Assembly: GCF_000702445.1 (NCBI RefSeq)
Contig: NZ_JNIF01000004.1
Location: forward strand, 124,001-188,000
From: Bryobacter aggregatus MPL3
Lineage (GTDB): Bacteria > Acidobacteriota > Terriglobia > Bryobacterales > Bryobacteraceae
Direction: 5' to 3'
Length of the DNA: 64,000 bases
Every line of letters starts with the position of its first letter. Position 1 is the stretch's first letter. This document shows, in pieces, positions 1-64,000 of the stretch. The position numbers and the translations under genes were made by a program. The notes under the pieces are model-generated. The model did no database searches. It saw nothing but the letters and a program-made list of their open reading frames with translations, and was not told the DNA's origin.

Positions 1-786
1 GCTTGAAGCGGTTGAGAAGGCCAGAATATAGGGATCTTTGACGGCCTGGATAAAGCGCCGCATCGGGATCTTGAAGATCACCATCACCGCTCCCAGCACC
101 ACGACAACGAAGATCAGCAAGGACGCGAAGAGGGTGGCGATCAACTGTCCCAGGTTGAAGAGAACTCCAATGCCCTTGCTGCCGATGGTCACAGCCATGG
201 CCGCACCGACGCCAAAGGGGGCAAAGTACATGATGAACTTCGTGTACTCGAACATGATGTCGCTGAGACTCTTGCACCAATCGACAACGCTCTTGGCCTT
301 GGTGCCGATGGTGGTGCAGGCCGTGCCGAAGATGAAGGCAAAGATGACGATCTGCAGCACTTCGCCTTTGGACATCGCCTCAATGATGGAACTGGGGAAA
401 GTGTGCTCGAGCATTCCCGAAAGCGTAACCTTGTTGGCGGCAAGTTGCGCCGTCTCGTGCGGGAGATTGACGCCGATGCCGGGCTTCACCAGATTCACTG
501 CGGCCAGCCCGAGGAACAGCGCGATGGTTGTTACCACCTCAAAATAGAGAATCGACTTCAGACCAATGCGGCCCATGGTCTTGGCGCTGCCTGTGCCAGC
601 GATGCCGTAGACCAGGGTGGCAAAGACAAGCGGAGCGATGATGCTCTTAATCAGCCGGAGGAAGACGCTCGATACAGGCGCCAGTTCCTTTGCAAAGTCC
701 GGTACTGCGATGCCGAGTACGATGCCGGTTGCCATCGCAATGAAGATCCAGGATGTAAGTGATATCTTTTTCAACGTTCGCCCCAT
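1..786 (-). CDS. Dicarboxylate/amino acid:cation symporter, N-terminal part (cut by window edge)
   Basis: Sodium- or proton-coupled uptake of C4-dicarboxylates or acidic amino acids across the inner membrane (DAACS/GltP-DctA family). About 262 N-terminal residues are visible: a first helix with IAMATGIVLGI, the family segment LIKSIIAPLVFATLVYGI near residue 40, and further long hydrophobic helices. The ion- and substrate-binding C-terminal half lies off the left edge. The ATG at 786 overlaps the end of nadK by 16 bp, so the two are probably cotranscribed. A TTG at about 774, preceded by GGGGCGA, is an alternative start. The family call is firm; the substrate is not. Confidence 0.85.
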   Translation of the reverse strand, partial: MGRTLKKISLTSWIFIAMATGIVLGIAVPDFAKELAPVSSVFLRLIKSIIAPLVFATLVYGIAGTGSAKTMGRIGLKSILYFEVVTTIALFLGLAAVNLVKPGIGVNLPHETAQLAANKVTLSGMLEHTFPSSIIEAMSKGEVLQIVIFAFIFGTACTTIGTKAKSVVDWCKSLSDIMFEYTKFIMYFAPFGVGAAMAVTIGSKGIGVLFNLGQLIATLFASLLIFVVVVLGAVMVIFKIPMRRFIQAVKDPYILAFSTASS

Positions 787-1646
787 TTCAGTTTTTCGCG
801 GAGTACATCGAAGAACAACATCTTGGGCGGACGGATCAGACGAATTGCGAACGGACTGCGTTCGCAAAGGACTTCATCCCCAGCCAGCAGCGGTTCGCCA
901 ACCTGACCATCGATTGTGAGATACGCATCGCGATCCATGGCGCGATTCTCCAACCGGATCACGCTGTCTCCCGGAACAATCACGGGCCGGTGAGTCAGCA
1001 TATGAGGGCAGATAGGGGTAACACTGATGGCATCCACTTGAGGAAAGATGATCGGCCCCCCCGCGCTCAGCGAATACGCAGTTGAACCGGTGGGCGTCGA
1101 AACAATCAATCCATCCGCTTTGTAACTCGAGACAAAGTGGGAATCTACATGGACAGCCACGTCAATCATGCGCGCTAACGACGTCTTGGTGATGACGGCG
1201 TCGTTGAGCGCCTCGTATGAGGATACACGAGAACCACCACGGTGGATCTCCACCCGGAGCATCCGGCGCATTCCAATGCGTTGTTCCCCTTGCAGGGTCC
1301 GTTCGAGTTCGGGGTAGAGTTCCTCGACCGTGACGGAAGTAAGAAAGCCAAGCCCTCCCAGATTCACCGCGAGCAGTGGAATGTCCATGCCTCCAATGGC
1401 CCGGGCTGCGCTCAAAAGGGTGCCGTCGCCACCAAGTACGATGACGAGTTGTGTGTCGACCGGAACCCGTTCCCTGGGAACCCACTCGCGAAGCTGCGCA
1501 TAGTGGGCGGTTTCTTCATCTGCCCGGATCGAGATATTGCGTTGGGCCAGCCAGTCGACCAGCCCGGGCACAATACTGCGTGCTCGCGGCACATTTGGCT
1601 TCGAAATGATCCCAACAGACTGGATGTCAGCGACTTGGTCTGGCAT
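771..1646 (-). CDS. nadK: NAD kinase
   Basis: Cytosolic ATP-dependent phosphorylation of NAD to NADP. The 291-residue protein has the GGDGT nucleotide motif near residue 72, an ALND segment near 145 and the GSTAYSLSAGGP motif near 175, all diagnostic of the family; length is typical. I chose the ATG at 1646 because a GGGAG Shine-Dalgarno sequence lies about 10 nt upstream and the next residues align with family N-termini; an ATG at 1676 would add ten residues. It overlaps the 3' end of tlyA by 20 bp, and the tlyA-nadK order is common in bacteria. Confidence 0.95.
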   Translation of the reverse strand: MPDQVADIQSVGIISKPNVPRARSIVPGLVDWLAQRNISIRADEETAHYAQLREWVPRERVPVDTQLVIVLGGDGTLLSAARAIGGMDIPLLAVNLGGLGFLTSVTVEELYPELERTLQGEQRIGMRRMLRVEIHRGGSRVSSYEALNDAVITKTSLARMIDVAVHVDSHFVSSYKADGLIVSTPTGSTAYSLSAGGPIIFPQVDAISVTPICPHMLTHRPVIVPGDSVIRLENRAMDRDAYLTIDGQVGEPLLAGDEVLCERSPFAIRLIRPPKMLFFDVLREKLKWGER

Positions 1647-2355
1647 GCAACAAAAACTCCCGATTCCCTTTGCCACCCAGGATCGGACTGGGGAGCAGTC
1701 GCGTCGTATACCCGAGCGCGCGTAACGCAGATTCTACCTTGTCGCAGGCAGCCTGGTGCAGACTATCTTCGCGCACAATGCCCCCCTTGCCGACATCGGC
1801 TCTGCCCACCTCAAACTGCGGCTTGACGAGGATGACCATTTCTCCTGCGGGCTCGAGCAGGGCAGGGAAGCGGTCGAGCAACAGCGTGACGCTAATAAAA
1901 CTCACATCGCAGACCAGCAGACTCGCGAGTTCGCCAATGACGGAAGGCTCGATCAGCCGCGCATTCTGGTGTTCGTGGAGAACTACGCGGGGATCGGTCT
2001 TGAGCTTCCAATCGATTTGCGTCGCGCCGACATCGACACAATGGACTCGTGTGGCGCCGTGCTGGAGCAGGCAATCGGTAAAGCCACCCGTTGAGGTGCC
2101 GATGTCGATTGCGATGCGGCCCGTTGGGTCGATTGCAAAGTCGCGCAGCGCGCCTTCCAGCTTGAGTCCTCCACGGCTGACATAGCGGAGTTGCTCCAGA
2201 AGATCAATAGCCGACTCCGGTACAACACCGGCGCCGGCCTTGTCAATCTTTTGTCCATTGACGAGTACCTTGCCCGCGAGGATCAGCGCCTTGGCTTTCT
2301 CGCGGGTGGAAACCAGTCCGCGCTCCACCAGCATCTGGTCGAGCCGCTGCTTCAA
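1627..2355 (-). CDS. tlyA: TlyA-family 2'-O-methyltransferase (hemolysin A family)
   Basis: Predicted S-adenosylmethionine-dependent rRNA ribose methyltransferase. An S4 RNA-binding domain covers about residues 1-62 (KQRLDQMLVERGL, then VNGQKIDKAG). An FtsJ-like Rossmann domain follows, with the SAM-binding IDIGTSTGGFTDCLL at about 83-97, VDVG at about 107 and VLVKPQFE near 175. At 242 residues it has the usual family length. The start overlaps ispA by 4 bp (ATGA type), indicating translational coupling. Characterised homologues modify 16S/23S rRNA; the target here is inferred. Confidence 0.93.
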   Translation of the reverse strand: MKQRLDQMLVERGLVSTREKAKALILAGKVLVNGQKIDKAGAGVVPESAIDLLEQLRYVSRGGLKLEGALRDFAIDPTGRIAIDIGTSTGGFTDCLLQHGATRVHCVDVGATQIDWKLKTDPRVVLHEHQNARLIEPSVIGELASLLVCDVSFISVTLLLDRFPALLEPAGEMVILVKPQFEVGRADVGKGGIVREDSLHQAACDKVESALRALGYTTRLLPSPILGGKGNREFLLHARPSR

Positions 2356-3236
2356 GACTTGCGGTCCACAATGAGATCGGCGATCTCGATCAGACGGGTG
2401 GCACGGTCGCCGAAAGGAGCAAGGGCCGCGTGGGCCTTTTGGCGCTCTTCTTCCGCCATTCTCTTCGACTCGGCAAGTCCATAAACGGCAGGGAAGGTGA
2501 TCTTTTGCTGGTAAAGATCCTTACCCGCTGTCTTGCCGAGCGCTTCGCTCGATTCTTCAATGTCGAGGATGTCATCGACAATCTGGAATGCGAGTCCGGT
2601 ATGTTCACCGTATTCACTAAGAGCTGCCAATTGCTCGGCGTTCGCACCGGCGTAGATCGCCCCCATGCGGACGCTGGCCCGGAGCAGCGCGCCGGTCTTG
2701 GCGCGATGGATTTTCTCGAGCAACGCCGCATTCGGCTGCATGCCTTCGCCCTCGATATCGTGTACCTGGCCGCCAATCATCCCGCGTACCGTACCGCTGG
2801 CCGAGGCTAGCTCCACCACCAGCTGACTGCGCACTTCCGCACTGACATGCTGTAGCGAACCTAGCACCTGGAAGGCCAGTGTCAGCAGCGAGTCCCCGGC
2901 CAGGATGGCCATCGCTTCGCCGAAAACCTTGTGATTCGTGGGTTGTCCACGGCGCAGATCGTCATTGTCGAGAGCCGGCAGATCGTCGTGGATCAGTGAA
3001 TAGGTGTGGATCATCTCGAGCGTGACGGCGGCGTCGGCAATGCCGTCTGCGCCAGGTTGGATGACGTCGCCTGCGGCCATGCACAGCACCGGACGAATCC
3101 GTTTGCCGCCGGCAAAGAGGCTATAGCGCATGGCGCGATGAATCACTTCCGGCTCGACCGTCTCGGCAGGCACCCAGGTATGGAGGGTCCGCTCGACAAT
3201 TTCAACCCGGTTGGCAAGATATTCCTTCAACGTCAT
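2352..3236 (-). CDS. ispA: Polyprenyl (farnesyl/geranylgeranyl) diphosphate synthase
   Basis: Condenses isopentenyl diphosphate with allylic diphosphates in isoprenoid synthesis. The first aspartate-rich motif DDLPALDND is at residues 84-92, with the two-residue insertion seen in bacterial FPP synthases. The second, DDILD, is near residue 224, and GGKRIRP is at 43-49. Length (294) is normal. It overlaps xseB by 4 bp upstream and tlyA downstream. The usual neighbour dxs, often between ispA and tlyA, is absent. Chain length cannot be settled by eye. Confidence 0.93.
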   Translation of the reverse strand: MTLKEYLANRVEIVERTLHTWVPAETVEPEVIHRAMRYSLFAGGKRIRPVLCMAAGDVIQPGADGIADAAVTLEMIHTYSLIHDDLPALDNDDLRRGQPTNHKVFGEAMAILAGDSLLTLAFQVLGSLQHVSAEVRSQLVVELASASGTVRGMIGGQVHDIEGEGMQPNAALLEKIHRAKTGALLRASVRMGAIYAGANAEQLAALSEYGEHTGLAFQIVDDILDIEESSEALGKTAGKDLYQQKITFPAVYGLAESKRMAEEERQKAHAALAPFGDRATRLIEIADLIVDRKS

Positions 3237-3472
3237 TTGCTGAACGGCTCCGCTTCCACCTTGCTGCCGCGCTTCATCAGAATTTCGACGCGCGTTTCTG
3301 CCTCGTCCAGGCGCTTCTTCGCCGATTCACTCAATGCAACCCCCTTCTCAAAGAGGCTGATTGACTCCTCGAGACCCATGCTGTCCTTTTCGAGATGGGA
3401 AACGATTCTTTCCAACTCGTCCAGATCCTGCTCAATCGTTTTGGCTGCCGACGGGTCCTGCTCAGTGGCCAT
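3233..3472 (-). CDS. xseB: Exodeoxyribonuclease VII small subunit
   Basis: Small helical subunit that assembles on XseA to form the single-strand-specific exonuclease VII. The 79-residue product contains the XseB signature, roughly LDELERIVSHLEKDSMGLEE followed by SLFEKGVALS and a long charged helix. Start at ATG 3472 (MATEQDP); the frame is open further upstream, but that part overlaps the neighbouring gene and does not resemble the family. It precedes ispA with a 4-bp overlap, the classic xseB-ispA pair. xseA is not in the window. Confidence 0.92.
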   Translation of the reverse strand: MATEQDPSAAKTIEQDLDELERIVSHLEKDSMGLEESISLFEKGVALSESAKKRLDEAETRVEILMKRGSKVEAEPFSK

Positions 3473-4736
3473 GAGACGCCTCGAGCGGCAACATGTTGCC
3501 GGCGTCGTCGAGCGGGAAGTCATACGGCCCTTCGACAATGGTGAGATTCGGATTGGCTTCGATTTCGGCGCGCAGATTCTCGCTCATTTCGAGATCGACA
3601 AGCCCGAGTGTGTTCTTGATACGGACGATGGTGACCTGGCTGAGGTCATGCTTGCCAACCGTCGGGAGAAAGCGTTCGAGGCATTCGCGGTCGGTATCAA
3701 AGTGCACGGGGGTACGGATGGCGGAAGGCGAAGAGGCAGTCAGCGAATTGATCTGCGTTGGCTTCCAATCAATCTTCGGGAGAATGCGCGAATGGATGAC
3801 GTCGGCCATGCCCATGCCGACCGCGCTGCCATAGGTATCCTTGCTCAAATCGCGCACAAAGACGCGGTGGATCTTCGGCGGTCCCTGCCACGGGTTGTAT
3901 TCGCCATTGACGCCGCGGTTCACCACTTTGGTATCCATGCCGGCGCCGGAGATCTCCTTGCCAATTTCGTCAAGGATCAGGATGTCGAGTTCCTGGACTG
4001 GGACATGGCCCTGCCAGCTCTTCACCAGCTCGAGCAACTGTTCTTCGCGTGCTTCCATCTCTTCCACCGGCACTGCGGTGAGCTGTGCGGTGGAGTGGTT
4101 CGCATCTTCGAGAATCGCGAGACCACCCAGAATCTTGCCACTGGCCAGAACCTGGCGGCCCACGCTACGGATCATCGTGCCCAGCCCAATCTTGTAAGCA
4201 AAGGTGTGATAGTACTGCGCACCGGCAAACTTACCGAGCCCGATCGCCATCATCTTATAGAGACCGCTCTCGATGATGCCCTCAAAGTCGGTGTGCCATT
4301 TGACGCGGCCGACCAACATGACACCATCGCTTTCATAGGCGAGCTTGTCGAGATAGGCGGTGATCCCTTCGGGCGTGGTGCCGAGAGCGACAACTTCCAG
4401 TTGGCTCCGGACCGGGCATCCCATCGTCTCTTCATTAATCTTGTATTTGCCAAGCACCATGGCCTGGCCTTCGGGGGAGGCGGCTCCATGGCTTCCCATC
4501 GCGGGGAAGATGAAGGGCTTCATCCCGACAGATTTCCAGTAATCGACAACAGCGCGCACGATGGTGGCGATGTTGGCAATGCCCCGGCTCCCGACGCCAA
4601 TGGCGACGGAAGAACCAGGCTTCAGCTTTGAGGCAAAATCCGCGCTCCGCAACTCGGCGGCGACTGTGGCTGGGATGTCTTTTACAGCGCGATCAGGGAA
4701 ACTTTGGCGGACGCGGAGCATCCGGGGAAGTGGCAT
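3462..4736 (-). CDS. LarA-like (DUF2088, lactate racemase N-terminal domain) protein
   Basis: About 424 residues from the ATG at 4736 (MPLPRMLRV). It resembles proteins with the DUF2088 domain of nickel-dependent lactate racemase: a glycine-rich VAIGVGSRG segment, then PFIFPAMGSHG with a conserved histidine, and VGRVKWHTDFEG. No larB, larC or larE cofactor genes are nearby, and the protein diverges from canonical LarA in its C-terminal half, so racemase activity is not established. It overlaps xseB by 11 bp and follows the upstream unknown gene by 7 bp, suggesting one transcript. The frame is open for 49 codons upstream of the chosen start; those residues look non-conserved. Confidence 0.7.
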   Translation of the reverse strand: MPLPRMLRVRQSFPDRAVKDIPATVAAELRSADFASKLKPGSSVAIGVGSRGIANIATIVRAVVDYWKSVGMKPFIFPAMGSHGAASPEGQAMVLGKYKINEETMGCPVRSQLEVVALGTTPEGITAYLDKLAYESDGVMLVGRVKWHTDFEGIIESGLYKMMAIGLGKFAGAQYYHTFAYKIGLGTMIRSVGRQVLASGKILGGLAILEDANHSTAQLTAVPVEEMEAREEQLLELVKSWQGHVPVQELDILILDEIGKEISGAGMDTKVVNRGVNGEYNPWQGPPKIHRVFVRDLSKDTYGSAVGMGMADVIHSRILPKIDWKPTQINSLTASSPSAIRTPVHFDTDRECLERFLPTVGKHDLSQVTIVRIKNTLGLVDLEMSENLRAEIEANPNLTIVEGPYDFPLDDAGNMLPLEASHGH

Positions 4737-4743
4737 GCAATCA

Positions 4744-5391
4744 TTATGATTCAAAGCCGTCGCTAAAGTCCGCACTCCACTCCCGCTCGAGCATTCGCGA
4801 ATACTCGCCAGAGGCGTAGAGATCAAAATCGAACTGATTGGCTTTGATTTCGCCAAAACTCCAAAGCAACTGACGGCAGGCAAAGAGTTGGTCGGCGTAG
4901 CGGTAATAGTGCCGGATGAATTCGTCCGTCACCCCATGGCGCTGCGGCACTTCATTGAAAATGGCGTTGAGCCCCAGTGCGCGGGTGAAGATACTTTTAT
5001 GATCGGCAACGCCCCAATTTTTTAACTTTTCACGGATGTTGCGCGGCGGGTCTTCGGTGAGAATGGCGGCAAAGGATTGATAACAGAATCCCACTCGCTT
5101 CAGATCTTCATCGCGTTCCACCAGTTCCATACATTGCTCAATCCAGCGCAGAAGATCTTTGCCGACATAGAACAACATGCGAATCTCGCAGAAACGCCCG
5201 TCAATCAACCTGCGATCCAACTCGTCACGTGAAATTTCCCCGCTGGGGAGCAGGCCTTGCAGCATCAGACTGGCACGTGAACTCTCCACCAACTTATCCG
5301 GGCCGGCCGCCTCGGCAAAGGGATGGAGGATTAAGGGGGGCAGGCTCCAAGTCTTGGAGGCACGTTGGATGGGCATGGTCGTGATGGGCAT
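4744..5391 (-). CDS. Hypothetical protein, 215 aa, distant paralogue of the product at 15882-16505
   Basis: No family recognised. The protein is soluble and rich in aromatic residues. Features shared with the 207-residue product at 15882-16505 are an N-terminal LPPL segment, a central LLRWIEQC versus ILEWIRQC, and a C-terminal block starting LGLNAIF versus LGLRLTF followed by a D-F/Q-rich helix. I infer a small lineage-specific family. It is first in the minus-strand run that continues through the LarA-like protein to nadK. An ATG at 5376 is an alternative start; neither has a strong ribosome site. Confidence 0.7.
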   Translation of the reverse strand: MPITTMPIQRASKTWSLPPLILHPFAEAAGPDKLVESSRASLMLQGLLPSGEISRDELDRRLIDGRFCEIRMLFYVGKDLLRWIEQCMELVERDEDLKRVGFCYQSFAAILTEDPPRNIREKLKNWGVADHKSIFTRALGLNAIFNEVPQRHGVTDEFIRHYYRYADQLFACRQLLWSFGEIKANQFDFDLYASGEYSRMLEREWSADFSDGFES

Positions 5392-5478
5392 TGTACGCTC
5401 TAGAGGCTCTTCTTAGGCTAATCGGCGGGATGGCGATCTTTCCTTAAAGTATTTCTCTGATTCTACTAGGACGCCAGA

Positions 5479-7287
5479 TTACTTTCGGATTCCCAGTACC
5501 ACTGAGAATTCATACGATTGATCGAAACGGTTTACCTTAACGCGAACGGTGTCTCCTGGCTTTTTGGCTCGCAGGAGATAGGTATAGTCTTGCAGGCTGG
5601 CCACTTTCTTGCCATCGAATTCTGTCAGCACGTCTCCAGCCCGAATCCCACCCTTCTCGGCAGGGCTTCCCGCGCGGACATCGGCGAAACGGACCCCATT
5701 CGATACTTCGGCAAAATCAGGGACACTGCCGAAGTAGGGGCCGTAGCCGCCTCCGCCGCCACTGGGGGCTGCCGCCGTCTCGACCCGGCGAAATTCCGGG
5801 CGTTTCGGCGCCGCTTCGAGCTCACTCACCGTCGCTGCAACCAAGCGAACTACCTGTTGGTAGGCAACCGGATCGAACTTCTCCCAGGTGTCGGAAGGTT
5901 TGTGATAGTCCGGATGGAGTCCGGTGAAAAAGAACAGGGTCGGAATCTGCTTGGAGCTGAACGAGGTGTGATCGCTCCCTCCGATATTCAGATTCTCGCT
6001 GAAGTCCGGATGGATCGCCGGGTCCGCCTGGAGCAGGTTTTCGAGGATGGACTGGAAGCCAGACCCGCTGGCGGCTCCTGCGATAAATAGCTTGCCGTTG
6101 GTCATGCGCCCGATCATGTCGAGATTCACCATGCTGGTGCAGTTGGCCAGGTCGAGCGGCATATGAGCGGTCATGTAGCTGGAGCCGAGCAGCCCGAGTT
6201 CTTCGCCGGAGAAGTGCGCAAACAGAATGCCGCGCTTCGGCTTGGGCAGACTCTTGAAGTGACGCGCCAGTTCGAGTACGGCTGCCGTGCCGCTCGCATT
6301 GTCGTCGGCGCCGGGATGGATCTTGCCCGCCTCGCTGGGGGCCATCGAAAATTGACGGCCGACGCCGAGGTGATCATAGTGAGCTCCAATCACGATGTAC
6401 TCGCTGGTCTCTCCGGGGAGATAGGCGGCGACATTCCAGGTGGGCTTCATGATCCGGTTGATGTCGACCCGCAGATGCCCGTGCAACGAGTCGGGGAAGG
6501 CGAAGCTCTGGGGTTCGAGATTCTGGTCGATCGTACGAACCATGGCTTTCAAGTCATGGCCTGCGGCGGCGATCCATTTTTCGGCGATGCTTGTTTTCAC
6601 CTGCACCACCGGAATCCCGACCGACAGTGGTCCACTCTCATTGCCGAAAGGATCGAGCTTGTTCTCCTCGCCGGGGAAGACCGCGGTGTTGTTCAAGACG
6701 ATCATTCCGGCGGCGCCATGCAGTTTGGCATTGATCGCCTTGCCTTCGAGATTGGCGTGGCGGGTTCTTTCGGTGCCGAGGAAAACACTGTTCTGGTCGC
6801 CATCCTGGGGCTCCAGGCGGAGCACGACGACAATCTTGCCTTTGACATCAAGGCCGGCATAGTCGTCGTAGTGGTATTCGTGAGCGGTGATGCCATACCC
6901 GGCAAACACTAACGGCGCGCTCACCTCGCCCGAGGAGGAGAAGATGCGTGGCAGGAAGTCTTTCGCCACACTGAGCTTCTCGCTCCCTACGCTGAGGGTA
7001 TTGTGCGTCCCAAGCTTTGATTCGGTATTGACGACAAACTTCTGAAAGAAACTGAGCTTGCCGGATGCATCGGCGAAGGGTGCCTTCAAGCCCATCTTTT
7101 CGTAGTTGTGCGCAATCCAGCGTGCCGCCTCGTCCAACTCTTTGGTGCCGGTCCAGCGGCCTTTGTACTTTTCATTCGAGAGCAGCCGGACATCGTCGAC
7201 CATGCGCCGGCCATCGATTCCGTCCGGCAATTTGGCGGCGAAGCCAAGCATCGCCAGGAAGAGAATCGAGTAGCGCAGGCGTGACAA
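5479..7287 (-). CDS. M28-family zinc aminopeptidase with PA insert and C-terminal PDZ domain
   Basis: Exported metallopeptidase of 602 residues. It has an N-terminal signal segment (SILFLAMLGFAA) and a PA-type insert around residues 130-240. The M28 catalytic domain shows the zinc ligands in GAHYDHLG (about 300), PGADDNASG (about 327), SGEELG (about 360), NLDMIG and GGSDHTSF (about 438). A PDZ domain from about 515 carries GIRAGDVLTEFDGKKV. The M28-PDZ fusion is common in Acidobacteria. Start and upstream stop are directly adjacent (7287/7288), so it is cotranscribed with the DsbA-like gene. Probable role: periplasmic or extracellular peptide degradation. Confidence 0.9.
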   Translation of the reverse strand: MSRLRYSILFLAMLGFAAKLPDGIDGRRMVDDVRLLSNEKYKGRWTGTKELDEAARWIAHNYEKMGLKAPFADASGKLSFFQKFVVNTESKLGTHNTLSVGSEKLSVAKDFLPRIFSSSGEVSAPLVFAGYGITAHEYHYDDYAGLDVKGKIVVVLRLEPQDGDQNSVFLGTERTRHANLEGKAINAKLHGAAGMIVLNNTAVFPGEENKLDPFGNESGPLSVGIPVVQVKTSIAEKWIAAAGHDLKAMVRTIDQNLEPQSFAFPDSLHGHLRVDINRIMKPTWNVAAYLPGETSEYIVIGAHYDHLGVGRQFSMAPSEAGKIHPGADDNASGTAAVLELARHFKSLPKPKRGILFAHFSGEELGLLGSSYMTAHMPLDLANCTSMVNLDMIGRMTNGKLFIAGAASGSGFQSILENLLQADPAIHPDFSENLNIGGSDHTSFSSKQIPTLFFFTGLHPDYHKPSDTWEKFDPVAYQQVVRLVAATVSELEAAPKRPEFRRVETAAAPSGGGGGYGPYFGSVPDFAEVSNGVRFADVRAGSPAEKGGIRAGDVLTEFDGKKVASLQDYTYLLRAKKPGDTVRVKVNRFDQSYEFSVVLGIRK

Positions 7288-8268
7288 TTATTTGGCTCCG
7301 GGTGTAGCGAGGGTGACGCTGCAGCAGGCGGTGTCGCCCGCATTCTTGGCAGTCTCCTGGTACTTCAACTCGAGATCGATCACTCGTTTGAGTTGCTCCC
7401 AGGAATTGCTGCCCGCAATCTTGCGGCCGTTGATGTAGAGGGTGGGCGTCGAATTGAGACCCAGCTTCTGTGCGGTCTCGATGTCCTGGTTGACGCCCGC
7501 TTCCGTTTCCTTTGTGTCATAGCAACGGGAGAGTTGCAGCGCGTCGATGCCGTTTTTGGGAGCCCAGCTCATCATCTCCGGCTTTAGGTTTTCCGCCGTG
7601 AGGGTGCCTTGTTTGTCGAAGACCCAGTCGTGAAACTTCCAGAAGTTTTCTTCGCCCTGGAATGCAATGCACCGGCCCGCAATTGCTGCTGAACGGGCCC
7701 AGGGGTGAATCTGTTCGAGCGGATAGTCGTGGAGGAAGAGCCGGACTTGTTTCGGATAAGTTTGGGTCAGGTTCTCGCGCAGCACCTTGGCCTGGTCCTT
7801 GCAGTAGGGACATTGGAAGTCCGTGTAGAGGCTGATCACCACCGGTGCGCCCGGAGTGCCAAGCGAGGGATGCCCCACATTTTGAATCAAGCTGATCTCA
7901 CGGGCAAAGGGATGGACGGTGGTGTCGAGGATGTCGCCGCGGACAATGGTCTTCCCGTCGGCCGATACGTAGTAACGTTGCTCCATCGAGCGCTCGCCGA
8001 GTGAGGCCCGGACGGTTACCTCATCAAAGCCCTTGAGCGCGGTGGAAGGCTGGCTGTCTTTCACCACGACGGTGATCTCGGGAGTCCAGGTATTCAGGTG
8101 CCGCAGATAGTCGATCAGCTTTGCCGTATCGAGCTTCGGAGTGGTCTCAACCGGCGAACTGACCTTGGCCGTACCGGGTTTGATCTTGACTGCCTTCTTG
8201 GCGTCTTGCCCAAAAAGACAAAGCGCGGTGAGTGCAACCGGCACCACCGCGCGTAAGAACGTTTGCAT
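7288..8268 (-). CDS. DsbA-like thioredoxin-fold protein (secreted)
   Basis: 326 residues with an N-terminal signal peptide ending near residue 20. A poorly conserved domain follows to about 135, then a thioredoxin fold of the DsbA/Thioredoxin_4 type with the redox motif CPYC at 153-156. A cis-proline loop (STPTLYING) lies near residue 280. A CC pair near the C-terminus is unusual. Likely a periplasmic disulfide oxidase or isomerase. It sits 9 bp after the altronate dehydratase stop and is contiguous with the M28 peptidase downstream, whose folding it may assist (inference). Confidence 0.88.
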   Translation of the reverse strand: MQTFLRAVVPVALTALCLFGQDAKKAVKIKPGTAKVSSPVETTPKLDTAKLIDYLRHLNTWTPEITVVVKDSQPSTALKGFDEVTVRASLGERSMEQRYYVSADGKTIVRGDILDTTVHPFAREISLIQNVGHPSLGTPGAPVVISLYTDFQCPYCKDQAKVLRENLTQTYPKQVRLFLHDYPLEQIHPWARSAAIAGRCIAFQGEENFWKFHDWVFDKQGTLTAENLKPEMMSWAPKNGIDALQLSRCYDTKETEAGVNQDIETAQKLGLNSTPTLYINGRKIAGSNSWEQLKRVIDLELKYQETAKNAGDTACCSVTLATPGAK

Positions 8269-8277
8269 GACTCCAGT

Positions 8278-9816
8278 TTATAGGACTGGACCAATGCGCC
8301 ACGGAACGAATTCCTTGTGGCCGAGGCGCTCGGCACAGGTCTTCTCGCCGCTGGCGGTGCGCAGGCAGAGGTCGAAAATCTCCTGGCCCACTTGCTCGAC
8401 AGTTGCGTCGCCGTCGACAATACGGCCGGCATTGACGTCCATGTTGTCCTGCATGCGTTTATAAGTGCTGGTGTTGGTGGCGATCTTGATGACCGGCACA
8501 TTCGGGAAGCCGATGGCGCTGCCGCGGCCGGTGGTAAATGCAATCAGATTGACACCGCCTGCTGCCAGGCCGGTGATCGAGACCGGATCGTAGCCGGGCG
8601 TATTCATGAAGACAAAGCCGGGCGAGGTGACGGTTTCGGCATAGTCGACGGCATCCATCATCGGGCTGGTGCCGGCTTTGGCGGAAGCGCCCAGGCTCTT
8701 CTCGAGAATGTTTGACAAGCCGCCTTCCTTATTGCCGGGGCTCGGGTTGTCGTCGAAGCTGCCGCCGAACTGGCGCAGGTACTTCTTATAGCCATTGATG
8801 TAGCCGAGGAACTTTTCGGCAACCTCACGATTGCGCGCGCGCTTCACCAGCAGGTGCTCGGCGCCAAAGCATTCGGTGGTTTCAGCGAGTACGGCACTGG
8901 CGCCAATAGCGGCAAGCATGTCGCTGCAGACGCCGAGCGCGGGGTTGGCGGTGATGCCGCTGAAGCTGTCGCTGCCGCCGCAGTTCAGGCCCAACTGGAT
9001 CTTCGAGGCTGGGACCGTGACGCGCTTTTCCGCCGACATTTCTTCCATAAATTCCTGGATGCGCTTGCGGGAGGCCTCGACGGCCGCGCGTGTGCCGCCG
9101 GCGCTCTGGAGCGTCAGGCCATGCAGGCGCTTGGAGCGGGGGGCGTTCGGTCCGAGATAGTGGTCGATCTGGTTCACTTCGCAGCCCAGGCCGACAATCA
9201 GCGCGGCGCCAATATTCGGGTGGTTCAGGACGCCAGCGAGAGTGCGGCGGAGTTGCTCGGTGTCGGGGCCGATCGTGTGTCCGCAGCCTTCGCCATGCGG
9301 AAAGGCCACCACGCCGTCTACATTCGCGGGCAGACTGGCGGGGTCGAAGCTCTCCGCAATCCAATCGACCGTGTGTGCGGCGCAGTTGGATGCGGCAACG
9401 ACGGCGACATAGTTGCGGGTGCCGACACGGCCATCCTCACGCACAAAGCCCTGGAAGGTGGGCATGATTGCAGGCGGGGCGGGGTAGGGGACTTCTCGGG
9501 TGGGAAACTCGAAGCCAACTTCATGGTCTTCGAAGGCCAAGTTGTGAACATGGATGTGCTGGCCGGGGGCGATATCCACCCGGGCGCGTCCGATGGCCTG
9601 GCCATAGCGGCGCGCGGCAGAGCCAGCGGCAATCGCAGTGAGGCAGACCTTATGTCCAGCAGGAATGTTATCGCGGACGACGACCGGATTTCCGGCGACC
9701 ACAATCGTGGCTCCTACGCTGAGCGGGACACGCGCAATGGCAACGTTATCAGACTCATGCATCCGGATCGCGGAGTTCTCCGCAGTTGGCAACTTAGCAA
9801 TATCGAGAAGACCCAT
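8278..9816 (-). CDS. Altronate dehydratase-like (UxaA/GarD family) hydro-lyase
   Basis: 512 residues. An N-terminal SAF-like domain (about 18-95, MHESDNVAIA) is followed by the UxaA/GarD catalytic region with GFVREDGRVGTRNY, HGEGCGHTIG, GLGCEVNQI, NCGGSDSFSG and TTGRGSAIGFPNVPV. Family members dehydrate altronate or galactarate in hexuronate catabolism; the substrate here is undetermined. A perfect -10 TATAAT on the minus strand at 9835-9830 suggests a promoter immediately upstream, leaving a very short leader for the ATG at 9816; ATG 9762 would give a longer leader. First gene of a three-gene operon with the DsbA-like and M28 genes. Confidence 0.85.
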   Translation of the reverse strand: MGLLDIAKLPTAENSAIRMHESDNVAIARVPLSVGATIVVAGNPVVVRDNIPAGHKVCLTAIAAGSAARRYGQAIGRARVDIAPGQHIHVHNLAFEDHEVGFEFPTREVPYPAPPAIMPTFQGFVREDGRVGTRNYVAVVAASNCAAHTVDWIAESFDPASLPANVDGVVAFPHGEGCGHTIGPDTEQLRRTLAGVLNHPNIGAALIVGLGCEVNQIDHYLGPNAPRSKRLHGLTLQSAGGTRAAVEASRKRIQEFMEEMSAEKRVTVPASKIQLGLNCGGSDSFSGITANPALGVCSDMLAAIGASAVLAETTECFGAEHLLVKRARNREVAEKFLGYINGYKKYLRQFGGSFDDNPSPGNKEGGLSNILEKSLGASAKAGTSPMMDAVDYAETVTSPGFVFMNTPGYDPVSITGLAAGGVNLIAFTTGRGSAIGFPNVPVIKIATNTSTYKRMQDNMDVNAGRIVDGDATVEQVGQEIFDLCLRTASGEKTCAERLGHKEFVPWRIGPVL

Positions 9817-9843
9817 GGTTCAAGCACTGATTATACTTGAGGG

Positions 9844-11097
9844 GTGTCCAAGCCCCTCGTCTGGCTCGTGGCCGCGCTCGGGGTTCCCTATCTTTTTCTG
9901 CTCGCTGCGAGTGGTATTTTCGGTGCCGACGAGCCGCGCTACGCCGCAATCGCTCACCAAATGGCCGCCAGCGGAGACTGGATCACACCGACGCTGTGGG
10001 GCGAGGCCTGGTTTGAGAAACCCCCACTCACCTATTGGCTGATCGCCAGCTTCGATCGCCTCGGTTTTTCGCCAGACTTGGCCGTGCGGCTGCCCATCGC
10101 TCTTCTCGGACTTGGCTTTCTCTTCGCTCTGCCCAGCCTTGAGGCTGCCTTCGTCCTCGGCACCTCGGTCGGTTGGCTGGCAATTTCGCAGGTGGGCGTT
10201 ACCGACATTCCCTTGAGCGTCTGCTTCAACCTCTGGTTGTTGGGGATGCTGCGGGGCAGGCCTTGGCTGGCAGGCGTCGCGCTGGGCGCGGCAGTGCTGG
10301 CGAAGGGCCTGGTCCCCTTGGTGCTCGGTTTGCCCATCGCGCTGCTCTACTGGCGGGAGTGGCGGCACTGGGTGGCTTGTGTTTTCACCGCGGCCCCCTG
10401 GTATGTGGCTTGCTACGTGGTGAATGGCCGGGCCTTCTTTGACGAATTCATCGTTCGCCATCACATCCAGCGTTTTCTATCTCCGGACTTGCAGCATGTC
10501 CAGCCCTGGTGGTTCTACCTGCCGGTTCTTCTGGGCTTGCTGTTCCCCTGGGCGCCCGCTTTGCTCAAGATTCGGAATCCGGAAAAGCCCTATCTCTATA
10601 CCGCGCTCTGGGGACTCTTCTTCCTGAGTGTCTCGACGAACAAGCTCCCTGCTTATGTTCTGCCGTTGTTGCCGTCGCTGGCGATTCTAATCGCTCCCCG
10701 GCTGCAACGCTGGCACTATAGCTTCGCCGCCGGATTTCTGGTGTTGCTGCCGTCAGCGGCTCCCTGGCTTCCGACGGCGATCGATGAAGGATTGTCGAAA
10801 GCCTCGCTGCCCACGACGGCCTGGATTTGGCTGCTGGTTTCGCCTGTTGCCGCCTATCTGGCCTGGCGTTGGCAACGGCCTGCGGTCGTGGCAGCCATGG
10901 CGATTGCGATCTGTTGCCTGAAGTGGCAACTCTATCCACAACTGGAGCGTAAGGTCTCAGCGAGAGAAGTCTGGCTCACACAGCATCCCACCTGTGTTCC
11001 CGATCAGGAATCGCGAGGCTTCCGCTACAGCCTGTTCTATTACGCTGGTCGCGAACTTCCCCTTTGTTCTGTGGAAGGTCGCGACCAGCCGCGCTGA
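9844..11097 (+). CDS. ArnT/PMT-type (GT39) lipid-linked sugar glycosyltransferase
   Basis: Polytopic inner-membrane protein of 417 residues starting at GTG. The first periplasmic loop holds the GT39 signature GADEPRYAAIAHQM with the catalytic-type acidic pair, then WFEKPPLTYWL. About ten further hydrophobic helices and a KLPAYVLPLLPSLA segment follow. ArnT relatives transfer sugars such as 4-amino-arabinose from undecaprenyl phosphate to lipid A; the acceptor here is unknown. It is shorter than E. coli ArnT because the C-terminal periplasmic domain is almost missing. It diverges from the altronate dehydratase gene (27-bp gap) and converges on the DUF481 gene. Confidence 0.85.
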   Translation: MSKPLVWLVAALGVPYLFLLAASGIFGADEPRYAAIAHQMAASGDWITPTLWGEAWFEKPPLTYWLIASFDRLGFSPDLAVRLPIALLGLGFLFALPSLEAAFVLGTSVGWLAISQVGVTDIPLSVCFNLWLLGMLRGRPWLAGVALGAAVLAKGLVPLVLGLPIALLYWREWRHWVACVFTAAPWYVACYVVNGRAFFDEFIVRHHIQRFLSPDLQHVQPWWFYLPVLLGLLFPWAPALLKIRNPEKPYLYTALWGLFFLSVSTNKLPAYVLPLLPSLAILIAPRLQRWHYSFAAGFLVLLPSAAPWLPTAIDEGLSKASLPTTAWIWLLVSPVAAYLAWRWQRPAVVAAMAIAICCLKWQLYPQLERKVSAREVWLTQHPTCVPDQESRGFRYSLFYYAGRELPLCSVEGRDQPR

Positions 11098-11099
11098 GC

Positions 11100-12170
11100 T
11101 TACTTTGCGAAGTTCAACCGGATACCGGTTGTGATCAAAAGATCATTCTTCTTGCGGCCGGGTAGCGGATTGGACAGGTAGCGATCGCTCGCAGAAACCT
11201 GCCAGCTGAGCCAACGCCGCAGCGCAATCGAGAAGGCGATATCGCTGTTAATACGGTACTGACCCGAGTTCGTGATGTTGTTATAGAATACGGTCTTTTC
11301 CGACAAAGTGAAGATTTTAAAGAACTTATGGGACATGTCGTTGCCCGCAAGAATTTCGGCAGAGGTTCGATTCAGGCCGGTGCTAAAGAATTCTCGGTTT
11401 AACGATCCACCGCCATAGAAGTCCCAAACGGTTTGCTTGTTTTTGAGGAAGTGATGACCCAGACCGCCGGCAGGAACAAAACGAAGATCGAGACTCTGGA
11501 ACTGATCAAATTCGAGATCGGTTGAGGCGAAGGCGTAGAACTTCGAGGTAATGTTGACATCGTACTTGATGCCGCCGCGGATCGAGTTGGCCGCCAGCAC
11601 ATTCTGGCCATTGTTCTTGTTGTTGGAATACAGCGAGAAGAAGTACGCGTTGATGCCATCTCGGGTTGTCGAACGGGTCACTTTGGCCGAGCTGGAAATC
11701 GTATTGGTGCTCGCGTTGCCGCGCGCCTGCGCGTAGCCGAGGTCGACGGTGCCAGTCCAGAGATCGACCAGACGCGGATTGCGGAGGCGGTCGAGTTCCT
11801 TGAGATAGTTGGCCTGATCGTCCTTGTTGCGGAACAGGACAACGTCGTTTTCGCTGGCCCGGATGGTACCAGCAGTTTCTGTCGAAACTTCGACTTTCGC
11901 GTCCGCAATCCGCAATTGACCGAAGAGACTCTGTCCGTCCTTCAGCGTGATGTTCACGCGATCACTCGTCTCGATTGCGGTGACGGATTCGCGTTTGATC
12001 TTCAGATCGCCCGCGTAATCCGTCTTTAATAGCAAATCCTTATCGTCAAGCCGAACAATCTGTCCACTCAATCGATCGCCGTTTTTCATCTTCACTTCAT
12101 CCGCCCAGATCGTGGGGCAGAGAAACGCCAGTAAGAGAATCGAACTCCGCATCCTCTTAGGATGGCGCAA
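11100..12170 (-). CDS. DUF481-family outer-membrane beta-barrel protein
   Basis: 356 residues with a signal peptide (SILLLAFLCPTIWA), so it is exported. Residues 25-125 form a repeated beta-rich region (MKNGDRLSGQIVRL and later LKDGQSLFGQLRI). The remainder has alternating hydrophobic strands with aromatic girdles and a terminal strand ending in RLNFAK, as expected for the DUF481/YdiY group. Function is unknown; relatives are described as salt-induced outer-membrane proteins. The ATG at 12152 is an alternative start that gives a tighter signal peptide. Converges on the GT39 gene with a 2-bp gap and no visible terminator. Confidence 0.85.
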   Translation of the reverse strand: MRHPKRMRSSILLLAFLCPTIWADEVKMKNGDRLSGQIVRLDDKDLLLKTDYAGDLKIKRESVTAIETSDRVNITLKDGQSLFGQLRIADAKVEVSTETAGTIRASENDVVLFRNKDDQANYLKELDRLRNPRLVDLWTGTVDLGYAQARGNASTNTISSSAKVTRSTTRDGINAYFFSLYSNNKNNGQNVLAANSIRGGIKYDVNITSKFYAFASTDLEFDQFQSLDLRFVPAGGLGHHFLKNKQTVWDFYGGGSLNREFFSTGLNRTSAEILAGNDMSHKFFKIFTLSEKTVFYNNITNSGQYRINSDIAFSIALRRWLSWQVSASDRYLSNPLPGRKKNDLLITTGIRLNFAK

Positions 12171-12258
12171 AAAGTACCGCTAAACTGAAGGAATCAATGA
12201 ATTTCTCCGTCAAAGTGTGTGTCATTGTGGCAACACCGAATGGAATCAGGAGGCTCTG

Positions 12259-13599
12259 ATGGACCTTTATGCGCAGGCACTCGCCGCCGCACGGAGATAT
12301 GCCGAAGACCGTTCGACCCGCGCGGTATTCCCAACGGCGGAGGCATTGGAGGGTTTGGGGGCATTTGAGAGTGACTTGCCCGACGATGGTCTTGCCGAGG
12401 AAGAGGTTCTAGCCTTACTCGATCGCTTCGGTTCGCCAGCCAGCGTGATGAGTAGCGGGGGCCGGTACTTTGGCTTCGTTACGGGATCTTCCTTACCGGC
12501 GGCAACTGCGGCCCATTGGCTGGCCACGGCCTGGGATCAGAACAGCGCCCTCGCGGTGATGTCGCCCGTGGTGGCGCGGTTGGACGACATCGCTTTGAGT
12601 TGGATTGCGGACCTGTTGGGCATTCCTCCGCAGGCCTTGGGCACTTTTGTCACCGGCGCGACGATGGCGAATTTCACTTGTCTGGCCGCCGCGCGCCACT
12701 CGCTGCTGCAGGAACAGGGTTGGGATGTCGAAGCGAAGGGCATGTTTGGCGCTCCGGCCATTCCGGTCATTGTTGGTGAAGAAGCGCACGTTTCGCTGCT
12801 GAAGGCTTTGCGCCTGCTTGGATTCGGGACGGACTCGCTGTTGCGCGTTCCAGCGGATTCGCAGGGGCGCATGCGTCCTGATGCTTTTCCGACGCTGACT
12901 ACTCCTGCCTTGGTCTGCCTGCAGGCGGGGAATGTGAATACCGGTGCGCTTGATCCGGCTGAGAGCCTGATTCCGCTGGCGCGGGCCTCCGGCTCCTGGG
13001 TGCATGTCGATGGAGCTTTTGGACTTTGGGCGAACGCCTCGGCCAGTTCTGCGCCGCTTGCTGCAGGCTATGAACAGGCCGATTCCTGGGCGAGCGATTG
13101 CCACAAATGGCTAAATGTCCCTTACGACAGCGGCGTGGCTTTTGTGCGAAGCGCTGCGGCACTGGTGGCGGCGATGGGTTCGACGGCGAGCTATCTGCCC
13201 AGTGGGGGCACGATTGAGGCGATGCAGCGGAGTCCGGAGTCTTCTCGCCGTGCCCGCGGTGTCGATGCCTGGGCTGCATTGCGCTCTCTCGGAAAGAAGG
13301 GCGTGGCGGAACTGGTGGATCGCTGCTGCCACCATGCCAGGAGTTTTGCGGGAAGGCTGGAAGAGGCGGGCTGCCAGATCCTGAACGAAGTCGCGTTGAA
13401 TCAGGTGCTGGTGGCGCTTGATAGCGATGAGCGGACGACAGCCTGGATCGAGGCGGTGCAACGGGATGGGGCGTGCTGGTGTGGGGGAACGGTGTGGCAG
13501 GGACGGAAGGCGATGCGCATCAGTGTGTCGTCGTGGGCCACCACCCGGCACGATGTAAAAATCAGCGTCGAGTCGATGCTGCGTTGCCGCCCCGCATAG
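12259..13599 (+). CDS. PLP-dependent group II amino-acid decarboxylase-like protein
   Basis: 446-residue fold type I PLP enzyme of the aromatic amino-acid/glutamate decarboxylase group. The PLP lysine is K283 in SDCHKWLNVPYDSG. The upstream VHVDGAFG supplies the cofactor-binding aspartate, and FVTGATMANFTCLAAAR the phosphate-binding region. The start is fixed by an AGGAGG ribosome site at about 12248 ahead of ATG 12259. Substrate cannot be deduced; bacterial relatives include tyrosine, tryptophan and 2,4-diaminobutyrate decarboxylases. Its 3' end overlaps the convergent DUF3052 gene by 38 bp. Confidence 0.88.
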   Translation: MDLYAQALAAARRYAEDRSTRAVFPTAEALEGLGAFESDLPDDGLAEEEVLALLDRFGSPASVMSSGGRYFGFVTGSSLPAATAAHWLATAWDQNSALAVMSPVVARLDDIALSWIADLLGIPPQALGTFVTGATMANFTCLAAARHSLLQEQGWDVEAKGMFGAPAIPVIVGEEAHVSLLKALRLLGFGTDSLLRVPADSQGRMRPDAFPTLTTPALVCLQAGNVNTGALDPAESLIPLARASGSWVHVDGAFGLWANASASSAPLAAGYEQADSWASDCHKWLNVPYDSGVAFVRSAAALVAAMGSTASYLPSGGTIEAMQRSPESSRRARGVDAWAALRSLGKKGVAELVDRCCHHARSFAGRLEEAGCQILNEVALNQVLVALDSDERTTAWIEAVQRDGACWCGGTVWQGRKAMRISVSSWATTRHDVKISVESMLRCRPA

Positions 13600-13984
13600 C
13601 CAGCGGAATGCAGGCGCGCAGGCCGGTGTGCGTCACAGAGAAACTGCAGGTCTTGTTGTCGACGAGACCTGCCTCTTTGATGGCGGCCATCACGTCGGCC
13701 TGGGTGATGTGCTTTTGCCCTTTCGGATAGATCACCCAGATATTGCCGTTTGCCACGAGGTACTTGCGGAGCGGCGCCAGACGCTGGAGTTGTTCCTTCG
13801 ATTCCACACCAAGAAAGATCAAGTCCGAACCCTTCACTGCGCGATGCTGAGAAGGGTTCGCCACTTGCGGTAGGACTTGGCGTAGAAAATCCGAATCCCG
13901 AATTCCAAGCAGGGAGATGCGCAAGCCCGGTTTGATGCCGAGCTTGTCGATCAGCGGCTTTTCGGGATTGCAGAGATCAGACAA
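13562..13984 (-). CDS. DUF3052-like small protein
   Basis: 140 residues, soluble. It matches my memory of DUF3052 proteins: an opening DKLGIKPGLRISLLG, a central SDLIFLGVESKEQL, and a WVIYPKG segment followed by a helix (ITQADVMAAIKEAGLVD). Function is unknown. It overlaps the 3' end of the decarboxylase gene antisense and the start of the next minus-strand gene by 8 bp, so it is translationally coupled to the epimerase region. The last fifteen residues are low-complexity and may be an extension. Confidence 0.7.
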   Translation of the reverse strand: MSDLCNPEKPLIDKLGIKPGLRISLLGIRDSDFLRQVLPQVANPSQHRAVKGSDLIFLGVESKEQLQRLAPLRKYLVANGNIWVIYPKGQKHITQADVMAAIKEAGLVDNKTCSFSVTHTGLRACIPLAMRGGNAASTRR

Positions 13985-14819
13985 GCGACTGGACGAGTTG
14001 GAGCGCTGCGGTCATATCGGTGGTCCACTGCTCGGGTGTGGTTCCTTCGCGTTCGATCACGATTGGACCGGTGTAGCCAATCTCTTTCAGCTTGGCGACA
14101 AAGCGGGGGATACCGACGCTGCCGCTACCGAGTGGCTTCTCGCTGCCGAGTGAGCCAGCCTTGGTTTTGTCGGGCCAGTCACCGTCCTTGGCGTGCACGC
14201 TATGGATGTACTTCTTCAGCACCTCCATTGCTTCGATCGGATCGCCGGTGCCGTAGAGAATCATGTTGGCCGGGTCGAAGTTGATCAGCAGGTTCGGTTT
14301 GGCGGTATCGAGCAGGAAATCGAGCAGTACGTCTGCTGGTTCCTGGCCGGTTTCAAGATGGAAGTTCTGGCCATTGGCGGCGCAATGATCGCAAATCCGT
14401 TTCACCATGCCTTGCACGGCGATGTAGTCTGCATTGGTCTTGTCGTGCGGAACGAAGCCAATGTGGCAGGCAAAAACGGGAATGCCCGCTGCATGTGCAA
14501 AGTCACAGAGGGCAATCGTACGGGCTTCGCGCTCGTCGCGGGTGGCAGGAGGGATGAAGCCGACGGTGCGGATGACGGTCGGGATGTCGGCGTAGTCTTC
14601 GCCATTGTAGGCCGCCGTCACGGTCAGTAGCGTGAAGTTCTCGGCCTCACAGGCGGCTTTCCATTCCGCGGCCTTGCCGGTGGGGTCAAAGTCTCCAGCG
14701 ACACCCATCTGGGCACACCGCACGCCGAGTGCTTTGATCTTCTGAATCTGTTCGAGGGCTGGCTTCGCGCTGGAAGCCCAGAAAATGACGCCCGTCTCTA
14801 AAGGGTTTAGATTTGACAT
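13977..14819 (-). CDS. Sugar phosphate isomerase/epimerase-like TIM-barrel protein
   Basis: 280 residues of the xylose isomerase-like TIM barrel (AP endonuclease 2) superfamily. Metal-binding positions are visible in FHLETGQEPAD (Glu), NFDPANMILYG (Asp), SVHAKDGDW (His) and a terminal IVIEREGTT (Glu). ATG 14819 (MSNLNPL) is preferred; the upstream 28 codons overlap the oxidoreductase gene and look non-conserved. The start overlaps the oxidoreductase stop by 13 bp, and pairs of this kind commonly handle sugars or inositol derivatives together. Specific substrate unknown. Confidence 0.88.
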   Translation of the reverse strand: MSNLNPLETGVIFWASSAKPALEQIQKIKALGVRCAQMGVAGDFDPTGKAAEWKAACEAENFTLLTVTAAYNGEDYADIPTVIRTVGFIPPATRDEREARTIALCDFAHAAGIPVFACHIGFVPHDKTNADYIAVQGMVKRICDHCAANGQNFHLETGQEPADVLLDFLLDTAKPNLLINFDPANMILYGTGDPIEAMEVLKKYIHSVHAKDGDWPDKTKAGSLGSEKPLGSGSVGIPRFVAKLKEIGYTGPIVIEREGTTPEQWTTDMTAALQLVQSLV

Positions 14820-15817
14820 AGAAGCTTTTCTCCGTGCCGCGTACGGCTTTCGAGTAATAAGAGTGCGAGGGCAACCGAACGCGCCGAATCGACCGGGAGG
14901 CACTTCACAGGCTGCTCATTCTTGCGCGCACATTCGAGGAAGTAACTGATCTCGGCCTGGTAGCCATCGATCGATCCATCCGGCGCCACTTCGCTCACTG
15001 GCGTTCCGGCTTGGAACAAACTCGGGTGTGTATCACGGACATGATATTCCATGGTTCCGTTGTCGCCGACCACCGTGAACTCCATCGAGAAAGGATAACC
15101 CTCATGGTGCCAGCCCCCAGAGATGTTGACGGTGAAGCCGGGATAGTAGAGCTGTCCAACGAGGACGTCGATCTGCTTTTCGAGATTCTCATATCCGGTT
15201 GCCGTGACGCTCACCGGCGCTCCGAAAAGGTACAAGGCCATGTCGATGTCATGGATCAAAAGATCGAAGACCCCGCCGCCGGACTGCGCCTTGTCTTTCA
15301 GCCAGGGGCCCCAACCCGGCGCGGCGCAACGGCGGCGCAGCGTCGCCGTCCGGATGGTTCCCGAATCTCCGCTTTCCACCCATTGCTTGAGCGAAGCATA
15401 GGCAGGAAAGAATCGCAACACCTGCGCTGCCATCAGCACGCGATCGGCCTTTTGCGCCTCCTCGATCATTCGATCGCAGGCGGCGCGATCGAGCCCCATC
15501 GGCTTTTCGACGAGCACATGCTTGCCCGCGCGCAAGGCCTCAATGGTGAAGGATTCGTGCAAAGCGGTCGGTAGACACAGATCGACGGCATCGACCTCGG
15601 GGTCGAGCAGCATCTCCGGGAAGCTGCTGAAGGTGCGCACGGCGCTGAAGTCGACTTGGTTGTCGGACCCTGTCAGGTTGCCTCCAACGGAAGAGAGATC
15701 GCCCTTGCGCTTCTTGTCGTCCCGGGAGACAACCGCGAGTTTTAGATTCGGGATTCCGGCAGCGGCTTTCAGGTGCGTGGCACCCATAAAGCCCATTCCA
15801 ACGATGGCTAGAGTCAT
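14807..15817 (-). CDS. Gfo/Idh/MocA-family NAD(P)-dependent oxidoreductase
   Basis: 336 residues. The N-terminal Rossmann fold begins AIVGMGFMGATHL. The conserved VLVEKPMGLDRAACD motif near residue 105 has the catalytic-type EKP lysine. The C-terminal alpha/beta domain contains GGGVFDLLIHDIDMALYLFG, which bears the conserved D-x-x-x-H-D-I-D pattern. Typical for sugar, inositol or glycoside dehydrogenases. It is the promoter-proximal gene of a three-gene overlapping set with the epimerase-like and DUF3052 genes. No exporter signal, so cytosolic. Confidence 0.9.
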   Translation of the reverse strand: MTLAIVGMGFMGATHLKAAAGIPNLKLAVVSRDDKKRKGDLSSVGGNLTGSDNQVDFSAVRTFSSFPEMLLDPEVDAVDLCLPTALHESFTIEALRAGKHVLVEKPMGLDRAACDRMIEEAQKADRVLMAAQVLRFFPAYASLKQWVESGDSGTIRTATLRRRCAAPGWGPWLKDKAQSGGGVFDLLIHDIDMALYLFGAPVSVTATGYENLEKQIDVLVGQLYYPGFTVNISGGWHHEGYPFSMEFTVVGDNGTMEYHVRDTHPSLFQAGTPVSEVAPDGSIDGYQAEISYFLECARKNEQPVKCLPVDSARSVALALLLLESRTRHGEKLLCQI

Positions 15818-15881
15818 AAAAAGAGAATCCGGCTGCGCCGGACTTTCTCAGGGTATCAAGCCGTCTCTGTCCGCTGGAGTC

Positions 15882-16505
15882 CTACATCGTGACGACATCA
15901 AAACGGAAGCGTTCCGGCGGCAAATCGGAGACCGGCCCGGGGTTCATTGCGGACCAGGTTTGGAAGGCAGACTGCGCCAGTGAGCCATTCAGATAGAACA
16001 GGAACTGATCGCTAAAGCAGCCGAGCGGAGGCGGTTGCCGGAAGGTCAGCCGTAGGCCCAGCGAGCTTTCGAAATTGATGCGCTCATCGTTAACCTGGCT
16101 TCTGGCCTTATCTTCGAGTAACACGACGAAGCTCTTGCGCCCGGCGTGCGGCCAGACATCTGCTTTGAGCAGTGGCCTCAATTCCGCACGCATCTCGAAA
16201 GTGGTTTCGCATTGCCGGATCCATTCGAGAATCGAATCCCCCCAGGCCCAGGCATGCATGAAGCTCTGATACTGGTCCACCAGATTGAGTGCCATGTCCA
16301 TGCGGCGGCGCTCAAACTCCAGTTCCAGCTTAGGATCGAGTACCGGCATGCTGGCAATCAGATCTTCACTTAGAAGAATGTCACTCGCCATGTGCATCAT
16401 CTGGTCCAGGCGTTGGACGGGTGTCGAACGGACTAGCAACGGAGGTAGTTCGTGCATACGGTCGCCGGGTATTTCCACGAATTTGCGTTCGCCAAAGATA
16501 TCCAT
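15882..16505 (-). CDS. Hypothetical protein, 207 aa, distant paralogue of the product at 4744-5391
   Basis: No known domain recognised. Predicted soluble, largely helical in the middle (KLELEFERRRMDMALNLVDQ). It shares sparse but collinear blocks with the 215-residue product at 4744-5391: LPPLL near the N-terminus, ILEWIRQC in the centre, and an LGLRL block with a following helix near the C-terminus. The gene stands alone, 64 bp upstream of the oxidoreductase. Upstream at 16529-16543 lies a short GGAAG-N5-CTTCC inverted repeat that could be an operator. Confidence 0.7.
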   Translation of the reverse strand: MDIFGERKFVEIPGDRMHELPPLLVRSTPVQRLDQMMHMASDILLSEDLIASMPVLDPKLELEFERRRMDMALNLVDQYQSFMHAWAWGDSILEWIRQCETTFEMRAELRPLLKADVWPHAGRKSFVVLLEDKARSQVNDERINFESSLGLRLTFRQPPPLGCFSDQFLFYLNGSLAQSAFQTWSAMNPGPVSDLPPERFRFDVVTM

Positions 16506-16621
16506 AAGAACCTCGCTCGAAACAGGAAGGAATTCTTCCCTATTGTCTTATCGGCCCCTGATTCGGGTTTCTGAAATATAGGATGTCTCGAGCACGCCCG
16601 ACGTTGCGGTTTGTGTGCAGA

Positions 16622-17383
16622 TCAGTTGCGGAAGGACGGATCTTTGCGATCCATCAGGCGAAGCATCGCGTCAAACTCCGGATTCGCTGTGCGGCTATAG
16701 CCGTCGCCGCCTTCGGTGGATTCAAAGTCATCGTTCAATGCCTTGCTGCGCTCACAGACCGCAGCGGGTGGCACCACGAGCTTGGCCCCCGTGGACTGAG
16801 CCGCCAGTTGGACTTCACACGCTCGCTGGAGGCGAAACATGCGAACGAAAGCCTGTCCGACGGTGGCGCCGCAGGTCAGCAAACCATGCGTTTTGAGGAC
16901 CATGACATTGCGATTGCCGAGATTTTCCGCCAGCCTGGCGCGCTCGTCCAACTCGAGGCTCGGCCCTTCGAAATCGTGAGATCCCACTTCGCCGTAATAG
17001 CCCAACGCATACATGCTGATGGGGAGCAGCCCCTCTTCGAGTGCCGCAATGGCCATGCCTGCTGTCGTGTGGGTGTGCATCACACAACGCACATCGGGCC
17101 GTGCCATGTGGATCGCACTATGGATCACGAAGCCCGCCGGATTGATCTCCTGGTTCTGGTCGCCAATGATCTGGCCGTGCATGTCCACCTTGACGAGATT
17201 CGACGCGGTGACCTCATCGAAGCGCAGCCCATAAGGATTGATCAGGAAGTGATGCTCCGGGCCGGGCACGCGGACGGTGGTGTGGGTCCAGATGAGTTCC
17301 GACCAGCCTAGGTGATCGATGATGCGATAGGCAGCGGCAAGCTGGACGCGCAGCTCCCACTCGATGGGGTCCATGGCAGACAT
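16622..17383 (-). CDS. Class II aldolase/adducin-family protein
   Basis: 253 residues. The class II aldolase zinc site is recognisable: CVMHTHTTAG with two histidines near residue 104 and a later KTHGLLTCG histidine near 165; IHSAIHMARPDV precedes the first. Characterised relatives cleave sugar phosphates such as fuculose-1-phosphate or ribulose-5-phosphate; this subgroup is also often annotated simply as adducin-like. The proton-donor tyrosine and substrate cannot be assigned. The gene is divergent from the alpha/beta hydrolase at 17453 with a 69-bp gap, and isolated downstream. Confidence 0.88.
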   Translation of the reverse strand: MSAMDPIEWELRVQLAAAYRIIDHLGWSELIWTHTTVRVPGPEHHFLINPYGLRFDEVTASNLVKVDMHGQIIGDQNQEINPAGFVIHSAIHMARPDVRCVMHTHTTAGMAIAALEEGLLPISMYALGYYGEVGSHDFEGPSLELDERARLAENLGNRNVMVLKTHGLLTCGATVGQAFVRMFRLQRACEVQLAAQSTGAKLVVPPAAVCERSKALNDDFESTEGGDGYSRTANPEFDAMLRLMDRKDPSFRN

Positions 17384-17452
17384 GTTTCGATTATGTCCGC
17401 TCTATCCCTCGAAAAGCAGCATCGGGCACGAATCAGGCAGAATGAGGTCGAC

Positions 17453-18262
17453 ATGCAAAGATTTCTTCTGGCGCTGTTGCTTTCACTGCCTGCGCTGTCT
17501 GCCGCCGAGCCGATCATCCGGGATGTTGTGTTTCCCGGGGCGAAGGGCAAATCGATTCCAGCCTATCTCGTGATCCCTGGTACGCGCGTCAACGGGGGAG
17601 CGGCCATCCTCTTTGTCCATTGGCTGGAAAGCCGCAGCCCTGACTCCAACCGCTCTCAGTTCCTCTCGCAAGCCTTCGATCTTGCGAGGGATGGAGTGAC
17701 GAGCCTGCTTCCGGCCACTTTGTGGTCAGATCCGAAATGGTTTGAGCAACGGGATCCGGAACAGGACTATGACAAGAGTCTGGAGCAGGTGGCCGATCTT
17801 GGGAAGGCTCTCGATTATCTGCTTGCGCAGCCGGGAGTGGATCCGAACCGGGTTGCCTATGTCGGGCATGATTTTGGAATGATGTACGGTCTGCTGCTGA
17901 GCCAAACAGACAAGCGGCCCTGTGCCTGGGCTCTCCAGGCTGGTACCACTGCTTTTGAAGACTGGTATCTGTTGGGTCGCCGGACGCTCTCTGAGGCGGA
18001 CAAACAGAAGGTGCGCGACCGGCTCCAGCCTCTTGCGCCGCTTCGTTTCATCGGGAACCTCGATCGTCCGGTGTTCTTGCAGTTTGGAGTACGAGATCCT
18101 TATGTTCCGAGAGCGCGCACCGAAGCGTTATGGAACGCCGCGCGCGAGCCCAAGAAGCTGGTGTATTACGAAGCAGGCCATGGTCTCAATGAAGAAGCGA
18201 TTCGGGATCGCGTGGCTTGGCTGCGGGAAGTCCTCGGGCTCAAGCGCGCAGATAGTGATTGA
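17453..18262 (+). CDS. Secreted dienelactone-hydrolase-like alpha/beta hydrolase with Asp at the nucleophile position
   Basis: 269 residues with a signal peptide ([15 protein letters not shown]). The alpha/beta-hydrolase fold has a nucleophile elbow reading G-H-D-F-G, so the usual Ser or Cys is replaced by D140. Asp at this position is seen in haloalkane dehalogenases and epoxide hydrolases. Candidate acid D215 (FGVRDPYV) and histidine H243 (EAGHGLN) complete a triad. Start ATG 17453 has GAGG 8 nt upstream. The 3' end overlaps a convergent dienelactone hydrolase by 23 bp. Activity is uncertain; it could also be catalytically different or inactive. Confidence 0.75.
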
Positions 18263-19133
18263 AGAAATCGAGCGTCCGCGTCCAGGCGAGCTTGGCGGCG
18301 GCTTCGTCATAGCGCGGAGTCGTGTCGTTATGGAAGCCATGATTGGCTCCCTCATACATGTACTCGGTGTAGGTGATGTGATTCGCCTTCAAGGCTTCTT
18401 CGTAGGCTGGCCAGCCCATGTTCAAGCGGGTGTCGAGGCTCGCGTAGTGAATCAAGAGAGGCGCTTTGATCTTGGGCACATCTTCCGCCTTGGGCTGCCC
18501 CCCATAGAAGGGTACTGCCGCGGCAAGGTCCGCACCCATGCGCACCGCGAGGGTATTGGAGATGCCACCGCCAAAGCAAAAGCCGACGGCGCCCACTTTG
18601 CCATTGCCATCAGGCCGGGCTTTGAGCCAGCGTGCCGCGGCGATAAAGTCTTCGGTCATCTTCGCGCGATCGACGGTGCCAAAGAGTTTGCCTCCCTTTT
18701 CGTCATCGCCTGGATAGCCGCCTACGCTGGTCAACCCGTCGGGAGCGAGCGCGATAAAGTTCGCTGTCGCCAGACGGCGTGCAACATCTTCGATATAAGG
18801 ATTCAGGCCGCGGTTCTCATGAATCACTAACACGGTGGGCAGCTTGCCGCTGGCCTTGGCGGGCCGCGCCAGATAACCTTTGATGTTGCCATTGCCTTGT
18901 GGCGATTCAATGGTGACATACGCGGTATTGATCCGGCTATCGTCCTTGGGCACTTGCTGCGCCCAGGCATAGTTGGGCCGGAGGCTCTCAAAGAGCATGG
19001 CCGCCGTCACGCCACCGACGGCAAACTTCTGCGCGCCCTCGAGAAAATCACGCCGCTCGATGTCGCCGTGAACATAGCGATCAAACAGATTCAACAGCTC
19101 TTGTGGGAATTCTGATGCCTTCTTGCGATCCAT
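18240..19133 (-). CDS. Dienelactone hydrolase family protein
   Basis: 297 residues. An N-terminal [16 protein letters not shown] stretch looks like a twin-arginine export signal. The hydrolase domain has the family Cys nucleophile in GFCFGGG (C186), the conserved VIHENRGL glutamate loop near 106, an aspartate in YASLDTRLN and a histidine in GANHGFHND. Dienelactone hydrolases open cyclic esters in aromatic degradation, but many exported members have unknown substrates. Expressed separately from its convergent neighbour; MoxR lies 20 bp beyond its start. Confidence 0.88.
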
Positions 19134-19153
19134 GTTCCAACAAGCATAACGCT

Positions 19154-20098
19154 TCAGAGAGGAACGTCAACCGTCTCGAGAATGCGCTCAATCACCCGGC
19201 GCGCGCTGTCGGAATGCCGGTGTCCAAAACTCGCCTGCGCGGATAACCGCAGCCGGTGGGAGAATACTGGAACGGCCAATTGCTTGATGTCGTCGGGCAC
19301 CAAAAAGTCTCGTCCATCGAGCAATGCGCTGGCTTGTGCTGCGCGGTAGAGCGCCTGTCCGCCACGTGGACTTACTCCGAGCGTCACCCCGTCGTGGTGT
19401 CGGCTCTTTTCGACAATTGCCAGAAGATAGCTGACCAGATCGGCATCGGCATGCACTGCTTCGACGTCTTTCTGGAGCGTTCGTAATTCAGTTGAATTCA
19501 GGAGTGGCGCCAGCTTCTGGGGCTTGATGCTTTCTCCGCGGAGGATCGCTCTCTCCTGGTCGGCCTTCGGATAGCCGATCTCGATTCGCATCAGAAAACG
19601 ATCGAGCTGGCTCTCGGGCAGGGCATAAGTCCCTTGTTGCTCGGTGGGGTTCTGGGTGGCAATCACCATGAACGGGTCGGGGAGGGGCATGGTTTGTCCA
19701 TCGACAGAAACCTGACCCTCGCTCATCGCCTCGAGCAATGCACTTTGCGTTTTTGGGGTGGCGCGGTTGATCTCGTCGGCGAGCAGAAAATTTGCGAAGA
19801 CCGGCCCGGGACGAAACTCAAAGTCCTGAAACTGCGGTCGATAGATGGAGACGCCGGTGATGTCGCCGGGCAAGAGGTCTGAGGTGCATTGCAGACGCCG
19901 GAAGCTCGCGTCCACCAGCCGGGCTAGCGATTCGGCAAGCGTTGTCTTTCCAACGCCCGGGACGTCTTCGATCAGAAGGTGTCCCCGTGCGATCAGACAG
20001 ACCAGGGTCTGCCGCACTGCCTCTTCTTTCCCGAGGAGTACATGCTCCAGCGCACCTTTCAAGTCTGCCAGGACTCCGTGATGGGCCAACTGCTTCAT
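19154..20098 (-). CDS. MoxR-family AAA+ ATPase
   Basis: 314 residues. Walker A is GVGKTT at 48-53 (in [17 protein letters not shown]), Walker B is LLADEINRA near 108, and the MoxR sensor region is [20 protein letters not shown]. MoxR ATPases act as chaperones or cofactor inserters, usually with DUF58 and von Willebrand A partners. Here only a DUF4350-like membrane protein is adjacent (27 bp upstream), and DUF58 is missing from the window. Function is therefore only generic. Confidence 0.93.
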
Positions 20099-20125
20099 GC
20101 CGATGATCCCAACTTAGCACGCGGT

Positions 20126-21007
20126 CTAGCGTGTCCCCTCGCTCAGCCAGAACATCAAATTCCGGACAAATCGCAAGTTGTCGCAATCATTCTGATTCAT
20201 TCCGATGGGTATCCTCTTGGCTCCCTCTCCCGCGAAGCGAGCACTGGCAAGGCCGGGGTCTCCCAATACCACCACGCGGCCTTGTCCGTAGTCAGACGCC
20301 ACCGCCAGCACCTGATTCCTCTCTACCCGCAGCAAAGGAGTGCTCCCGGCCGGGCCCGTCAACCATTGACCGCCGGAACTCGCCACACATTTCACCTCCC
20401 GTGTGATCGCATGCTTGCCCAGCATTCCTGCCACTGGGGTGAAGCGCGGAGGAATGCGGTCCTGTGCGGGGTCTGGGTTCATGCCGATTCCAAACTGCGA
20501 CGCGAGTTGTTGCGATGCTTCCGCGGAGTTGGGATCAATGATGAGCAACAGCCGGCCGCCGCTCTGTACATACTGTTTGGCGGCATCGATCTCACCACTT
20601 CCGAAAGGGTTCTGTTGTTCAATCGGTGGCGCTGGCAACCGGAGATCCGCCGCCAGTTGCCGGAAACTGCCTGACCATCCGAGCGGACGCACGACGACCA
20701 GAACCTGAAAGCGCCGCAGTCCTGACAGTCGCCATTCTTCTGTATAGCTCGCGACGGAATAGCCATCGTCGGCGAGTAACTTGGCAAAGGGCTGGTAGCT
20801 CCCTTCCGCGGTTGCGCCATTCCAATGCGCCGCGTCGATGGCGACACGTGGCTTCTTTTGCGGCCAGGCTTTGGCTCCAATGCGGGGACGCCATTTCGCA
20901 TCGAAGTCCTCAGTGGGCAGCAGCATCAGAAGCAACCCAAAGGTGAAGCAGCCTGCGCCCACCAGGAGCACACGCCGATAGAATCGTTCTTGCCGGGAGA
21001 ATTGCAA
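20126..21007 (-). CDS. DUF4350-like membrane-anchored protein
   Basis: 293 residues with one N-terminal transmembrane helix (VLLVGAGCFTFGLLLMLL) and a large extracytoplasmic domain. The DUF4350-like part contains HWNGATAEGSYQPFAKLLADDG, FQVLVVVRPL, a YVQSGGRLLLIIDP segment typical of the GATase-like fold, and GRVVVLGDPGLAS. DUF4350 proteins are commonly encoded next to moxR and are thought to take part in the same envelope system; that supports the call. Function unknown. Divergent from the ABC transporter operon across 78 bp. Confidence 0.75.
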   Translation of the reverse strand: MQFSRQERFYRRVLLVGAGCFTFGLLLMLLPTEDFDAKWRPRIGAKAWPQKKPRVAIDAAHWNGATAEGSYQPFAKLLADDGYSVASYTEEWRLSGLRRFQVLVVVRPLGWSGSFRQLAADLRLPAPPIEQQNPFGSGEIDAAKQYVQSGGRLLLIIDPNSAEASQQLASQFGIGMNPDPAQDRIPPRFTPVAGMLGKHAITREVKCVASSGGQWLTGPAGSTPLLRVERNQVLAVASDYGQGRVVVLGDPGLASARFAGEGAKRIPIGMNQNDCDNLRFVRNLMFWLSEGTR

Positions 21008-21085
21008 TGCCCATTCGACTGCGGCTTTCCCGCAATTGTTCCCTGGATACGGAACTTTTATGACAGTGTTTCGGTCTAAGCCCGC

Positions 21086-21853
21086 ATGCTTGAGGCGATT
21101 GCACTCACCAAGCGCTACCGTGGGATCACGGCGCTCGACTCCGCCAGCTTTCGCATCTTACCGGGACAGATTCTCGGCTATCTGGGGCCAAATGGATCTG
21201 GGAAAAGTACAACCGTCAAGATCCTCACCGGACTGATCGACCCGAGTTCCGGCACGCTTCATCTCGATGGCAAGCCCGTTCTGGGCAACTGGCAAGATTA
21301 TAAATCGAGACTCGGCTATGTTCCCGAGGAACCCTATCTGTATGCGCACCTGACGGGCAAAGAGTATCTGGAGCTCTGTGGGCGGCTCCGCGGGATTGAG
21401 GAAGGACTCCTTGCCGAAAAGTCTTCCCGGCTCTTGCGTCTGCTCGAGATGTGGGAGGCACGCGATGGCCTGTTGTCGTCGTACTCGAAAGGAATGCGCC
21501 AGCGGATTCTGATTCTTGCCGCGATGCTGCATGATCCTGATCTGTTGATTCTGGACGAGCCATTCTCCGGTCTCGACATCAACACCGCGCTCCTCTTCCG
21601 GCGGCTGATGCAGGCCCTGGCCTGGAGCGGCAAGATGATCTTCTTTTCAACCCATGTGTTTGAGGTGGTCGAGAAGCTTTGCACCGACGTCATCATCCTG
21701 TATCAGGGGCAGATTGTTGCGCATGACAAGGTCGAACGTCTGCGTGAAATCGCGCAGCAGGGCAGTCTCGAAGATGTCTTTCGCCAACTCACACGGCAGC
21801 CCGATCTGGATGCGGTGGCCCGGGAAGCGATCGAAGTGATGTCCCTCCGCTGA
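21086..21853 (+). CDS. ABC transporter ATP-binding protein
   Basis: 255 residues. Walker A GPNGSGKST at 34-42, signature SYSKGMRQR near 134, Walker B LLILDEPFSGLD near 155 and an H-loop STHVFE near 190. The layout is of the ABC-2 exporter type (similar to CcmA/NatA). It is followed at 5 bp by a dedicated membrane subunit, so the pair makes a two-gene exporter. Substrate unknown. Confidence 0.93.
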   Translation: MLEAIALTKRYRGITALDSASFRILPGQILGYLGPNGSGKSTTVKILTGLIDPSSGTLHLDGKPVLGNWQDYKSRLGYVPEEPYLYAHLTGKEYLELCGRLRGIEEGLLAEKSSRLLRLLEMWEARDGLLSSYSKGMRQRILILAAMLHDPDLLILDEPFSGLDINTALLFRRLMQALAWSGKMIFFSTHVFEVVEKLCTDVIILYQGQIVAHDKVERLREIAQQGSLEDVFRQLTRQPDLDAVAREAIEVMSLR

Positions 21854-21858
21854 ATGCC

Positions 21859-23436
21859 ATGAAAATCTGGGGCCATCTGGTCAAACTCTTCTGGGATCGT
21901 TTCTTTGCGAGCGACTGGTCGACTAGCGCTGACGGCCTGCGCTTTCTTCTCATTTCAACCGGCAGCCTTCTCGCCGGCTTTCAAGTGCTTCTGGTGCAAA
22001 AGATGTTTCGCCAGTACTTTGAGCTCAATCTCCTGCCTTCCCGTCTTCCCTATGAAATTGCCGCGGCTGCGGATCGCGGCTTCCTCCTGGTCTTTGTCGC
22101 TTTCATCGCGGCGATTCTCTGCGTACTCCGTTGGAGAAGCCTCTATCCTGATGCAACGGATCTTTATGTTCTGAGTCCGATGCCTGTGCCTCCGGCCGCC
22201 ATCTATTCGGCGCGTCTGGCGAGCGTGACACTCTGTATTGGCGCTTTCGTGGTTGGCGTCTCAGCGGCTTGGGCGATCACGGTGCCTCCGGTTCAGATGG
22301 GGCATCATTCCGAGCATTGGTTTGTTGTCGATGCGCTTCTGATGTTTCTTGCCTGTGTGCTGGCGGGGATGACGATCCTGTTCTTTCTCGTTGCGCTGGA
22401 GGGCTTGCTGCAGCTTCTTCTGGGCCGTTGGCATCGCAGGGTCTCGGGCTGGATTCAGAATCTGCTGCTCGCGTTGCTCATCATCGGCTTTCCACAGATC
22501 TTTCGGATTCTCTCGCGCGGAGCCTGGATTCACGGCCATGCCGGCTATCGTTGGGATGTTTTTGCCGCGCTTCTCTTTGTGCCATTTTTGCTTAGCCTCG
22601 GTGCAGCGAGCACTCTTTATGGCCTCAGCTATTTGCGCCGGGGACAGCTTCTTGAAGGAACAGGCACACCCTCCAGCCCCATGGCGGCGAAGCTCCTGCG
22701 TCTGGTGGCCGGCAGGCGGGCCAGTGCTGGTTTATTCCATTTCCTATGCTTCACGCTGTCCCGCAGCGCGATGCACAAGACGCTTCTTTCCGCCTGGCTG
22801 GCTCTCACCGCGATGATCGTTATTTATGAGATTTCCTCGGGCGATCCGCAAGACCGGAAAGTGCTGATGTTCATCACTCTAGCCACGGCCTTTTGGACAC
22901 TCAACGGCCTGGTTCACGTATTCGAGATTCCAGTGGAGATCGGAGCAAATTGGGTCTTCCGTATCCTGCCGGCGCCGCAACTGGAGGATGCCAATTGGGT
23001 GGCGCTGCAGCGTTTTTTGCTTCGCATTCTGGCATCGCTGCTCATCCTGGCAGTAGGGATTGCAAATTGGCGTTTTCATACAGAATCGATGGCGCTGCGC
23101 TTCACTGTCTTGGAGGCTCTTGCGATTCTCTGTCTTGTGGAAGTTCTTCTGTCCAGAATCGACTTCATTCCTTTCACCGCTGGCTATGCACCTGGACAGC
23201 GTCCGGCGATTCAAACAGTGTGTGTCTATCTGGGCTCCTTCTTGGGCTTTTCTGTGCTTGGAGTGGTCAGCCTGGCCACTTCGAGCTCCTGGGCCTTGTC
23301 CTTCCTCTGGATGGGGTTGTTGCTCGTGCTTTGGTCGCGGCTGGCAACGATGCGGGTGAGGCGATGGGAGTCCACGGCTTTGCGTTTTGGAGACGGCGCA
23401 CAGCCTGAGATCCAGACAATCGATCTCAATAAGTGA
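21859..23436 (+). CDS. ABC transporter membrane protein
   Basis: 525 residues with about ten to twelve hydrophobic helices. The N-terminal helix bundle includes FLLISTGSLLAGFQVLLV and later LLVFVAFIAAILCVLRW. No standard permease signature is seen beyond hydrophobicity, so assignment rests on tight linkage (5 bp) to the ATPase and the ABC-2-like architecture. The start ATG lacks a strong ribosome site and probably depends on coupling to the upstream gene. Substrate unknown; heme, drug or polysaccharide export cannot be distinguished. Confidence 0.8.
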   Translation: MKIWGHLVKLFWDRFFASDWSTSADGLRFLLISTGSLLAGFQVLLVQKMFRQYFELNLLPSRLPYEIAAAADRGFLLVFVAFIAAILCVLRWRSLYPDATDLYVLSPMPVPPAAIYSARLASVTLCIGAFVVGVSAAWAITVPPVQMGHHSEHWFVVDALLMFLACVLAGMTILFFLVALEGLLQLLLGRWHRRVSGWIQNLLLALLIIGFPQIFRILSRGAWIHGHAGYRWDVFAALLFVPFLLSLGAASTLYGLSYLRRGQLLEGTGTPSSPMAAKLLRLVAGRRASAGLFHFLCFTLSRSAMHKTLLSAWLALTAMIVIYEISSGDPQDRKVLMFITLATAFWTLNGLVHVFEIPVEIGANWVFRILPAPQLEDANWVALQRFLLRILASLLILAVGIANWRFHTESMALRFTVLEALAILCLVEVLLSRIDFIPFTAGYAPGQRPAIQTVCVYLGSFLGFSVLGVVSLATSSSWALSFLWMGLLLVLWSRLATMRVRRWESTALRFGDGAQPEIQTIDLNK

Positions 23437-23482
23437 GAGAATTACATTGCCGAAAGGTACATCAACGGTCAAGGAGGATGAA

Positions 23483-23881
23483 ATGGACTTGTTGGAAGGG
23501 CTCAAGCTCAAATACCAAAGTGTTCTGAACGTGGTGAAGTCGAAAGGTGTTGTTCTCTCAAACTTACATGTTGAGGGCGACAAACTCTTCATCAAAGGCG
23601 CGGCGCCGAGTGAAGACATCAAGAATGACGTCTGGAATGCAATCAAAGCTGTCAATAGCGATTGGTCCAATGAAGTCATGTGCGATATCAGCGTCGATAC
23701 GTCGCTGCCGCAACCAACTCGCACTTATACTGTGGTGGCTGGGGACAGCCTCTGGAAAATTGCCAATCAATTTTACGGAAATGGGGCACAGTATCCGAAG
23801 ATCATTCAGGGAAATCCATCGAGCCTCAAGGACGAGAAGAGCGTTATCCATCCCGGTGACGTGCTCGTGATTCCTGACTAA
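23483..23881 (+). CDS. BON-like plus LysM domain protein
   Basis: 132 residues starting at ATG 23483 behind AGGAGG. Residues 10-72 look like a divergent BON domain (VLSNLHVEGDKLFIKGAAPS, then VWNAIKAVN). Residues 81-131 are a LysM domain (YTVVAGDSLWKIANQFYGN ... VIHPGDVLVIPD). This resembles the E. coli YgaU/Kbp architecture, a cytoplasmic potassium-binding protein. No signal peptide is present, consistent with a cytoplasmic location. The gene is followed by a strong intrinsic terminator at 23906-23933. Confidence 0.88.
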   Translation: MDLLEGLKLKYQSVLNVVKSKGVVLSNLHVEGDKLFIKGAAPSEDIKNDVWNAIKAVNSDWSNEVMCDISVDTSLPQPTRTYTVVAGDSLWKIANQFYGNGAQYPKIIQGNPSSLKDEKSVIHPGDVLVIPD

Positions 23882-23905
23882 GTACGAGATCGAGTTTTCG
23901 ATGCG

Positions 23906-23933
23906 GCCCGCGCCATTTGGTGCGGGCTTTTTT
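23906..23933 (+). terminator. Intrinsic terminator after the BON-LysM gene
   Basis: A nine- to ten-pair hairpin (GCCCGCGCC / GGTGCGGGC, one G-T wobble) with a short loop is followed directly by six T residues. It starts 25 bp after the stop codon. Confidence 0.88.
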
Positions 23934-23972
23934 GTGATCTGATTTCTCAACGCCTTGCGCGTATCTCAGAGT

Positions 23973-24437
23973 ATGAAGTTTGCAATTCTACTCACCCTTG
24001 CTTCCCTTGCCTTTGCGGAAGATCGCGCCTTTCTAGGCCGCTGGTCCACCGGCAGTGTCTCCACCGTCCAGTACAAGAACAGTGTCACTGGTGTTGCCGC
24101 GCCAGCCACCGGCAACCGCTTTTCCTGGGAATTCCGTGCTGACGGCACCTACAACTTCACAGGTCTGATGCAATCGACATTCTACAGTTGCACCACAAGT
24201 ACCTTCATGAATGAGAGTGGCACCTATGAGCTTTCGGGCGATGTGATTTCGGTGAAGCCTGAGAAGAACCCCTACCAGATGCGCTATTCCTGCTCCCCGT
24301 CCAGTGACAATGAGAAGCCAGGCAAGCTCATTCCGAAGTCCTACCGGGTGCGGGTTCTCAGCGATTCCTCTGGGCAGAAGCTTGAATTGATCTCTACGGT
24401 GGACAACGCCAGTCAAATCTTTCGCAAGGATCGTTAG
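23973..24437 (+). CDS. Secreted hypothetical protein (lipocalin-like beta-rich)
   Basis: 154 residues with a clear signal peptide (MKFAILLTLASLAFA) at ATG 23973. The mature part is beta-rich, with FLGRWSTGS near its start, FSWEFRADGTYNFTG, and a SGTYELSGDVISVKPE segment. This resembles small extracytoplasmic lipocalin-like domains that begin with a G-x-W motif. Two cysteines (YSC and RYSC) may form a disulfide. No specific function can be named. It is preceded by a terminator and followed by the PadR promoter, so it is monocistronic. Confidence 0.72.
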   Translation: MKFAILLTLASLAFAEDRAFLGRWSTGSVSTVQYKNSVTGVAAPATGNRFSWEFRADGTYNFTGLMQSTFYSCTTSTFMNESGTYELSGDVISVKPEKNPYQMRYSCSPSSDNEKPGKLIPKSYRVRVLSDSSGQKLELISTVDNASQIFRKDR

Positions 24438-24444
24438 GCACGAT

Positions 24445-24490
24445 TTGCCATCCCCTCAGTAACTGATATATGCTGTTGTCAGTTACTGAG
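24445..24490 (+). promoter_or_regulatory. padR-ADOP promoter with paired 11-bp operator
   Basis: A -35 TTGCCA (24445-24450) and a -10 TATATG/TATGCT (24467-24474) are spaced 16-18 bp. Flanking the -10 are TCAGTAACTGA (24456-24466) and TCAGTTACTGA (24479-24489), each near-palindromic. Together they form a perfect 12-bp inverted repeat (arms 24455-24466 and 24479-24490) with a 12-nt spacer. The centre-to-centre distance is 23 bp, about two helical turns. The position fits autorepression by the adjacent PadR protein; binding is inferred. Confidence 0.7.
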
Positions 24491-24500
24491 AGGAACGATC

Positions 24501-24830
24501 TTGAGCCGACCCACTGACCTTGTACAAGGCACCCTCGACCTTCTGATTCTGAAGGTGATTGCCCTCGAACCGATGCATGGCTGGGCGATCGCCCAGCGCA
24601 TCCACCAGATTTCCGGCGAAGTGCTCCAGGTGGGGCAGGGAGCACTCTATCCAGCGCTGCACAAGCTCGAGCAGAATGGCTGGATCAGCGCCGAGTGGGC
24701 GCAAAGCGAGAACAATCGCCGGGCCAAGTACTACACGCTCACCCTGGATGGGCGCTCTGCTCTCGATCAGGAAACAGCCCAGTGGGAGCGTCTTTCCACT
24801 GCAATCACGCAAGTGGTGAGGACAGTCTGA
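24501..24830 (+). CDS. PadR-family transcriptional regulator
   Basis: 109-residue winged-helix repressor. The PadR core is obvious: GTLDLLILKVIALEPMHGWAIAQRI, then LYPALHKLEQNGWISAEW and KYYTLTLDGR. Start is TTG 24501 with AGGA 6 nt upstream. It overlaps the permease gene by 1 bp (TGATG), so the two are translationally coupled. This PadR-plus-ADOP pair is highly amplified in Acidobacteria and presumably lets the permease gene be repressed by its own regulator; the effector is unknown. Confidence 0.95.
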   Translation: MSRPTDLVQGTLDLLILKVIALEPMHGWAIAQRIHQISGEVLQVGQGALYPALHKLEQNGWISAEWAQSENNRRAKYYTLTLDGRSALDQETAQWERLSTAITQVVRTV

Positions 24831-27463
24831 TGCGTTTGTTCACCATCCTCGAGCGCCGTCTGAGCAGTCTGTTTTCGCGACAGAAGGTCGAGCAAGAACT
24901 CGACGAAGAACTGGCCTATCACCTGGACCGGCAGATCGAAGAGAACCTGCGCCAAGGCCTGCCGGCAGAGGAAGCCCGCTTTGCCGCGCTCCGTTCCATC
25001 GGTGGCCTGGAGCAGCGCAAAGAGGAATGCCGGGATGCGCGCGGATGGAATCTTCTCGATGAGCTGGGGCAGGACCTGCGCTTCTCTCTGCGCCAGCTTC
25101 GCAAGAATCCCGGCTTCACAGTGGTTGCAATTCTGATGCTTGGTCTTGGCATCTGCGCCAGTGTCGCGATCTTTGCTTTTGTTGACGCTGCACTGATCCG
25201 GCCTCTCCCCTATCGTGATCCGGCGCGCCTGGTCGGGGTCTTTGAATCGATCCCGATGTTTGAGTATTCGAATCTCTCCTACCAGGACTTTCTCGATTGG
25301 CAGAAGCGCAATACGGTCTTTGCATCCTTCGCCGCCTATCAGCCCGGCGGCGTGATCCTCAGCACCCCAACCGGCGTACAGATGGCCCGCGGCCTGCGCG
25401 TCACAGATGCTTTTTTCCGCACTCTCGGCGTGGCGCCTTTACTGGGCCGCGATTTCATTGCTGGTGAGGATCGGCGCACCGCCATCCTCAGCTACAGTAC
25501 CTGGCAGAAGCGCTTTGGCGGCCGCCAGGAGGTACTTGGTTCGACGCTCACGCTCGATGGGGAGCCGACTCTGATCATCGGAGTGCTCCCCAAAGATTTC
25601 CAGTTTGCCGCCACATCTCCCAGCGAATTCTGGCTGCCTGTACAGCCGGAGGGATCCTGTCTCAAACGCCGGGGCTGTCACAATCTCTATGGTGTCGCCC
25701 GCCTCAAGGACGGCATCAGCATCGAGACGGCGCTGTCGAATGTCCAGGCAATTGCAAGCCAGCTCCAGCAAGAATATCCGCAATCTAATCGCGATCAGGG
25801 TGCATCCCTGCAGCCTCTGTCCACTCATATTGTCGGCACCATCCGTCCGACTCTGTTGCTGCTACTGACTGGCGCTGGGCTGCTTTTACTGATCGCCTGC
25901 ATCAATGTGGCGAGCCTGCTTCTGGTCCGTTCTGAAAGCCGCCGCCGCGAGATGGCTGTCCGCAGCGCTTTTGGCGCCAGCTCCGCGCGGCTGGCCCGGC
26001 AGTTCCTCACCGAAGGCATCGTCCTCGTCTCTGCCGGAACAGCTGTCGGCCTTGCGGCTTCCTACGGCGCCATGCAGCTTTTGGCCGGGCTGATCCCTGA
26101 GGACCACATGGCGAGAATGTCCTATCTCCAAGGCCTCAGCATCAACGGTAACGTCCTTGCTTTTACTGGTGTTGTTGCTTGTCTGGCGGTGTTCCTCTTC
26201 GCCATCACTCCAGCGCTCCACTTGCTCTGGAGCCGTGTGCGCAATGGGCTAAGCGAAGGCAGCCGCGGCTCCTCAGGGCTAGCCTGGCGCCGTCTCGGCT
26301 CCAGGCTCGTGGTGATCGAACTGGCTACCGCCGTTGTATTGCTGATAGGCGCTGGGCTGCTCGGCAAGAGCTTCTATTTGTTGCTGCAAGTCGATGTCGG
26401 AATGCAGCCCGACCACTTGGCCACCGTTCAGCTTGCCACTCCGGTTGCCAAGTACTCCACCGTCGCAAAGACAACAGCGCTCAGTCGCGAACTCAGTGCT
26501 CAGCTCAGCGCGCTGCCCGGCGTCAGTTCTGTGGGCTTTTCCACGCTCTTACCGGTGGGCAGCGGTGGCAACACCAGTTGGTTCCGCATCATCGGCCGGC
26601 CTTTCCACGGCGAGCGCAACGAGATGCCGAATCGCGAAGTGAGCCCCGACTATTTCAAGACCATCGGCGCCCGTCTGGCGAAGGGGCGATTCTTCCTCGA
26701 CTCCGATGATGCAACGAAGCCAAAGGTGGTGATCGTCAACCGGTCCATGGCGCGTCTTTACTTTCCGAACGAAGACCCCATCGGCAAGCAGATCTCCTAC
26801 CACTCCGACCCGGTTGTGCCCATGGAAATCGTCGGTCTGGTCGAAGACATCCGGGAAGGTCCCCTGGACAAGGCAATCCATCCCACGGTCTATATTCCCA
26901 TCCACCAGAGCCAGGAAAACTACTTTGCCGCGGTGGTCCGCACCGGACAATCAGAGAAAGCGATCCTGACTACGCTGACTGCCGCGATTCGCGCCTTTGA
27001 CCCAGAGATTGCCACCATTGGCGCAGCGACCATGACCGACCTGATCAACGACTCGCAACCCGCCTATCTCCACCGGGCCTCCGCCTGGCTGGTTGGTGTC
27101 TTTGCGGCGATGGCCTTGCTGCTGGGCGTTGTCGGACTCTACGGAGTGATTGCCTATTCGGTCAGCCAACGGACGCGCGAGATTGGCGTGCGCATGGCGC
27201 TTGGTGCTCCTCGGGCTACGGTGTATCGGATGATTTTCAACGAGGCTGGCAGCCTCGCAGTCTTTGGACTCCTTCTGGGTCTGCTGGCGGCTGCGGCATT
27301 GTCGCGTCTGCTGAGCGGCTTCCTATTTGGTGTTTCAAGCTGGGATCTCTCTACCTTTGCCGGAGTCACGCTGGTTTTGGCTGCGGCTGCAACGCTTGCC
27401 AGTTTTCTCCCCGCTCACCGGGCTGCATCTGTGAATCCGGTGGAAGCCATGCGGTCGGAATAG
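24830..27463 (+). CDS. ADOP-family (MacB/FtsX-like) permease
   Basis: 877 residues. An N-terminal soluble helix region (residues 5-80, LEQELDEELAYHLDRQIEEN-like, ending with a GLEQRKEECRDARG segment) is typical of Acidobacterial Duplicated Orphan Permeases. Two MacB-PCD periplasmic domains alternate with two FtsX blocks: TM near 95, then three TM around 340-460, a second TM near 500, and three TM in the last 110 residues. The motif REIGVRMALGAPR is present near the end. These proteins lack a dedicated ATPase; their role is unresolved. Start ATG 24830 overlaps the padR stop. Confidence 0.92.
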   Translation: MRLFTILERRLSSLFSRQKVEQELDEELAYHLDRQIEENLRQGLPAEEARFAALRSIGGLEQRKEECRDARGWNLLDELGQDLRFSLRQLRKNPGFTVVAILMLGLGICASVAIFAFVDAALIRPLPYRDPARLVGVFESIPMFEYSNLSYQDFLDWQKRNTVFASFAAYQPGGVILSTPTGVQMARGLRVTDAFFRTLGVAPLLGRDFIAGEDRRTAILSYSTWQKRFGGRQEVLGSTLTLDGEPTLIIGVLPKDFQFAATSPSEFWLPVQPEGSCLKRRGCHNLYGVARLKDGISIETALSNVQAIASQLQQEYPQSNRDQGASLQPLSTHIVGTIRPTLLLLLTGAGLLLLIACINVASLLLVRSESRRREMAVRSAFGASSARLARQFLTEGIVLVSAGTAVGLAASYGAMQLLAGLIPEDHMARMSYLQGLSINGNVLAFTGVVACLAVFLFAITPALHLLWSRVRNGLSEGSRGSSGLAWRRLGSRLVVIELATAVVLLIGAGLLGKSFYLLLQVDVGMQPDHLATVQLATPVAKYSTVAKTTALSRELSAQLSALPGVSSVGFSTLLPVGSGGNTSWFRIIGRPFHGERNEMPNREVSPDYFKTIGARLAKGRFFLDSDDATKPKVVIVNRSMARLYFPNEDPIGKQISYHSDPVVPMEIVGLVEDIREGPLDKAIHPTVYIPIHQSQENYFAAVVRTGQSEKAILTTLTAAIRAFDPEIATIGAATMTDLINDSQPAYLHRASAWLVGVFAAMALLLGVVGLYGVIAYSVSQRTREIGVRMALGAPRATVYRMIFNEAGSLAVFGLLLGLLAAAALSRLLSGFLFGVSSWDLSTFAGVTLVLAAAATLASFLPAHRAASVNPVEAMRSE

Positions 27464-27713
27464 GTCGAGGCAGGCTCACCATGAAGTGACGCCCGTAGGA
27501 TGGACTTTACGGTGGAAAGTTCCCTGGATCGCCAGATTGCTGCCGGCAATGTTCTGGCTCGAAGAGTCTCGACGGGTACAAAATCGTTGACGGCATCGGG
27601 ACTGTTGGCGATGTGGCTGGCGTAGGGCAACCAAAAGGCAGTGGTCCAAGTTTGCAGCGAGCGTGATTATCCCATGGGGATCATCGATAGGAGAGGACGA
27701 CGGCAACAGTTTC
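27464..27713. other. 250-bp gap between ADOP permease and comM
   Basis: I see no convincing gene, RNA or terminator here. A 41-codon plus-strand frame at 27500-27625 has no ribosome site and no recognisable product, and the region may be degraded coding sequence. Confidence 0.5.
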
Positions 27714-29240
27714 TCAGGCGGCCCAATACTCCCGATCGAGACTCCGGTACTGCACGGCTTCGGCAATATGTTTTGCCTGCACTTGGGCTTCACCGGCTAA
27801 GTCCGCTACGGTGCGCGCCACCTTCAGGAGCCGGTCGTGCGAACGGGCTGAGAGGCTCAGTTTTTTGACGGCCATCTCGAGCGTCCTCTCGCCGCTTGCG
27901 TCCAGTTCACAGACCTGCCGCAGTACGGAGGAAGGGATGCGAGAATTCCAGAACCCACGTGTGTTCTGGATCGAGCGGGCACTGGCCACGCGTTCCCGCA
28001 TTACTGCGCTACTCACTCCATCGCCTGTGCTCCGCAGATCTTTGTAAGGCACGGCAGGCACTTCGATGTGGATGTCGATCCGATCGAGAAGCGGGCCTGA
28101 GATCTTGCCGATATAGCGCTGGATCTGCATTCCGGTACACCGGCATTCCTTCGATCGATCGCCGCGAAAACCACAGGGACATGGATTCATTGCGCCCAGA
28201 AGCATCAACTTCGCCGGAAAAGTCAGCGTCATGTTCGTCCGTGCGAGTGTGACTTTGCCCTCTTCGAGCGGCTGCCTCAGAATTTCCAGAACGTTGCGCG
28301 CGAACTCTGGAAGTTCATCGAGAAACAACACGCCGTTGTGAGCCAGACTTACCTCGCCGGGCCGCGGCGTTCCGCTGCCGCCTCCGATCAATCCTGCATC
28401 GCTCACCGTATGGTGAGGGGAGCGGAAGGGTCTGGAGGTGAGCAAGCCTGCTCCTTTCGGCAAGACTCCCGCGACACTATGTACTTGCGTCGTCTCCAGC
28501 GCTTCGACAAAATCGAGCGGCGGTAGAATGCCGGGCAGGCGTTGCGCCAGCATCGTCTTTCCGGATCCAGGCGGCCCAATCATCAAGAGGTTGTGTGCCC
28601 CGGCGGCAGCCACTTCGAGCGCTCTCTTGGCGATGGTCTGCCCCCGGACGTCCGCAAAGTCCAGGCCTTGGGCGGCCTCTTCTGCAATCTGACTCAGTGT
28701 GCGCGGGAGAACGGGCGTCATCCGGTCTGGCTGTGTGAACAGGCTGACTGCTTCGCCGAGATGCCGCACTCCATAGATATTCACGCCCTCAACGACGGCG
28801 GCCTCTGCCGCATTGTCCATCGGAACGACAACGTTCGGAATGCCCATCTTCTTGGCACAAACCGCCATTGACAGCGCTCCGCGTACGGGGCGAATGACAC
28901 CATCTAAACTGAGTTCGCCCACCATCAGATATTTTTCATTCCGGTGGAAAACACCCATCGCGCCCAGAATTCCCATCGCCATTGGAAGATCGAAGCCCGC
29001 ACCTTCTTTGCGCACATTGGCTGGCGCCAGATTGATTGTTACGGAGCGTGTGGGATAGCCGAAGCCAGAATTCAATAGGGCGCTTTTGATTCGCTCGCGG
29101 CTCTCTCGAATCGCTGTATCTGGCATTCCGACCGTGATAAAGTCGCGGGAACTTCCTGCCTGCGCCATATCGACTTCGACATCGATGAGGTGGGCATCGA
29201 TTCCATAAACTGCGGCACTCCGCGTGCGGTACAAGGCCAT
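27714..29240 (-). CDS. comM: ComM/YifB-family Mg-chelatase-like AAA+ ATPase
   Basis: 508 residues from ATG 29240 (MALYRTRSAAVYG), the normal family length. A further ATG at 29309 is possible but adds a non-conserved leader. An N-terminal Lon-like (ChlI) domain is followed by AAA+ with Walker A IGPPGSGKTM near 215, Walker B GVLFLDELPEF, a cysteine-rich NPCPCGFRGD...CRCT loop, and a C-terminal Mg-chelatase domain. ComM helicases promote branch migration during natural transformation; whether this strain is competent is unknown. Confidence 0.94.
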   Translation of the reverse strand: MALYRTRSAAVYGIDAHLIDVEVDMAQAGSSRDFITVGMPDTAIRESRERIKSALLNSGFGYPTRSVTINLAPANVRKEGAGFDLPMAMGILGAMGVFHRNEKYLMVGELSLDGVIRPVRGALSMAVCAKKMGIPNVVVPMDNAAEAAVVEGVNIYGVRHLGEAVSLFTQPDRMTPVLPRTLSQIAEEAAQGLDFADVRGQTIAKRALEVAAAGAHNLLMIGPPGSGKTMLAQRLPGILPPLDFVEALETTQVHSVAGVLPKGAGLLTSRPFRSPHHTVSDAGLIGGGSGTPRPGEVSLAHNGVLFLDELPEFARNVLEILRQPLEEGKVTLARTNMTLTFPAKLMLLGAMNPCPCGFRGDRSKECRCTGMQIQRYIGKISGPLLDRIDIHIEVPAVPYKDLRSTGDGVSSAVMRERVASARSIQNTRGFWNSRIPSSVLRQVCELDASGERTLEMAVKKLSLSARSHDRLLKVARTVADLAGEAQVQAKHIAEAVQYRSLDREYWAA

Positions 29241-29348
29241 CTCTTGGGAGAGTCGCCGGTGTCCTTCAAAATTCTCAGGGAGAATCATTGGTTTGGCAGA
29301 AGAAATCATAAAATCTGAGGTGGGAACCCGTTTTGCGATGCAGAGAAT

Positions 29349-29368
29349 CCAAGATCTCTTGGTATACT
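29349..29368 (+). promoter_or_regulatory. Candidate tRNA-Val promoter -10 with overlapping inverted repeat
   Basis: TATACT at 29363-29368 is a good -10 about 17 bp before the tRNA. Immediately upstream is CCAAGA-TC-TCTTGG (29349-29362), a perfect inverted repeat with 2-nt spacer. No consensus -35 is seen. The repeat could be an operator or coincidence. Confidence 0.35.
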
Positions 29369-29385
29369 GAAAATTCCGTCCACGA

Positions 29386-29462
29386 GGGCGCGTAGCTCAG
29401 CTGGTTAGAGCGCCTGCTTCACACGCAGGAGGTCCGGGGTTCGAGTCCCTGCGCGCCCACCA
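29386..29462 (+). tRNA. tRNA-Val (anticodon CAC)
   Basis: 77 nt including an encoded CCA. Acceptor arms GGGCGCG and CGCGCCC pair perfectly. The anticodon stem CCTGC/GCAGG encloses the loop TTCACAC with anticodon CAC, reading GTG valine codons. The T-loop GGTTCGAGTCC is standard. It is a possible integration site for the following island, but I could not find a repeated 3' end. Confidence 0.96.
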
Positions 29463-29532
29463 TCCTTCCCCTTAAAATCAATCAAATTACAGACGGTCCA
29501 GTACTCGGCCCCGGATGCTCCAGTGCGCGCTT

Positions 29533-29548
29533 TGGCCCTACTCGTGCA
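29533..29548 (+). promoter_or_regulatory. Sigma-54-type -24/-12 element upstream of BON gene 1
   Basis: TGGCCCTACTCGTGCA: the -24 GG and -12 GC are separated by exactly 10 nt, with TGGC and TGCA matching the consensus cores. Predicted start of transcription near 29559, 15 nt before ATG 29574. Confidence 0.55.
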
Positions 29549-29573
29549 AGTAAACATGACGAGGATGGGAACG

Positions 29574-30221
29574 ATGATGAGAGCGGAACAACTGAAACGG
29601 GATGTGGAGCAGGAGCTCAGTTGGGACCCGAGTGTGCACTCTGAGCACATTGGGGTCTCTGTGAACAATGGCGTTGTCGCACTCGAGGGGCACGCCGAGA
29701 GTTTTTACGAGAAATGGGCCGCGGAGCGGGCGGCACTCCGCGTCGCTTCTGTCAAGGCTGTGGCGAGTGAAATCAAAGTCGAACTGCCTTTTGCTGCTTC
29801 CCGTACGGATGAGGACATCGCGCAATCTGCCATGGAGTGTCTGAAGGAGAGTTCCCTGATTCCCAAAACGGTCAGGATTCTTGTTGCAGACGGTTGGGTC
29901 ACCCTCCACGGAACGGTTCAGGCGCAGTACCAGAGAAGAGAAGCGGAGGTTCTTGTTCGTCCCTTGATGGGAGTCAAAGGGGTAACAAACGAGATTTCGA
30001 TTGAACCCAAAGCGATCAGTGCGGATGTAAAGCTGAAGATCGAGAAGGCACTGAAACGCAGTGCTGCGGTGGACGCCAGCCATATTTCTGTCGAAGTCAT
30101 TGGCCGCATTGTGACGCTCCGGGGGACGGTGCGCTCGTGGAAGGAACGCGAAGCTGCAGAGACCGCAGCGTTCTTTGCCCCCGGTGTCGTTCAAGTTGAG
30201 AATCTCATTGCCATTGCATAG
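29574..30221 (+). CDS. Triple-BON-domain protein 1
   Basis: 215 residues, three consecutive BON domains at about 5-75, 80-145 and 150-215 (DVEQELSWDP, ALEGHAESFYEKWAAERA, VTLHGTVQAQYQRREAEVL, VTLRGTVRSWKEREAAETA). No signal peptide or lipobox is visible, so it is predicted cytoplasmic or to use an unusual route. Start chosen by alignment with the paralogue at 38901-39548, which begins MNTSEQLK against MMRAEQLK here; GAGG lies 9 nt upstream. It stands first in the stress-type island and behind a sigma-54-like element. BON domains usually bind lipid or other proteins in envelope-stress functions. Confidence 0.88.
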   Translation: MMRAEQLKRDVEQELSWDPSVHSEHIGVSVNNGVVALEGHAESFYEKWAAERAALRVASVKAVASEIKVELPFAASRTDEDIAQSAMECLKESSLIPKTVRILVADGWVTLHGTVQAQYQRREAEVLVRPLMGVKGVTNEISIEPKAISADVKLKIEKALKRSAAVDASHISVEVIGRIVTLRGTVRSWKEREAAETAAFFAPGVVQVENLIAIA

Positions 30222-30257
30222 ACATGAACTGGGTGTCAGTTTCCTTTAGGACCCCGT

Positions 30258-31310
30258 ATGCATGAGTCCGCTCGCGAGACAACGACAGCGCAGCCGGATG
30301 GACGGTCTGCCGGAATGATGAAAGCAGTCTTTCTCGCCGCGCCTGCTCCCCTCTGTACAAATCCCTTAGTGGTCCGGGAGGTCCCTTTGCCGACCCCTGG
30401 GCCTGGTCAGATTCTGCTCCGGGTTCGTGCTTGCGGTGTCTGCCGGACGGATCTTCATATTGTCGAGGGCGACCTACCTTCCTTGCGGACGCCGTTAATT
30501 CTTGGGCACCAGATTGTCGGCGATGTCGTTCAAGGTACTACGCCAGAGCTTCCGGCGGGAATCCGTGTGGGAATCTCGTGGGTAGGTGGCGTCGACGGGA
30601 CTTGCGGGCACTGTCTCCGTGGATTTGAAAATCTCTGTGATACTCCCACCTTCACCGGCTATACGGTGGATGGTGGCTATGCAGAGTATGCCGTGGCGCG
30701 TGCGGACTTTGCATTTCCCTTGCCAGACAGTCTTGACGATAGGCACGCGGCGCCCCTGCTTTGTGCCGGTATCATTGGCTACCGGAGTCTGCGTGTCGCA
30801 GATGTGCAGCCAGGTGACAAGGTCGGTCTATTTGGTTTTGGCTCCTCTGCTTCCTTGGCGATTGCCGTGTTGCACGAATGGAATTGTAAGGTCTACGTTG
30901 TTACAAGAGGCGAATCACACCGGAAACGGGCAGCTTCCTTGGGGGCCGCTTGGGTGGGCGAGGAAGGGGAGGAGGTTCCTGTTACGCTGGACCGCGCCAT
31001 TACCTTTGCTCCCAGTGGAGATGTCGTTGTTGCTGCTCTTGCCAGTCTTCGGAAAGGAGGAGTGGTTGCAATCAACGCGATCCATCTCGACCGCATGCCA
31101 CAGTTCGACTATGATCGGTTACTTTGGGGAGAACGTCAGATCCGGAGTGTTGCGAATATGACCCGTGTGGATGGAAGAGAGTTTCTTGCTTTGGCCGCTC
31201 AGATCAACCTGCGACCGCAAGTGCGCTGTTTCAAACTCGAAGAGGCGAATGAAGCGCTTGGGGCGGTGAAGCAGGAATCCTTAGGCGGATCTGCGGTGAT
31301 CCTTCCTTGA
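30258..31310 (+). CDS. Zinc-dependent alcohol dehydrogenase 1 (divergent metal sites)
   Basis: 350 residues, medium-chain dehydrogenase/reductase family. Catalytic zinc ligands are C62 (GVCRTD), H84 and C169 (LLCAG). The residue after H84 is Gln, not the usual Glu (GHQ instead of GHE). The structural-zinc lobe reads TCGHC...ENLC with only three cysteines (116, 119, 127), one short of the normal four. Rossmann motif GFGSSA is near 193. ATG 30258 has AGGA upstream; ATG 30315 is an alternative that matches typical N-termini (MKAVFL). Probably cytosolic; substrate unknown. It follows BON gene 1 by 36 bp and may share its transcript. Confidence 0.88.
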   Translation: MHESARETTTAQPDGRSAGMMKAVFLAAPAPLCTNPLVVREVPLPTPGPGQILLRVRACGVCRTDLHIVEGDLPSLRTPLILGHQIVGDVVQGTTPELPAGIRVGISWVGGVDGTCGHCLRGFENLCDTPTFTGYTVDGGYAEYAVARADFAFPLPDSLDDRHAAPLLCAGIIGYRSLRVADVQPGDKVGLFGFGSSASLAIAVLHEWNCKVYVVTRGESHRKRAASLGAAWVGEEGEEVPVTLDRAITFAPSGDVVVAALASLRKGGVVAINAIHLDRMPQFDYDRLLWGERQIRSVANMTRVDGREFLALAAQINLRPQVRCFKLEEANEALGAVKQESLGGSAVILP

Positions 31311-31376
31311 AGGCTTCGCACCGGCTGGCGCAAGGCCGGGTGTTTCTCACTTCCTTTGGGAAAGGAGCGGCGCCTC

Positions 31377-32066
31377 ATGTGTTTCTCCGCCACTGCTAAT
31401 TTTGCCGGCAGCGCCGTTCTGGCCACCATCGGAATCGCTACCCTGGCTGAGGTGAAAGACCGGCGGCAATTGCTTTTTGCGGCCTTGCCTCTCTTGTTTG
31501 CCACACATCAATTCATGGAAGGTTTTGTCTGGCTTGGCCTGCATCATACTTTGTCCGCTGCCGTGACAAACGGAGCCGGGGCCGCCTATCTTCTGTTTGC
31601 GCAGGGCCTCTTGCCTTTCCTGTTGCCACTCAGCGTTCTTCTGATTGAGCCGACAGAAGTTCGGAGGCGCCGCATGCTGGGATTCGTGTTGTTAGGCGGT
31701 GGCTTGGCACTGTATCTGCTGTGGGGCTTGATTGCCTATCCGATGGAAGTCTCTGCGTTTCATCACAGCATCGTTTACTTCAATCCGATCACGAACACCA
31801 ATACCGTCGCGGTTCTTTATGTGATTGCCACCTGTGGAGCTTTGTTCTTTTCGGGATTTGACGGTCTTGTTGTGCTCGGAATCGCAAACCTGATTGGGCT
31901 TCTTGTTGTCATGGTCATTGCCCGTTACGCCTTCACTTCGATCTGGTGCGCTTATGCAGCGGTCGTGAGCGTCTTGATTTATTTTCATTTCCGCCGCAGG
32001 CGCTTGATCCCGGAAGAGCGCCTGCGATTCCGGCACAACAACATCTCGCCTTCAGGCGCGCAGTAA
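31377..32066 (+). CDS. DUF6629-like polytopic membrane protein
   Basis: 229 residues starting MCFSATA, a beginning I recognise from DUF6629 membrane proteins. About seven hydrophobic segments (VLATIGIATLA, LLFAALPLLFATHQFMEG, LPFLLPLSVLLI, LLGGGLALYLLWGLIAYP, AVLYVIATCGALFF, ANLIGLLVVMVIARY, YAAVVSVLIYF). The start ATG 31377 is supported by AGGAG about 10 nt upstream. Function unknown. It lies 66 bp after alcohol dehydrogenase 1 and overlaps the convergent small-protein gene by 15 bp. Confidence 0.8.
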   Translation: MCFSATANFAGSAVLATIGIATLAEVKDRRQLLFAALPLLFATHQFMEGFVWLGLHHTLSAAVTNGAGAAYLLFAQGLLPFLLPLSVLLIEPTEVRRRRMLGFVLLGGGLALYLLWGLIAYPMEVSAFHHSIVYFNPITNTNTVAVLYVIATCGALFFSGFDGLVVLGIANLIGLLVVMVIARYAFTSIWCAYAAVVSVLIYFHFRRRRLIPEERLRFRHNNISPSGAQ

Positions 32067-32396
32067 CCTGCTATTGCCCGCCCGTAACTGTTCGGACGCG
32101 GCGTACCAGTCCTCGAGAGCGGTACCGTTCGGGCAACCTCTCGATTGCCAGCGTTCATAAGCGAGGGTGGCGATCTCCTGATGCCCAAACGGGATGATGC
32201 CGTGTGCAGCCGCCAGGATCTGGCTCTGGCGATGTGCTTTCTGGGTATGCTCTAGAGCATTTCGTGTCTGTTCCTGACCGGTGATATGGTCCTGTTTGCC
32301 GTGCTGTTCTGCAACGCGATGGGCGTGAGCGGCCGCGTCATGCAATTCGGCCGCGCGGCGATGGCCATTGGGGGGATTTTTTTGATGGATCGACAT
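32052..32396 (-). CDS. His/Ala-repeat small protein with C-terminal DUF2934-like domain
   Basis: 114 residues. The first half carries spaced histidines and alanines (HRRAAELHDAAAHAHRVAEQH) and a long helix (RNALEHTQKAHRQSQ). The second half has the short motif EIATLAYERWQSRGCPNG followed by ALEDWYAASEQL, which looks like DUF2934, a small domain common in Acidobacteria and Proteobacteria. The first half is paralogous to the 65-residue product encoded directly upstream (3-bp gap). Function unknown; metal binding by the histidines is conceivable but not shown. Confidence 0.75.
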   Translation of the reverse strand: MSIHQKNPPNGHRRAAELHDAAAHAHRVAEQHGKQDHITGQEQTRNALEHTQKAHRQSQILAAAHGIIPFGHQEIATLAYERWQSRGCPNGTALEDWYAASEQLRAGNSRLLRA

Positions 32397-32399
32397 AAC

Positions 32400-32597
32400 T
32401 TAAAGACTCACAATCTGCCCTGACCTGCTGTGGGCTTCTTCGGCAAATTTAAAGGCTTGCTTGGAATATTCCAGAGCCCGGGTGGCGTGCCAGCGGCCTC
32501 CATCGCCATCGCCCTTTTCTTCATGCTCTGCCGCGGTGCGATGGGCGCGTGCGGCTAATGCATGCTGTTCGGCTGCTCTTTGGTGGGATTCGTGCAT
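32400..32597 (-). CDS. Short His/Ala-repeat protein
   Basis: 65 residues. ATG 32597 is set by a perfect AAGGAGG 7 nt upstream; the frame continues open much further upstream but lacks a ribosome site and crosses the regulatory region. The sequence is a run of H-x-x-A-A-type repeats (HQRAAEQHALAARAHRTAA), an acidic EHEEKGDGDGG turn, and a helix ALEYSKQAFKFAEEAHSRS. It is very similar in plan to the first half of the downstream 114-residue product. Predicted cytosolic, helical. Behind a sigma-54-like element at 32663-32648. Confidence 0.78.
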   Translation of the reverse strand: MHESHQRAAEQHALAARAHRTAAEHEEKGDGDGGRWHATRALEYSKQAFKFAEEAHSRSGQIVSL

Positions 32598-32614
32598 GGT
32601 GTGTCCTCCTTGAG

Positions 32615-32634
32615 AAGGGAACATTTGTTCCCTT
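32615..32634 (-). promoter_or_regulatory. 20-bp palindrome in leader of the short His/Ala protein mRNA
   Basis: AAGGGAACATTTGTTCCCTT has nine perfect base pairs around a TT spacer. It sits just upstream of the AAGGAGG ribosome site and about 4 nt after the predicted transcription start, so it may be a 5' stabilising hairpin or an operator. The GAAC-N4-GTTC core also resembles a Gram-positive LexA box. Confidence 0.6.
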
Positions 32635-32647
32635 TCTGCAGAACAAC

Positions 32648-32663
32648 TGCACATCATGGACCA
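32648..32663 (-). promoter_or_regulatory. Sigma-54-type element for the His/Ala small-protein operon
   Basis: Read on the minus strand: TGGTCCATGATGTGCA, with GG-N10-GC spacing exact and TGCA at -12. Predicted start near 32637, 40 nt before ATG 32597. Confidence 0.5.
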
Positions 32664-32705
32664 CTTGGAATCCTCGAAAGTTTGAGAGCCTGGCAGAACC
32701 GGTGA

Positions 32706-32721
32706 TGACCACATTCGGTCA
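32706..32721. promoter_or_regulatory. Conserved 16-bp palindrome, copy 1
   Basis: TGACCACATTCGGTCA. The arms TGACC/GGTCA match those at 39958-39973 with the same 6-nt spacer (14 of 16 positions identical). Candidate enhancer-binding-protein site. Confidence 0.5.
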
Positions 32722-32723
32722 CC

Positions 32724-32739
32724 CGACCAGCTAAGGTCA
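32724..32739. promoter_or_regulatory. Conserved 16-bp palindrome, copy 2
   Basis: CGACCAGCTAAGGTCA, 18 bp downstream of copy 1 (start to start). Same GACC-N6-GGTCA plan, with the left outer base C instead of T. Confidence 0.45.
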
Positions 32740-32837
32740 TTTTGCGGAAACCGTTGCTGCGCAACCGCATCGAGGTCCTTCTCCAGAGAATCGGAGTCGC
32801 GAAGAATGTCCCTCCCGGTGACGCGCCGGAATGAGGA

Positions 32838-32853
32838 TGGACCCAGGAATGCA
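32838..32853 (+). promoter_or_regulatory. Sigma-54-type element for YflT-like gene 1
   Basis: TGGACCCAGGAATGCA: GG-N10-GC spacing exact and TGCA at -12. Predicted start near 32864. A 14-bp GGACCA-AC-TGGTCC palindrome (32868-32881) follows within the leader. Confidence 0.5.
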
Positions 32854-32912
32854 TTCTCTTCTGGGCGGGACCAACTGGTCCGCACCATCTGAGAAAGAGG
32901 AGAAGAAATCCA

Positions 32913-33473
32913 ATGGCTTCCAATAACGACATCGTGGTCGCAATCTACGATACTCACGAGCAGGCAGAACAGGCCATCAAAGAATTACAGCGGAGTGGCT
33001 TCGACATGAAGAAGTTGTCGATTGTCGGTAAGAATCCGCACACCGAAGAGCACGTCGTGGGCTTCTACAATGCAGGCGACCGCATGAAGCGCTGGGGCGG
33101 TGCCGGTGCATTCTGGGGTGCTCTCTGGGGAATGCTCTTTGGCGCGGCCTTCTTCCTGATTCCCGGCTTTGGCCCTGTGCTGGTCGCCGGTCCTTTGGTG
33201 GCCTGGATCGTAGGCGCACTCGAAGGTGCTTTGGTTGTAGGCGGATTGAGCGCGATCGGAGCCGCGTTCTGGAGTATCGGCGTGCCGAAGGACAGCATCC
33301 TCCAGTATGAGACGGCAATCAAGACAGACAAATTTCTGGTTCTGGCTCATGCGGCTTCTGAGGAAGCGGCTAAGGCGCGGGACATCCTCAAACGCACGAA
33401 TCCTTCGGAAATGCACACGCATTCCATCCAACATGCCGCAGGAAATCCAGAACCTGCCACGCATGTTCTCTAA
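32913..33473 (+). CDS. YflT-like stress protein with glycine-zipper membrane segment 1
   Basis: 186 residues. The N-terminal 60 residues resemble the YflT/general stress protein 17M fold (VVAIYDTHEQAEQAIKELQ, then KLSIVGKNPHTEEHVVGFY). Two glycine-rich hydrophobic segments follow (FWGALWGMLFGAAFFLIPGFGP and WIVGALEGALVVGGLSAIGAA). A soluble tail contains VPKDSILQYETAIKTDKFLVLAH. Close paralogue of the protein at 42259-42798. ATG 32913 has GAGGAGA about 10 nt upstream. Function unknown; a stress-related membrane role is inferred from family and context. Confidence 0.82.
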   Translation: MASNNDIVVAIYDTHEQAEQAIKELQRSGFDMKKLSIVGKNPHTEEHVVGFYNAGDRMKRWGGAGAFWGALWGMLFGAAFFLIPGFGPVLVAGPLVAWIVGALEGALVVGGLSAIGAAFWSIGVPKDSILQYETAIKTDKFLVLAHAASEEAAKARDILKRTNPSEMHTHSIQHAAGNPEPATHVL

Positions 33474-33494
33474 GCTACCGCAGCAGTCTCAGCA

Positions 33495-33510
33495 CGGAAG
33501 ACCGGTTGCC
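33495..33510 (+). promoter_or_regulatory. Weaker sigma-54-type element upstream of alcohol dehydrogenase 2
   Basis: CGGAAGACCGGTTGCC: spacing exact and the -12 TTGC perfect, but -24 begins CGG rather than TGG. Predicted start near 33521, 41 nt before ATG 33562. Confidence 0.35.
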
Positions 33511-33561
33511 TTCCGTAGCGCATCAGCATAGCATCAGACTGAGCTGTGGAAAGGAATCAGC

Positions 33562-34587
33562 ATGAGCGCAAAAGGTCTCGCGGCCATCGCACGGAAGTTT
33601 CACGAGCCCCTTTCGATCGAGGAAATGCAATTTCCAGATCCGGCACCGAATGAAGTTCTCGTCAAAATGATCGTGAGCGGTGTCTGTCACACCGACCTCC
33701 ATGCGGTAAATGGAGACTGGCCGATCCAGCCGCCTCTTCCCTTTGTGCCAGGGCATGAAGGCGTGGGAATTGTCGTTCAGGCAGGCTCTGCCGTTAAGAA
33801 CCTCAAGGAGGGGGATAGGGTCGGTCTGCCCTGGCTACATCAGGCTTGCGGCTATTGTGAATGGTGCCTTAGTGGCTGGGAGACGCTTTGCCCAAAGGCC
33901 GTCTTTGGAGGTTACTCGGCGAACGGCAGTTTTGCAGAGTATGCGATCGCCTCGGCTGCCTACGCGATTCCAATCCCGGCGGATCTGAGCTCCAAAGCTG
34001 CGGCACCCATTTTGTGTGCCGGGGTGACGACATGGAAGGCGCTCAAGCAAGCAGAACTACAGGCAGGCAACTGGGTTGCGATCTCTGGAATCGGAGGGCT
34101 GGGACATCTGGCCATCCAGTACGCGCAGGCCATGGGACTGAACATCGCTGCGATTGATGTCGCCGATGACAAGCTCGCCTTGGCCCGCTCCCTGCAGGCC
34201 AACCTGGTGATCGATGCACGAAAGACCGATCCCGCCGAGTTTCTGCAACAGAAAATCGGTGGCGCCCATGGCGTGATTCTCACCGCTCCCTCTCAGGCTG
34301 CCTTCCGGGAGGGCCTGGGCATGACACGCAGAAAAGGGACTTGTGTTCTCGTGGGCTTGCCTGCGGGAGATCTCCCGATTCCCATCTTCGACATGATTCT
34401 GAGAGGCATTACTCTTCGCGGATCTTTGGTGGGCACTCGCAATGACCAAGTGGAGGCTCTTTCTTTTGCCAGCCACGCACAAGTCATTGCCGAGATCCAT
34501 TTGCGGCCCTTCCGGGAAGTCAATGAGGCGCTCACCGGACTGGCGAATGCGAAAGTAACGGGACGCACGGTGCTAACGTTTGAGTAG
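33562..34587 (+). CDS. Zinc-dependent alcohol dehydrogenase 2 (AdhP-like)
   Basis: 341 residues, canonical medium-chain alcohol dehydrogenase. Catalytic zinc C42 (GVCHTDLHA), H65-E66 (PGHEGVG) and C152 (LCAGVT). Structural zinc C96, C99, C102 and C110 are all present (ACGYCEWCLSGWETLC). Rossmann motif SGIGGLG near 175. The whole resembles E. coli AdhP and related ethanol/aldehyde dehydrogenases. Compared with alcohol dehydrogenase 1 it keeps every metal ligand. ATG 33562 with AAAGGAA upstream. Confidence 0.92.
   Translation: MSAKGLAAIARKFHEPLSIEEMQFPDPAPNEVLVKMIVSGVCHTDLHAVNGDWPIQPPLPFVPGHEGVGIVVQAGSAVKNLKEGDRVGLPWLHQACGYCEWCLSGWETLCPKAVFGGYSANGSFAEYAIASAAYAIPIPADLSSKAAAPILCAGVTTWKALKQAELQAGNWVAISGIGGLGHLAIQYAQAMGLNIAAIDVADDKLALARSLQANLVIDARKTDPAEFLQQKIGGAHGVILTAPSQAAFREGLGMTRRKGTCVLVGLPAGDLPIPIFDMILRGITLRGSLVGTRNDQVEALSFASHAQVIAEIHLRPFREVNEALTGLANAKVTGRTVLTFE
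34559..34574 (+). promoter_or_regulatory. Weak sigma-54-type match upstream of mgtA
   Basis: CGGGACGCACGGTGCT inside the 3' end of alcohol dehydrogenase 2. Spacing is exact and ACG after GG matches consensus, but the first base and the -12 flank deviate. Predicted start about 86 nt before ATG 34671. Confidence 0.25.
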
Positions 34588-34670
34588 TCTCTTCTTCGCC
34601 AAGCGCCAATGTATCGGCAAGTCCGGTGTGATGCACAAATCGAAAGCTTTCTCCCCCGCTCAGGAGGCCG

Positions 34671-37298
34671 ATGACAACGCCTGATGCAACGGCGAAGCTC
34701 GCCGAGCCGCCTGCTAAAAACGGGAAGAACAAGAAGATTCAGGTCTCTCCTGTGGTTCTGGATGCGGCCCGGAAACCCGGCGATGAACTGCTCCGGGATT
34801 TGAACACCTCTCCCTCTGGACTCACGCAATCTGAAGCCGAACACCGTGCGCGCACTACTGGTCCGAATGAAGTGGCGCAAGAGAAAGAGGAAGGCTGGTT
34901 CGCTCGCCTTCTGAAAATTCTTCGCAACCCGCTGGTGGTCCTTCTGGGGATACTCTCCGCGATCTCCTTTGCCACAGGTGACATGAGGGCGGGCATCGTG
35001 ATTGCCATCATGGTCGTGGTTGGAGCTGCACTGCGCTTCATCCAGGAAGCTCGCGCCGATGCCGCTGCGGCAAAGCTCAAGGCCATGATTCATGTCACCG
35101 CTACCGTCATCAGGGACGGGAAGGCGAGAGAGATTCCGCTCCACGATCTGGTGCCCGGCGACATCATCCAGCTTTCCGCAGGGGACATGATTCCGGGCGA
35201 TGTGCGCTTGTTAAGTTCGAAGGATTTATTTGTAAGTCAGGGGAGTTTGACAGGCGAGTCGCTTCCCGTCGAGAAGTTCCACGATCCGGCCACCAATCCC
35301 GCAGCTTCCCCCATCGAACTCAGCAACATCTGCTTCATGGGCACCAGCGTCGAAAGTGGCACCGCGACGGCGGTGGTGATCACCATCGGCATCCAGACCT
35401 ATCTCGGCAGCATGGCCCGGTCCATCATCGGCGAACGTGTCTTGACCAGCTTCGACGAAGGACTCAATCGCTTCACCTGGCTCATGATCTGGCTGATGGC
35501 CGTGATGGTGCCGCTGGTCTTTTTGATCAACGGATTTACGAAGCACGATTGGCAGGGGGCCTTCTTTTTCGCCATGGCGGTAGCCGTAGGCTTGACGCCA
35601 GAGATGCTTCCCATGGTGGTGTCTGTTTGTCTGGCCAAAGGGGCGCTTGCCATGAGCCGCAGAAAGGTGATCGTCAAGCGGCTGAATTCGATCCAGAATT
35701 TTGGCGGCATGGATGTCCTCTGCGCGGACAAGACAGGAACACTGACTGAGGATCGCGTTGTTCTGATGCGGCATTGTGATGTTGCCGGCGAGGAGAGCGA
35801 TGACGTGCTGCTCAACGGCTATCTGATCAGCTACTTCCAGACGGGATTGCGGAACTTGCTCGATCGCGCCATTTTGGACAGCACCGACTTCCACGCAAGG
35901 GCGGAGATCGAGAAATACAAGAAGCTCGATGAGATCCCCTTCGACTTCACCCGGCGCATGATGTCCGTGCTAGTGGCAGATCCCGATGGCCATGCAATCC
36001 TTCTCACCAAAGGCGCTCCGGAGGAAGTCTTCAAACAGTGCTCTCAGTTCGAGCTGAACGGGAAGATCTCGCCCATGGATCCGGACCGCATCGTCGACCT
36101 GCGCGCTGAGTATGAGGAGCTCAGCAGCGATGGCTTCCGCGTGCTTGCGGTGGCCACGAAACAGTTTCAGGGGAAGACCGTTTGTTCAAAGGACGATGAG
36201 CACGATCTGCTGCTGCGCGGCTATGTCGCGTTTCTCGATCCGCCCAAGAGCACGGCTGCGCGTTCTCTGGAAGCCCTGCACCAACACGGTGTCGTGGTCA
36301 AGATCCTGACAGGGGATAACGAACTCATCAGTCGCAAGGTTTGCAAAGACGTCGGTCTGCTTCCTGATCCGATGCTGCTTGGCCGCGATGTCGAGAAGAT
36401 GTCCGATACGGAACTGGCTGACGCCGCCGAGAAGACGACACTCTTCGCTCGGCTCTCTCCGGCACACAAGGAGCGAGTGATTCGGGCTCTTCGCGGCAAG
36501 GGGCATGTGGTGGGTTTTATGGGCGATGGCATTAATGATGCCCCCGCATTGCGAGCGGCCGATGTCGGGATCTCGGTAGATACAGCCACCGATATTGCGA
36601 AGGAATCGGCAGACCTGATTCTGCTGGAGAAGGATCTGATGGTGCTCGAAGGTGGTGTCGTGGAGGGCCGCAAGGTCTTCGCAAACATCTTGAAGTACAT
36701 CCGGATGGGCGCCAGTTCTAACTTCGGGAACATGTTCAGCGTGCTGGGCGCGAGTGCCTTCCTCCCCTTTCTCCCGATGGCGCCGATCCAGGTGCTGACG
36801 AATAATCTTCTCTACGATTTCTCGCAGGTGCCGATCCCTTCAGACAATGTAGATGAGGAGCAGGTCGCCCGGCCGCGGCCCTGGAACATCGGAGAGATCA
36901 GGCGGTTCATCCTCTTTGTCGGGCCGATCAGTTCGATCTTTGACTACACAACATTTTTTGTGATGCTCTGGGTTTTCAACTGCTGGGACCCCTCGCGCGT
37001 TGCCGTGTTTCAAACCGGCTGGTTCATCGAATCGTTGATGACGCAGACGCTGATCATTCATGTCATCCGCACCAATAAGATCCCGTTTCTGCAGAGCCGG
37101 GCTAGTCTGCCGCTTACGCTCACAACGCTCTCGATCATGGGGCTGGGCATCTGGCTGCCGTATTCTCCGTTAGCTTCCTCACTGGGCTTTACACCGCTGC
37201 CCCTGCTGTATTGGCCGATTCTTCTGCTAACGCTTCTTGCCTACATGGGCCTGACGCAGATGGTGAAGGTCTGGCTGCTCCGCAAGAGATGGATCTAA
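34671..37298 (+). CDS. mgtA: Magnesium-importing P-type ATPase (MgtA/MgtB-like)
   Basis: 875-residue type III P-type ATPase. The phosphorylated aspartate is in DKTGTLTED (about D353), the actuator motif LTGES near 190, and the hinge GDGINDAPALRAADVGISV near 617. The C-terminal helix bundle has MGASSNFGNMFSVLGASAF and LTNNLLYDFSQVPIPSDNVD, both highly characteristic of MgtA. Inner membrane; couples ATP hydrolysis to Mg2+ uptake. ATG 34671 has AGGAGG 5 nt upstream. No magnesium riboswitch or leader peptide is visible. Its 3' end overlaps the SpoIIE-type gene by 4 bp antisense. Confidence 0.95.
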   Translation: MTTPDATAKLAEPPAKNGKNKKIQVSPVVLDAARKPGDELLRDLNTSPSGLTQSEAEHRARTTGPNEVAQEKEEGWFARLLKILRNPLVVLLGILSAISFATGDMRAGIVIAIMVVVGAALRFIQEARADAAAAKLKAMIHVTATVIRDGKAREIPLHDLVPGDIIQLSAGDMIPGDVRLLSSKDLFVSQGSLTGESLPVEKFHDPATNPAASPIELSNICFMGTSVESGTATAVVITIGIQTYLGSMARSIIGERVLTSFDEGLNRFTWLMIWLMAVMVPLVFLINGFTKHDWQGAFFFAMAVAVGLTPEMLPMVVSVCLAKGALAMSRRKVIVKRLNSIQNFGGMDVLCADKTGTLTEDRVVLMRHCDVAGEESDDVLLNGYLISYFQTGLRNLLDRAILDSTDFHARAEIEKYKKLDEIPFDFTRRMMSVLVADPDGHAILLTKGAPEEVFKQCSQFELNGKISPMDPDRIVDLRAEYEELSSDGFRVLAVATKQFQGKTVCSKDDEHDLLLRGYVAFLDPPKSTAARSLEALHQHGVVVKILTGDNELISRKVCKDVGLLPDPMLLGRDVEKMSDTELADAAEKTTLFARLSPAHKERVIRALRGKGHVVGFMGDGINDAPALRAADVGISVDTATDIAKESADLILLEKDLMVLEGGVVEGRKVFANILKYIRMGASSNFGNMFSVLGASAFLPFLPMAPIQVLTNNLLYDFSQVPIPSDNVDEEQVARPRPWNIGEIRRFILFVGPISSIFDYTTFFVMLWVFNCWDPSRVAVFQTGWFIESLMTQTLIIHVIRTNKIPFLQSRASLPLTLTTLSIMGLGIWLPYSPLASSLGFTPLPLLYWPILLLTLLAYMGLTQMVKVWLLRKRWI

Positions 37299-38584
37299 GC
37301 TGCGAGTGGTTCTCGCTTCGCCTGGATCTTCATTACCACGAGAGTAATGTCATCAAACTGAGCGGTGTCTGCCACGAAGGCGTTCAACTGACTGGCAATC
37401 TGTCTGCAGATCTCTGCGGCGCTAGTGGAAAGTGAGGCCTGAACAATTTCCTTCAACCGGGCTTCCCCAAACTCTTCCTGCTTCGCATTCAATGCTTCAA
37501 CTACCCCATCGGTATAGGCGATCAGCACGTCTCCATCATGGAGCTGCATGCCTCCAGATTGATAATGACTTTCGGCGACAATGCCAATCGGCAGGCCTCC
37601 TGTCGTCAGGCTTTCGACGATCGCGGGTGTGTCTCCATGCCGGAACAGAAATGGTGAATTTTGCCCGGCGTTCACGTAGCGGAGGGTCAGATCCGAGACA
37701 TCGAGAATTGCGAAGAAGAGCGTCGCATAGCGGCTGCTTGCTGTCATCTTGTACAACGAGTGGTTCAACTCGGTGACAAATCGTGTGAGTTCGCCCTGGC
37801 GGGCAACCAGATTCGTGCGGACCAAGCTTTGCAACGATGCCATCAAGAGTGCACTGGAAAGACCTTTTCCGGACACATCCCCGACGGCGATAGCGAGACG
37901 ATCTGGCGTGATGGGAATGAAATCGTAGTAGTCGCCGCCCACCTTGCGGGCAGCCTGATAAAAGAACCCGAACTCGACTCTCGGGTAGTCAGGTGCCTCT
38001 GACGGCAGCAGCCGTCCTTGTACTTCGCGGGCCAGTTCAAACTCCCGCCGGACATCGCGTTCCTTCGCTTCATGCTCATCTTGCAGCGCCTGCCGCATGG
38101 CATTGACAATGCTCACGACAACCAGCAACACAATGAGTCTTTCGGCAAGGTTCCAGTATGGAATCAGTACAGAACGGAGGGCGGGCAATCCTTGCCAGGC
38201 GTCTACAAGCCAGATGACTGCGCTCACCAGACAACTGATGTAACCCCATCTGCGTCCAAGAAACCAGACTCCATAGAGCGCCGGAATCAGATAGAGCGCG
38301 AACAGGGATAGATCGCGATCCACCGTAAAATCGAGCCCTGCAATCAATACGATCAGTGCCAGCAGAATCAGTGCATGGACGGATCTTGGCTGCCGCCTCA
38401 GGTAGGTCAGCACATTCCATTGCTGCTGCTCCTCGTCGAATCCGTCAAGAGTGGGAGTGGGGCGATCTGCGAGATTCTGCATGAGAGTTTTGAATGGCTC
38501 CAGTGAGGAGACGCATTCCTGCGCACACTGGTGACATTCCGCCCGGGTGATACCTTTTGTGCGTTGGGAATGAAGAAAGGTCAT
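37295..38584 (-). CDS. Membrane-anchored SpoIIE/RsbU-type serine phosphatase
   Basis: 429 residues from ATG 38584. An N-terminal short Cys cluster (ECHQCAQEC) is followed by about four to five transmembrane helices (HALILLALIVLIAGLDF, SLFALYLIPALYGVWFL, YISCLVSAVIWLVDAW, ERLIVLLVVVSIVNAMR) and a linker helix. The PP2C SpoIIE domain has GGDYYDFIPI, VGDVSGKGLSSALLMASL, YTDGVVEAL and DDITLVVMKI, which together hold the metal-binding aspartates. Such enzymes dephosphorylate anti-anti-sigma factors; no partner STAS or anti-sigma gene is in the window. An upstream ATG at 38692 would add a doubtful leader. Confidence 0.9.
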   Translation of the reverse strand: MTFLHSQRTKGITRAECHQCAQECVSSLEPFKTLMQNLADRPTPTLDGFDEEQQQWNVLTYLRRQPRSVHALILLALIVLIAGLDFTVDRDLSLFALYLIPALYGVWFLGRRWGYISCLVSAVIWLVDAWQGLPALRSVLIPYWNLAERLIVLLVVVSIVNAMRQALQDEHEAKERDVRREFELAREVQGRLLPSEAPDYPRVEFGFFYQAARKVGGDYYDFIPITPDRLAIAVGDVSGKGLSSALLMASLQSLVRTNLVARQGELTRFVTELNHSLYKMTASSRYATLFFAILDVSDLTLRYVNAGQNSPFLFRHGDTPAIVESLTTGGLPIGIVAESHYQSGGMQLHDGDVLIAYTDGVVEALNAKQEEFGEARLKEIVQASLSTSAAEICRQIASQLNAFVADTAQFDDITLVVMKIQAKREPLAA

Positions 38585-38900
38585 ACCTATTACACAAAGT
38601 GGAGAGGGGACTGGGAACAAACTAATCGGTTCCGCGTTGGTCGAATCGACCAAATGCTCGCGATGCAAAAAGTGAAGAATTTCTAGCCTCAAGGACAGAA
38701 GTGCTCCCCTCGCTGGAAGGCTCGCGCTGCTGCACTTTCATCGTTGGCTGACCCCACTTTTCAATGTGGCAGCAGCGCGCGGAGCAGGAAGATTCGTGGT
38801 TCAGATTGGTGGATCGCGTGCTGTGCAAGACAGCGGGAGCACGCGATCCAAGCGAAAGGCTCCATCGCTGCATCCGATCGTTAAAGAAGGACAGAGAACA
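38585..38900. other. 316-bp highly structured intergenic region between SpoIIE-type gene and BON gene 2
   Basis: No gene. It contains a 17-bp palindrome TTGGTCGAATCGACCAA (38637-38653). A long stem has arms CGCGCTGCTGC at 38723-38733 and its complement at 38769-38779. A 13-bp perfect stem spans 38810-38850, and a sigma-54-type element lies at 38807-38822. The stems could be an RNA structure, attenuator or regulatory DNA; no Rfam-like family is recognised. Confidence 0.6.
38807..38822 (+). promoter_or_regulatory. Sigma-54-type element for BON gene 2
   Basis: TGGTGGATCGCGTGCT: GG-N10-GC spacing exact, TGCT at -12. It overlaps the left arm of the 13-bp inverted repeat 38810-38850. Predicted start near 38833, 68 nt before ATG 38901. 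Confidence 0.45.
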
Positions 38901-39548
38901 ATGAATACCTCCGAACAATTGAAAAATGATGTGGAGCAAGAGCTCAGTTGGGATCCGAGCGTACATGCCGAGAAAATCGGTGTCTCGGTGAACAATGGAG
39001 CGGTCGAACTGGATGGACATGTTGGAAGTTACTACGAGAAATGGGCGGCTGAACGGGCTGCTTTACGAGTGGCAAAAGTTCGGTCGGTTGCCAGTGAGAT
39101 TAAAGTGGATCTCCCTTCCACCTCAGCGCGCAGTGATACCGCGATTGCTCAGGCCGCATCCGATCATTTAAAGGCTAGCTACCTCGTGCCAGACACCGTC
39201 AAGGCCTTGGTGGCGGAGGGCTGGGTCACTCTCCAAGGAATGGTCAAAGGACAATATCAAAAGAGAGAGGCAGAGAATCTCGTTCGTCCATTGCTGGGAG
39301 TGAAAGGTGTAATTAATAACATTACTCTGGAACCGAAAGTAATCGCTTCCGATGTTAAGGTGCAGATCGAGAATGCGCTCAAACGGGATGCGCAAATCGA
39401 TGCCAGTGGGATCAGCGTGAGTGTTTCCGGAGATAAAGTCACGTTGCGTGGCACGGTCCGTTCTTGGATGGAACGCGAAGACGCTGAAACGGCCGCCTTC
39501 GCCGCTCCTGGCGTCATGACCGTGGAGAACCTGATCACGATTCACTAG
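38901..39548 (+). CDS. Triple-BON-domain protein 2
   Basis: 215 residues, paralogue of the product at 29574-30221 with identical length and the same three-BON plan (DVEQELSWDP, GHVGSYYEKWAAERAALRV, VTLQGMVKGQYQKREAENL, VTLRGTVRSWMEREDAETA). Near-identical blocks alternate with divergent loops, suggesting an old duplication under selection. Start ATG 38901 (MNTSEQLK) has a purine-rich GGACAGAGAAC upstream. No signal peptide is visible. Its promoter region is unusually structured (see 38585-38900). Confidence 0.88.
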   Translation: MNTSEQLKNDVEQELSWDPSVHAEKIGVSVNNGAVELDGHVGSYYEKWAAERAALRVAKVRSVASEIKVDLPSTSARSDTAIAQAASDHLKASYLVPDTVKALVAEGWVTLQGMVKGQYQKREAENLVRPLLGVKGVINNITLEPKVIASDVKVQIENALKRDAQIDASGISVSVSGDKVTLRGTVRSWMEREDAETAAFAAPGVMTVENLITIH

Positions 39549-39613
39549 AACTAAGCTGCTTCATTCTTCTCGAGTTCTTAGAGTCACACCATGGTGGACC
39601 CAAGGGATCTGCG

Positions 39614-39629
39614 TGGCCCGTGGATTGCA
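39614..39629 (+). promoter_or_regulatory. Best sigma-54-type element, upstream of the 49-residue Cys/His protein
   Basis: TGGCCCGTGGATTGCA differs from the consensus TGGCACG-N4-TTGCA at one position only, with exact GG-N10-GC spacing. Predicted start near 39640, 90 nt before ATG 39730. Confidence 0.6.
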
Positions 39630-39729
39630 TGGAGTGAACTGGAACAGTCGGGTGGGTTGATCAGACGGAACAAAGCTCATCTCTCGCCCAATGATTGTTT
39701 ACTCCACGAACGAAAAGAGGAAACATCCA

Positions 39730-39879
39730 ATGCAAGAAAAAATGGCAGGGAAACAATCCCATAAGTGTGATTGCGGGAAAGTTCTGGGCTCAGAAGCGGA
39801 ATACCAAGAACATAAGAAGAATTGCCATATGGGTAAGGAATCCCATGGGAAGAGCGGCGCACACGTAACGAGCCGTTAA
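39730..39879 (+). CDS. 49-residue Cys/His (zinc-finger-like) protein
   Basis: ATG 39730 with AGAGGAAAC 5-10 nt upstream. Residues C13 and C15 (KCDCGKVLG) plus H28 and C32 (EHKKNCH) form a C-x-C-x12-H-x3-C array, suitable for one zinc ion. The remainder is basic and glycine/histidine rich (KESHGKSGAH). No family recognised. It is flanked by a sigma-54-type element upstream and a strong hairpin downstream, so it appears to be an independently expressed small gene. DNA, RNA or protein binding cannot be told apart. Confidence 0.7.
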   Translation: MQEKMAGKQSHKCDCGKVLGSEAEYQEHKKNCHMGKESHGKSGAHVTSR

Positions 39880-39902
39880 ATTGCTTCGTGAGCTCATGGT
39901 GA

Positions 39903-39949
39903 GAAAGCAGCCCTGAAGGCGGAAGAACGACGCTCTCAGGGCTGCTTTC
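39903..39949 (+). terminator. Long hairpin after the 49-residue gene
   Basis: A perfect 14-bp stem (GAAAGCAGCCCTGA / TCAGGGCTGCTTTC) closes a 19-nt loop. There is only a short T-run, so it may be a terminator or a processing/attenuation structure ahead of the DUF3300 gene. Confidence 0.6.
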
Positions 39950-39957
39950 GATTCTCC

Positions 39958-39973
39958 TGACCATATCCGGTCA
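39958..39973. promoter_or_regulatory. Conserved 16-bp palindrome, copy 3
   Basis: TGACCATATCCGGTCA, extended by C and G to 18 bp (39957-39974). It lies between the hairpin and the DUF3300 start codon, 35 bp upstream. Matches the 32706 copy at 14 of 16 positions. I see no sigma-54-type element downstream of it. Confidence 0.5.
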
Positions 39974-40008
39974 GGTCTTCGTTGTTCCGGGCTAAGCAGG
40001 AATTGGAT

Positions 40009-41244
40009 ATGGCCCGAAACGTGCACATATACAGACAGGACATCAACCTCGTGACACCCTCATATCGCATTCCACTGTCCCTTTCTATCGTGATTGCTCT
40101 TGTCTGTGGACAGCAGCAGCCGATGTGGGCGCAAGGGCCGCCTCAGTTTCCACCTCCCGGTCAGACGCTGACAGCCAAACAGTTGGACGATTTGGTTGCG
40201 CCGATTGCACTTTATCCGGACCCCCTTCTCAGCCAGATCCTGGTTGCCTCCACTTATCCTTTGGAACTGGTGGAAGCCTCCCAATGGCTGAAACAGAATC
40301 CAGGTCTGACTGGCACGGCCCTGACAGAGGCCGCACAGGCTCAGAACTGGGATCCGAGCGTGCAGGCGCTGGTCGTTTTCCCCGATCTGGTGCAGCGGCT
40401 GAACCAGGACGTCACCTGGACGACCAATTTGGGGAATGCATTTTTGAGCCAACAAAACGACGTCATGGACGCCGCGCAGCGCATGCGCTTTAAGGCCCAG
40501 CAAGCAGGTAAGTTGTCCTCCACGCCCCAACAAGTCGTGACTACCACAAGCGACGCAGGACAGCCGGTGATCGAGATCGAGCCGGCGGATCCGCAGACGC
40601 TTTACTTGCCTTACTATGATCCCGTCTCGATCTGGGGACCTCCTCTTTACTATCCCTATGCAAGTTGGTTCTATCCGCCTTTTGTCGGGGGCGCCTACTT
40701 TGGCTTCGGCCTTGGTATTCCTCTTGGCCTCTACTTTGGCGGCGGCTGGGGCGGCTGGGGGAACTGGGGTTGGCGGCCAGGCTGGGGTGGGCATCGCATC
40801 ATTGTGAACAATGGCTTTATTCACCGCTATAACTTCAACGCAGGTGGACGCAGCGGCTTAGTGGGACGAAGCGATTGGTCGCATAACCCCACGCATCGCC
40901 AGGGAGTTCCGTATTCCAACCCAGGACTGGCGAACCGCTTCGGAGGGGGTGTGCGCCAGAATCTCCAATCCCGCCCGCTTGTGGGACAGGGACAGGCGGG
41001 AGGACAGAACCGCATGGGCAGTCCATCGGGAGGCCAGCGTCTGGGAGATCGGCAGATGGCTCCTAGCGCTCCCAATGGGAACCGAAGCGCGTTTGGCGGT
41101 GTGCGGGACGGCGGAGCTGCCCGAGTGCAAAGTGATCACGGATTCTCTAGTCTCGGTCCCGCACGAAGCGGCGGCGGAGGTGGCTCCATGGGCCGCGGTG
41201 GTGGCGGGGGTGGAGGTAGAGGCGGTGGTGGTGGACGTCGCTAG
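40009..41244 (+). CDS. DUF3300-family secreted protein
   Basis: 411 residues from ATG 40009 (MARNVHIY), with a signal-like hydrophobic stretch (PLSLSIVIALVCG). The DUF3300 domain (about 60-230) is marked by LDDLVAPIALYPDPLLSQILVAS, YPLELVEASQWL and WDPSVQALVVFPDLVQRL. After that comes a tyrosine-rich region (PYYDPVSIWGPPLYYPYASW), then a glycine- and arginine-rich C-terminus (GGGGRGGGGGRR) of low complexity. It is 16 bp from DUF2950, and the DUF3300-DUF2950 pair is common in Gram-negative bacteria. Function unknown; probably envelope. Confidence 0.9.
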   Translation: MARNVHIYRQDINLVTPSYRIPLSLSIVIALVCGQQQPMWAQGPPQFPPPGQTLTAKQLDDLVAPIALYPDPLLSQILVASTYPLELVEASQWLKQNPGLTGTALTEAAQAQNWDPSVQALVVFPDLVQRLNQDVTWTTNLGNAFLSQQNDVMDAAQRMRFKAQQAGKLSSTPQQVVTTTSDAGQPVIEIEPADPQTLYLPYYDPVSIWGPPLYYPYASWFYPPFVGGAYFGFGLGIPLGLYFGGGWGGWGNWGWRPGWGGHRIIVNNGFIHRYNFNAGGRSGLVGRSDWSHNPTHRQGVPYSNPGLANRFGGGVRQNLQSRPLVGQGQAGGQNRMGSPSGGQRLGDRQMAPSAPNGNRSAFGGVRDGGAARVQSDHGFSSLGPARSGGGGGSMGRGGGGGGGRGGGGGRR

Positions 41245-41259
41245 GAGCGAGAGGGACTT

Positions 41260-42207
41260 ATGACGACAATCAATTTTAGTGGACTGAGACTTCGGCTGAC
41301 CTGGCTTCCCGTGGTCAGCTGCCTATTTGGAGCTTCTCTTCTTTTACCGGCTGCTCCCAGTGCAGCGCAACGGAGCTTTGCAACCCCGCAGGAGGTCATC
41401 CAGGCAACGATTGACGCCGCGGATCGAAATGATACGGCAGCTCTTCTCCAGCTTTTTGGGCCTGAGGGCAAGGACATTGTCCAGTCGGGCAATCCCGATG
41501 AAGATCGGGCGGCGCGCGCGGAATTTGTGCGGGCGGGCCGGGAGAAGGTCGAAATCATTGAAGATAAACTGACTCCCGATCAGGTCACGGTCGCTCTCGG
41601 TGAAGAGGAATGGCCGTTTCCGGTTCCAATCGTTCGCCGTGACGGGAAGTGGCAACTGGATTCGGTGGCTGGCCGGATTGAAGTTCTGGCTCGCCGGATT
41701 GGCCGGAACGAGTTAAATGCGATCGAGGCGTGCCGCGGTTATGCCGAAGCCCAACTGGCATACGCTTCGCGCGTCCGGGACGGGGAACCGATCCTGAAGT
41801 ATGCGCAGAACATCGTCAGCAGTCCCGGCCGGCATGACGGACTGTATTCGGATGGCGATTCCAGCGTCCCAGTTCCGTTGGCCTTTGCCAATGCGACGGT
41901 TTCGAGCTCCAATCCATCCAGAAAGTTAGTTCCCTATCACGGATACTACTTCCGGATTCTCAAGGCACAAGGTCCGGCGGCGCCCGGCGGCGCCTTCAAT
42001 TATGTGGTGAGCAAGAACATGATTGGTGGTTTTGCTCTTGTCGCCTGGCCTGCGGAGTATGGCGTCACTGGTATTCGAACGCTGGTGATCAATCAGGATG
42101 GGGTGGTCTTTGAGAAGGATCTCGGGGCTGCTGGGACGGCCTCTCAGGTGAGCCAGATGACGCGGTTTAATCCCGACAAAACCTGGCACCCGGTGGTCCT
42201 GGAATAG
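41260..42207 (+). CDS. DUF2950-family secreted protein
   Basis: 315 residues with a signal peptide (VVSCLFGASLLLPAAPSAA). The DUF2950 hallmark segments are visible: FATPQEVIQATIDAADRND, AALLQLFGPEGKDIV, WPFPVPIVRRDGKWQLDS, and later HGYYFRILKAQGPAAPGGAFNY. The C-terminal part GFALVAWPAEYGVTGIRTL is typical. It follows the DUF3300 gene at 16 bp, so the two are probably one transcript. Periplasmic; function unknown. Confidence 0.92.
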   Translation: MTTINFSGLRLRLTWLPVVSCLFGASLLLPAAPSAAQRSFATPQEVIQATIDAADRNDTAALLQLFGPEGKDIVQSGNPDEDRAARAEFVRAGREKVEIIEDKLTPDQVTVALGEEEWPFPVPIVRRDGKWQLDSVAGRIEVLARRIGRNELNAIEACRGYAEAQLAYASRVRDGEPILKYAQNIVSSPGRHDGLYSDGDSSVPVPLAFANATVSSSNPSRKLVPYHGYYFRILKAQGPAAPGGAFNYVVSKNMIGGFALVAWPAEYGVTGIRTLVINQDGVVFEKDLGAAGTASQVSQMTRFNPDKTWHPVVLE

Positions 42208-42258
42208 TCAGGCTAAAGAACTCTTGAAAATTACGAATCCAATTACAAAGGAAAAAGA

Positions 42259-42798
42259 ATGTCTGGTCAGAATTCAGTCGTAGCTGTTTATCCCTCACAT
42301 GAAGGGGCCGAACAAGGCGTCAAAGAACTGCAGCGCGCAGGCATTGATATGCGCAGCCTGTCCATTATTGGCAAAGATCCTCATACGGATGAAACGGTAG
42401 TTGGATACTACAACAATGGGGACCGGATGAAGCGCTGGGGCAAGGCCGGCGCTTTCTGGGGAGGCTTCTGGGGCCTCCTGTTTGGTTCTGCATTCTTTGC
42501 TGTTCCCGGGATCGGTCCTGTTCTGGTTGCCGGTCCCGTTGTCGCTTGGATTGTCGGGGCTCTTGAAAGTGCTGTGGTCGTGGGTGGCCTGAGTGCGATT
42601 GGAGCCGGACTGGTGGGCATGGGAATCCCGAAAGATAGCGTGATCCAGTACGAACTGGCGTTGAAGACTGATCACTATCTGCTGATTTTGCATGGGTCCG
42701 CCGCAGAAGTGGAAAAGGCGCGAGCCATTCTGGAACGCACTGGACCGGCTCAGGCGGCCGTGCATTCTTCTGACCCGGTTGCTGCTACCGCCCGCTAG
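42259..42798 (+). CDS. YflT-like stress protein with glycine-zipper membrane segment 2
   Basis: 179 residues, close paralogue of the product at 32913-33473. It shares an N-terminal VVAVYPSHEGAEQGVKELQ fold, the diagnostic GDRMKRWGKAGAFWGGFWGLL transition into the membrane region, and a VPGIGPVLVAGPVVAWIVGA helix. The tail differs, lacking the acidic end. It begins 51 bp after DUF2950. The family resembles YflT (general stress) at its N-terminus. Function unknown; pairing with DUF3300-DUF2950 suggests an envelope-stress role. Confidence 0.82.
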   Translation: MSGQNSVVAVYPSHEGAEQGVKELQRAGIDMRSLSIIGKDPHTDETVVGYYNNGDRMKRWGKAGAFWGGFWGLLFGSAFFAVPGIGPVLVAGPVVAWIVGALESAVVVGGLSAIGAGLVGMGIPKDSVIQYELALKTDHYLLILHGSAAEVEKARAILERTGPAQAAVHSSDPVAATAR

Positions 42799-42825
42799 CT
42801 GTTCTTGCCCGGGAGGGCAAATCCA

Positions 42826-43629
42826 ATGATGACAACGACGAGGAAGCTCAAAGGGCTGGTGGTCCGAGCAACCGACGGTGAGCTGGGAACGGTGGAAGAC
42901 TTCTATTTCGATGATGAAACCTGGGGCGTCCGTTATCTGACGCTCGAGACCGGTGGTTGGTTGGGTGGACGGCAAGTACTCATCTCCCCCATTGCCGTCC
43001 TTCAGACCGACTGGTCCGCCCGGCGTATTGATGTGAAACTCACCAGACGGCAGATCGAGAACAGCCCCAGCATCGACAAACACAAGCCAGTCTCCCGGCA
43101 ACACGAAGCGCAGTACATGACCTATTACGGATATCCATACTATTGGGATGGTCCGTATCTGTGGGGAGCGGCTTATTACCCCACCGGTCTGATGATGGAC
43201 CCGATGGCCCACTCCCAGCAGACCCTGGAGGACCGCGCCGGAAGAGAACCAGGCGACTCCCATCTCCGCAGTACGGATGAGGTGACGGGTTATCACATCC
43301 ATGCGAACGATGGCGAGATTGGCCACGTGGATCAGTTTGTGATTGACGATGAGGTTTGGGCGATTCGTTATCTGGAAGTCGCCACGAGAAATTGGTGGCC
43401 GGGTAAGAAAGTTCTTCTCTCCCCGTCCTGGGTGGAGCGGGTCAGTTGGCCGGCTTCGAGTGTCTTTGTGGCCCTCTCACGGAAAGCGATTCAGACTTGT
43501 CCCGAATATTTCGAGGGTATGGAGATCACGCGAGAGTACGAGAAGAACATCTATTGCCACTATGGCCGGCCTCCGTACTGGTTGAACGAATCGGAGAACA
43601 GGCCCAGCGTTTCATCGCCCACTCGATGA
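42826..43629 (+). CDS. Double PRC-barrel domain protein
   Basis: 267 residues with two PRC-barrel repeats at about 5-75 and 147-225. The first carries LVVRATDGELGTVEDFYFDDETWGVRYL and the second IHANDGEIGHVDQFVIDDEVWAIRYL. The linker is rich in tyrosine and tryptophan (YYGYPYYWDGPYLWGAAYY). PRC barrels bind RNA-processing or photosynthetic proteins in other systems; in soil bacteria they are often next to stress genes as here. ATG 42826 has GGGAGGG upstream. It is the last island gene and converges on the oxidase operon. Confidence 0.88.
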   Translation: MMTTTRKLKGLVVRATDGELGTVEDFYFDDETWGVRYLTLETGGWLGGRQVLISPIAVLQTDWSARRIDVKLTRRQIENSPSIDKHKPVSRQHEAQYMTYYGYPYYWDGPYLWGAAYYPTGLMMDPMAHSQQTLEDRAGREPGDSHLRSTDEVTGYHIHANDGEIGHVDQFVIDDEVWAIRYLEVATRNWWPGKKVLLSPSWVERVSWPASSVFVALSRKAIQTCPEYFEGMEITREYEKNIYCHYGRPPYWLNESENRPSVSSPTR

Positions 43630-43636
43630 AGGATGG

Positions 43637-43939
43637 CTACAACCACTTCGGCAGCGGCAGCCAGCCGCGGCTCAGGTAATCGCTCAGCAGGAACACCAGC
43701 AGGATCGCGATCCAAAATAATCCTGCTCCGATGAACAGTCGCGTCATCGAACTGGAGCGGCGGACGTCCATAAAGAACCAAAGCACCAAGGCTGCCTTAG
43801 CCACCGCGATCGACATGGCGCAGATGAAGTTGAACTCGCCCATGTCGAATTTCGAAATGCCCACGGTCAGGACAGTCAAGGCGATCAGTGATCCGAACAC
43901 TGTCGCATAGGTCTTAACGGGAACTACTTGGTGCGTCAT
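43637..43939 (-). CDS. ctaF: Cytochrome c oxidase subunit IV (caa3 type)
   Basis: 100-residue membrane subunit with three hydrophobic helices (YATVFGSLIALTVLTVG, ICAMSIAVAKAALVLWFFMDV, FIGAGLFWIAILLVFLLSDY). The VAKAALVLWFFMDVR pattern is typical of the Cox4_pro/CtaF subunit. It overlaps subunit III by 4 bp. Last gene of the minus-strand respiratory operon; the 8-bp gap to the convergent PRC gene holds no terminator. Confidence 0.85.
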   Translation of the reverse strand: MTHQVVPVKTYATVFGSLIALTVLTVGISKFDMGEFNFICAMSIAVAKAALVLWFFMDVRRSSSMTRLFIGAGLFWIAILLVFLLSDYLSRGWLPLPKWL

Positions 43940-44601
43940 AAGTGATGTCCGATCAGATAGAGCAGTGGGAATAGGAAAATCCAGACGATATCGACGAAAT
44001 GCCAGTACAGGCCGACGATCTCAACTGGTGTGTACCACGCAGCGCTGAAGCGATTGCGGTGTGCCTTTACGATCAGCACGGTCAGCAGCCCGGCCCCGAC
44101 AATCATGTGGATCGCGTGCATACCCGTCATGGCGAAGTAGAGGAAAAACAGAATCTGGGCCTGATGGATAAAACGCGGATCGGCGTACTCAAACGATGGT
44201 CCGGGGACATGGTGATCCACCCACTTTTCGTGGTATTCGAAATACTTCAGTGACAAAAAGATGAGGCCCAGGATCAGGGTCAACGTCAGATAGCGGACGA
44301 TTGCCGGATTCCGGCCCAGTTGCGCGGCACGCACCGCCAACACCATCGTGAGACTGCTGCAGATCAGCACTCCTGTATTGATGGCGCCGATGGTGACGTT
44401 CATGTAGGCGCTGGTGGAGGCAAAGGCTTCCGGGTACAGATTCCGATAGATCGTATAGCTGGCGAACATTCCGCCAAAGAACATGATCTCGGTGACCAGA
44501 AAGACCCACATCCCGAGCGTCGAGGCTTCTAGCTGCTGGGCACTGTCGTCGAAATGATGTTGCAATCCGGGCGGATGGAGAACGATTTCGCTGTCAGCCA
44601 C
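43936..44601 (-). CDS. ctaE: Cytochrome c oxidase subunit III
   Basis: 221 residues, seven helices. [18 protein letters not shown] near residue 30 and a later [16 protein letters not shown] plus [21 protein letters not shown] are subunit III hallmarks. It stabilises the oxidase core. It overlaps subunit I by 8 bp. Length is on the short side, as usual for the seven-helix form. Confidence 0.93.
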
Positions 44602-46234
44602 GATGCACCTCCTCCGGAATGGCGGAATAGTTGTAAGCCGGCTCGGTCACGATCGGTGGATCGTCGAAATTGAAGGTCGGCGGAGGTGTAGGAGCTTGCT
44701 CCCATTCGAGTCCCTTGGCCTTCCACGGATTCTGTGGAGAGAGGGGGCCCTTCCGCCACGCCCAAGTGAGGTAGATCATCGGAATCAGATAGCCCACCCC
44801 GAGAATCGACGCCCCGGCCGTAGATAAGACATTCAAGGCGTGGAACTCATCGGGATAAGTGGCGTAGCGCCGCGGCATGCCAAGATAGCCGAGCAGAAAC
44901 TGGGGGAAGAAGGTGAGATTGAAGCCGACAAAGATGATCAGCGCCGCAAACTTGGCCCATCCCTCGGGATAAAGCCGGCCGGTGATCTTGGGGAACCAGA
45001 AATGAAGGCCGCCCATATAAGCCATCACCATTCCGCCCACCATCACGTAGTGGAAGTGCGCGATGACAAAGTAAGTATCGGTGACATGGACATCGATCGC
45101 CATCGTCGCCAGAAAGAGTCCGGTCAGTCCACCGATCGTGAAGAGTCCGATGAACCCAAACGCGTAGAGCATCGGTGTCTCCCATGAAATCGAACCCCGG
45201 AACATCGTCGCCGTCCAGTTGAATACCTTGATCGCCGAAGGCACCGCAACCGCCATGCTCATAAAGGAGAAGACCATGCTCGCGTACATCGACTGCCCGG
45301 CGACAAACAGATGGTGGCCCCAAACCACGAAGCTCAGCACCGCGATTCCCAGGCTGGAGAATGCGACAAAGCCATACCCGAAGACTGATTTCCGTGAGTA
45401 GCAGGAGACCAGCTCGCTGATGACCGCCATCCCGGGCAGGATCATGATGTAGACTGCCGGATGCGAATAGAACCAGAAGAGATGCTGGAACAGAATCGGA
45501 TCTCCGCCCAGTTTCGGATCGAAGATCCCCGTATGGAGAATCCTTTCGAGGCCAAGCAGCACCAGCGTGATGGCGATCACTGGGGTGCCCAGCACCTGGA
45601 TGATGCTGGTGGCATAGTGGCCCCAGACAAAGAGCGGAAGCCGTGACCATGTCATTCCCGGACATCGCATCGTGTGGATCGTGACGATGAAGTTGAGTCC
45701 TGTGAGGATCGATGAGAACCCGGAGATAAACACTCCCACCGCGGCCAGGATGACGTGAGTGTTGGAGTAAGTGGTGCTGAATGGTGCATAGAAGGTCCAG
45801 CCTGTATCGACGCCCCCCTGCAGTACGGCCGTCATCGTGAAGATGCCGCCCACAATGTAGATGTACCAGCTCAACAGATTGATCCGTGGAAAGGCGAGAT
45901 CCCGCGAGCCGATCATCAGCGGGATCAGGAAATTACCGAGCGTTGCGGGAATCGAAGGGACCAGGAAAAAGAAGACCATGACAATCCCATGCATGGTGAA
46001 CAGCTTGTTGTACGTATCGTTGTCGACCAGCCCTTCGGGAAACAGCAAATTGATTCGCATCGCGACGGCAAAGGCTCCGCCGACAAAGAAGAACGCGGTG
46101 ATCGAAAACAGGTAGAGCAGGGCGATGCGTTTGTGGTCGGTTGTGAAGAGCCAGGATCTCCATCCATAGTCCACGTTGAGGTAGTTGATCTTCTGTTCGA
46201 TGTGAGGCGGCGGTGGCTGGAGTATCGTGCTCAT
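44594..46234 (-). CDS. ctaD: Cytochrome c oxidase subunit I (A2-type, caa3)
   Basis: 546 residues, twelve helices. Heme and copper ligands: H82 (TMHGIVM), H258 (CuB), H307-H308 (WGHHLF), H393 and H395 (AHFHYVMVG). The region around CuB reads YSHPAVY (256-262): the proton-channel Glu of A1 oxidases (HPEVY) is Ala, with Tyr-Ser ahead of the histidine, the signature of A2-type enzymes such as Rhodothermus caa3. Y262 is the cross-linked tyrosine position. Start ATG 46234 has AAGGAA 8 nt upstream. Reduces oxygen and pumps protons in the inner membrane. Confidence 0.96.
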
Positions 46235-46244
46235 GAGAAATTCC

Positions 46245-47234
46245 TTATTTCCGTCCTGGCAGGGGAGCGCTCTTCGGGGAGGATGCGGGTTCAGCCGCAA
46301 CTGGCATGGACAGGCTCTTGAGATAAACCATCAGCTGCATCAGCTCTTCTTCGGGGATCTGCCCTTGGAAGACCGGCATCACATCTCGTGGATAGCCCTT
46401 GACGATCGTCGCGTTCGGGTTCAGAATCGATTCGCGCAGATAAGCCTCATCTGCTGTCACGGTCTGTCCACCTTCGAGCAAAACCCGGCGTCCGAAGACA
46501 TTATGCAGAGAGGGGCAGCGGCCTTGGGTATCGTTCGCATGGCAACTGGCGCAGCCGTATTGCTGAAAGAGCTTCTCCCCTTGCACTGCCATCGACTCGC
46601 CGTCATGGCCTCCAGCTAGCCACTTCTGATAGTCCGCCGGTTCGAGGGCGGTCACCCAGCCAATCATCCGTGAATGATTGGTGCCGCAATACTCTGCGCA
46701 GAAGATGTGATAGCGGCCTGACTTTGTCGCTTCAAACCAGAAGGTCTGGTAGCTGCCGGGGACAACGTCCTTCTTGAGTCGAAAGGCTGGGATAAAGAAG
46801 CTGTGGATAACATCCTCGCTGGCGAGTGTGAGCTTCACCGCCTGGCCGACGGGCACATGCAGCTCATTGATCTCACTCTTGCCCTGTGGATGCTGGATCT
46901 TCCACATCCACTGTTTGCCCACGACATAGAGATCGAGCGTGTTCTTGCTGGGTGGCACATAGTTCCGGAAGTACAGCTCGGTGCCCCAGGCGAACATGAC
47001 CATCATGACCAGGAAGGGAATCACGCTCCAGGTGATCTCGAGTGGAAGCGAACCGTGAATGGCTTTAGGCCTCTCATCGTCCGACTTGCGGTGGTAACGA
47101 AAAGCACAGAAGAAGACGCAACCGAAAATGACCGCGGTCATGCCGATTCCAACCACCAGCAGGAAGAGGTACAAGGCATCGACCTCACCGGCGACGGTGG
47201 ATGCGCGCTCAGGGAATATGGAAAAGACGTTCAT
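46245..47234 (-). CDS. ctaC: Cytochrome c oxidase subunit II with fused cytochrome c (caa3)
   Basis: 329 residues. Two N-terminal transmembrane helices are followed by a cupredoxin domain with the CuA site: H144 and C179-A-E-Y-C183-G-T-N-H187 with M190. A C-terminal class I cytochrome c domain has the heme motif CASCH at 228-232 and a likely Met ligand in VMPVFQG. Electrons pass from the act complex or soluble cytochrome c through this heme to CuA. It lies 10 bp from subunit I and is contiguous with the SCO gene. No lipobox was seen. Confidence 0.95.
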
Positions 47235-48035
47235 TTATGTCATTCCTTGTTGCCGGAGATCGCGGCGCCAGAGGCTGATGAAGATGAAGGTGCTGAGTGC
47301 GCCGAGTGTGAAGAGTCCCCCGATGCGCAGCACATTCATCACGACAAGCCCATACCTCCCATTCGCCGGATTGTAGTGATAGCAGAACAGCAGCACCTGA
47401 TCGATCGGAGAGCCAATCCGCCGTCCGGCGGCTTCAATCAGGCCCAGACGGAGATCGCGCACTGGGTACTCGATTCCATAGAAGTATTTGGCGACGCGTC
47501 CATCTGGTGTCAGCACCAGGATGGCGCTGCTGTGGGCATACTGATTGGTCAGGTTGTCATAGGCATAATGGAATCCGACGGTGTCCGCCAGGACCTTCGT
47601 CGAACGCTCCGCGCCTGTCAGAAAGTGCCAGCCCTGCTCTGCGCCCGGCCGGTCATAGCCTCTCAGATAGCTCGCCTTTTTCGCGACTGCCATCTGCGCT
47701 GTTTCGCGAGGGTCAAAGCTCAACGTGACGATCTCAAAGTCCTGGCCCGCCTGGAGCGACAATGTCTTCACGCTGCGGAGCAGCCCGTTGAGCACCATGT
47801 TGCAAAGGGAAGGGCACTGGTAGTAAACCAGCGCCAGGATGATCGGCTTGCCGGTATATTGGCGTATCGTCACGCGCTGGCCTGTTTCGTCACTGAAGGG
47901 GAGATCCAGCGGAACTTGAGCGCCCATCTTCTGCTCAATGCCCACGCTACTGAGAATGGCGGGCCGCCATGCGGTCTGCACCTGTCCCAGCAGGCTGAGG
48001 TTCCAGACTAAGAACAGGAGCCGGGCGGAGTTCAT
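47235..48035 (-). CDS. SCO1/SenC-family copper chaperone
   Basis: 266 residues with a signal anchor (LLFLVWNLSLLGQVQTA). The thioredoxin-like domain carries the copper ligands C74 and C78 (CPSLC) and H168 (YAHSSAI), as needed for CuA assembly in subunit II. Unusually, a transmembrane helix (IGGLFTLGALSTFIFISLW) is present at the C-terminus, after the domain; this long form is common in act-linked operons. It overlaps the upstream 128-residue gene by 4 bp. Its position directly before ctaC supports a role in CuA loading. Confidence 0.92.
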   Translation of the reverse strand: MNSARLLFLVWNLSLLGQVQTAWRPAILSSVGIEQKMGAQVPLDLPFSDETGQRVTIRQYTGKPIILALVYYQCPSLCNMVLNGLLRSVKTLSLQAGQDFEIVTLSFDPRETAQMAVAKKASYLRGYDRPGAEQGWHFLTGAERSTKVLADTVGFHYAYDNLTNQYAHSSAILVLTPDGRVAKYFYGIEYPVRDLRLGLIEAAGRRIGSPIDQVLLFCYHYNPANGRYGLVVMNVLRIGGLFTLGALSTFIFISLWRRDLRQQGMT

Positions 48036-48418
48036 TTGCTGCCTTCCTTCCGCACAGGAAAGCCGCGTTCCATCTGCAATTGCATTGCTCGTTCAATCGG
48101 GATTCGAACCAGGCCCGCTTTCTTGTCGGTCCAGCCATAGGTGGACAGCAGGAGATCTTCTTGCGTGCGCAGTTCCTGCAGCTCTATGGCCGGATGATCC
48201 TCAAGGCGGGGCGAGGGTGGGGGTTGCCGCATCTCGGTGTCGGCCATGCCGGCAACATTCTCCGCGCGGGTCTTCTGGCCGGCCAGATAGTGGAAGATTG
48301 CGAGGACAATCAGCCCGGCTACAATAATGCCAACTGCCAGACCCAATCCGGCATAGAGAGTCCCGCGGATACTGGCATCCTGAACTTCGTGTCCGATCGT
48401 TCTTTGTTCCGCTTCCAT
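48032..48418 (-). CDS. Conserved one-helix membrane protein of the act-cta operon
   Basis: 128 residues from ATG 48418 (AGGA 5 nt upstream; the frame is open further back but not conserved). One transmembrane helix (LGLAVGIIVAGLIVLAIFHYL) is followed by a tail containing LRTQEDLLLSTYGWTDKKAGLVRIPIERAM. I recall this YGW-x-D-x-K-A-G-x-V-R-I-P-I-x-R-A-M tail as recurrent beside ActA-F/caa3 genes. Its place between actF and SCO suggests an accessory or assembly factor. Function unestablished. Confidence 0.75.
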   Translation of the reverse strand: MEAEQRTIGHEVQDASIRGTLYAGLGLAVGIIVAGLIVLAIFHYLAGQKTRAENVAGMADTEMRQPPPSPRLEDHPAIELQELRTQEDLLLSTYGWTDKKAGLVRIPIERAMQLQMERGFPVRKEGSK

Positions 48419-48429
48419 ATTCCTGACCT

Positions 48430-49608
48430 TCAAAACGCCACGGTTTCTCTGGGAGATCCTTCCAGGCGCGAGTCCCGTAAGGGAAGGATGGGCCGCAATT
48501 GCAGTTGCCAGCAGAACCCCGCCAGCCACAGCCCACCAACCGCGATGAGGGTTACGGCGTCCAGCCAATGGAGGTTGAGGGTCCGGTTGTAGAATGCCGG
48601 CTCAATCACCCAGTACACGTCAATCACCCGCACGGCGATCATCAGCACACAAACTTTCAACAAGCGTTCTGCATCACGTTTGACTCCTCGCAGGAGTAGC
48701 AGCAAAAACGGGACGGAGAAATGAAAAATCACCAAACTAAGCGCGACCCAAGTCCATCCTCCATTGAGGCGATGCAGATACCAGGGGGTCTCCTCGGGAA
48801 GATTGCCGGACCAGATGATGAGGAATTGCGAGAAGGAGAGATACGCCCACAAAACCATGAATGCGAACATCAGATTGCCCAGGTCGTGGAGGTGTTGCTT
48901 GGTGACATGCTCGCGCAACGGAGGCCGCCCGGCGAGAATGATCACCAGCGCGATCAGGAAGGCAAACGATTCGAGGACCTGGCCAACGAGGAACATCGCT
49001 CCATAGACCGTGGAGAACCAATGTGGCTCTAGCGACATGACCCAGTCCACAAAGGCGAAGGTGGTGACAAAGGTGAAAACAATCAGACCGGGCGCACTCC
49101 ATGAGCGCATCTTTCCGATTAGTTTTTCGTCTCCTGTGCGGTCCTGTTCGCCGGACCAGCGGCTCAATAGGTAGGCATACAATGCCCAGATCACGAAATA
49201 GAAGATTGCGCGCCCAATGACTGCGGGAATGTTCAAGTAAGCGGCCTTCAAGTAAATCAAGGGATCGTGAGCCGCCTCTGGCCTTGCCCACGGGTAGAGC
49301 AACGGAAGATTCACTAGTATGGGCAAGAGCAGCACGAACATATAAGGCAAAGTGCGCGCGCCCGCCTCGCACATGCGGCGGATCAACATGCCCCACTTTC
49401 CGCCCACGGTATGGTGCAGGAGAAGAATCGCCAGGCAGCCCAGCCCCATGCCAAGCCAGTAAAGGTATCCGAATAAGTAGGAACGCAAGAACTGCACGGG
49501 ATCGAGAAAATACCCAACAATGGCGAGCAGCATCGCAACGGCGCCCACTACGAGCGACATCCGCTGCCAACGGTGGATCTGGATGCGCAGGGGATCGGTC
49601 GGGTTCAT
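48430..49608 (-). CDS. actF: Alternative Complex III subunit ActF
   Basis: 392 residues, ten hydrophobic helices. Characteristic segments are FGYLYWLGMGLGCLAILLLHH, RAIFYFVIWALYAYLL, DWVMSLEPHWFSTVYG and LWAYLSFSQFLIIWSGNLPEE. ActF and ActC are NrfD-like membrane subunits thought to bind quinol and translocate protons. It overlaps actE by 4 bp. The C-terminal ~30 residues (PILPLRDSRLEGSPRE) are a soluble tail. Confidence 0.92.
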   Translation of the reverse strand: MNPTDPLRIQIHRWQRMSLVVGAVAMLLAIVGYFLDPVQFLRSYLFGYLYWLGMGLGCLAILLLHHTVGGKWGMLIRRMCEAGARTLPYMFVLLLPILVNLPLLYPWARPEAAHDPLIYLKAAYLNIPAVIGRAIFYFVIWALYAYLLSRWSGEQDRTGDEKLIGKMRSWSAPGLIVFTFVTTFAFVDWVMSLEPHWFSTVYGAMFLVGQVLESFAFLIALVIILAGRPPLREHVTKQHLHDLGNLMFAFMVLWAYLSFSQFLIIWSGNLPEETPWYLHRLNGGWTWVALSLVIFHFSVPFLLLLLRGVKRDAERLLKVCVLMIAVRVIDVYWVIEPAFYNRTLNLHWLDAVTLIAVGGLWLAGFCWQLQLRPILPLRDSRLEGSPRETVAF

Positions 49609-50222
49609 CTGGGCTTCTCCTGACTCTGAGGGGTTTGGGGCGAAGGAGCCGGAGTGAGGATTCCCTGGTCCACGGTGGCGACCTGATCGGGAGGAACATC
49701 TGCGATCGTCGCTTGCTGGCTGGATTGCAGCACGCGAATATAAGCGGCGATCCGCCAGCGGTCGTCGGTGGGCACCTGGGATGCATAATTGGGCATCGCC
49801 CCAAACCCGTTGCTCATGACGTCAAAGAAGTGGCCGACCGGCGCTTTGCGTAGCTTGTCCGTGTGGAACGATGCCGCTTGGCGGAAACCGCGGCGGACCA
49901 CCATTCCGTTGCCATCCCCAATGCGGCTATGGCAGGGCGAGCAGTAGATATTGAATCGCTCTCGGCCTCGATCAAGGTCTGGACGCGTGATCGGGAACGG
50001 AAATAAAGCGACGTCCTGATCCCCCACTTTGCCGGTATAGCGGGCGCTGTCGAGTCGGAGCTGCCCACGCGCGACGGTGCCGTCTATAGACGGTCTGGCA
50101 GATCGTCCGTCGCCAAAAAAGTCGGTCGCGGCAAGCGGCTTATAGCGCGGTTGGTCATGCATGTCCTGGCGGCAACTGAGCAGCAGCAAGGCAACGGCGC
50201 AGAGTGGGAGGCTAGGGCTCAA
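49605..50222 (-). CDS. actE: Alternative Complex III subunit ActE (monoheme cytochrome c lipoprotein)
   Basis: 205 residues with a lipobox (LLLSC, C17), so a periplasm-facing lipoprotein. A single heme motif CSPCH at 94-98 and a candidate axial Met143 (GAMPNYASQV). It transfers electrons to the oxidase or to soluble cytochrome c. The proline/serine-rich C-terminus (PSPQTPQSQEKPR) is disordered. It overlaps actD by 11 bp and actF by 4 bp. Confidence 0.92.
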   Translation of the reverse strand: MSPSLPLCAVALLLLSCRQDMHDQPRYKPLAATDFFGDGRSARPSIDGTVARGQLRLDSARYTGKVGDQDVALFPFPITRPDLDRGRERFNIYCSPCHSRIGDGNGMVVRRGFRQAASFHTDKLRKAPVGHFFDVMSNGFGAMPNYASQVPTDDRWRIAAYIRVLQSSQQATIADVPPDQVATVDQGILTPAPSPQTPQSQEKPR

Positions 50223-50771
50223 CTTCCATCACCTCCGTCGGATCAAACTGTTCGAGAAAGGCTCGCGTCTTCTCGAGATTAAACTTGGGGTCGGTTGATT
50301 CAATGCTCAGGAAAAAGCGGTCCCGCGAGGCACGCACGAACTGCGGGCATTGAACACCGGATGATAAGGCTGCGGCAATCCGTTGAGCGCCAGCATTCCG
50401 ACTACGGCCGTCAGTCCTGCAATGAGCACCATGCACTCAAAGGTGATGGGAATATAGGCGGGCCATGAGTTGAGGGGCCGCCCCGCTACGATATGAGGAT
50501 AGGCAACCACCGTCATCCACCAGCACAAGGTGAAGCCTCCACTGGCGCCGAGAACTCCCGCTACAAACACAAGCCGCTGTACCCAGTTGGTCTGGAACCC
50601 GATGGCCTCAGACAGGCCTTCCACTGGCATCGGTGTATAAGCATCCACGTTGCGGTAACCGGCCAGCCGGGTCAGCCGCGCCGCTTCGAGCAGTGGCTCC
50701 GGCTCCTGGAACTCGGCCATTAGACAGTACACCTGTCTGCGCGGTACAGCATCAGGAGTCGCGGTGAGCAT
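50212..50771 (-). pseudogene. actD: Alternative Complex III subunit ActD, with apparent single-base frameshift
   Basis: ActD (DUF3341) is a two-helix membrane subunit of about 175-190 residues. Here the first 142 codons read well (MAEFQEPEPLLEAARLTRLAGY, two helices, LPQPYHPVFNA), then the frame stops at 50307 after a spurious RSSCVPRGTAFS. The typical end, PQFVRASRDRFFLSIEST then NLEKTRAFLEQFDPTEVMEVEP, is found in another frame to 50212. Adding one C at the CCC tract (plus-strand GGG, 50345-50347) restores a 186-residue ActD. Either a real mutation or an assembly error in a short homopolymer; the surrounding operon is otherwise intact. The first ATG (50771) overlaps actC; GTG or ATG nearer 50720 are alternatives. 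Confidence 0.85.
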
Positions 50772-52167
50772 GCTCGGCCTCCGCGTTCTGGTGCACCACC
50801 TCGCGCATCTCGAAGATCGAGATCGCTGGCAGTCCCCGAATAAACAGGAACATCAGGGTGATGAATAAGCCGATGGTTCCTGCATAAGTGCTCCAATCCC
50901 AGAAGGTCGGATAATACATGCCCCATGAGGACGGAACATAGTCTCGCGTCAAGCTGGTCACGACAATCACGAAACGTTCCAGCCACATCCCCACATTCAC
51001 CACCAGAGAAATCACAAAGACCAGCGGGATGGACATGCGTACGCGTCTCGACCAGAGCAACTGGGGGATGAGGATGTTGCAAAGGATGAGTAGCCAATAG
51101 GTCCACCAATAGCCTCCCGCCCAGACACGGTTGATAAACGCATAGCGTTCGTATTGACCGGAGCTATACCAGGCCATGAAGGCTTCCATCGCATATCCGT
51201 AGGCGACGATGAGTCCGGTTCCCAGCATGACCTTGGACATGCATTCGATGTGGCGCATCGTGATCAGGTCTTCGAGGTGATACCAGCGGCGAACTGGAAT
51301 GGCGAGGGTCAACACCATCGCGAAGCCCGAGTAAATGGCGCCGGCGACAAAATAGGGAGGAAAGATCGTGGTGTGCCACCCGGGCAGCGTTGCCACGGAG
51401 AAGTCGAAGCTCACCACCGAATGCACAGAAATGACAAGCGGCGTCGAGAGTCCGGCGAGCAGGAGATAGGCCTTCTGGTACCGCGCCCAGTGTTTGGCCG
51501 AGCCTCGCCAGCCGAGTGCCAAGGAGCCATAGATCTTTTGGGCTGTCCGGTTACCGGCCTTGTCTCGCATGGTGGCGAGATCGGGAATCAATCCAGTGAA
51601 CCAGAAGACCAGCGAGATGGTCGCGTAAGTGGAAACGGCGAACACGTCCCAGATCAACGGACTGCGCGGCTGCGGCCACAGCCACATCGTATTCGGATAG
51701 GGCAAGAGCCAGTAAGCGAGCCAAGGCCTCCCCAGATGCAGGATGGGGAACATCCCGGCGCAAGCTACGGCAAACAGAGTCATGGCCTCGGCAAAGCGGT
51801 TGATCGAGGTGCGCCAGTCCTGTTTGAGCAGCAGCAGAATAGCCGAGATCAAGGTCCCAGCATGGCCAATTCCAATCCACCAGACAAAGTTGATGATCGC
51901 GAAGCCCCAGGCCACTGGCATGTTGACTCCCCAAATTCCAATGCCTCGCAGAAACAGCCAGGTGATGGAGATCAGGAAGAGATTGATCAATACGAAGCCA
52001 ATCGCAAAGCCGAGAAACAACTGCGGCGGTGTCTTCAGGAACGGACGGAAAACAACACCGCTGATCTGATCCGTTACCGTGCCAAAGTCATGGCCGGGAC
52101 CGATCACCTTGTCTGGGCCCGGGTCCAGTGTGGCGACAGCGGTGGATCTTGGATCTTCCGGAGTCAT
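50752..52167 (-). CDS. actC: Alternative Complex III subunit ActC (NrfD-like quinol-binding)
   Basis: 471 residues, ten helices of the NrfD/polysulfide reductase family. Typical stretches are GINMPVAWG-like NMPVAWGFAIINFVWWIGIGHAG, LLLKQDWRTSINRFAEAMT, VVSFDFSVATLPGWHTTIFPPYFV and RHIECMSKVMLGTGLIVAYGY. ActC contributes the quinol site and is a candidate proton pathway. It lies 7 bp after actB. Confidence 0.94.
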   Translation of the reverse strand: MTPEDPRSTAVATLDPGPDKVIGPGHDFGTVTDQISGVVFRPFLKTPPQLFLGFAIGFVLINLFLISITWLFLRGIGIWGVNMPVAWGFAIINFVWWIGIGHAGTLISAILLLLKQDWRTSINRFAEAMTLFAVACAGMFPILHLGRPWLAYWLLPYPNTMWLWPQPRSPLIWDVFAVSTYATISLVFWFTGLIPDLATMRDKAGNRTAQKIYGSLALGWRGSAKHWARYQKAYLLLAGLSTPLVISVHSVVSFDFSVATLPGWHTTIFPPYFVAGAIYSGFAMVLTLAIPVRRWYHLEDLITMRHIECMSKVMLGTGLIVAYGYAMEAFMAWYSSGQYERYAFINRVWAGGYWWTYWLLILCNILIPQLLWSRRVRMSIPLVFVISLVVNVGMWLERFVIVVTSLTRDYVPSSWGMYYPTFWDWSTYAGTIGLFITLMFLFIRGLPAISIFEMREVVHQNAEAEHAHRDS

Positions 52168-52174
52168 GAATCGC

Positions 52175-55081
52175 TCAGCCTTTCTCCAGATCGGGATTGG
52201 GATTGCGAAGCCGTGCCAGATAAGTGGTGCGAGGCCGCGTATTCAGTTCCTCGAGCAGTCCATAGTTGCGGTGCTCCCGTTTCGCTTGGGAGACCCGGCT
52301 CTTGGGATCATTCAGATCTCCAAAGACAATTGCTTGTGCAGGGCACACCTGCTGGCAGGCGGTTACGATCTCTCCATCGGTGAGCGCTTGATTCCGTTTC
52401 TCACTCTCAATCTTGGCTTCGGTGATGCGCTGCACACAGTAACTACACTTCTCCATCACGCCGCGGCTTCGTACGCTGACATCCGGGTTCCGGGCTCCAA
52501 ACAGACTCTTCGTATCCCAGTCGGCGTAGAGCAGGAAATTGAAACGGCGCACCTTATAGGGGCAGTTGTTCGAGCAGTAGCGTGTCCCAACGCAACGGTT
52601 ATAAACCATTTCATTGAGACCTTCCGCACTATGAACCGTTGCCGCAACCGGACACACCAATTCGCAGGGCGCGTTTTCACAATGCATGCAAGGAACGGGT
52701 TGATAGTACGTTGCGGGATCTTCGAGCGAACCCTGGTAATAGCGATCGACTCGCAGCCAATTCATATGCCGGCCTTTGGAAACCTCGGCCTTGCCGACTA
52801 CGGAGATATTGTTCTCCGATTGGCAGGCGATCGTACACGCATGGCATCCGGTACAAGCCGTAAGATCGATCGACATGCCCCATTTATGTGCCTTGTATTC
52901 CCACAACGGGAAGAGTGTCGTTTCATCGGCCACATGCTTTTCTTCTGGATTCGCGAACTCAGGATTCTGGTGATAGTCGTCAAATGTGGCGGCCCGGAAC
53001 GGATCTCGCTCCTCCATCGTCTGGGTGTGTTGCGTGGTGGCGAAGGGGTAGCCGCTGGAGATGCGCGTCAGGGACGCTCCCACGCCGTGTCCAATGTCTG
53101 TGCTGGGGCGCAAGGCATAGGCATTGAACCCAATGCCGTTCGCGACTTTGCCTGCTCGTGTCCGTCCATATCCAAAATGCACGGTCAGCGATTCGTCGGC
53201 GTGGCCCGGCAGCATCCAGATAGGGCCCTTCACCTTGCGGCCTTGGAACTGAAGCTCCACCACGTCGCCTGTGGTCACCCCGTAATGCTGTGCGCTCTTC
53301 GGTGAGATCCAGACGGCGTTGTCCCATGTCATTTTGTTCTGCGGCTTCGGCATTTCTTGCAGCCATGCGTTGTTGGACAAGGACCCGTCTCCAACAGCCG
53401 GATCTGGACGGAAGACGATCTCGAGACTGGAGGATGGCGTTGTCCCCAGCGTCGGTGTCTGGATGATGGGCGGGGTTCTTTCTGCAAAGGCGCTGCCGGC
53501 GATCACTCCATCGTGAAGCGATCTCTGCCAGAACTCCTGGAAGTCCGCCGCCGGGTGTTGTCCCTGCCAATAATCGCGGACCGTATCATGAGCCGTTCGT
53601 CCGGTCCGATGCTCCAATACGTTCAGCAGTTCATGTGAAGTTTTCCCGCCGTAGATCGGCGCGATTAGTGGCTGGAGGATCGAGACGGTACCGTCGTAAG
53701 CCCGCGCATCGCTCCAACTCTCAAGAAAGTGGGCCGCGGGCAGATGCCAGTGACTCCAGGCTGCCGTTTCGTCCGCATACAATCCCAGATGCACCCGGGT
53801 TTTGACTTTCTTGAATTCCTGCAGAAAGTTGAGATCTGCGGGCGCATCGTAGACCGGATTGCCTCCCAGCACCAGTAGCGTTTCTACTGCGCCGCTACTC
53901 ATGTCTTTTACTAGTTCACGAAGAGACTGCAACTCATCGATCGGCTTTGCTTCGACAGGGTCGGTGTAGAGCACGGTCTTGCCCGCATTGCCGAGCATTT
54001 GATTGATCGCGTGTGCCAGAACGTGGACCTTTGCGGGTTGCTGCTCGCCAGCGATGAGGATGCTCGCCCCTCGCTGCGCCTGCAGGTCCTTTGCGATTGC
54101 GCGCACTATCGCAGTGGATCCGCTCGAAGGTTCCTTCAACTCCTGATAAAGAGCTGCTGCAAATGCTTCCACCTCACAACTGCGCATGCGCAATCGATGT
54201 TCCGCCATCCCCCCTGCAATGGAAGGCGTGCCTTCGGCCACATAGAGCCGCGGTGGTGTCTCGGATGCGCGTTCCGCCGCAGCACGGCGTCGAGCACTGT
54301 AGTCCCTGGTATAACGCAGGTTGCCCGGCATTGTAGAAGATAAGAAATCCGCATCGAGAGAGACAATGACGTTGGCCCGGTCAAAGCGGTAGATCGTATT
54401 GAAGGGCTGGCCGGAAGCGGCCAGGGCCCCAGCGCGTACCGAGTGCCGGCCGCAGGCTTCATACTGATGCCACTTCGCGGACGGAAGCGTCGTCAGGAAT
54501 TCTTGGATCTGTGCCGCGAGTGTGAGCGAGGTTACTGTTCCCGTCAGCAAGCGCAGCCCTTCCCCTTTCTTGGTTGCCGCCGTCTCGCGGGCCGTGGTGA
54601 TGGCGGAGACGAAATTGCCCCAAGTACTGATGTTGCCCCTGTGGATCACGGCTTGCGAACGGTCCGGATCGTAGAGTGTCAGGATGCTGGCCTGCATCGC
54701 TGCATCGGTCGCACCGAGGCTCGCGGGATGTAGTGGGTTCCCTTCGATCTTGGTTGGGCGGCCCAATTGACTCTCCACGAGTAAGCCGGTCGCAATGCCG
54801 CCATAGGTTGCGGCCGTCGCATAGAACAGCGAGTTGCCAGGAACGAAGTTTTCCGGTTGGCGTACATAAGGGACGATCGCTTCTTTCGGTTGCACCGTGC
54901 AGCCAGTCGCCCCGGCCATCACGATGGAAGCGCCCATCAGTGTGAGAAAGCGTCGCCGTGAGCCCGGATCATTCCAATCCGGAGTTCGATTGGGGAACTC
55001 GTCTTCAACGAAGGCGCGGAACTCCTCAGTCTTCGCCAATTCCTCCAAGCTGCGCCAGTATTGAGGGAGTTCTTGGGGCAT
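52175..55081 (-). CDS. actB: Alternative Complex III subunit ActB (molybdopterin-oxidoreductase-like plus Fe-S domain)
   Basis: 968 residues. A twin-arginine signal (SRRRFLTLMGASIVMAG) is at about 41-57. A large MoCo-oxidoreductase-like domain without the expected cofactor ligand follows, then a ferredoxin-like domain from about 730 with four cysteine clusters: CTGCHACTIACQSEN, CMHCENAPCELVCP, CVGTRYCSNNCPYK and CSYCVQRITEAK...CQQVCPAQ. These hold one [3Fe-4S] and three [4Fe-4S] in studied complexes. It conducts electrons from quinol to ActA/E. It overlaps no neighbour; actA ends 4 bp upstream. Confidence 0.95.
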   Translation of the reverse strand: MPQELPQYWRSLEELAKTEEFRAFVEDEFPNRTPDWNDPGSRRRFLTLMGASIVMAGATGCTVQPKEAIVPYVRQPENFVPGNSLFYATAATYGGIATGLLVESQLGRPTKIEGNPLHPASLGATDAAMQASILTLYDPDRSQAVIHRGNISTWGNFVSAITTARETAATKKGEGLRLLTGTVTSLTLAAQIQEFLTTLPSAKWHQYEACGRHSVRAGALAASGQPFNTIYRFDRANVIVSLDADFLSSTMPGNLRYTRDYSARRRAAAERASETPPRLYVAEGTPSIAGGMAEHRLRMRSCEVEAFAAALYQELKEPSSGSTAIVRAIAKDLQAQRGASILIAGEQQPAKVHVLAHAINQMLGNAGKTVLYTDPVEAKPIDELQSLRELVKDMSSGAVETLLVLGGNPVYDAPADLNFLQEFKKVKTRVHLGLYADETAAWSHWHLPAAHFLESWSDARAYDGTVSILQPLIAPIYGGKTSHELLNVLEHRTGRTAHDTVRDYWQGQHPAADFQEFWQRSLHDGVIAGSAFAERTPPIIQTPTLGTTPSSSLEIVFRPDPAVGDGSLSNNAWLQEMPKPQNKMTWDNAVWISPKSAQHYGVTTGDVVELQFQGRKVKGPIWMLPGHADESLTVHFGYGRTRAGKVANGIGFNAYALRPSTDIGHGVGASLTRISSGYPFATTQHTQTMEERDPFRAATFDDYHQNPEFANPEEKHVADETTLFPLWEYKAHKWGMSIDLTACTGCHACTIACQSENNISVVGKAEVSKGRHMNWLRVDRYYQGSLEDPATYYQPVPCMHCENAPCELVCPVAATVHSAEGLNEMVYNRCVGTRYCSNNCPYKVRRFNFLLYADWDTKSLFGARNPDVSVRSRGVMEKCSYCVQRITEAKIESEKRNQALTDGEIVTACQQVCPAQAIVFGDLNDPKSRVSQAKREHRNYGLLEELNTRPRTTYLARLRNPNPDLEKG

Positions 55082-55085
55082 GGAT

Positions 55086-55739
55086 TCACCGGTGGCAAGT
55101 CACACAATCTGTTAGGCTCTGCACTTGATACTGAGCGACTAACTGCGGTCCAATGATGTCCTGGTTCGATGCGGGAGTCAGATAAGCGGGATTGAAGATC
55201 TGGTCTCGCGGACGCACATGTCTCTCGGGGGCGCGATGGCATTCCACGCACCATTGCATATAGAGGGTGTTCACCTTGTAGGTCAACGGCATCTGGTCCA
55301 CCCGGCCATGGCAGGAGGAGCATCCAATGCCCTTGCTCACATGAATGCTGTGATCGAAGTAAACGAAGTCCGGCAGGTCATAGACACGGGTCCATTGCAG
55401 CGATTTCCCGGAACGGAAACTCTCGCGCACCGGTTCTAACATCGCCGCATTTGTCCAGATTTGTGCGTGACAACTCATGCACGTTTCAGTGGAGGGAATC
55501 CCGGCGAACTTGGAGGTCTCGACAGAACCGTGACAATAGCGGCAATCAATGCCGTCGTCGGCAACGTGATGTTTGTGGCTGAAGGGGACGTGCTGATCAA
55601 TCGCGAGGCCAACGCCGGTTGTCGTCGAGCCGGCATTCAGCAGGTAAGCGGCGCAGAGGATGCCGATCGCGGTCAATACTACGACAGCAATGGCGATTCT
55701 AGCGAGGTTGTTGGCACTCCGATGAAAGACTTGAGCCAT
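55086..55739 (-). CDS. actA: Alternative Complex III subunit ActA (pentaheme cytochrome c)
   Basis: 217 residues with one N-terminal transmembrane helix (IAIAVVVLTAIGILCAAYLL). Five CxxCH heme sites are at 66-70, 87-91, 140-144, 164-168 and 212-216, so all five hemes are present. It is the first gene of the respiratory operon. Upstream (55740-55867) I see no convincing promoter by eye. Confidence 0.95.
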   Translation of the reverse strand: MAQVFHRSANNLARIAIAVVVLTAIGILCAAYLLNAGSTTTGVGLAIDQHVPFSHKHHVADDGIDCRYCHGSVETSKFAGIPSTETCMSCHAQIWTNAAMLEPVRESFRSGKSLQWTRVYDLPDFVYFDHSIHVSKGIGCSSCHGRVDQMPLTYKVNTLYMQWCVECHRAPERHVRPRDQIFNPAYLTPASNQDIIGPQLVAQYQVQSLTDCVTCHR

Positions 55740-55867
55740 CTACGTCACAAACCATCGATTGTGCCGGTAGGATAAGCTCGTGACTGTTTCCGTTACTTAA
55801 TTTCGGTGATTTCGTTTTTTAGTCTGCGCGCGGGAGTGACCGCCCGGAGACTGAAGCTACTTTGTGC

Positions 55868-56071
55868 TCAGGCGACGGCCCGGCGGCCACGCAACAAGGT
55901 GGCCGGTAAGGTGACGATCGACCAGACCAGATGCAGCACGCCGCCTACAGCGATCCCCACGATCCGAAAGGGCAGAAGCAAAAGCCAAACAATGGGATAG
56001 AGCACCAGTGCCAGCAACGCCAGCGGCCAGCACAGCACGAAGAGCAATAGCCAAAGTACGAAGGTCAGCAT
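55868..56071 (-). CDS. Small hydrophobic membrane protein (67 aa)
   Basis: ATG 56071 gives a protein of nearly all hydrophobic residues: two helices (FVLWLLLFVLCWPLALLALVL and LLLLPFRIVGIAVGGVLHLVW) and a basic RGRRAVA end. No ribosome site is obvious. The frame reads with codon use like its neighbours, but it is short and unsupported by homology I can name, so it may not be real. It lies between actA and a terminator. Confidence 0.45.
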   Translation of the reverse strand: MLTFVLWLLLFVLCWPLALLALVLYPIVWLLLLPFRIVGIAVGGVLHLVWSIVTLPATLLRGRRAVA

Positions 56072-56121
56072 CACTGAAGAATACGAGAATGGCGCTGTGA
56101 AAGTTCGCCTTCCAGAAATCA

Positions 56122-56155
56122 AAAAAGGGCGCCTCCCGAGAGAGGCGCCCTTTTC
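56122..56155 (-). terminator. Intrinsic terminator of the NHL gene (bidirectional-looking)
   Basis: Nine perfect pairs (GGGCGCCTC / GAGGCGCCC) with a 6-nt loop, flanked by six A on the plus-strand left and four T on the right. On the minus strand the T-run comes at 56127-56122, 16-50 bp after the NHL stop codon. Confidence 0.9.
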
Positions 56156-56170
56156 TTCCCGATCGGGAAT

Positions 56171-59100
56171 TTACTGCTTGACTGCGATTGTCGTACCCTT
56201 CTGTTGTTGACTGGGGACAGACCGGAGTTGCACCAGAACGCTGACCGAATTGCCAGGGGCAACAGTATCCGGAATCTTCACATTCAACTGCCAGAGGCCG
56301 ATATAGCCCGGCGCCAATCCTGAGTACAAAATATTGGCGGACGAAACAATCAATCCGTTGAAGTAGACGTCCGGCTTTTCTGTGCCCACCGAAAGCGGAG
56401 AACTGCCCGCTGGCTTACCGTCAGCAGGGGCATTCGAAACTGGGCCCAGACCCGTTCCATACAGCTGAATCACCTTGCCTCGCGCGATCGGATTGGAGGT
56501 GGAATTGACGGTGTTGTCTTCGTTGAGTGCTGAGATCTGCCCCCCGCCGGTCGCCGTGGCGGTAAAGAAGCCGGGCGAAACTACGTCAATCGGAACCAGG
56601 CTCGAAGCCATGACTTGCCCCGTCGACTTGCGGATGACGGTGACATCGGCGTTCAGCCCGGGCTGAGCGTTGGAAGGAACCTGATAGTTAATCTGAGTCG
56701 GTCCAACGTAGTAAAGCGGAACAGGAACGTCATTGAAGAGTACCTGCGTGTCGCCGAGTTCTGTCGGCCAGGTCGAGCCCGTCGCGACAACTTCGCTCGT
56801 TGCAAATGTGCCACCCTGCGCGTACATGCTGGCAATCATGCCGCCTGCCAGATAGACGTTCTGCTGGTTCGCTGCATTGACACTATATTGTGCCTGATAG
56901 AAGAAGGTAATGCGATTCGCCGCATCGGACGACACCAGATTCGAATTTTGATCTACCTTCACGTCGAGCGGGTAGATTCCCTGGTTCACCGCGAGATTCC
57001 CGGTGGAGCTCACCGAAAGGAATTCATAAGACGGGAAGCGGAGGTTCCGCCGGTTATTTCCGTCGGTGACCCACAATTCCGCTGTACGCGGATCCGAGTT
57101 GATGCCGATCGGAGAATTGAAGCCCGACAGGCTCAGCGCCGGACTCGGGTCCGTGCCCGCCTGAGGAACGCGGTTGTAGATCATCATGCGCTGGTTCCCC
57201 GCATCAATGACATACATACGGTCATCGACATCAACGGCGATGCCGCGCGGGCCATTGAAGCGCTTGCCGTCAGCGCTGGCAATTGTCGAGATGAGGTCCG
57301 GTTGCCCAAAGACATTCGCTGCGGCTTGGCCGTTCGTAAAGTCTCCATCCGTCGGGCGAATAAAGAACAGAATGCGGTTATGCGCGTTATCAGAGACCAG
57401 CAAGTGGCCCCCAGCCGTGAAAGCCAGCGCCATCGGTGCACTCATGTTGCGCGGGCTGGCGTCCGTGATCTTCCCGGTATAGCTTGATTGGCCCAGCACC
57501 AGATTGGGCTTGAGATTCGACATGTTGTCGAAGGGACGCGGATAGCGCAGCACGCGGCTATTCAGGGTGTCGGCAATATACAGATCGCCCTTGGCGTCCA
57601 CGGCAACGGCGTGGGGCAGGAACAAACCTGTCTGATTCGGAACGTTCGGATTTCCGTCAGGAGAATTAATCGTGGTCCGGTTGAGGCTCACTTGTCCGAT
57701 GACCAGATCCGCGCTCTTGCCGAGTGTCACATTGCGGACATCGCGGAAGCCAAGAACGCGGTTGTTCAGGGTATCCGCAACATAGAGAATGTTCCCATCT
57801 AGCGCAATGCCACCACCGCGATAGACCTTGCCTGCATAAGTGCCGTTGAAGTAAAACTCCTTGCCCTCGACAAGATTCGGCGCATTCAAGTCCAGACCAT
57901 CCTGACCGAATACCTTGGTAGCTGTCGCTGCATAGGGGGCTCCGCCAGAAACCATCAACACCCGATGATTATTCACGTCGGCGACAAACATGTTGTTGCC
58001 AGATGCGATGGCGTCCACCGGAAGATTGAATCCGGCTCCGCTCGGTACACGCGCTCCGCGGTTGCTATCTCCGGAGTTAAAGTCATTCTGCCCGATGACA
58101 TCGGTCATTCTCGGCGAGAACGACGCTGTTTCTCCAGGCCAGGAATCCGGTACTCCGTAGCGAACGATTCGGTGATACCGGGCGTCGACGACATAGAGCT
58201 GGTTGTTCACAACAAAGAGGCCTTCGGGCGACCCGAGCGCGACATCGTTAATCGTCGGCGGTGTCACCTGTCCTTGTTGCAGCACAAGGACGCCCAGAAT
58301 GCGCTCTGCGGACTGTCCCGTTGCCCCTGGATTCCGATAGACGACAACCCGGGCACGGGCATCGCTCACGTAGAGCCGGCCATCGCCGCCGAACGCAATA
58401 CCAGTCGGGATATAAAGGGATGATTTCTCGCGGGGATCCCCTTGATTCGGAACATTCGCCGTCAAGCTCAACTGCCCGAGTGCCACATCGGCATCGGGGC
58501 CAAACGATCCGGGCTGCAGCACTCGCGCAGGAAAGCGCAGGACGCGATGATTTCCTGGATCGGCCACCCACAAATTCCCGTTCGCATCAAAAGCAAGACG
58601 GACCCGGAAGATATTCGATCCCAGATCGCTGAGATACAGAGTACTGGCCAATGGCGTGGACCGTCCCTGATTCGGAGTACGGCCGCTATTTCCGCCTGAA
58701 GCGCTTCCAAAGCTCTGCTGGCCCAGCATCACATCAATTTCCAGTAACTGGTCTGTAGGTTGATCGAAGGGACGCGGATAACGAAGAATGCGATTGTTAT
58801 TGGAGTCCACGACATAGAGATTGCCTTGCGGATCCACGGTCAATCCCGTAGGGGCATTGAGTCCGGTTGTAAAGCTGGTGCCTGGACCATTGGGGTCAGA
58901 CCGGAAACGATCCCGCTGTCCGATCACCAGGTCAGCTTGTGCGCCATTGGAGGCCGATACGGCGTTCTTCCATGCCAGAACCCGGTTATTGCCTGTGTCG
59001 GCGACATAGAGAATATTGGCGCCGCCACTGGTATCCAGGGCAACGCCCTGGGGACCGGCCAGTTCTCGCCCTTCCACCCAATTGGGAGCTGCCGTAATCA

Positions 59101-59227
59101 AGTCTTTCTTTGGCTGCCCGAGAACTCGCGAGGCATTAGGGTTGAGCTTGACGCTAGTCGGCTGTCCCCAAAGTGGGATCAGCGTAGCAGACAAGACTAT
59201 GGCTTGTACGAAAAATTTCGATTTCAT
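56171..59227 (-). CDS. Secreted NHL-repeat protein with C-terminal Solibacter-type domain
   Basis: 1018 residues with a signal peptide (IVLSATLIPLWG). Residues 30-770 form about ten NHL/beta-propeller repeats, each with a pattern like LYVADTGNNRVLAW, LYVVDSNNNRILRYPRPFD, LYIADTLNSRVLRYP or LFVADVNNHRVLMV. From about 790 a C-terminal domain of the TIGR03437 type (IQLYGTGLGPVSNAPADG, VYFNGLIVSSANILYSGLAPGY) closes the protein. This domain is hugely expanded in Solibacter-related Acidobacteria and is probably cell-surface. Ligand unknown. Confidence 0.9.
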   Translation of the reverse strand: MKSKFFVQAIVLSATLIPLWGQPTSVKLNPNASRVLGQPKKDLITAAPNWVEGRELAGPQGVALDTSGGANILYVADTGNNRVLAWKNAVSASNGAQADLVIGQRDRFRSDPNGPGTSFTTGLNAPTGLTVDPQGNLYVVDSNNNRILRYPRPFDQPTDQLLEIDVMLGQQSFGSASGGNSGRTPNQGRSTPLASTLYLSDLGSNIFRVRLAFDANGNLWVADPGNHRVLRFPARVLQPGSFGPDADVALGQLSLTANVPNQGDPREKSSLYIPTGIAFGGDGRLYVSDARARVVVYRNPGATGQSAERILGVLVLQQGQVTPPTINDVALGSPEGLFVVNNQLYVVDARYHRIVRYGVPDSWPGETASFSPRMTDVIGQNDFNSGDSNRGARVPSGAGFNLPVDAIASGNNMFVADVNNHRVLMVSGGAPYAATATKVFGQDGLDLNAPNLVEGKEFYFNGTYAGKVYRGGGIALDGNILYVADTLNNRVLGFRDVRNVTLGKSADLVIGQVSLNRTTINSPDGNPNVPNQTGLFLPHAVAVDAKGDLYIADTLNSRVLRYPRPFDNMSNLKPNLVLGQSSYTGKITDASPRNMSAPMALAFTAGGHLLVSDNAHNRILFFIRPTDGDFTNGQAAANVFGQPDLISTIASADGKRFNGPRGIAVDVDDRMYVIDAGNQRMMIYNRVPQAGTDPSPALSLSGFNSPIGINSDPRTAELWVTDGNNRRNLRFPSYEFLSVSSTGNLAVNQGIYPLDVKVDQNSNLVSSDAANRITFFYQAQYSVNAANQQNVYLAGGMIASMYAQGGTFATSEVVATGSTWPTELGDTQVLFNDVPVPLYYVGPTQINYQVPSNAQPGLNADVTVIRKSTGQVMASSLVPIDVVSPGFFTATATGGGQISALNEDNTVNSTSNPIARGKVIQLYGTGLGPVSNAPADGKPAGSSPLSVGTEKPDVYFNGLIVSSANILYSGLAPGYIGLWQLNVKIPDTVAPGNSVSVLVQLRSVPSQQQKGTTIAVKQ

Positions 59228-59364
59228 TCGTTAATTCCTAGGAAGGACAGACGCGGGGAAGTCCGTTTAATTCACTTTCTATCATGGCAGAAAACAAAAT
59301 GGAATCCATCTGTTCTGCCCCTGGTACCGCCTGCTCTGCTCCTGTGGCGGGAATGCCGGATAGA

Positions 59365-60018
59365 ATGAAGAGGATGCTGTGGTTTTTGTTCTTTACCGTT
59401 CTCCAGGCTGGTGTCCTTGAGGATGCCCGCGACCGCCAGGATGCTGCTTCGCTCGCCGCACAGGCACAGAAGATCGCAAGCAAACCGAATGCCTTTTATG
59501 AACTGGCGGTCGTCCGCAGTTATGAGGCGGAAGTTGCGATGGAGAAGGGGGACAAAAAGGGGAGCGCATCTAGTGCAGAAGCCGGAATTGACGCCGCACG
59601 CAAAGCGGTTGCCGCCCAGGACCACAATTCCGAATATCACCGGATCCTTGGAACCCTCTGCGGACAGGTGATTCCGGCAAATGTTCTTCTCGGCTTAAAG
59701 TATGGCCGCTGTGCGATGGATGAAGTGGCAAAAGCGATTGAATTGAATCCCAAGGCCGCCGAAAACTGGCTGGCGCGCGGCGTCGGCAATTACTATCTGC
59801 CTCCCTCGTTTGGCGGTGGGATCGACAAATCAATTGAAGACTTCGACAAGGCCATTCAACTCAATGCGAAATTTGCCGATGCCTACATGTGGCGCGGCAT
59901 TGCTCTGCGCAAAGCGGGTAAGAATGCCGAAGCTCGCAAGTCCCTTGCAAAAGCACTCGAACTGAATCCCAAGCGTGTTTGGGCCAAGACCCAGCTCGAT
60001 AAGACCCCCGAGAAGTAA
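59365..60018 (+). CDS. TPR-repeat protein, exported
   Basis: 217 residues from ATG 59365 (a second in-frame ATG lies 9 bp later). A short signal segment (MLWFLFFTVLQAG) precedes two clear tetratricopeptide repeats near the C-terminus (EAVAKAIELNPKAAENWLAR-like and DFDKAIQLNAKFADAYMWRG, plus ARKSLAKALELNPKRVWA). The first half is helical and less regular. Predicted periplasmic scaffold. It lies 8 bp before the polytopic membrane protein and may form an operon with it. Confidence 0.8.
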   Translation: MKRMLWFLFFTVLQAGVLEDARDRQDAASLAAQAQKIASKPNAFYELAVVRSYEAEVAMEKGDKKGSASSAEAGIDAARKAVAAQDHNSEYHRILGTLCGQVIPANVLLGLKYGRCAMDEVAKAIELNPKAAENWLARGVGNYYLPPSFGGGIDKSIEDFDKAIQLNAKFADAYMWRGIALRKAGKNAEARKSLAKALELNPKRVWAKTQLDKTPEK

Positions 60019-60026
60019 TCCTCAAT

Positions 60027-61610
60027 ATGAATTGGCGCGAATGGGCCAGCCTCAGCGTCGTTTTTGCGGCGCTCACTGCGCTTGGCCTCTGGTTCTTTCC
60101 GGGCCATACTTTTCTGACGAGTGACACGCAGATCTACGTGCCACTCTTTGAGCATCTTCAGGATCATCGTCTCCTCAACAACGACCTCATCCTCAGCGGA
60201 GCCCATCTCAGCTTCACGATTTACGATGAGGTCACACTCGCGCTCAGCTCGTCTCTCGGTCTGAACCTTGAGACCGCCCTCTTCCTCCAACAGTTCTTCT
60301 TCCGCTGGGTCGGCTATTGGGGCGCATATCTTCTGGCTCGTGCTTGTGGAATGAGCCAGGGCGCTGGTGTCCTCACCAGCGCTCTGCTGTGGTTGGGCGC
60401 CTTTGTCTACGGTCCTGCCGTTCTCACTACGGAATACGAGCCGGTCCCTCGTGGTTTCGCGGTGCCGCTGGTCGTTGGTTGTTTCGGTGCGCTCGCAATG
60501 GGCTGGCGCTGGTTCGCCGCGATTCTGGTGACGGTCGCATTTCTCTACCACGCGCCCGCGGTCTGGCCCGTTCTTTTGGTGGCCCTCTACCTGCGCGATT
60601 GGCGCATCCTCAGTTCTGTCGGCGTTGGTGCTGTCTTGTTGTGGATCAGTTCGCATTCCCAGCAGGGCATCGTCGAGGCACAACCCTTTTTCAGTCTGCT
60701 CGATGCGACGCATCGCAAGATCCAACAACTCCGTGCCCCTTACAACTGGATTTCCAGTTGGCCCTGGCGCTGGTGGGCTCAGTTTCTGATCACCGGTCCC
60801 TTGGCGCTTGTGGCCGCCCGGCGTGCGGCGCTTCCGATTGCCATTCGCCCTTACTTCTTCGCACTTCCAATCCTCGGGCTGCTCATGATGCCGGTTTCCT
60901 ATCTGCTGCTGGAACAACTCGGTTGGGCGCTTTTCCCGCAAATCCAACCGATGCGCGCCCTCCTCTTCTGTCACCTTCTCTGCCAGTGGGCTGGTTTCAT
61001 TGCGGCATGGCGAGAGATCCGGGAAGGGAATTGGCTGAAGGCGGCTGGCTGGACGATCATTCCCCTCTGCCTGGCTCTCCGTGGCGACTTTCTCGATTTC
61101 CGCTGGAACGAAGCCATTCTGATGGCGCTGATCTTCGCCTCTGTCTGGTTGGCCACTCATTGGCCACGACGGGAGTGGGCTTGGGTGGCGAGTTTTAGCG
61201 TCGCCCTGCTCTTCGGAGAAGTCTTTGCGGCACGAAGCTACAAGCCACTGGAGACCAAACCGCTCGATGGACTCTCGGTCTGGGCCCAGGAAAAGACTCC
61301 AATCGATTCGGTCTTTCTATTCGGGGATTTGGGGAGGCGCATCGAACCCGGGATTTTTCGCGCCCGCGCAGAACGTGCTGTCTATGTTTGCTGGAAGCAG
61401 GGCGGGCAAGTCAACTACTTCCCTCGCTATGCCGAGATCTGGTGGGAACGCTGGTCGCAATTGCTCGCGCCCGGCCATCCTCCGCTCAATTACGACAACC
61501 TGCGCGCCCGGGGCATCGACTATATCGTGTTTACCAAGGACATCCCGTCAGCAGACCTGCAAGCGGTCTACGTCTCGCCAGAGTATCGGGTCTACAGCCT
61601 TAAGCGTTAA
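60027..61610 (+). CDS. Polytopic membrane protein, GT-C-like architecture
   Basis: 527 residues with about eleven hydrophobic helices and a C-terminal soluble region (from about 420). The first loop TFLTSDTQIYVPLFEHLQDH is acidic, reminiscent of GT-C glycosyltransferases and of DUF2029/DUF6044-like proteins, but no signature is certain. The C-terminal part includes LSVWAQEKTPIDSVFLFGDLG and RGIDYIVFTKD, which in GT-C families forms a substrate-binding end. It overlaps the convergent DUF507 gene by 11 bp. Function unknown. Confidence 0.7.
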   Translation: MNWREWASLSVVFAALTALGLWFFPGHTFLTSDTQIYVPLFEHLQDHRLLNNDLILSGAHLSFTIYDEVTLALSSSLGLNLETALFLQQFFFRWVGYWGAYLLARACGMSQGAGVLTSALLWLGAFVYGPAVLTTEYEPVPRGFAVPLVVGCFGALAMGWRWFAAILVTVAFLYHAPAVWPVLLVALYLRDWRILSSVGVGAVLLWISSHSQQGIVEAQPFFSLLDATHRKIQQLRAPYNWISSWPWRWWAQFLITGPLALVAARRAALPIAIRPYFFALPILGLLMMPVSYLLLEQLGWALFPQIQPMRALLFCHLLCQWAGFIAAWREIREGNWLKAAGWTIIPLCLALRGDFLDFRWNEAILMALIFASVWLATHWPRREWAWVASFSVALLFGEVFAARSYKPLETKPLDGLSVWAQEKTPIDSVFLFGDLGRRIEPGIFRARAERAVYVCWKQGGQVNYFPRYAEIWWERWSQLLAPGHPPLNYDNLRARGIDYIVFTKDIPSADLQAVYVSPEYRVYSLKR

Positions 61611-62187
61611 GCTCGATGCCGAGTTTCTTCAGCTCTTCGGCGTAGTAGCGCTTGTGTAGAATCTCGTATTCTTCGCTTCCCTCGAGAATGCCCTTCTTCT
61701 GCGAGATCACCTTGGTCCGCGCATCCTTATCGGCCTTCTCTTCGGTCTGCAAAACTTCAGTGAAGGTTTTTACGATCTCAAGCCTGGTTTCATTCGGCTC
61801 CCGCTTCACGCGGGTTTCGCGCTGTTTCCGCAAGAGCGCTCCGATCTGATGCGACAGGTCGGTGATCTTGTCGCGTGACAGTTTCATCCCGTCACCCGAC
61901 TCCCGGCCGGCGGCACGAATGATCTTGCGCTGCGTCACCATCGTGCTCTTAATCTTGCGGAACATATCCTGATACGAAACGCCCTCGCGTCTCATGTACT
62001 CGGTATACTGCTCCAGAATCTCGCGAACTTCATCATTGAGCTTGTCCTCGACCTCAAGGTCGGCAATGATGACATCGGCGATCTGGGTGGCAAGGGCCGC
62101 TGGATTCGCGGTGTCAATGAAACTTGGATTCAGGCGACTGACTAAGCGGCGTGACAGGTATCCGACGAACTCTTTTGCGATGAGCAT
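61600..62187 (-). CDS. DUF507-family protein
   Basis: 195 residues, almost entirely charged helices, matching DUF507: LIAKEFVGYLSRRLVSRL at the start, VEDKLNDEVREILEQYTEYMRREGV in the middle, and a second half of the same plan (KLSRDKITDLSHQIGALL...EILHKRYYAEELKKLGIEL). The two-halved layout is the family norm. Function unknown. It is 11 bp from the Fur-family gene and may be cotranscribed. Confidence 0.9.
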   Translation of the reverse strand: MLIAKEFVGYLSRRLVSRLNPSFIDTANPAALATQIADVIIADLEVEDKLNDEVREILEQYTEYMRREGVSYQDMFRKIKSTMVTQRKIIRAAGRESGDGMKLSRDKITDLSHQIGALLRKQRETRVKREPNETRLEIVKTFTEVLQTEEKADKDARTKVISQKKGILEGSEEYEILHKRYYAEELKKLGIELNA

Positions 62188-62198
62188 GTATGGTCTGT

Positions 62199-62597
62199 TT
62201 ACAGTGTATTCGACACGCAGAGGTCGCAGTGTCCATACAGCACCACCTCATGCGTCGTCACCTGAAAACCAGACGGCAGATGCGGCTTCACCTGAATCGG
62301 ACAACCTGGTACTTCATATACTTTTTTGCACGACTGGCAGTGAAAGTGATGATGATGCGCTTTGCCCGCCACTTCATAGCGGGATGGTTCCCCAGGCAGA
62401 TCCACCGCAGTCAGCCAACCCTCTTCCACTAATGCCTTGATGTTGCGGTACACGGTCGCGATGCCGAGGCCTTTGGTATGGGAAGACGCATTTTCCAGCA
62501 CTTCTTGCGGCCCCAATGGCCGGTCGATCAACGAGAAGACTTCACGGATTGCGGCCTTCTGGCGGGTATTTCGTTGCGTTCCGGGCTTCGTGATCAT
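62199..62597 (-). CDS. Fur-family (Fur/PerR/Zur) transcriptional regulator
   Basis: 132 residues from ATG 62597. Winged helix residues 10-75 (TRQKAAIREVFSLIDRPLG, GIATVYRNIKALVEEGW) and a dimerisation domain with HHHHFHCQSC (H81-84, H86, C87, C90) and CDLC (C124, C127), the structural zinc. Whether it senses iron, peroxide or zinc is not decidable from sequence by eye. A 7-1-7 palindrome 63 bp upstream suggests autoregulation. Confidence 0.93.
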   Translation of the reverse strand: MITKPGTQRNTRQKAAIREVFSLIDRPLGPQEVLENASSHTKGLGIATVYRNIKALVEEGWLTAVDLPGEPSRYEVAGKAHHHHFHCQSCKKVYEVPGCPIQVKPHLPSGFQVTTHEVVLYGHCDLCVSNTL

Positions 62598-62659
62598 CGC
62601 TCTGTCGTGAGCGTAGCACATCTCGGGAATCCTCTTGCATGGAGCCAGAAGGGCTCATT

Positions 62660-62674
62660 TTCATTATTAGTGAA
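62660..62674. promoter_or_regulatory. Candidate Fur-family box
   Basis: TTCATTATTAGTGAA is a 7-1-7 inverted repeat with six of seven pairs complementary, the geometry of Fur-family boxes. It lies between the divergent Fur-type and MarR-type genes. Confidence 0.4.
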
Positions 62675-62748
62675 TCTGATTGCGGCTGCGTTTTGAGCTC
62701 GCTGGGAATCGGTTACCTTGATTTTTATACCGGCTCTCCATAAGAAAT

Positions 62749-63270
62749 TTGGATAGACAGCGGGGAGAACTTCGCGCGAGACTCAGGGAAATGGTTGCGA
62801 AGTCGGACGTCGAAACCGTCCTCGAATGCTACGTAAGAATCTACTTCGCTTGCCACACCCGGCAGGTGGGCGATGGCAAGAGCAAGAAGGGAATCGATAT
62901 CAGCACGCACCAGGCCAAAGTTCTCGAATATCTGGATGCGAACGATGGAATGACCGTCCTCGATCTCGCCCGCAACATTGGCGTTGCGCCCTCCACAATG
63001 TCCCTCACCCTCGACCGTCTGGAGCGTGGCAGCTTTGTCCGCCGCCAGAAAGACCCGAGTGATGGGCGCCGAACCCTGATCTATCTCACCTCCGATGGCG
63101 ATCGCATCAAACGCAAACAAAAAGTTCTTGAACCTGATCTCATTGCCGCCATGCTCGGCAAACTGCCTACTGCCAAGCGGAAAGAGGCGATGGCTGGACT
63201 TCGTTCCCTGATGGACGCTGCAACCGAACTGGTGGGAAGCGAAATGTTCAGAGAACTAGTCCGGCGCTAA
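62749..63270 (+). CDS. MarR-family transcriptional regulator
   Basis: 173 residues (or 159 from ATG 62791). The winged helix-turn-helix is plain: TVLDLARNIGVAPSTMSLTLDRLERGSFVRRQKDPSDGRRTLIYLT near residues 60-115, with flanking dimerisation helices. MarR proteins usually repress adjacent efflux or detoxification genes and sense phenolic ligands; no such target is next to it in the window. The TTG start at 62749 has no strong ribosome site, so the start is uncertain. Divergent from the Fur-type gene. Confidence 0.92.
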   Translation: MDRQRGELRARLREMVAKSDVETVLECYVRIYFACHTRQVGDGKSKKGIDISTHQAKVLEYLDANDGMTVLDLARNIGVAPSTMSLTLDRLERGSFVRRQKDPSDGRRTLIYLTSDGDRIKRKQKVLEPDLIAAMLGKLPTAKRKEAMAGLRSLMDAATELVGSEMFRELVRR

Positions 63271-63277
63271 CGCCACA

Positions 63278-63307
63278 ACCGGGGCTCTGCAGATCCAGAG
63301 CCCCGGT
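63278..63307. terminator. Convergent hairpin terminator between MarR and DUF4136 genes
   Basis: A perfect 12-bp stem (ACCGGGGCTCTG / CAGAGCCCCGGT) with a 6-nt loop in the 58-bp convergent gap. There is no T-run, so termination efficiency is uncertain. Confidence 0.55.
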
Positions 63308-63328
63308 CTATCGATCAACTCAGCCTGT

Positions 63329-63880
63329 TCACGAGGAATGACGCGGCAGGTTCTTCAATGCCTTTTCCGCAATCTTGTCAATCTTCTTGTCGGACACGAG
63401 GTCCGGCATATGACTCGCGCGGTCGCTTGCGTAACCACGCCAGATCAAGTCGCCCGTATGTGCATCGACCATGTCGACGATGAGGCTACCGGCGATATAG
63501 TTCACCGTAAAAACGTTTCCGCCATAGAATCCGCCGCCATAGAATCCGCGGCGAAAACCGCCGCCCCACGGGCCAAAGCCGCCAGTTTGAATGATTTCGC
63601 GCTGGTTGTGGGCTGCGATGTGATAACTCAGGTAGACGTCCGGTTGATCATTATTCATCGTCCAACCCTGTTTCATCAGTTGATCGCTAAAAGCACGGCG
63701 TACCCGATTGGAGACGAGTGAATTATCAACCACGCCATTGGTCTTCTTTGCGTCCTGCCAGGAAAAAGTACGGTAGCGATCCCAGCTTACGCTTCTGTCC
63801 ATATCTGTTTTCACGGTCTGACTGAAGCCAATTGAGGCGATCAGCAAACCTAAGGTGACGACCGAATGAATGGTTTTCAT
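63329..63880 (-). CDS. DUF4136-family secreted protein
   Basis: 183 residues with a signal peptide (VVTLGLLIASIGFS). The DUF4136 fold is recognisable: SWDRYRTFSWQDAKK near 30, VSNRVRRAFSDQLMKQGW near 60, DVYLSYHIAAHNQ, and a glycine-rich GGFRRGFYGGGFYGG insert. It ends in the typical GSLIVDMVDAHTGDLIWRGYAS block. Some members are lipoproteins but no lipobox is seen here. Function unknown; periplasmic. Confidence 0.88.
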   Translation of the reverse strand: MKTIHSVVTLGLLIASIGFSQTVKTDMDRSVSWDRYRTFSWQDAKKTNGVVDNSLVSNRVRRAFSDQLMKQGWTMNNDQPDVYLSYHIAAHNQREIIQTGGFGPWGGGFRRGFYGGGFYGGNVFTVNYIAGSLIVDMVDAHTGDLIWRGYASDRASHMPDLVSDKKIDKIAEKALKNLPRHSS

Positions 63881-64000
63881 TGGAGTTGCCCCTTTCTGTT
63901 CCTACTAGTTAGACCGATCTCAGGCGCTCCAGGTTGCGCTTTCCTTGGGTAGGATAGTCAGCAGAGAAACCAACCCTGTGCCATGCCTCCTAATCTTCCT

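What the first reader, a model, noticed from the sequence alone, without database searches (positions are those of the whole stretch)
29533..39629. Five sigma-54-type (-24/-12) promoters confined to the stress island
Reading the intergenic regions of 29.5-40 kb by eye, I find TGG-N10-GC elements at 29533-29548, 32648-32663 (minus), 32838-32853, 38807-38822 and 39614-39629. All have exact GG-N10-GC spacing; four end in TGCA and one in TGCT. The last differs from TGGCACG-N4-TTGCA at one position. Each lies 15-90 bp upstream of a start codon. In about eight intergenic regions I inspected outside the island I saw no match of this quality. I infer that triple-BON, YflT-like, His/Ala and Cys/His small proteins form one sigma-54 regulon. 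No rpoN or activator gene is in the window, and the background rate was not computed.
Basis: partly seen in the sequence, partly recalled or inferred. Interest (0 to 1): 0.8.

Follow-up and report, generated by a model that had tools for sequence, protein, structure and literature searches.

The report
Sigma-54 stress regulon with enhancer sites
Several small stress-protein genes in this bacterial genome carry what look like the start signals of the special sigma-54 transcription system, and paired activator-binding sites shared with relatives point to the protein that probably switches some of them on.

Summary
The five sites exist as described. By a Salmonella sigma-54 matrix they are poor (9.2 to -4.9 bits), so letters alone do not prove them; comparison does much more. 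All 6 noncoding TGG-N9-TGCW sites found 10-150 bp upstream of a gene lie in the island (0.28 expected); the sixth, 40010, was missed. The genome has rpoN. Upstream elements of YflT, His/Ala and SYLF genes elsewhere often share the form TTGGYSC-N4-CGTGCW. Tandem palindromes TGACC-N6-GGTCA lie between the divergent His/Ala and YflT genes (32706-32739), a single one upstream of 40010. In 237 family genomes the tandem gives 249 matches against 7 for the reversed control and co-occurs with one PAS-AAA+-Fis activator (both 58, one only 21 and 11, neither 147). Of 15,097 gapped words tested, TGG-N9-TGC is the most enriched beside tandems (90 of 222 flanks against 12 of 218), helically phased. Sigma-54 control is well supported for 32648, 32838 and 40010, likely for the two triple-BON genes (29533, 38807; activator unknown), least certain for 39614. 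No expression data.

The parts
29533..29548 (+). -24/-12 type element TGGCCCTACTCGTGCA, 25 bp before triple-BON gene 1
   Evidence: Rank 2 of 127,968 with a matrix trained only on YflT-upstream sites of other genomes; rank 1 with the activator-site-linked matrix. No TGACC-N6-GGTCA site within 300 bp.
29574..30221 (+). triple-BON protein gene 1
   Evidence: Pfam BON, 3 stretches.
32403..32597 (-). His/Ala-rich small protein gene (stop codon at 32400-32402)
   Evidence: ORF; orthologs in islands of relatives; 0 Pfam families at E<=0.01.
32648..32663 (-). -24/-12 type element TGGTCCATGATGTGCA, 50 bp before the His/Ala gene
   Evidence: 8 of 10 distinct His/Ala upstreams (window included) have a TGG-N9-TGCW at 21-50 bp; activator tandem centre 59.5 bp away.
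32706..32739 (.). tandem activator-binding palindromes TGACC-N6-GGTCA, N2, CGACC-N6-GGTCA
   Evidence: One mismatch to the tandem consensus; 1 match with up to 3 mismatches in the window, 0.01 expected, 1 of 100 shuffles; ranks 1 and 3 of the window for a palindrome matrix from other genomes, tandem score 32.7 against 10.5 for the next.
32838..32853 (+). -24/-12 type element TGGACCCAGGAATGCA, 59 bp before the YflT-like gene
   Evidence: Weak by letters (-4.9 canonical; rank 518 by the YflT-only matrix; rank 11 by the activator-site-linked matrix); tandem centre 115.5 bp upstream.
32913..33473 (+). YflT-domain protein gene
   Evidence: Pfam YflT; relatives at E<=0.001 in 81 of 150 family genomes.
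38807..38822 (+). -24/-12 type element TGGTGGATCGCGTGCT, 78 bp before triple-BON gene 2
   Evidence: Rank 1 of 127,968 with the YflT-only matrix, rank 4 with the linked matrix. Overlaps a perfect 13-bp inverted repeat 38810-38822/38838-38850.
38901..39548 (+). triple-BON protein gene 2
   Evidence: Pfam BON, 3 stretches; 70% identical to gene 1.
39614..39629 (+). -24/-12 type element TGGCCCGTGGATTGCA, 100 bp before the Cys/His small protein
   Evidence: Best of the five by the Salmonella matrix (9.2 bits); rank 6 by the linked matrix, 103 by the YflT-only matrix; no activator site within 300 bp, no orthologs.
39730..39879 (+). Cys/His small protein ORF, 49 aa
   Evidence: ORF only; 0 Pfam families at E<=0.01; match in 1 of 150 genomes, its own.
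39958..39973 (.). single activator-binding palindrome TGACCATATCCGGTCA
   Evidence: Exact; one of 7 exact places in the 5.75 Mb genome; rank 2 of the window.
   Evidence: 10.3 bits canonical; rank 2 by the linked matrix, 20 by the YflT-only matrix.
40051..43629 (+). likely operon DUF3300, DUF2950, second YflT paralog, PRC-barrel
   Evidence: Four same-strand genes with 15, 51 and 27 bp gaps (coordinates); Pfam. That they form one transcript is inferred.

Best explanation
The elements are sigma-54 (-24/-12) promoters of an envelope and general-stress gene set. For 32648 (His/Ala), 32838 (YflT) and 40010 (DUF3300-DUF2950-YflT2-PRC), a bacterial enhancer-binding protein of PAS-PAS-AAA+-Fis architecture (in this genome at C3:1152765-1154780, 671 aa, found as L065:7765-9780) most likely binds palindromes TGACC-N6-GGTCA, oligomerises on sensing an unknown signal through its PAS domains, and remodels sigma-54 RNA polymerase at TGG-N9-TGCW by the ordinary ATP-driven looping mechanism. 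The two triple-BON promoters use the same kind of -24/-12 element but probably another activator. Shown by computation: rpoN, element, element conservation, tandem sites, co-occurrence and physical linkage with the activator gene, distance phasing. Inferred: that this activator binds this site, the signal, promoter activity, and the function of the genes.
For: rpoN with AID, CBD and DBD; the RpoN box reads TRRTVAKYRE in the protein tail printed (my search string ARRT/AKRT there gave no match). 23 PF00158 matches in the genome, 17 of them at E<=3.2e-46. The candidate activator has PF00158, HTH_8 and PAS, GAFTGA at 443, Walker A GETGTGKE at 396, Walker B region at 462. A matrix from 10 YflT-upstream sites of other genomes puts 38807 and 29533 first and second of 127,968 positions. 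Canonical sites upstream of YflT orthologs in loci titled Desulfocapsaceae (19.3 bits), Nitrospiraceae (18.6), Desulfobacteraceae (18.5) and Vicinamibacteria (15.7); at or above 11.5 bits 9 of 80 sense, 0 antisense, 0.75 in shuffles, 8 of the 9 with TGG-N10-GC. The SYLF gene has a canonical site in this genome (TGGCACGACACTTGCA, 20.2 bits) and variant sites in L160 and L240. Tandem sites: 249 matches in 79 of 237 family genomes against 7 for the reversed control; activator ortholog in 69 of 237; 58 both, 21 and 11 single, 147 neither, Fisher P 3e-26. Outside the family 10 of 393 genomes match. Unbiased search: TGG-N9-TGC is the top of 15,097 gapped words beside 111 tandems, 90 of 222 flanks against 12 of 218; distances have a period of 11.4 bp, 0 of 2000 resamples as strong. 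The palindrome matrix ranks the window's 32706, 39958 and 32724 first, second and third. The activator's own neighbourhood in this genome has the tandem (C3:1147608-1147641) with a TGG-N9-TGCA 18 bp before a start codon.
Against: Salmonella-matrix scores are low, two negative. No activator site near 29533, 38807 or 39614. Most YflT orthologs show no recognisable element: 20 of 30 fetched family loci and 66 of 80 named loci (14 have it, 4 antisense, 2.58 in shuffles) lack TGG-N9-TGCW. Triple-BON orthologs mostly lack it: at the 10-bit variant threshold 1 of 27 upstreams sense (the window itself) against 2 antisense and 0.30 expected. The single palindrome with up to one mismatch is not above chance in the window (3 against 2.02) nor in the genome (106 against 165 for the reversed control). 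21 genomes have the tandem without the activator at my cutoff and 11 the reverse. 38807 overlaps a perfect inverted repeat. Genome-wide TTGGYGC-N4-CGTGCW looks close to its reversed control in most of 150 genomes (by eye). No transcription data.
Confidence: 0.8

Rival explanations
1. The TGG-N9-TGCW strings are chance matches in GC-rich intergenic DNA; the genes use sigma-70 or ECF promoters.
For: Bare TGG-N10-GC is frequent (251 against 206.8); canonical scores are low; 32838 ranks only 518 by the YflT-only matrix.
Against: 6 upstream against 0.28 expected; matrices learned elsewhere put most of them near the top; recurrence before orthologs; unbiased recovery of TGG-N9-TGC beside the tandems.
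Confidence: 0.1
2. The element is the site of another DNA-binding protein, or part of a structured leader, that happens to contain GG-N10-GC; at 38807 the perfect inverted repeat would be an operator or RNA hairpin.
For: 38807 lies in a 13-bp perfect inverted repeat; the family variant CGTGCW differs from TTGCW.
Against: The same genes carry canonical sites in other lineages or genomes (YflT; SYLF); distances to the tandem are helically phased as for enhancers.
Confidence: 0.07
3. Only the activator-linked promoters (32648, 32838, 40010) are sigma-54 promoters; the BON and Cys/His elements are decayed or accidental.
For: No activator site within 300 bp of 29533, 38807 or 39614; BON orthologs mostly lack the element.
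Against: 29533 and 38807 are the two best window matches to a matrix built from YflT sites of other genomes; L071, a BON ortholog, has a 17.2-bit canonical site.
Confidence: 0.2

Closest known systems
Desulfovibrio vulgaris sigma-54 regulome (PMC4641369, passages seen)
   Same: Sigma-54 promoters with dedicated activators, mostly GAFTGA in the rows seen, including a single-component one, and envelope or general stress regulons.
   Different: Its main text holds no TGACC or GGTCA string and no word beginning BON or Acidobacteri; mostly response-regulator activators in the passages seen.
Phage-shock (PspF) type sigma-54 envelope stress regulons (recalled; PspF named in a reference seen)
   Same: Sigma-54 drives small envelope-stress proteins from one activator.
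   Different: Here a PAS-bearing activator, tandem TGACC-N6-GGTCA sites, different genes.
Salmonella sigma-54 regulon and matrix (PMC3844500, passages and part of Table 3 seen)
   Same: GG-N10-GC architecture, TGC at -12.
   Different: -24 box mostly TGGCAC or TGGCAT there; here TGGCCC or TGGTGC are common, with CGTGCW.
Multi-phylum sigma-54 regulon prediction (PMC12316311, outline, abstract and passages seen)
   Same: Predicts sigma-54 regulation outside Pseudomonadota; a passage names universal stress proteins in Planctomycetia.
   Different: No occurrence of 'Acidobacteri' in its main text; its supplements were not looked at.

Membership tests
sigma-54 (-24/-12) promoter | GG-N10-GC with TGC at -12 | tested here: met
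   All six; selected for it.
sigma-54 (-24/-12) promoter | good score against experimentally supported sites of another genus | tested here: not met
   Salmonella matrix 9.2, 4.3, 1.4, -4.4, -4.9 and 10.3 (40010) against 15.3-21.8 for training sites. The matrix comes from a distant, more AT-rich context, so this lowers confidence rather than excludes.
sigma-54 (-24/-12) promoter | good score against the lineage's own activator-linked sites | tested here: met
   Ranks 1, 2, 4, 6, 11, 12 of 127,968.
sigma-54 (-24/-12) promoter | rpoN in the genome | tested here: met
   Three sigma-54 Pfam domains.
sigma-54 (-24/-12) promoter | upstream activator site | tested here: inconclusive
   Found for 32648, 32838, 40010; not found for 29533, 38807, 39614.
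sigma-54 (-24/-12) promoter | transcription start about 12 nt past the GC, lost without rpoN | not testable with these tools
   Needs RNA.
bacterial enhancer-binding protein (candidate activator) | AAA+ PF00158 domain with GAFTGA, Walker A and B, Fis-type HTH | tested here: met
bacterial enhancer-binding protein (candidate activator) | binds TGACC-N6-GGTCA | tested here: inconclusive
   Co-occurrence and linkage only.

The most novel reading that the evidence does not exclude
In this family (inferred Acidobacteriota) a single-component PAS-domain activator with sigma-54 runs a dispersed envelope and general-stress response (YflT, His/Ala, SYLF, OmpA, YtxH, PRC-barrel, ferritin-like, Thivi_2564 and phosphoketolase-acetate kinase neighbourhood genes), a role that other bacteria give to sigma-S, sigma-B or ECF factors, with its own -24/-12 dialect (TTGGYSC-N4-CGTGCW) and tandem enhancer TGACC-N6-GGTCA.
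Probability: 0.4. Interest if true: 0.8.

Novelty: new member of a known kind. Interest (0 to 1): 0.62.

Why it matters
Sigma-54 regulons outside a few model groups are mostly guessed from matrices (my general knowledge). Here enhancer site, promoter dialect, candidate activator and target genes are predicted together for one family, so a direct test (one activator, one footprint, one mutant) becomes possible, and families of unknown function (YflT, DUF3300, DUF2950, His/Ala proteins) gain a shared regulatory context.

Tried and rejected
Salmonella matrix as sole judge: rejected, too AT-rich in its spacer for this genome, and it scores many lineage sites low, although its low scores stand as evidence against. 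First upstream scan was invalid for loci on the minus strand; redone with tblastn orientation. Bare TGG-N10-GC as evidence: rejected, near background. Genome-wide TTGGYGC-N4-CGTGCW as a regulon finder: rejected, by eye near its reversed control in most of 150 genomes. Single palindrome with one mismatch in the own genome: below its reversed control (106 and 106 against 165 and 165), so only exact or tandem forms were used. A second palindrome type (GCAGANTCTGC, seen by eye upstream of sites in L158, L162, L163) was not found upstream of the window sites (6 matches with up to 1 mismatch, 3.66 expected). Automatic gene calling of the island put spurious ORFs over intergenic regions and was replaced there by hand-curated coordinates. 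Cys/His protein orthologs: none in 149 other genomes. Rfam at gathering thresholds: only a tRNA. Literature: search listings (open-access library only) showed no paper on a sigma-54 regulon of Acidobacteriota; absence from print is not proven.
Full report
WHAT WAS CHECKED. The window is G000:C4:124001-188000 of a 5.75 Mb genome in 4 contigs. Some family genomes have contigs of the same length as named MAG contigs titled Candidatus Sulfopaludibacter (38,951 bases) and Bryobacterales (113,262 bases), so I infer an Acidobacteriota family near Bryobacterales. The five elements are at the stated places with the stated letters.

BACKGROUND. TGG-N10-GC is not rare: 251 in the window against 206.8 in shuffles. 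TGG-N9-TGCW: 32 against 21.9. Noncoding, sense, 10-150 bp upstream of a gene: 6, all in the island, 0.28 expected, P about 5e-7. The sixth is 40010, upstream of a DUF3300-DUF2950-YflT-PRC gene string. The island genes were curated by hand and the rest by a crude caller; the crude caller alone gave 1. Outside the island 0.6 was expected and 0 seen, so 'confined' is weakly tested.

LETTER QUALITY. A matrix from 29 Salmonella sites (Table 3 of PMC3844500, seen) gives 4.3, 1.4, -4.9, -4.4 and 9.2 bits in coordinate order, against 15.3-21.8 for its own sites. By that yardstick none of the five reaches the training range.

CONSERVATION. Upstream (250 bp) of YflT-like orthologs in the same family, TGG-N9-TGCW occurs on the sense strand in 10 of 30 sequences (window included) against 0.68 in shuffles and 2 antisense; for triple-BON in 8 of 17 sequences (both window genes included) against 0.5 and 3 antisense. 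The common form before YflT is TTGGYSC-N4-CGTGCW. A matrix made from ten such YflT sites of other genomes, with no window sequence in it, ranks 38807 first, 29533 second, 32648 eleventh, 40010 twentieth, 39614 103rd and 32838 518th of 127,968 positions. In 80 named loci from many taxa (the best 80 of 486 confirmed), canonical scores of 11.5 bits or more lie upstream (300 bp) of YflT in 9 of 80 (0 antisense, 0.75 in shuffles), 8 of them with TGG-N10-GC, in loci titled Desulfocapsaceae, Desulfobacteraceae, Nitrospiraceae, Vicinamibacteria and Myxococcales; the other 71 have none at that level, and 66 of 80 have no TGG-N9-TGCW. His/Ala orthologs: 12 found, 10 distinct upstreams kept, 8 of these (window included) have the element at 21-50 bp; 4 of 10 reach 10 bits against 0.06 expected and 1 antisense. 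SYLF: 5 of 11 reach 10 bits, 0 antisense, 0.02 expected; the gene has TGGCACGACACTTGCA (20.2 bits) in this genome and TTGGTGCGACTCGTGCA or TTGGCGTGACCCGTGCA in L160 and L240, which ties the family dialect to the canonical promoter. Triple-BON orthologs mostly lack it (1 of 27 at 10 bits, the window itself, 2 antisense), though L071 has a 17.2-bit canonical site.

THE ENHANCER. Of 33 collected promoters, 32 had enough upstream sequence; 8 of these contain the gapped palindrome TGACC-N6-GGTCA and 11 TGAC-N8-GTCA, three of each being window promoters, two of which share one tandem. The window has one tandem (32706-32739, one mismatch, 0.01 expected), between the divergent His/Ala and YflT genes, and one more single copy (39958-39973). 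The single palindrome with one mismatch allowed is not above chance in the window (3 against 2.02) or the genome (106 against 165 for the reversed control); the exact palindrome occurs at 7 places in the genome, two of them in this island. A palindrome matrix from other genomes (29 tandems, own genome left out) ranks the window's copies first, second and third of all positions. The three other promoters have none within 300 bp.

FAMILY-WIDE TEST. The tandem TGACC-N7-GTCA-N2-TGACC matches 249 times in 79 of 237 family genomes, both strands counted, a fully symmetric tandem twice; the reversed control totals 7, summed by eye from the table. In 396 genomes drawn from the phylum 12 match, two of them from this family; the 10 others (of 393) give 11 matches against 6 for the reversed control, summed by eye. 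Beside the first 31 tandems TGG-N9-TGCW was found 22 times within 300 bp against 5.8 expected. Among 111 tandem loci, an unbiased count of all trinucleotide pairs with gaps 0-15 (15,097 seen in at least 12 flanks were tested) gives TGG-N9-TGC as the most enriched near the tandem: 90 of 222 flanks against 12 of 218 stretches 330-500 bp away (nominal P 1e-50, loci not all independent). The 93 distances from tandem to element have a period of 11.4 bp, stronger than all 2000 resamples. The window's distances, about 59.5 and 115.5 bp, fall in two of the observed clusters (57-61 and 114-118).

THE ACTIVATOR. Island loci of relatives contain a PAS-AAA+-Fis activator (L160, L207, L240, L249); other YflT loci hold activators of other types (L177, a response regulator; L193, L197, L201, L217, L231, L238, L241, L250). 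The counterpart here is L065:7765-9780, that is C3:1152765-1154780 (59% identical to the L160 protein over 692 aa; the other own-genome activators align over about 300-430 residues, mostly the AAA+ part). Upstream of it lie an ice-binding-like gene, acetate kinase and phosphoketolase; the tandem C3:1147608-1147641 and a TGG-N9-TGCA 18 bp before the start codon precede the ice-binding-like gene. Across 237 genomes the activator's PAS region at E<=1e-45 and the tandem co-occur (58 both, 21 tandem only, 11 activator only, 147 neither; P 3e-26), and at least 48 listed tandems lie on the activator's contig (rows picked by eye). Of 28 proteins scanned (27 of the 35 ORFs found beside tandems, eight left out as spurious-looking, plus one His/Ala protein of L163), 4 match SYLF (Ysc84), 2 Thivi_2564, and one each OmpA, YtxH, PRC-barrel, ferritin, rubrerythrin, DUF2934, SPFH, ice-binding, a histidine kinase domain, a low-molecular-weight phosphatase and sigma-70 region 2 among the families listed.

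VERDICT. Sigma-54 control is well supported for the His/Ala, YflT and DUF3300 promoters, likely for the two triple-BON genes but with the activator unknown and with 38807 lying in a perfect inverted repeat, and least certain for the Cys/His gene. Nothing here shows transcription. The class is known (a sigma-54 activator regulon); the particular regulon, its dialect and its enhancer were not found in the open-access searches made. Of papers I saw: passages of PMC3844500 and PMC4641369, outline, abstract and passages of PMC12316311, outline and abstract of PMC2725144, and search listings of the rest.

Noticed in passing
window 38810-38822 and 38838-38850: Perfect 13-bp inverted repeat with a 15-nt loop overlapping the 38807 element, and an 11-bp inverted repeat 38723-38733/38769-38779 upstream; could be an operator or another activator site.
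   Followed up: partly
L047:10221 (-) and 10721 (+), own genome C4 near 1162 kb: Two canonical divergent sigma-54 sites (16.8 and 20.2 bits) between an OmpA-like gene and a SYLF gene followed by a BON gene, near a response-regulator type activator.
   Followed up: partly
L158, L162, L163 (other family genomes): Variant sigma-54 sites whose upstream regions share a different palindrome-like element around GCAGATTCTGC, perhaps a second activator type (by eye).
   Followed up: partly
window 39730-39879: 49-aa Cys/His protein without a match in 149 other family genomes.
   Followed up: no
window 39905-39949: Terminator-like inverted repeat by eye (CAGCCCTGA...TCAGGGCTG followed by TTTC) just before the 39958 palindrome.
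   Followed up: no
window 29386-29459: tRNA gene directly before triple-BON gene 1, a possible island edge.
   Followed up: no
L214, L237, L252 (two loci titled Acidobacteriaceae, one Acidobacteria): A different shared string TGTCATAGTT 54-55 bp before YflT, suggesting another promoter type there.
   Followed up: no
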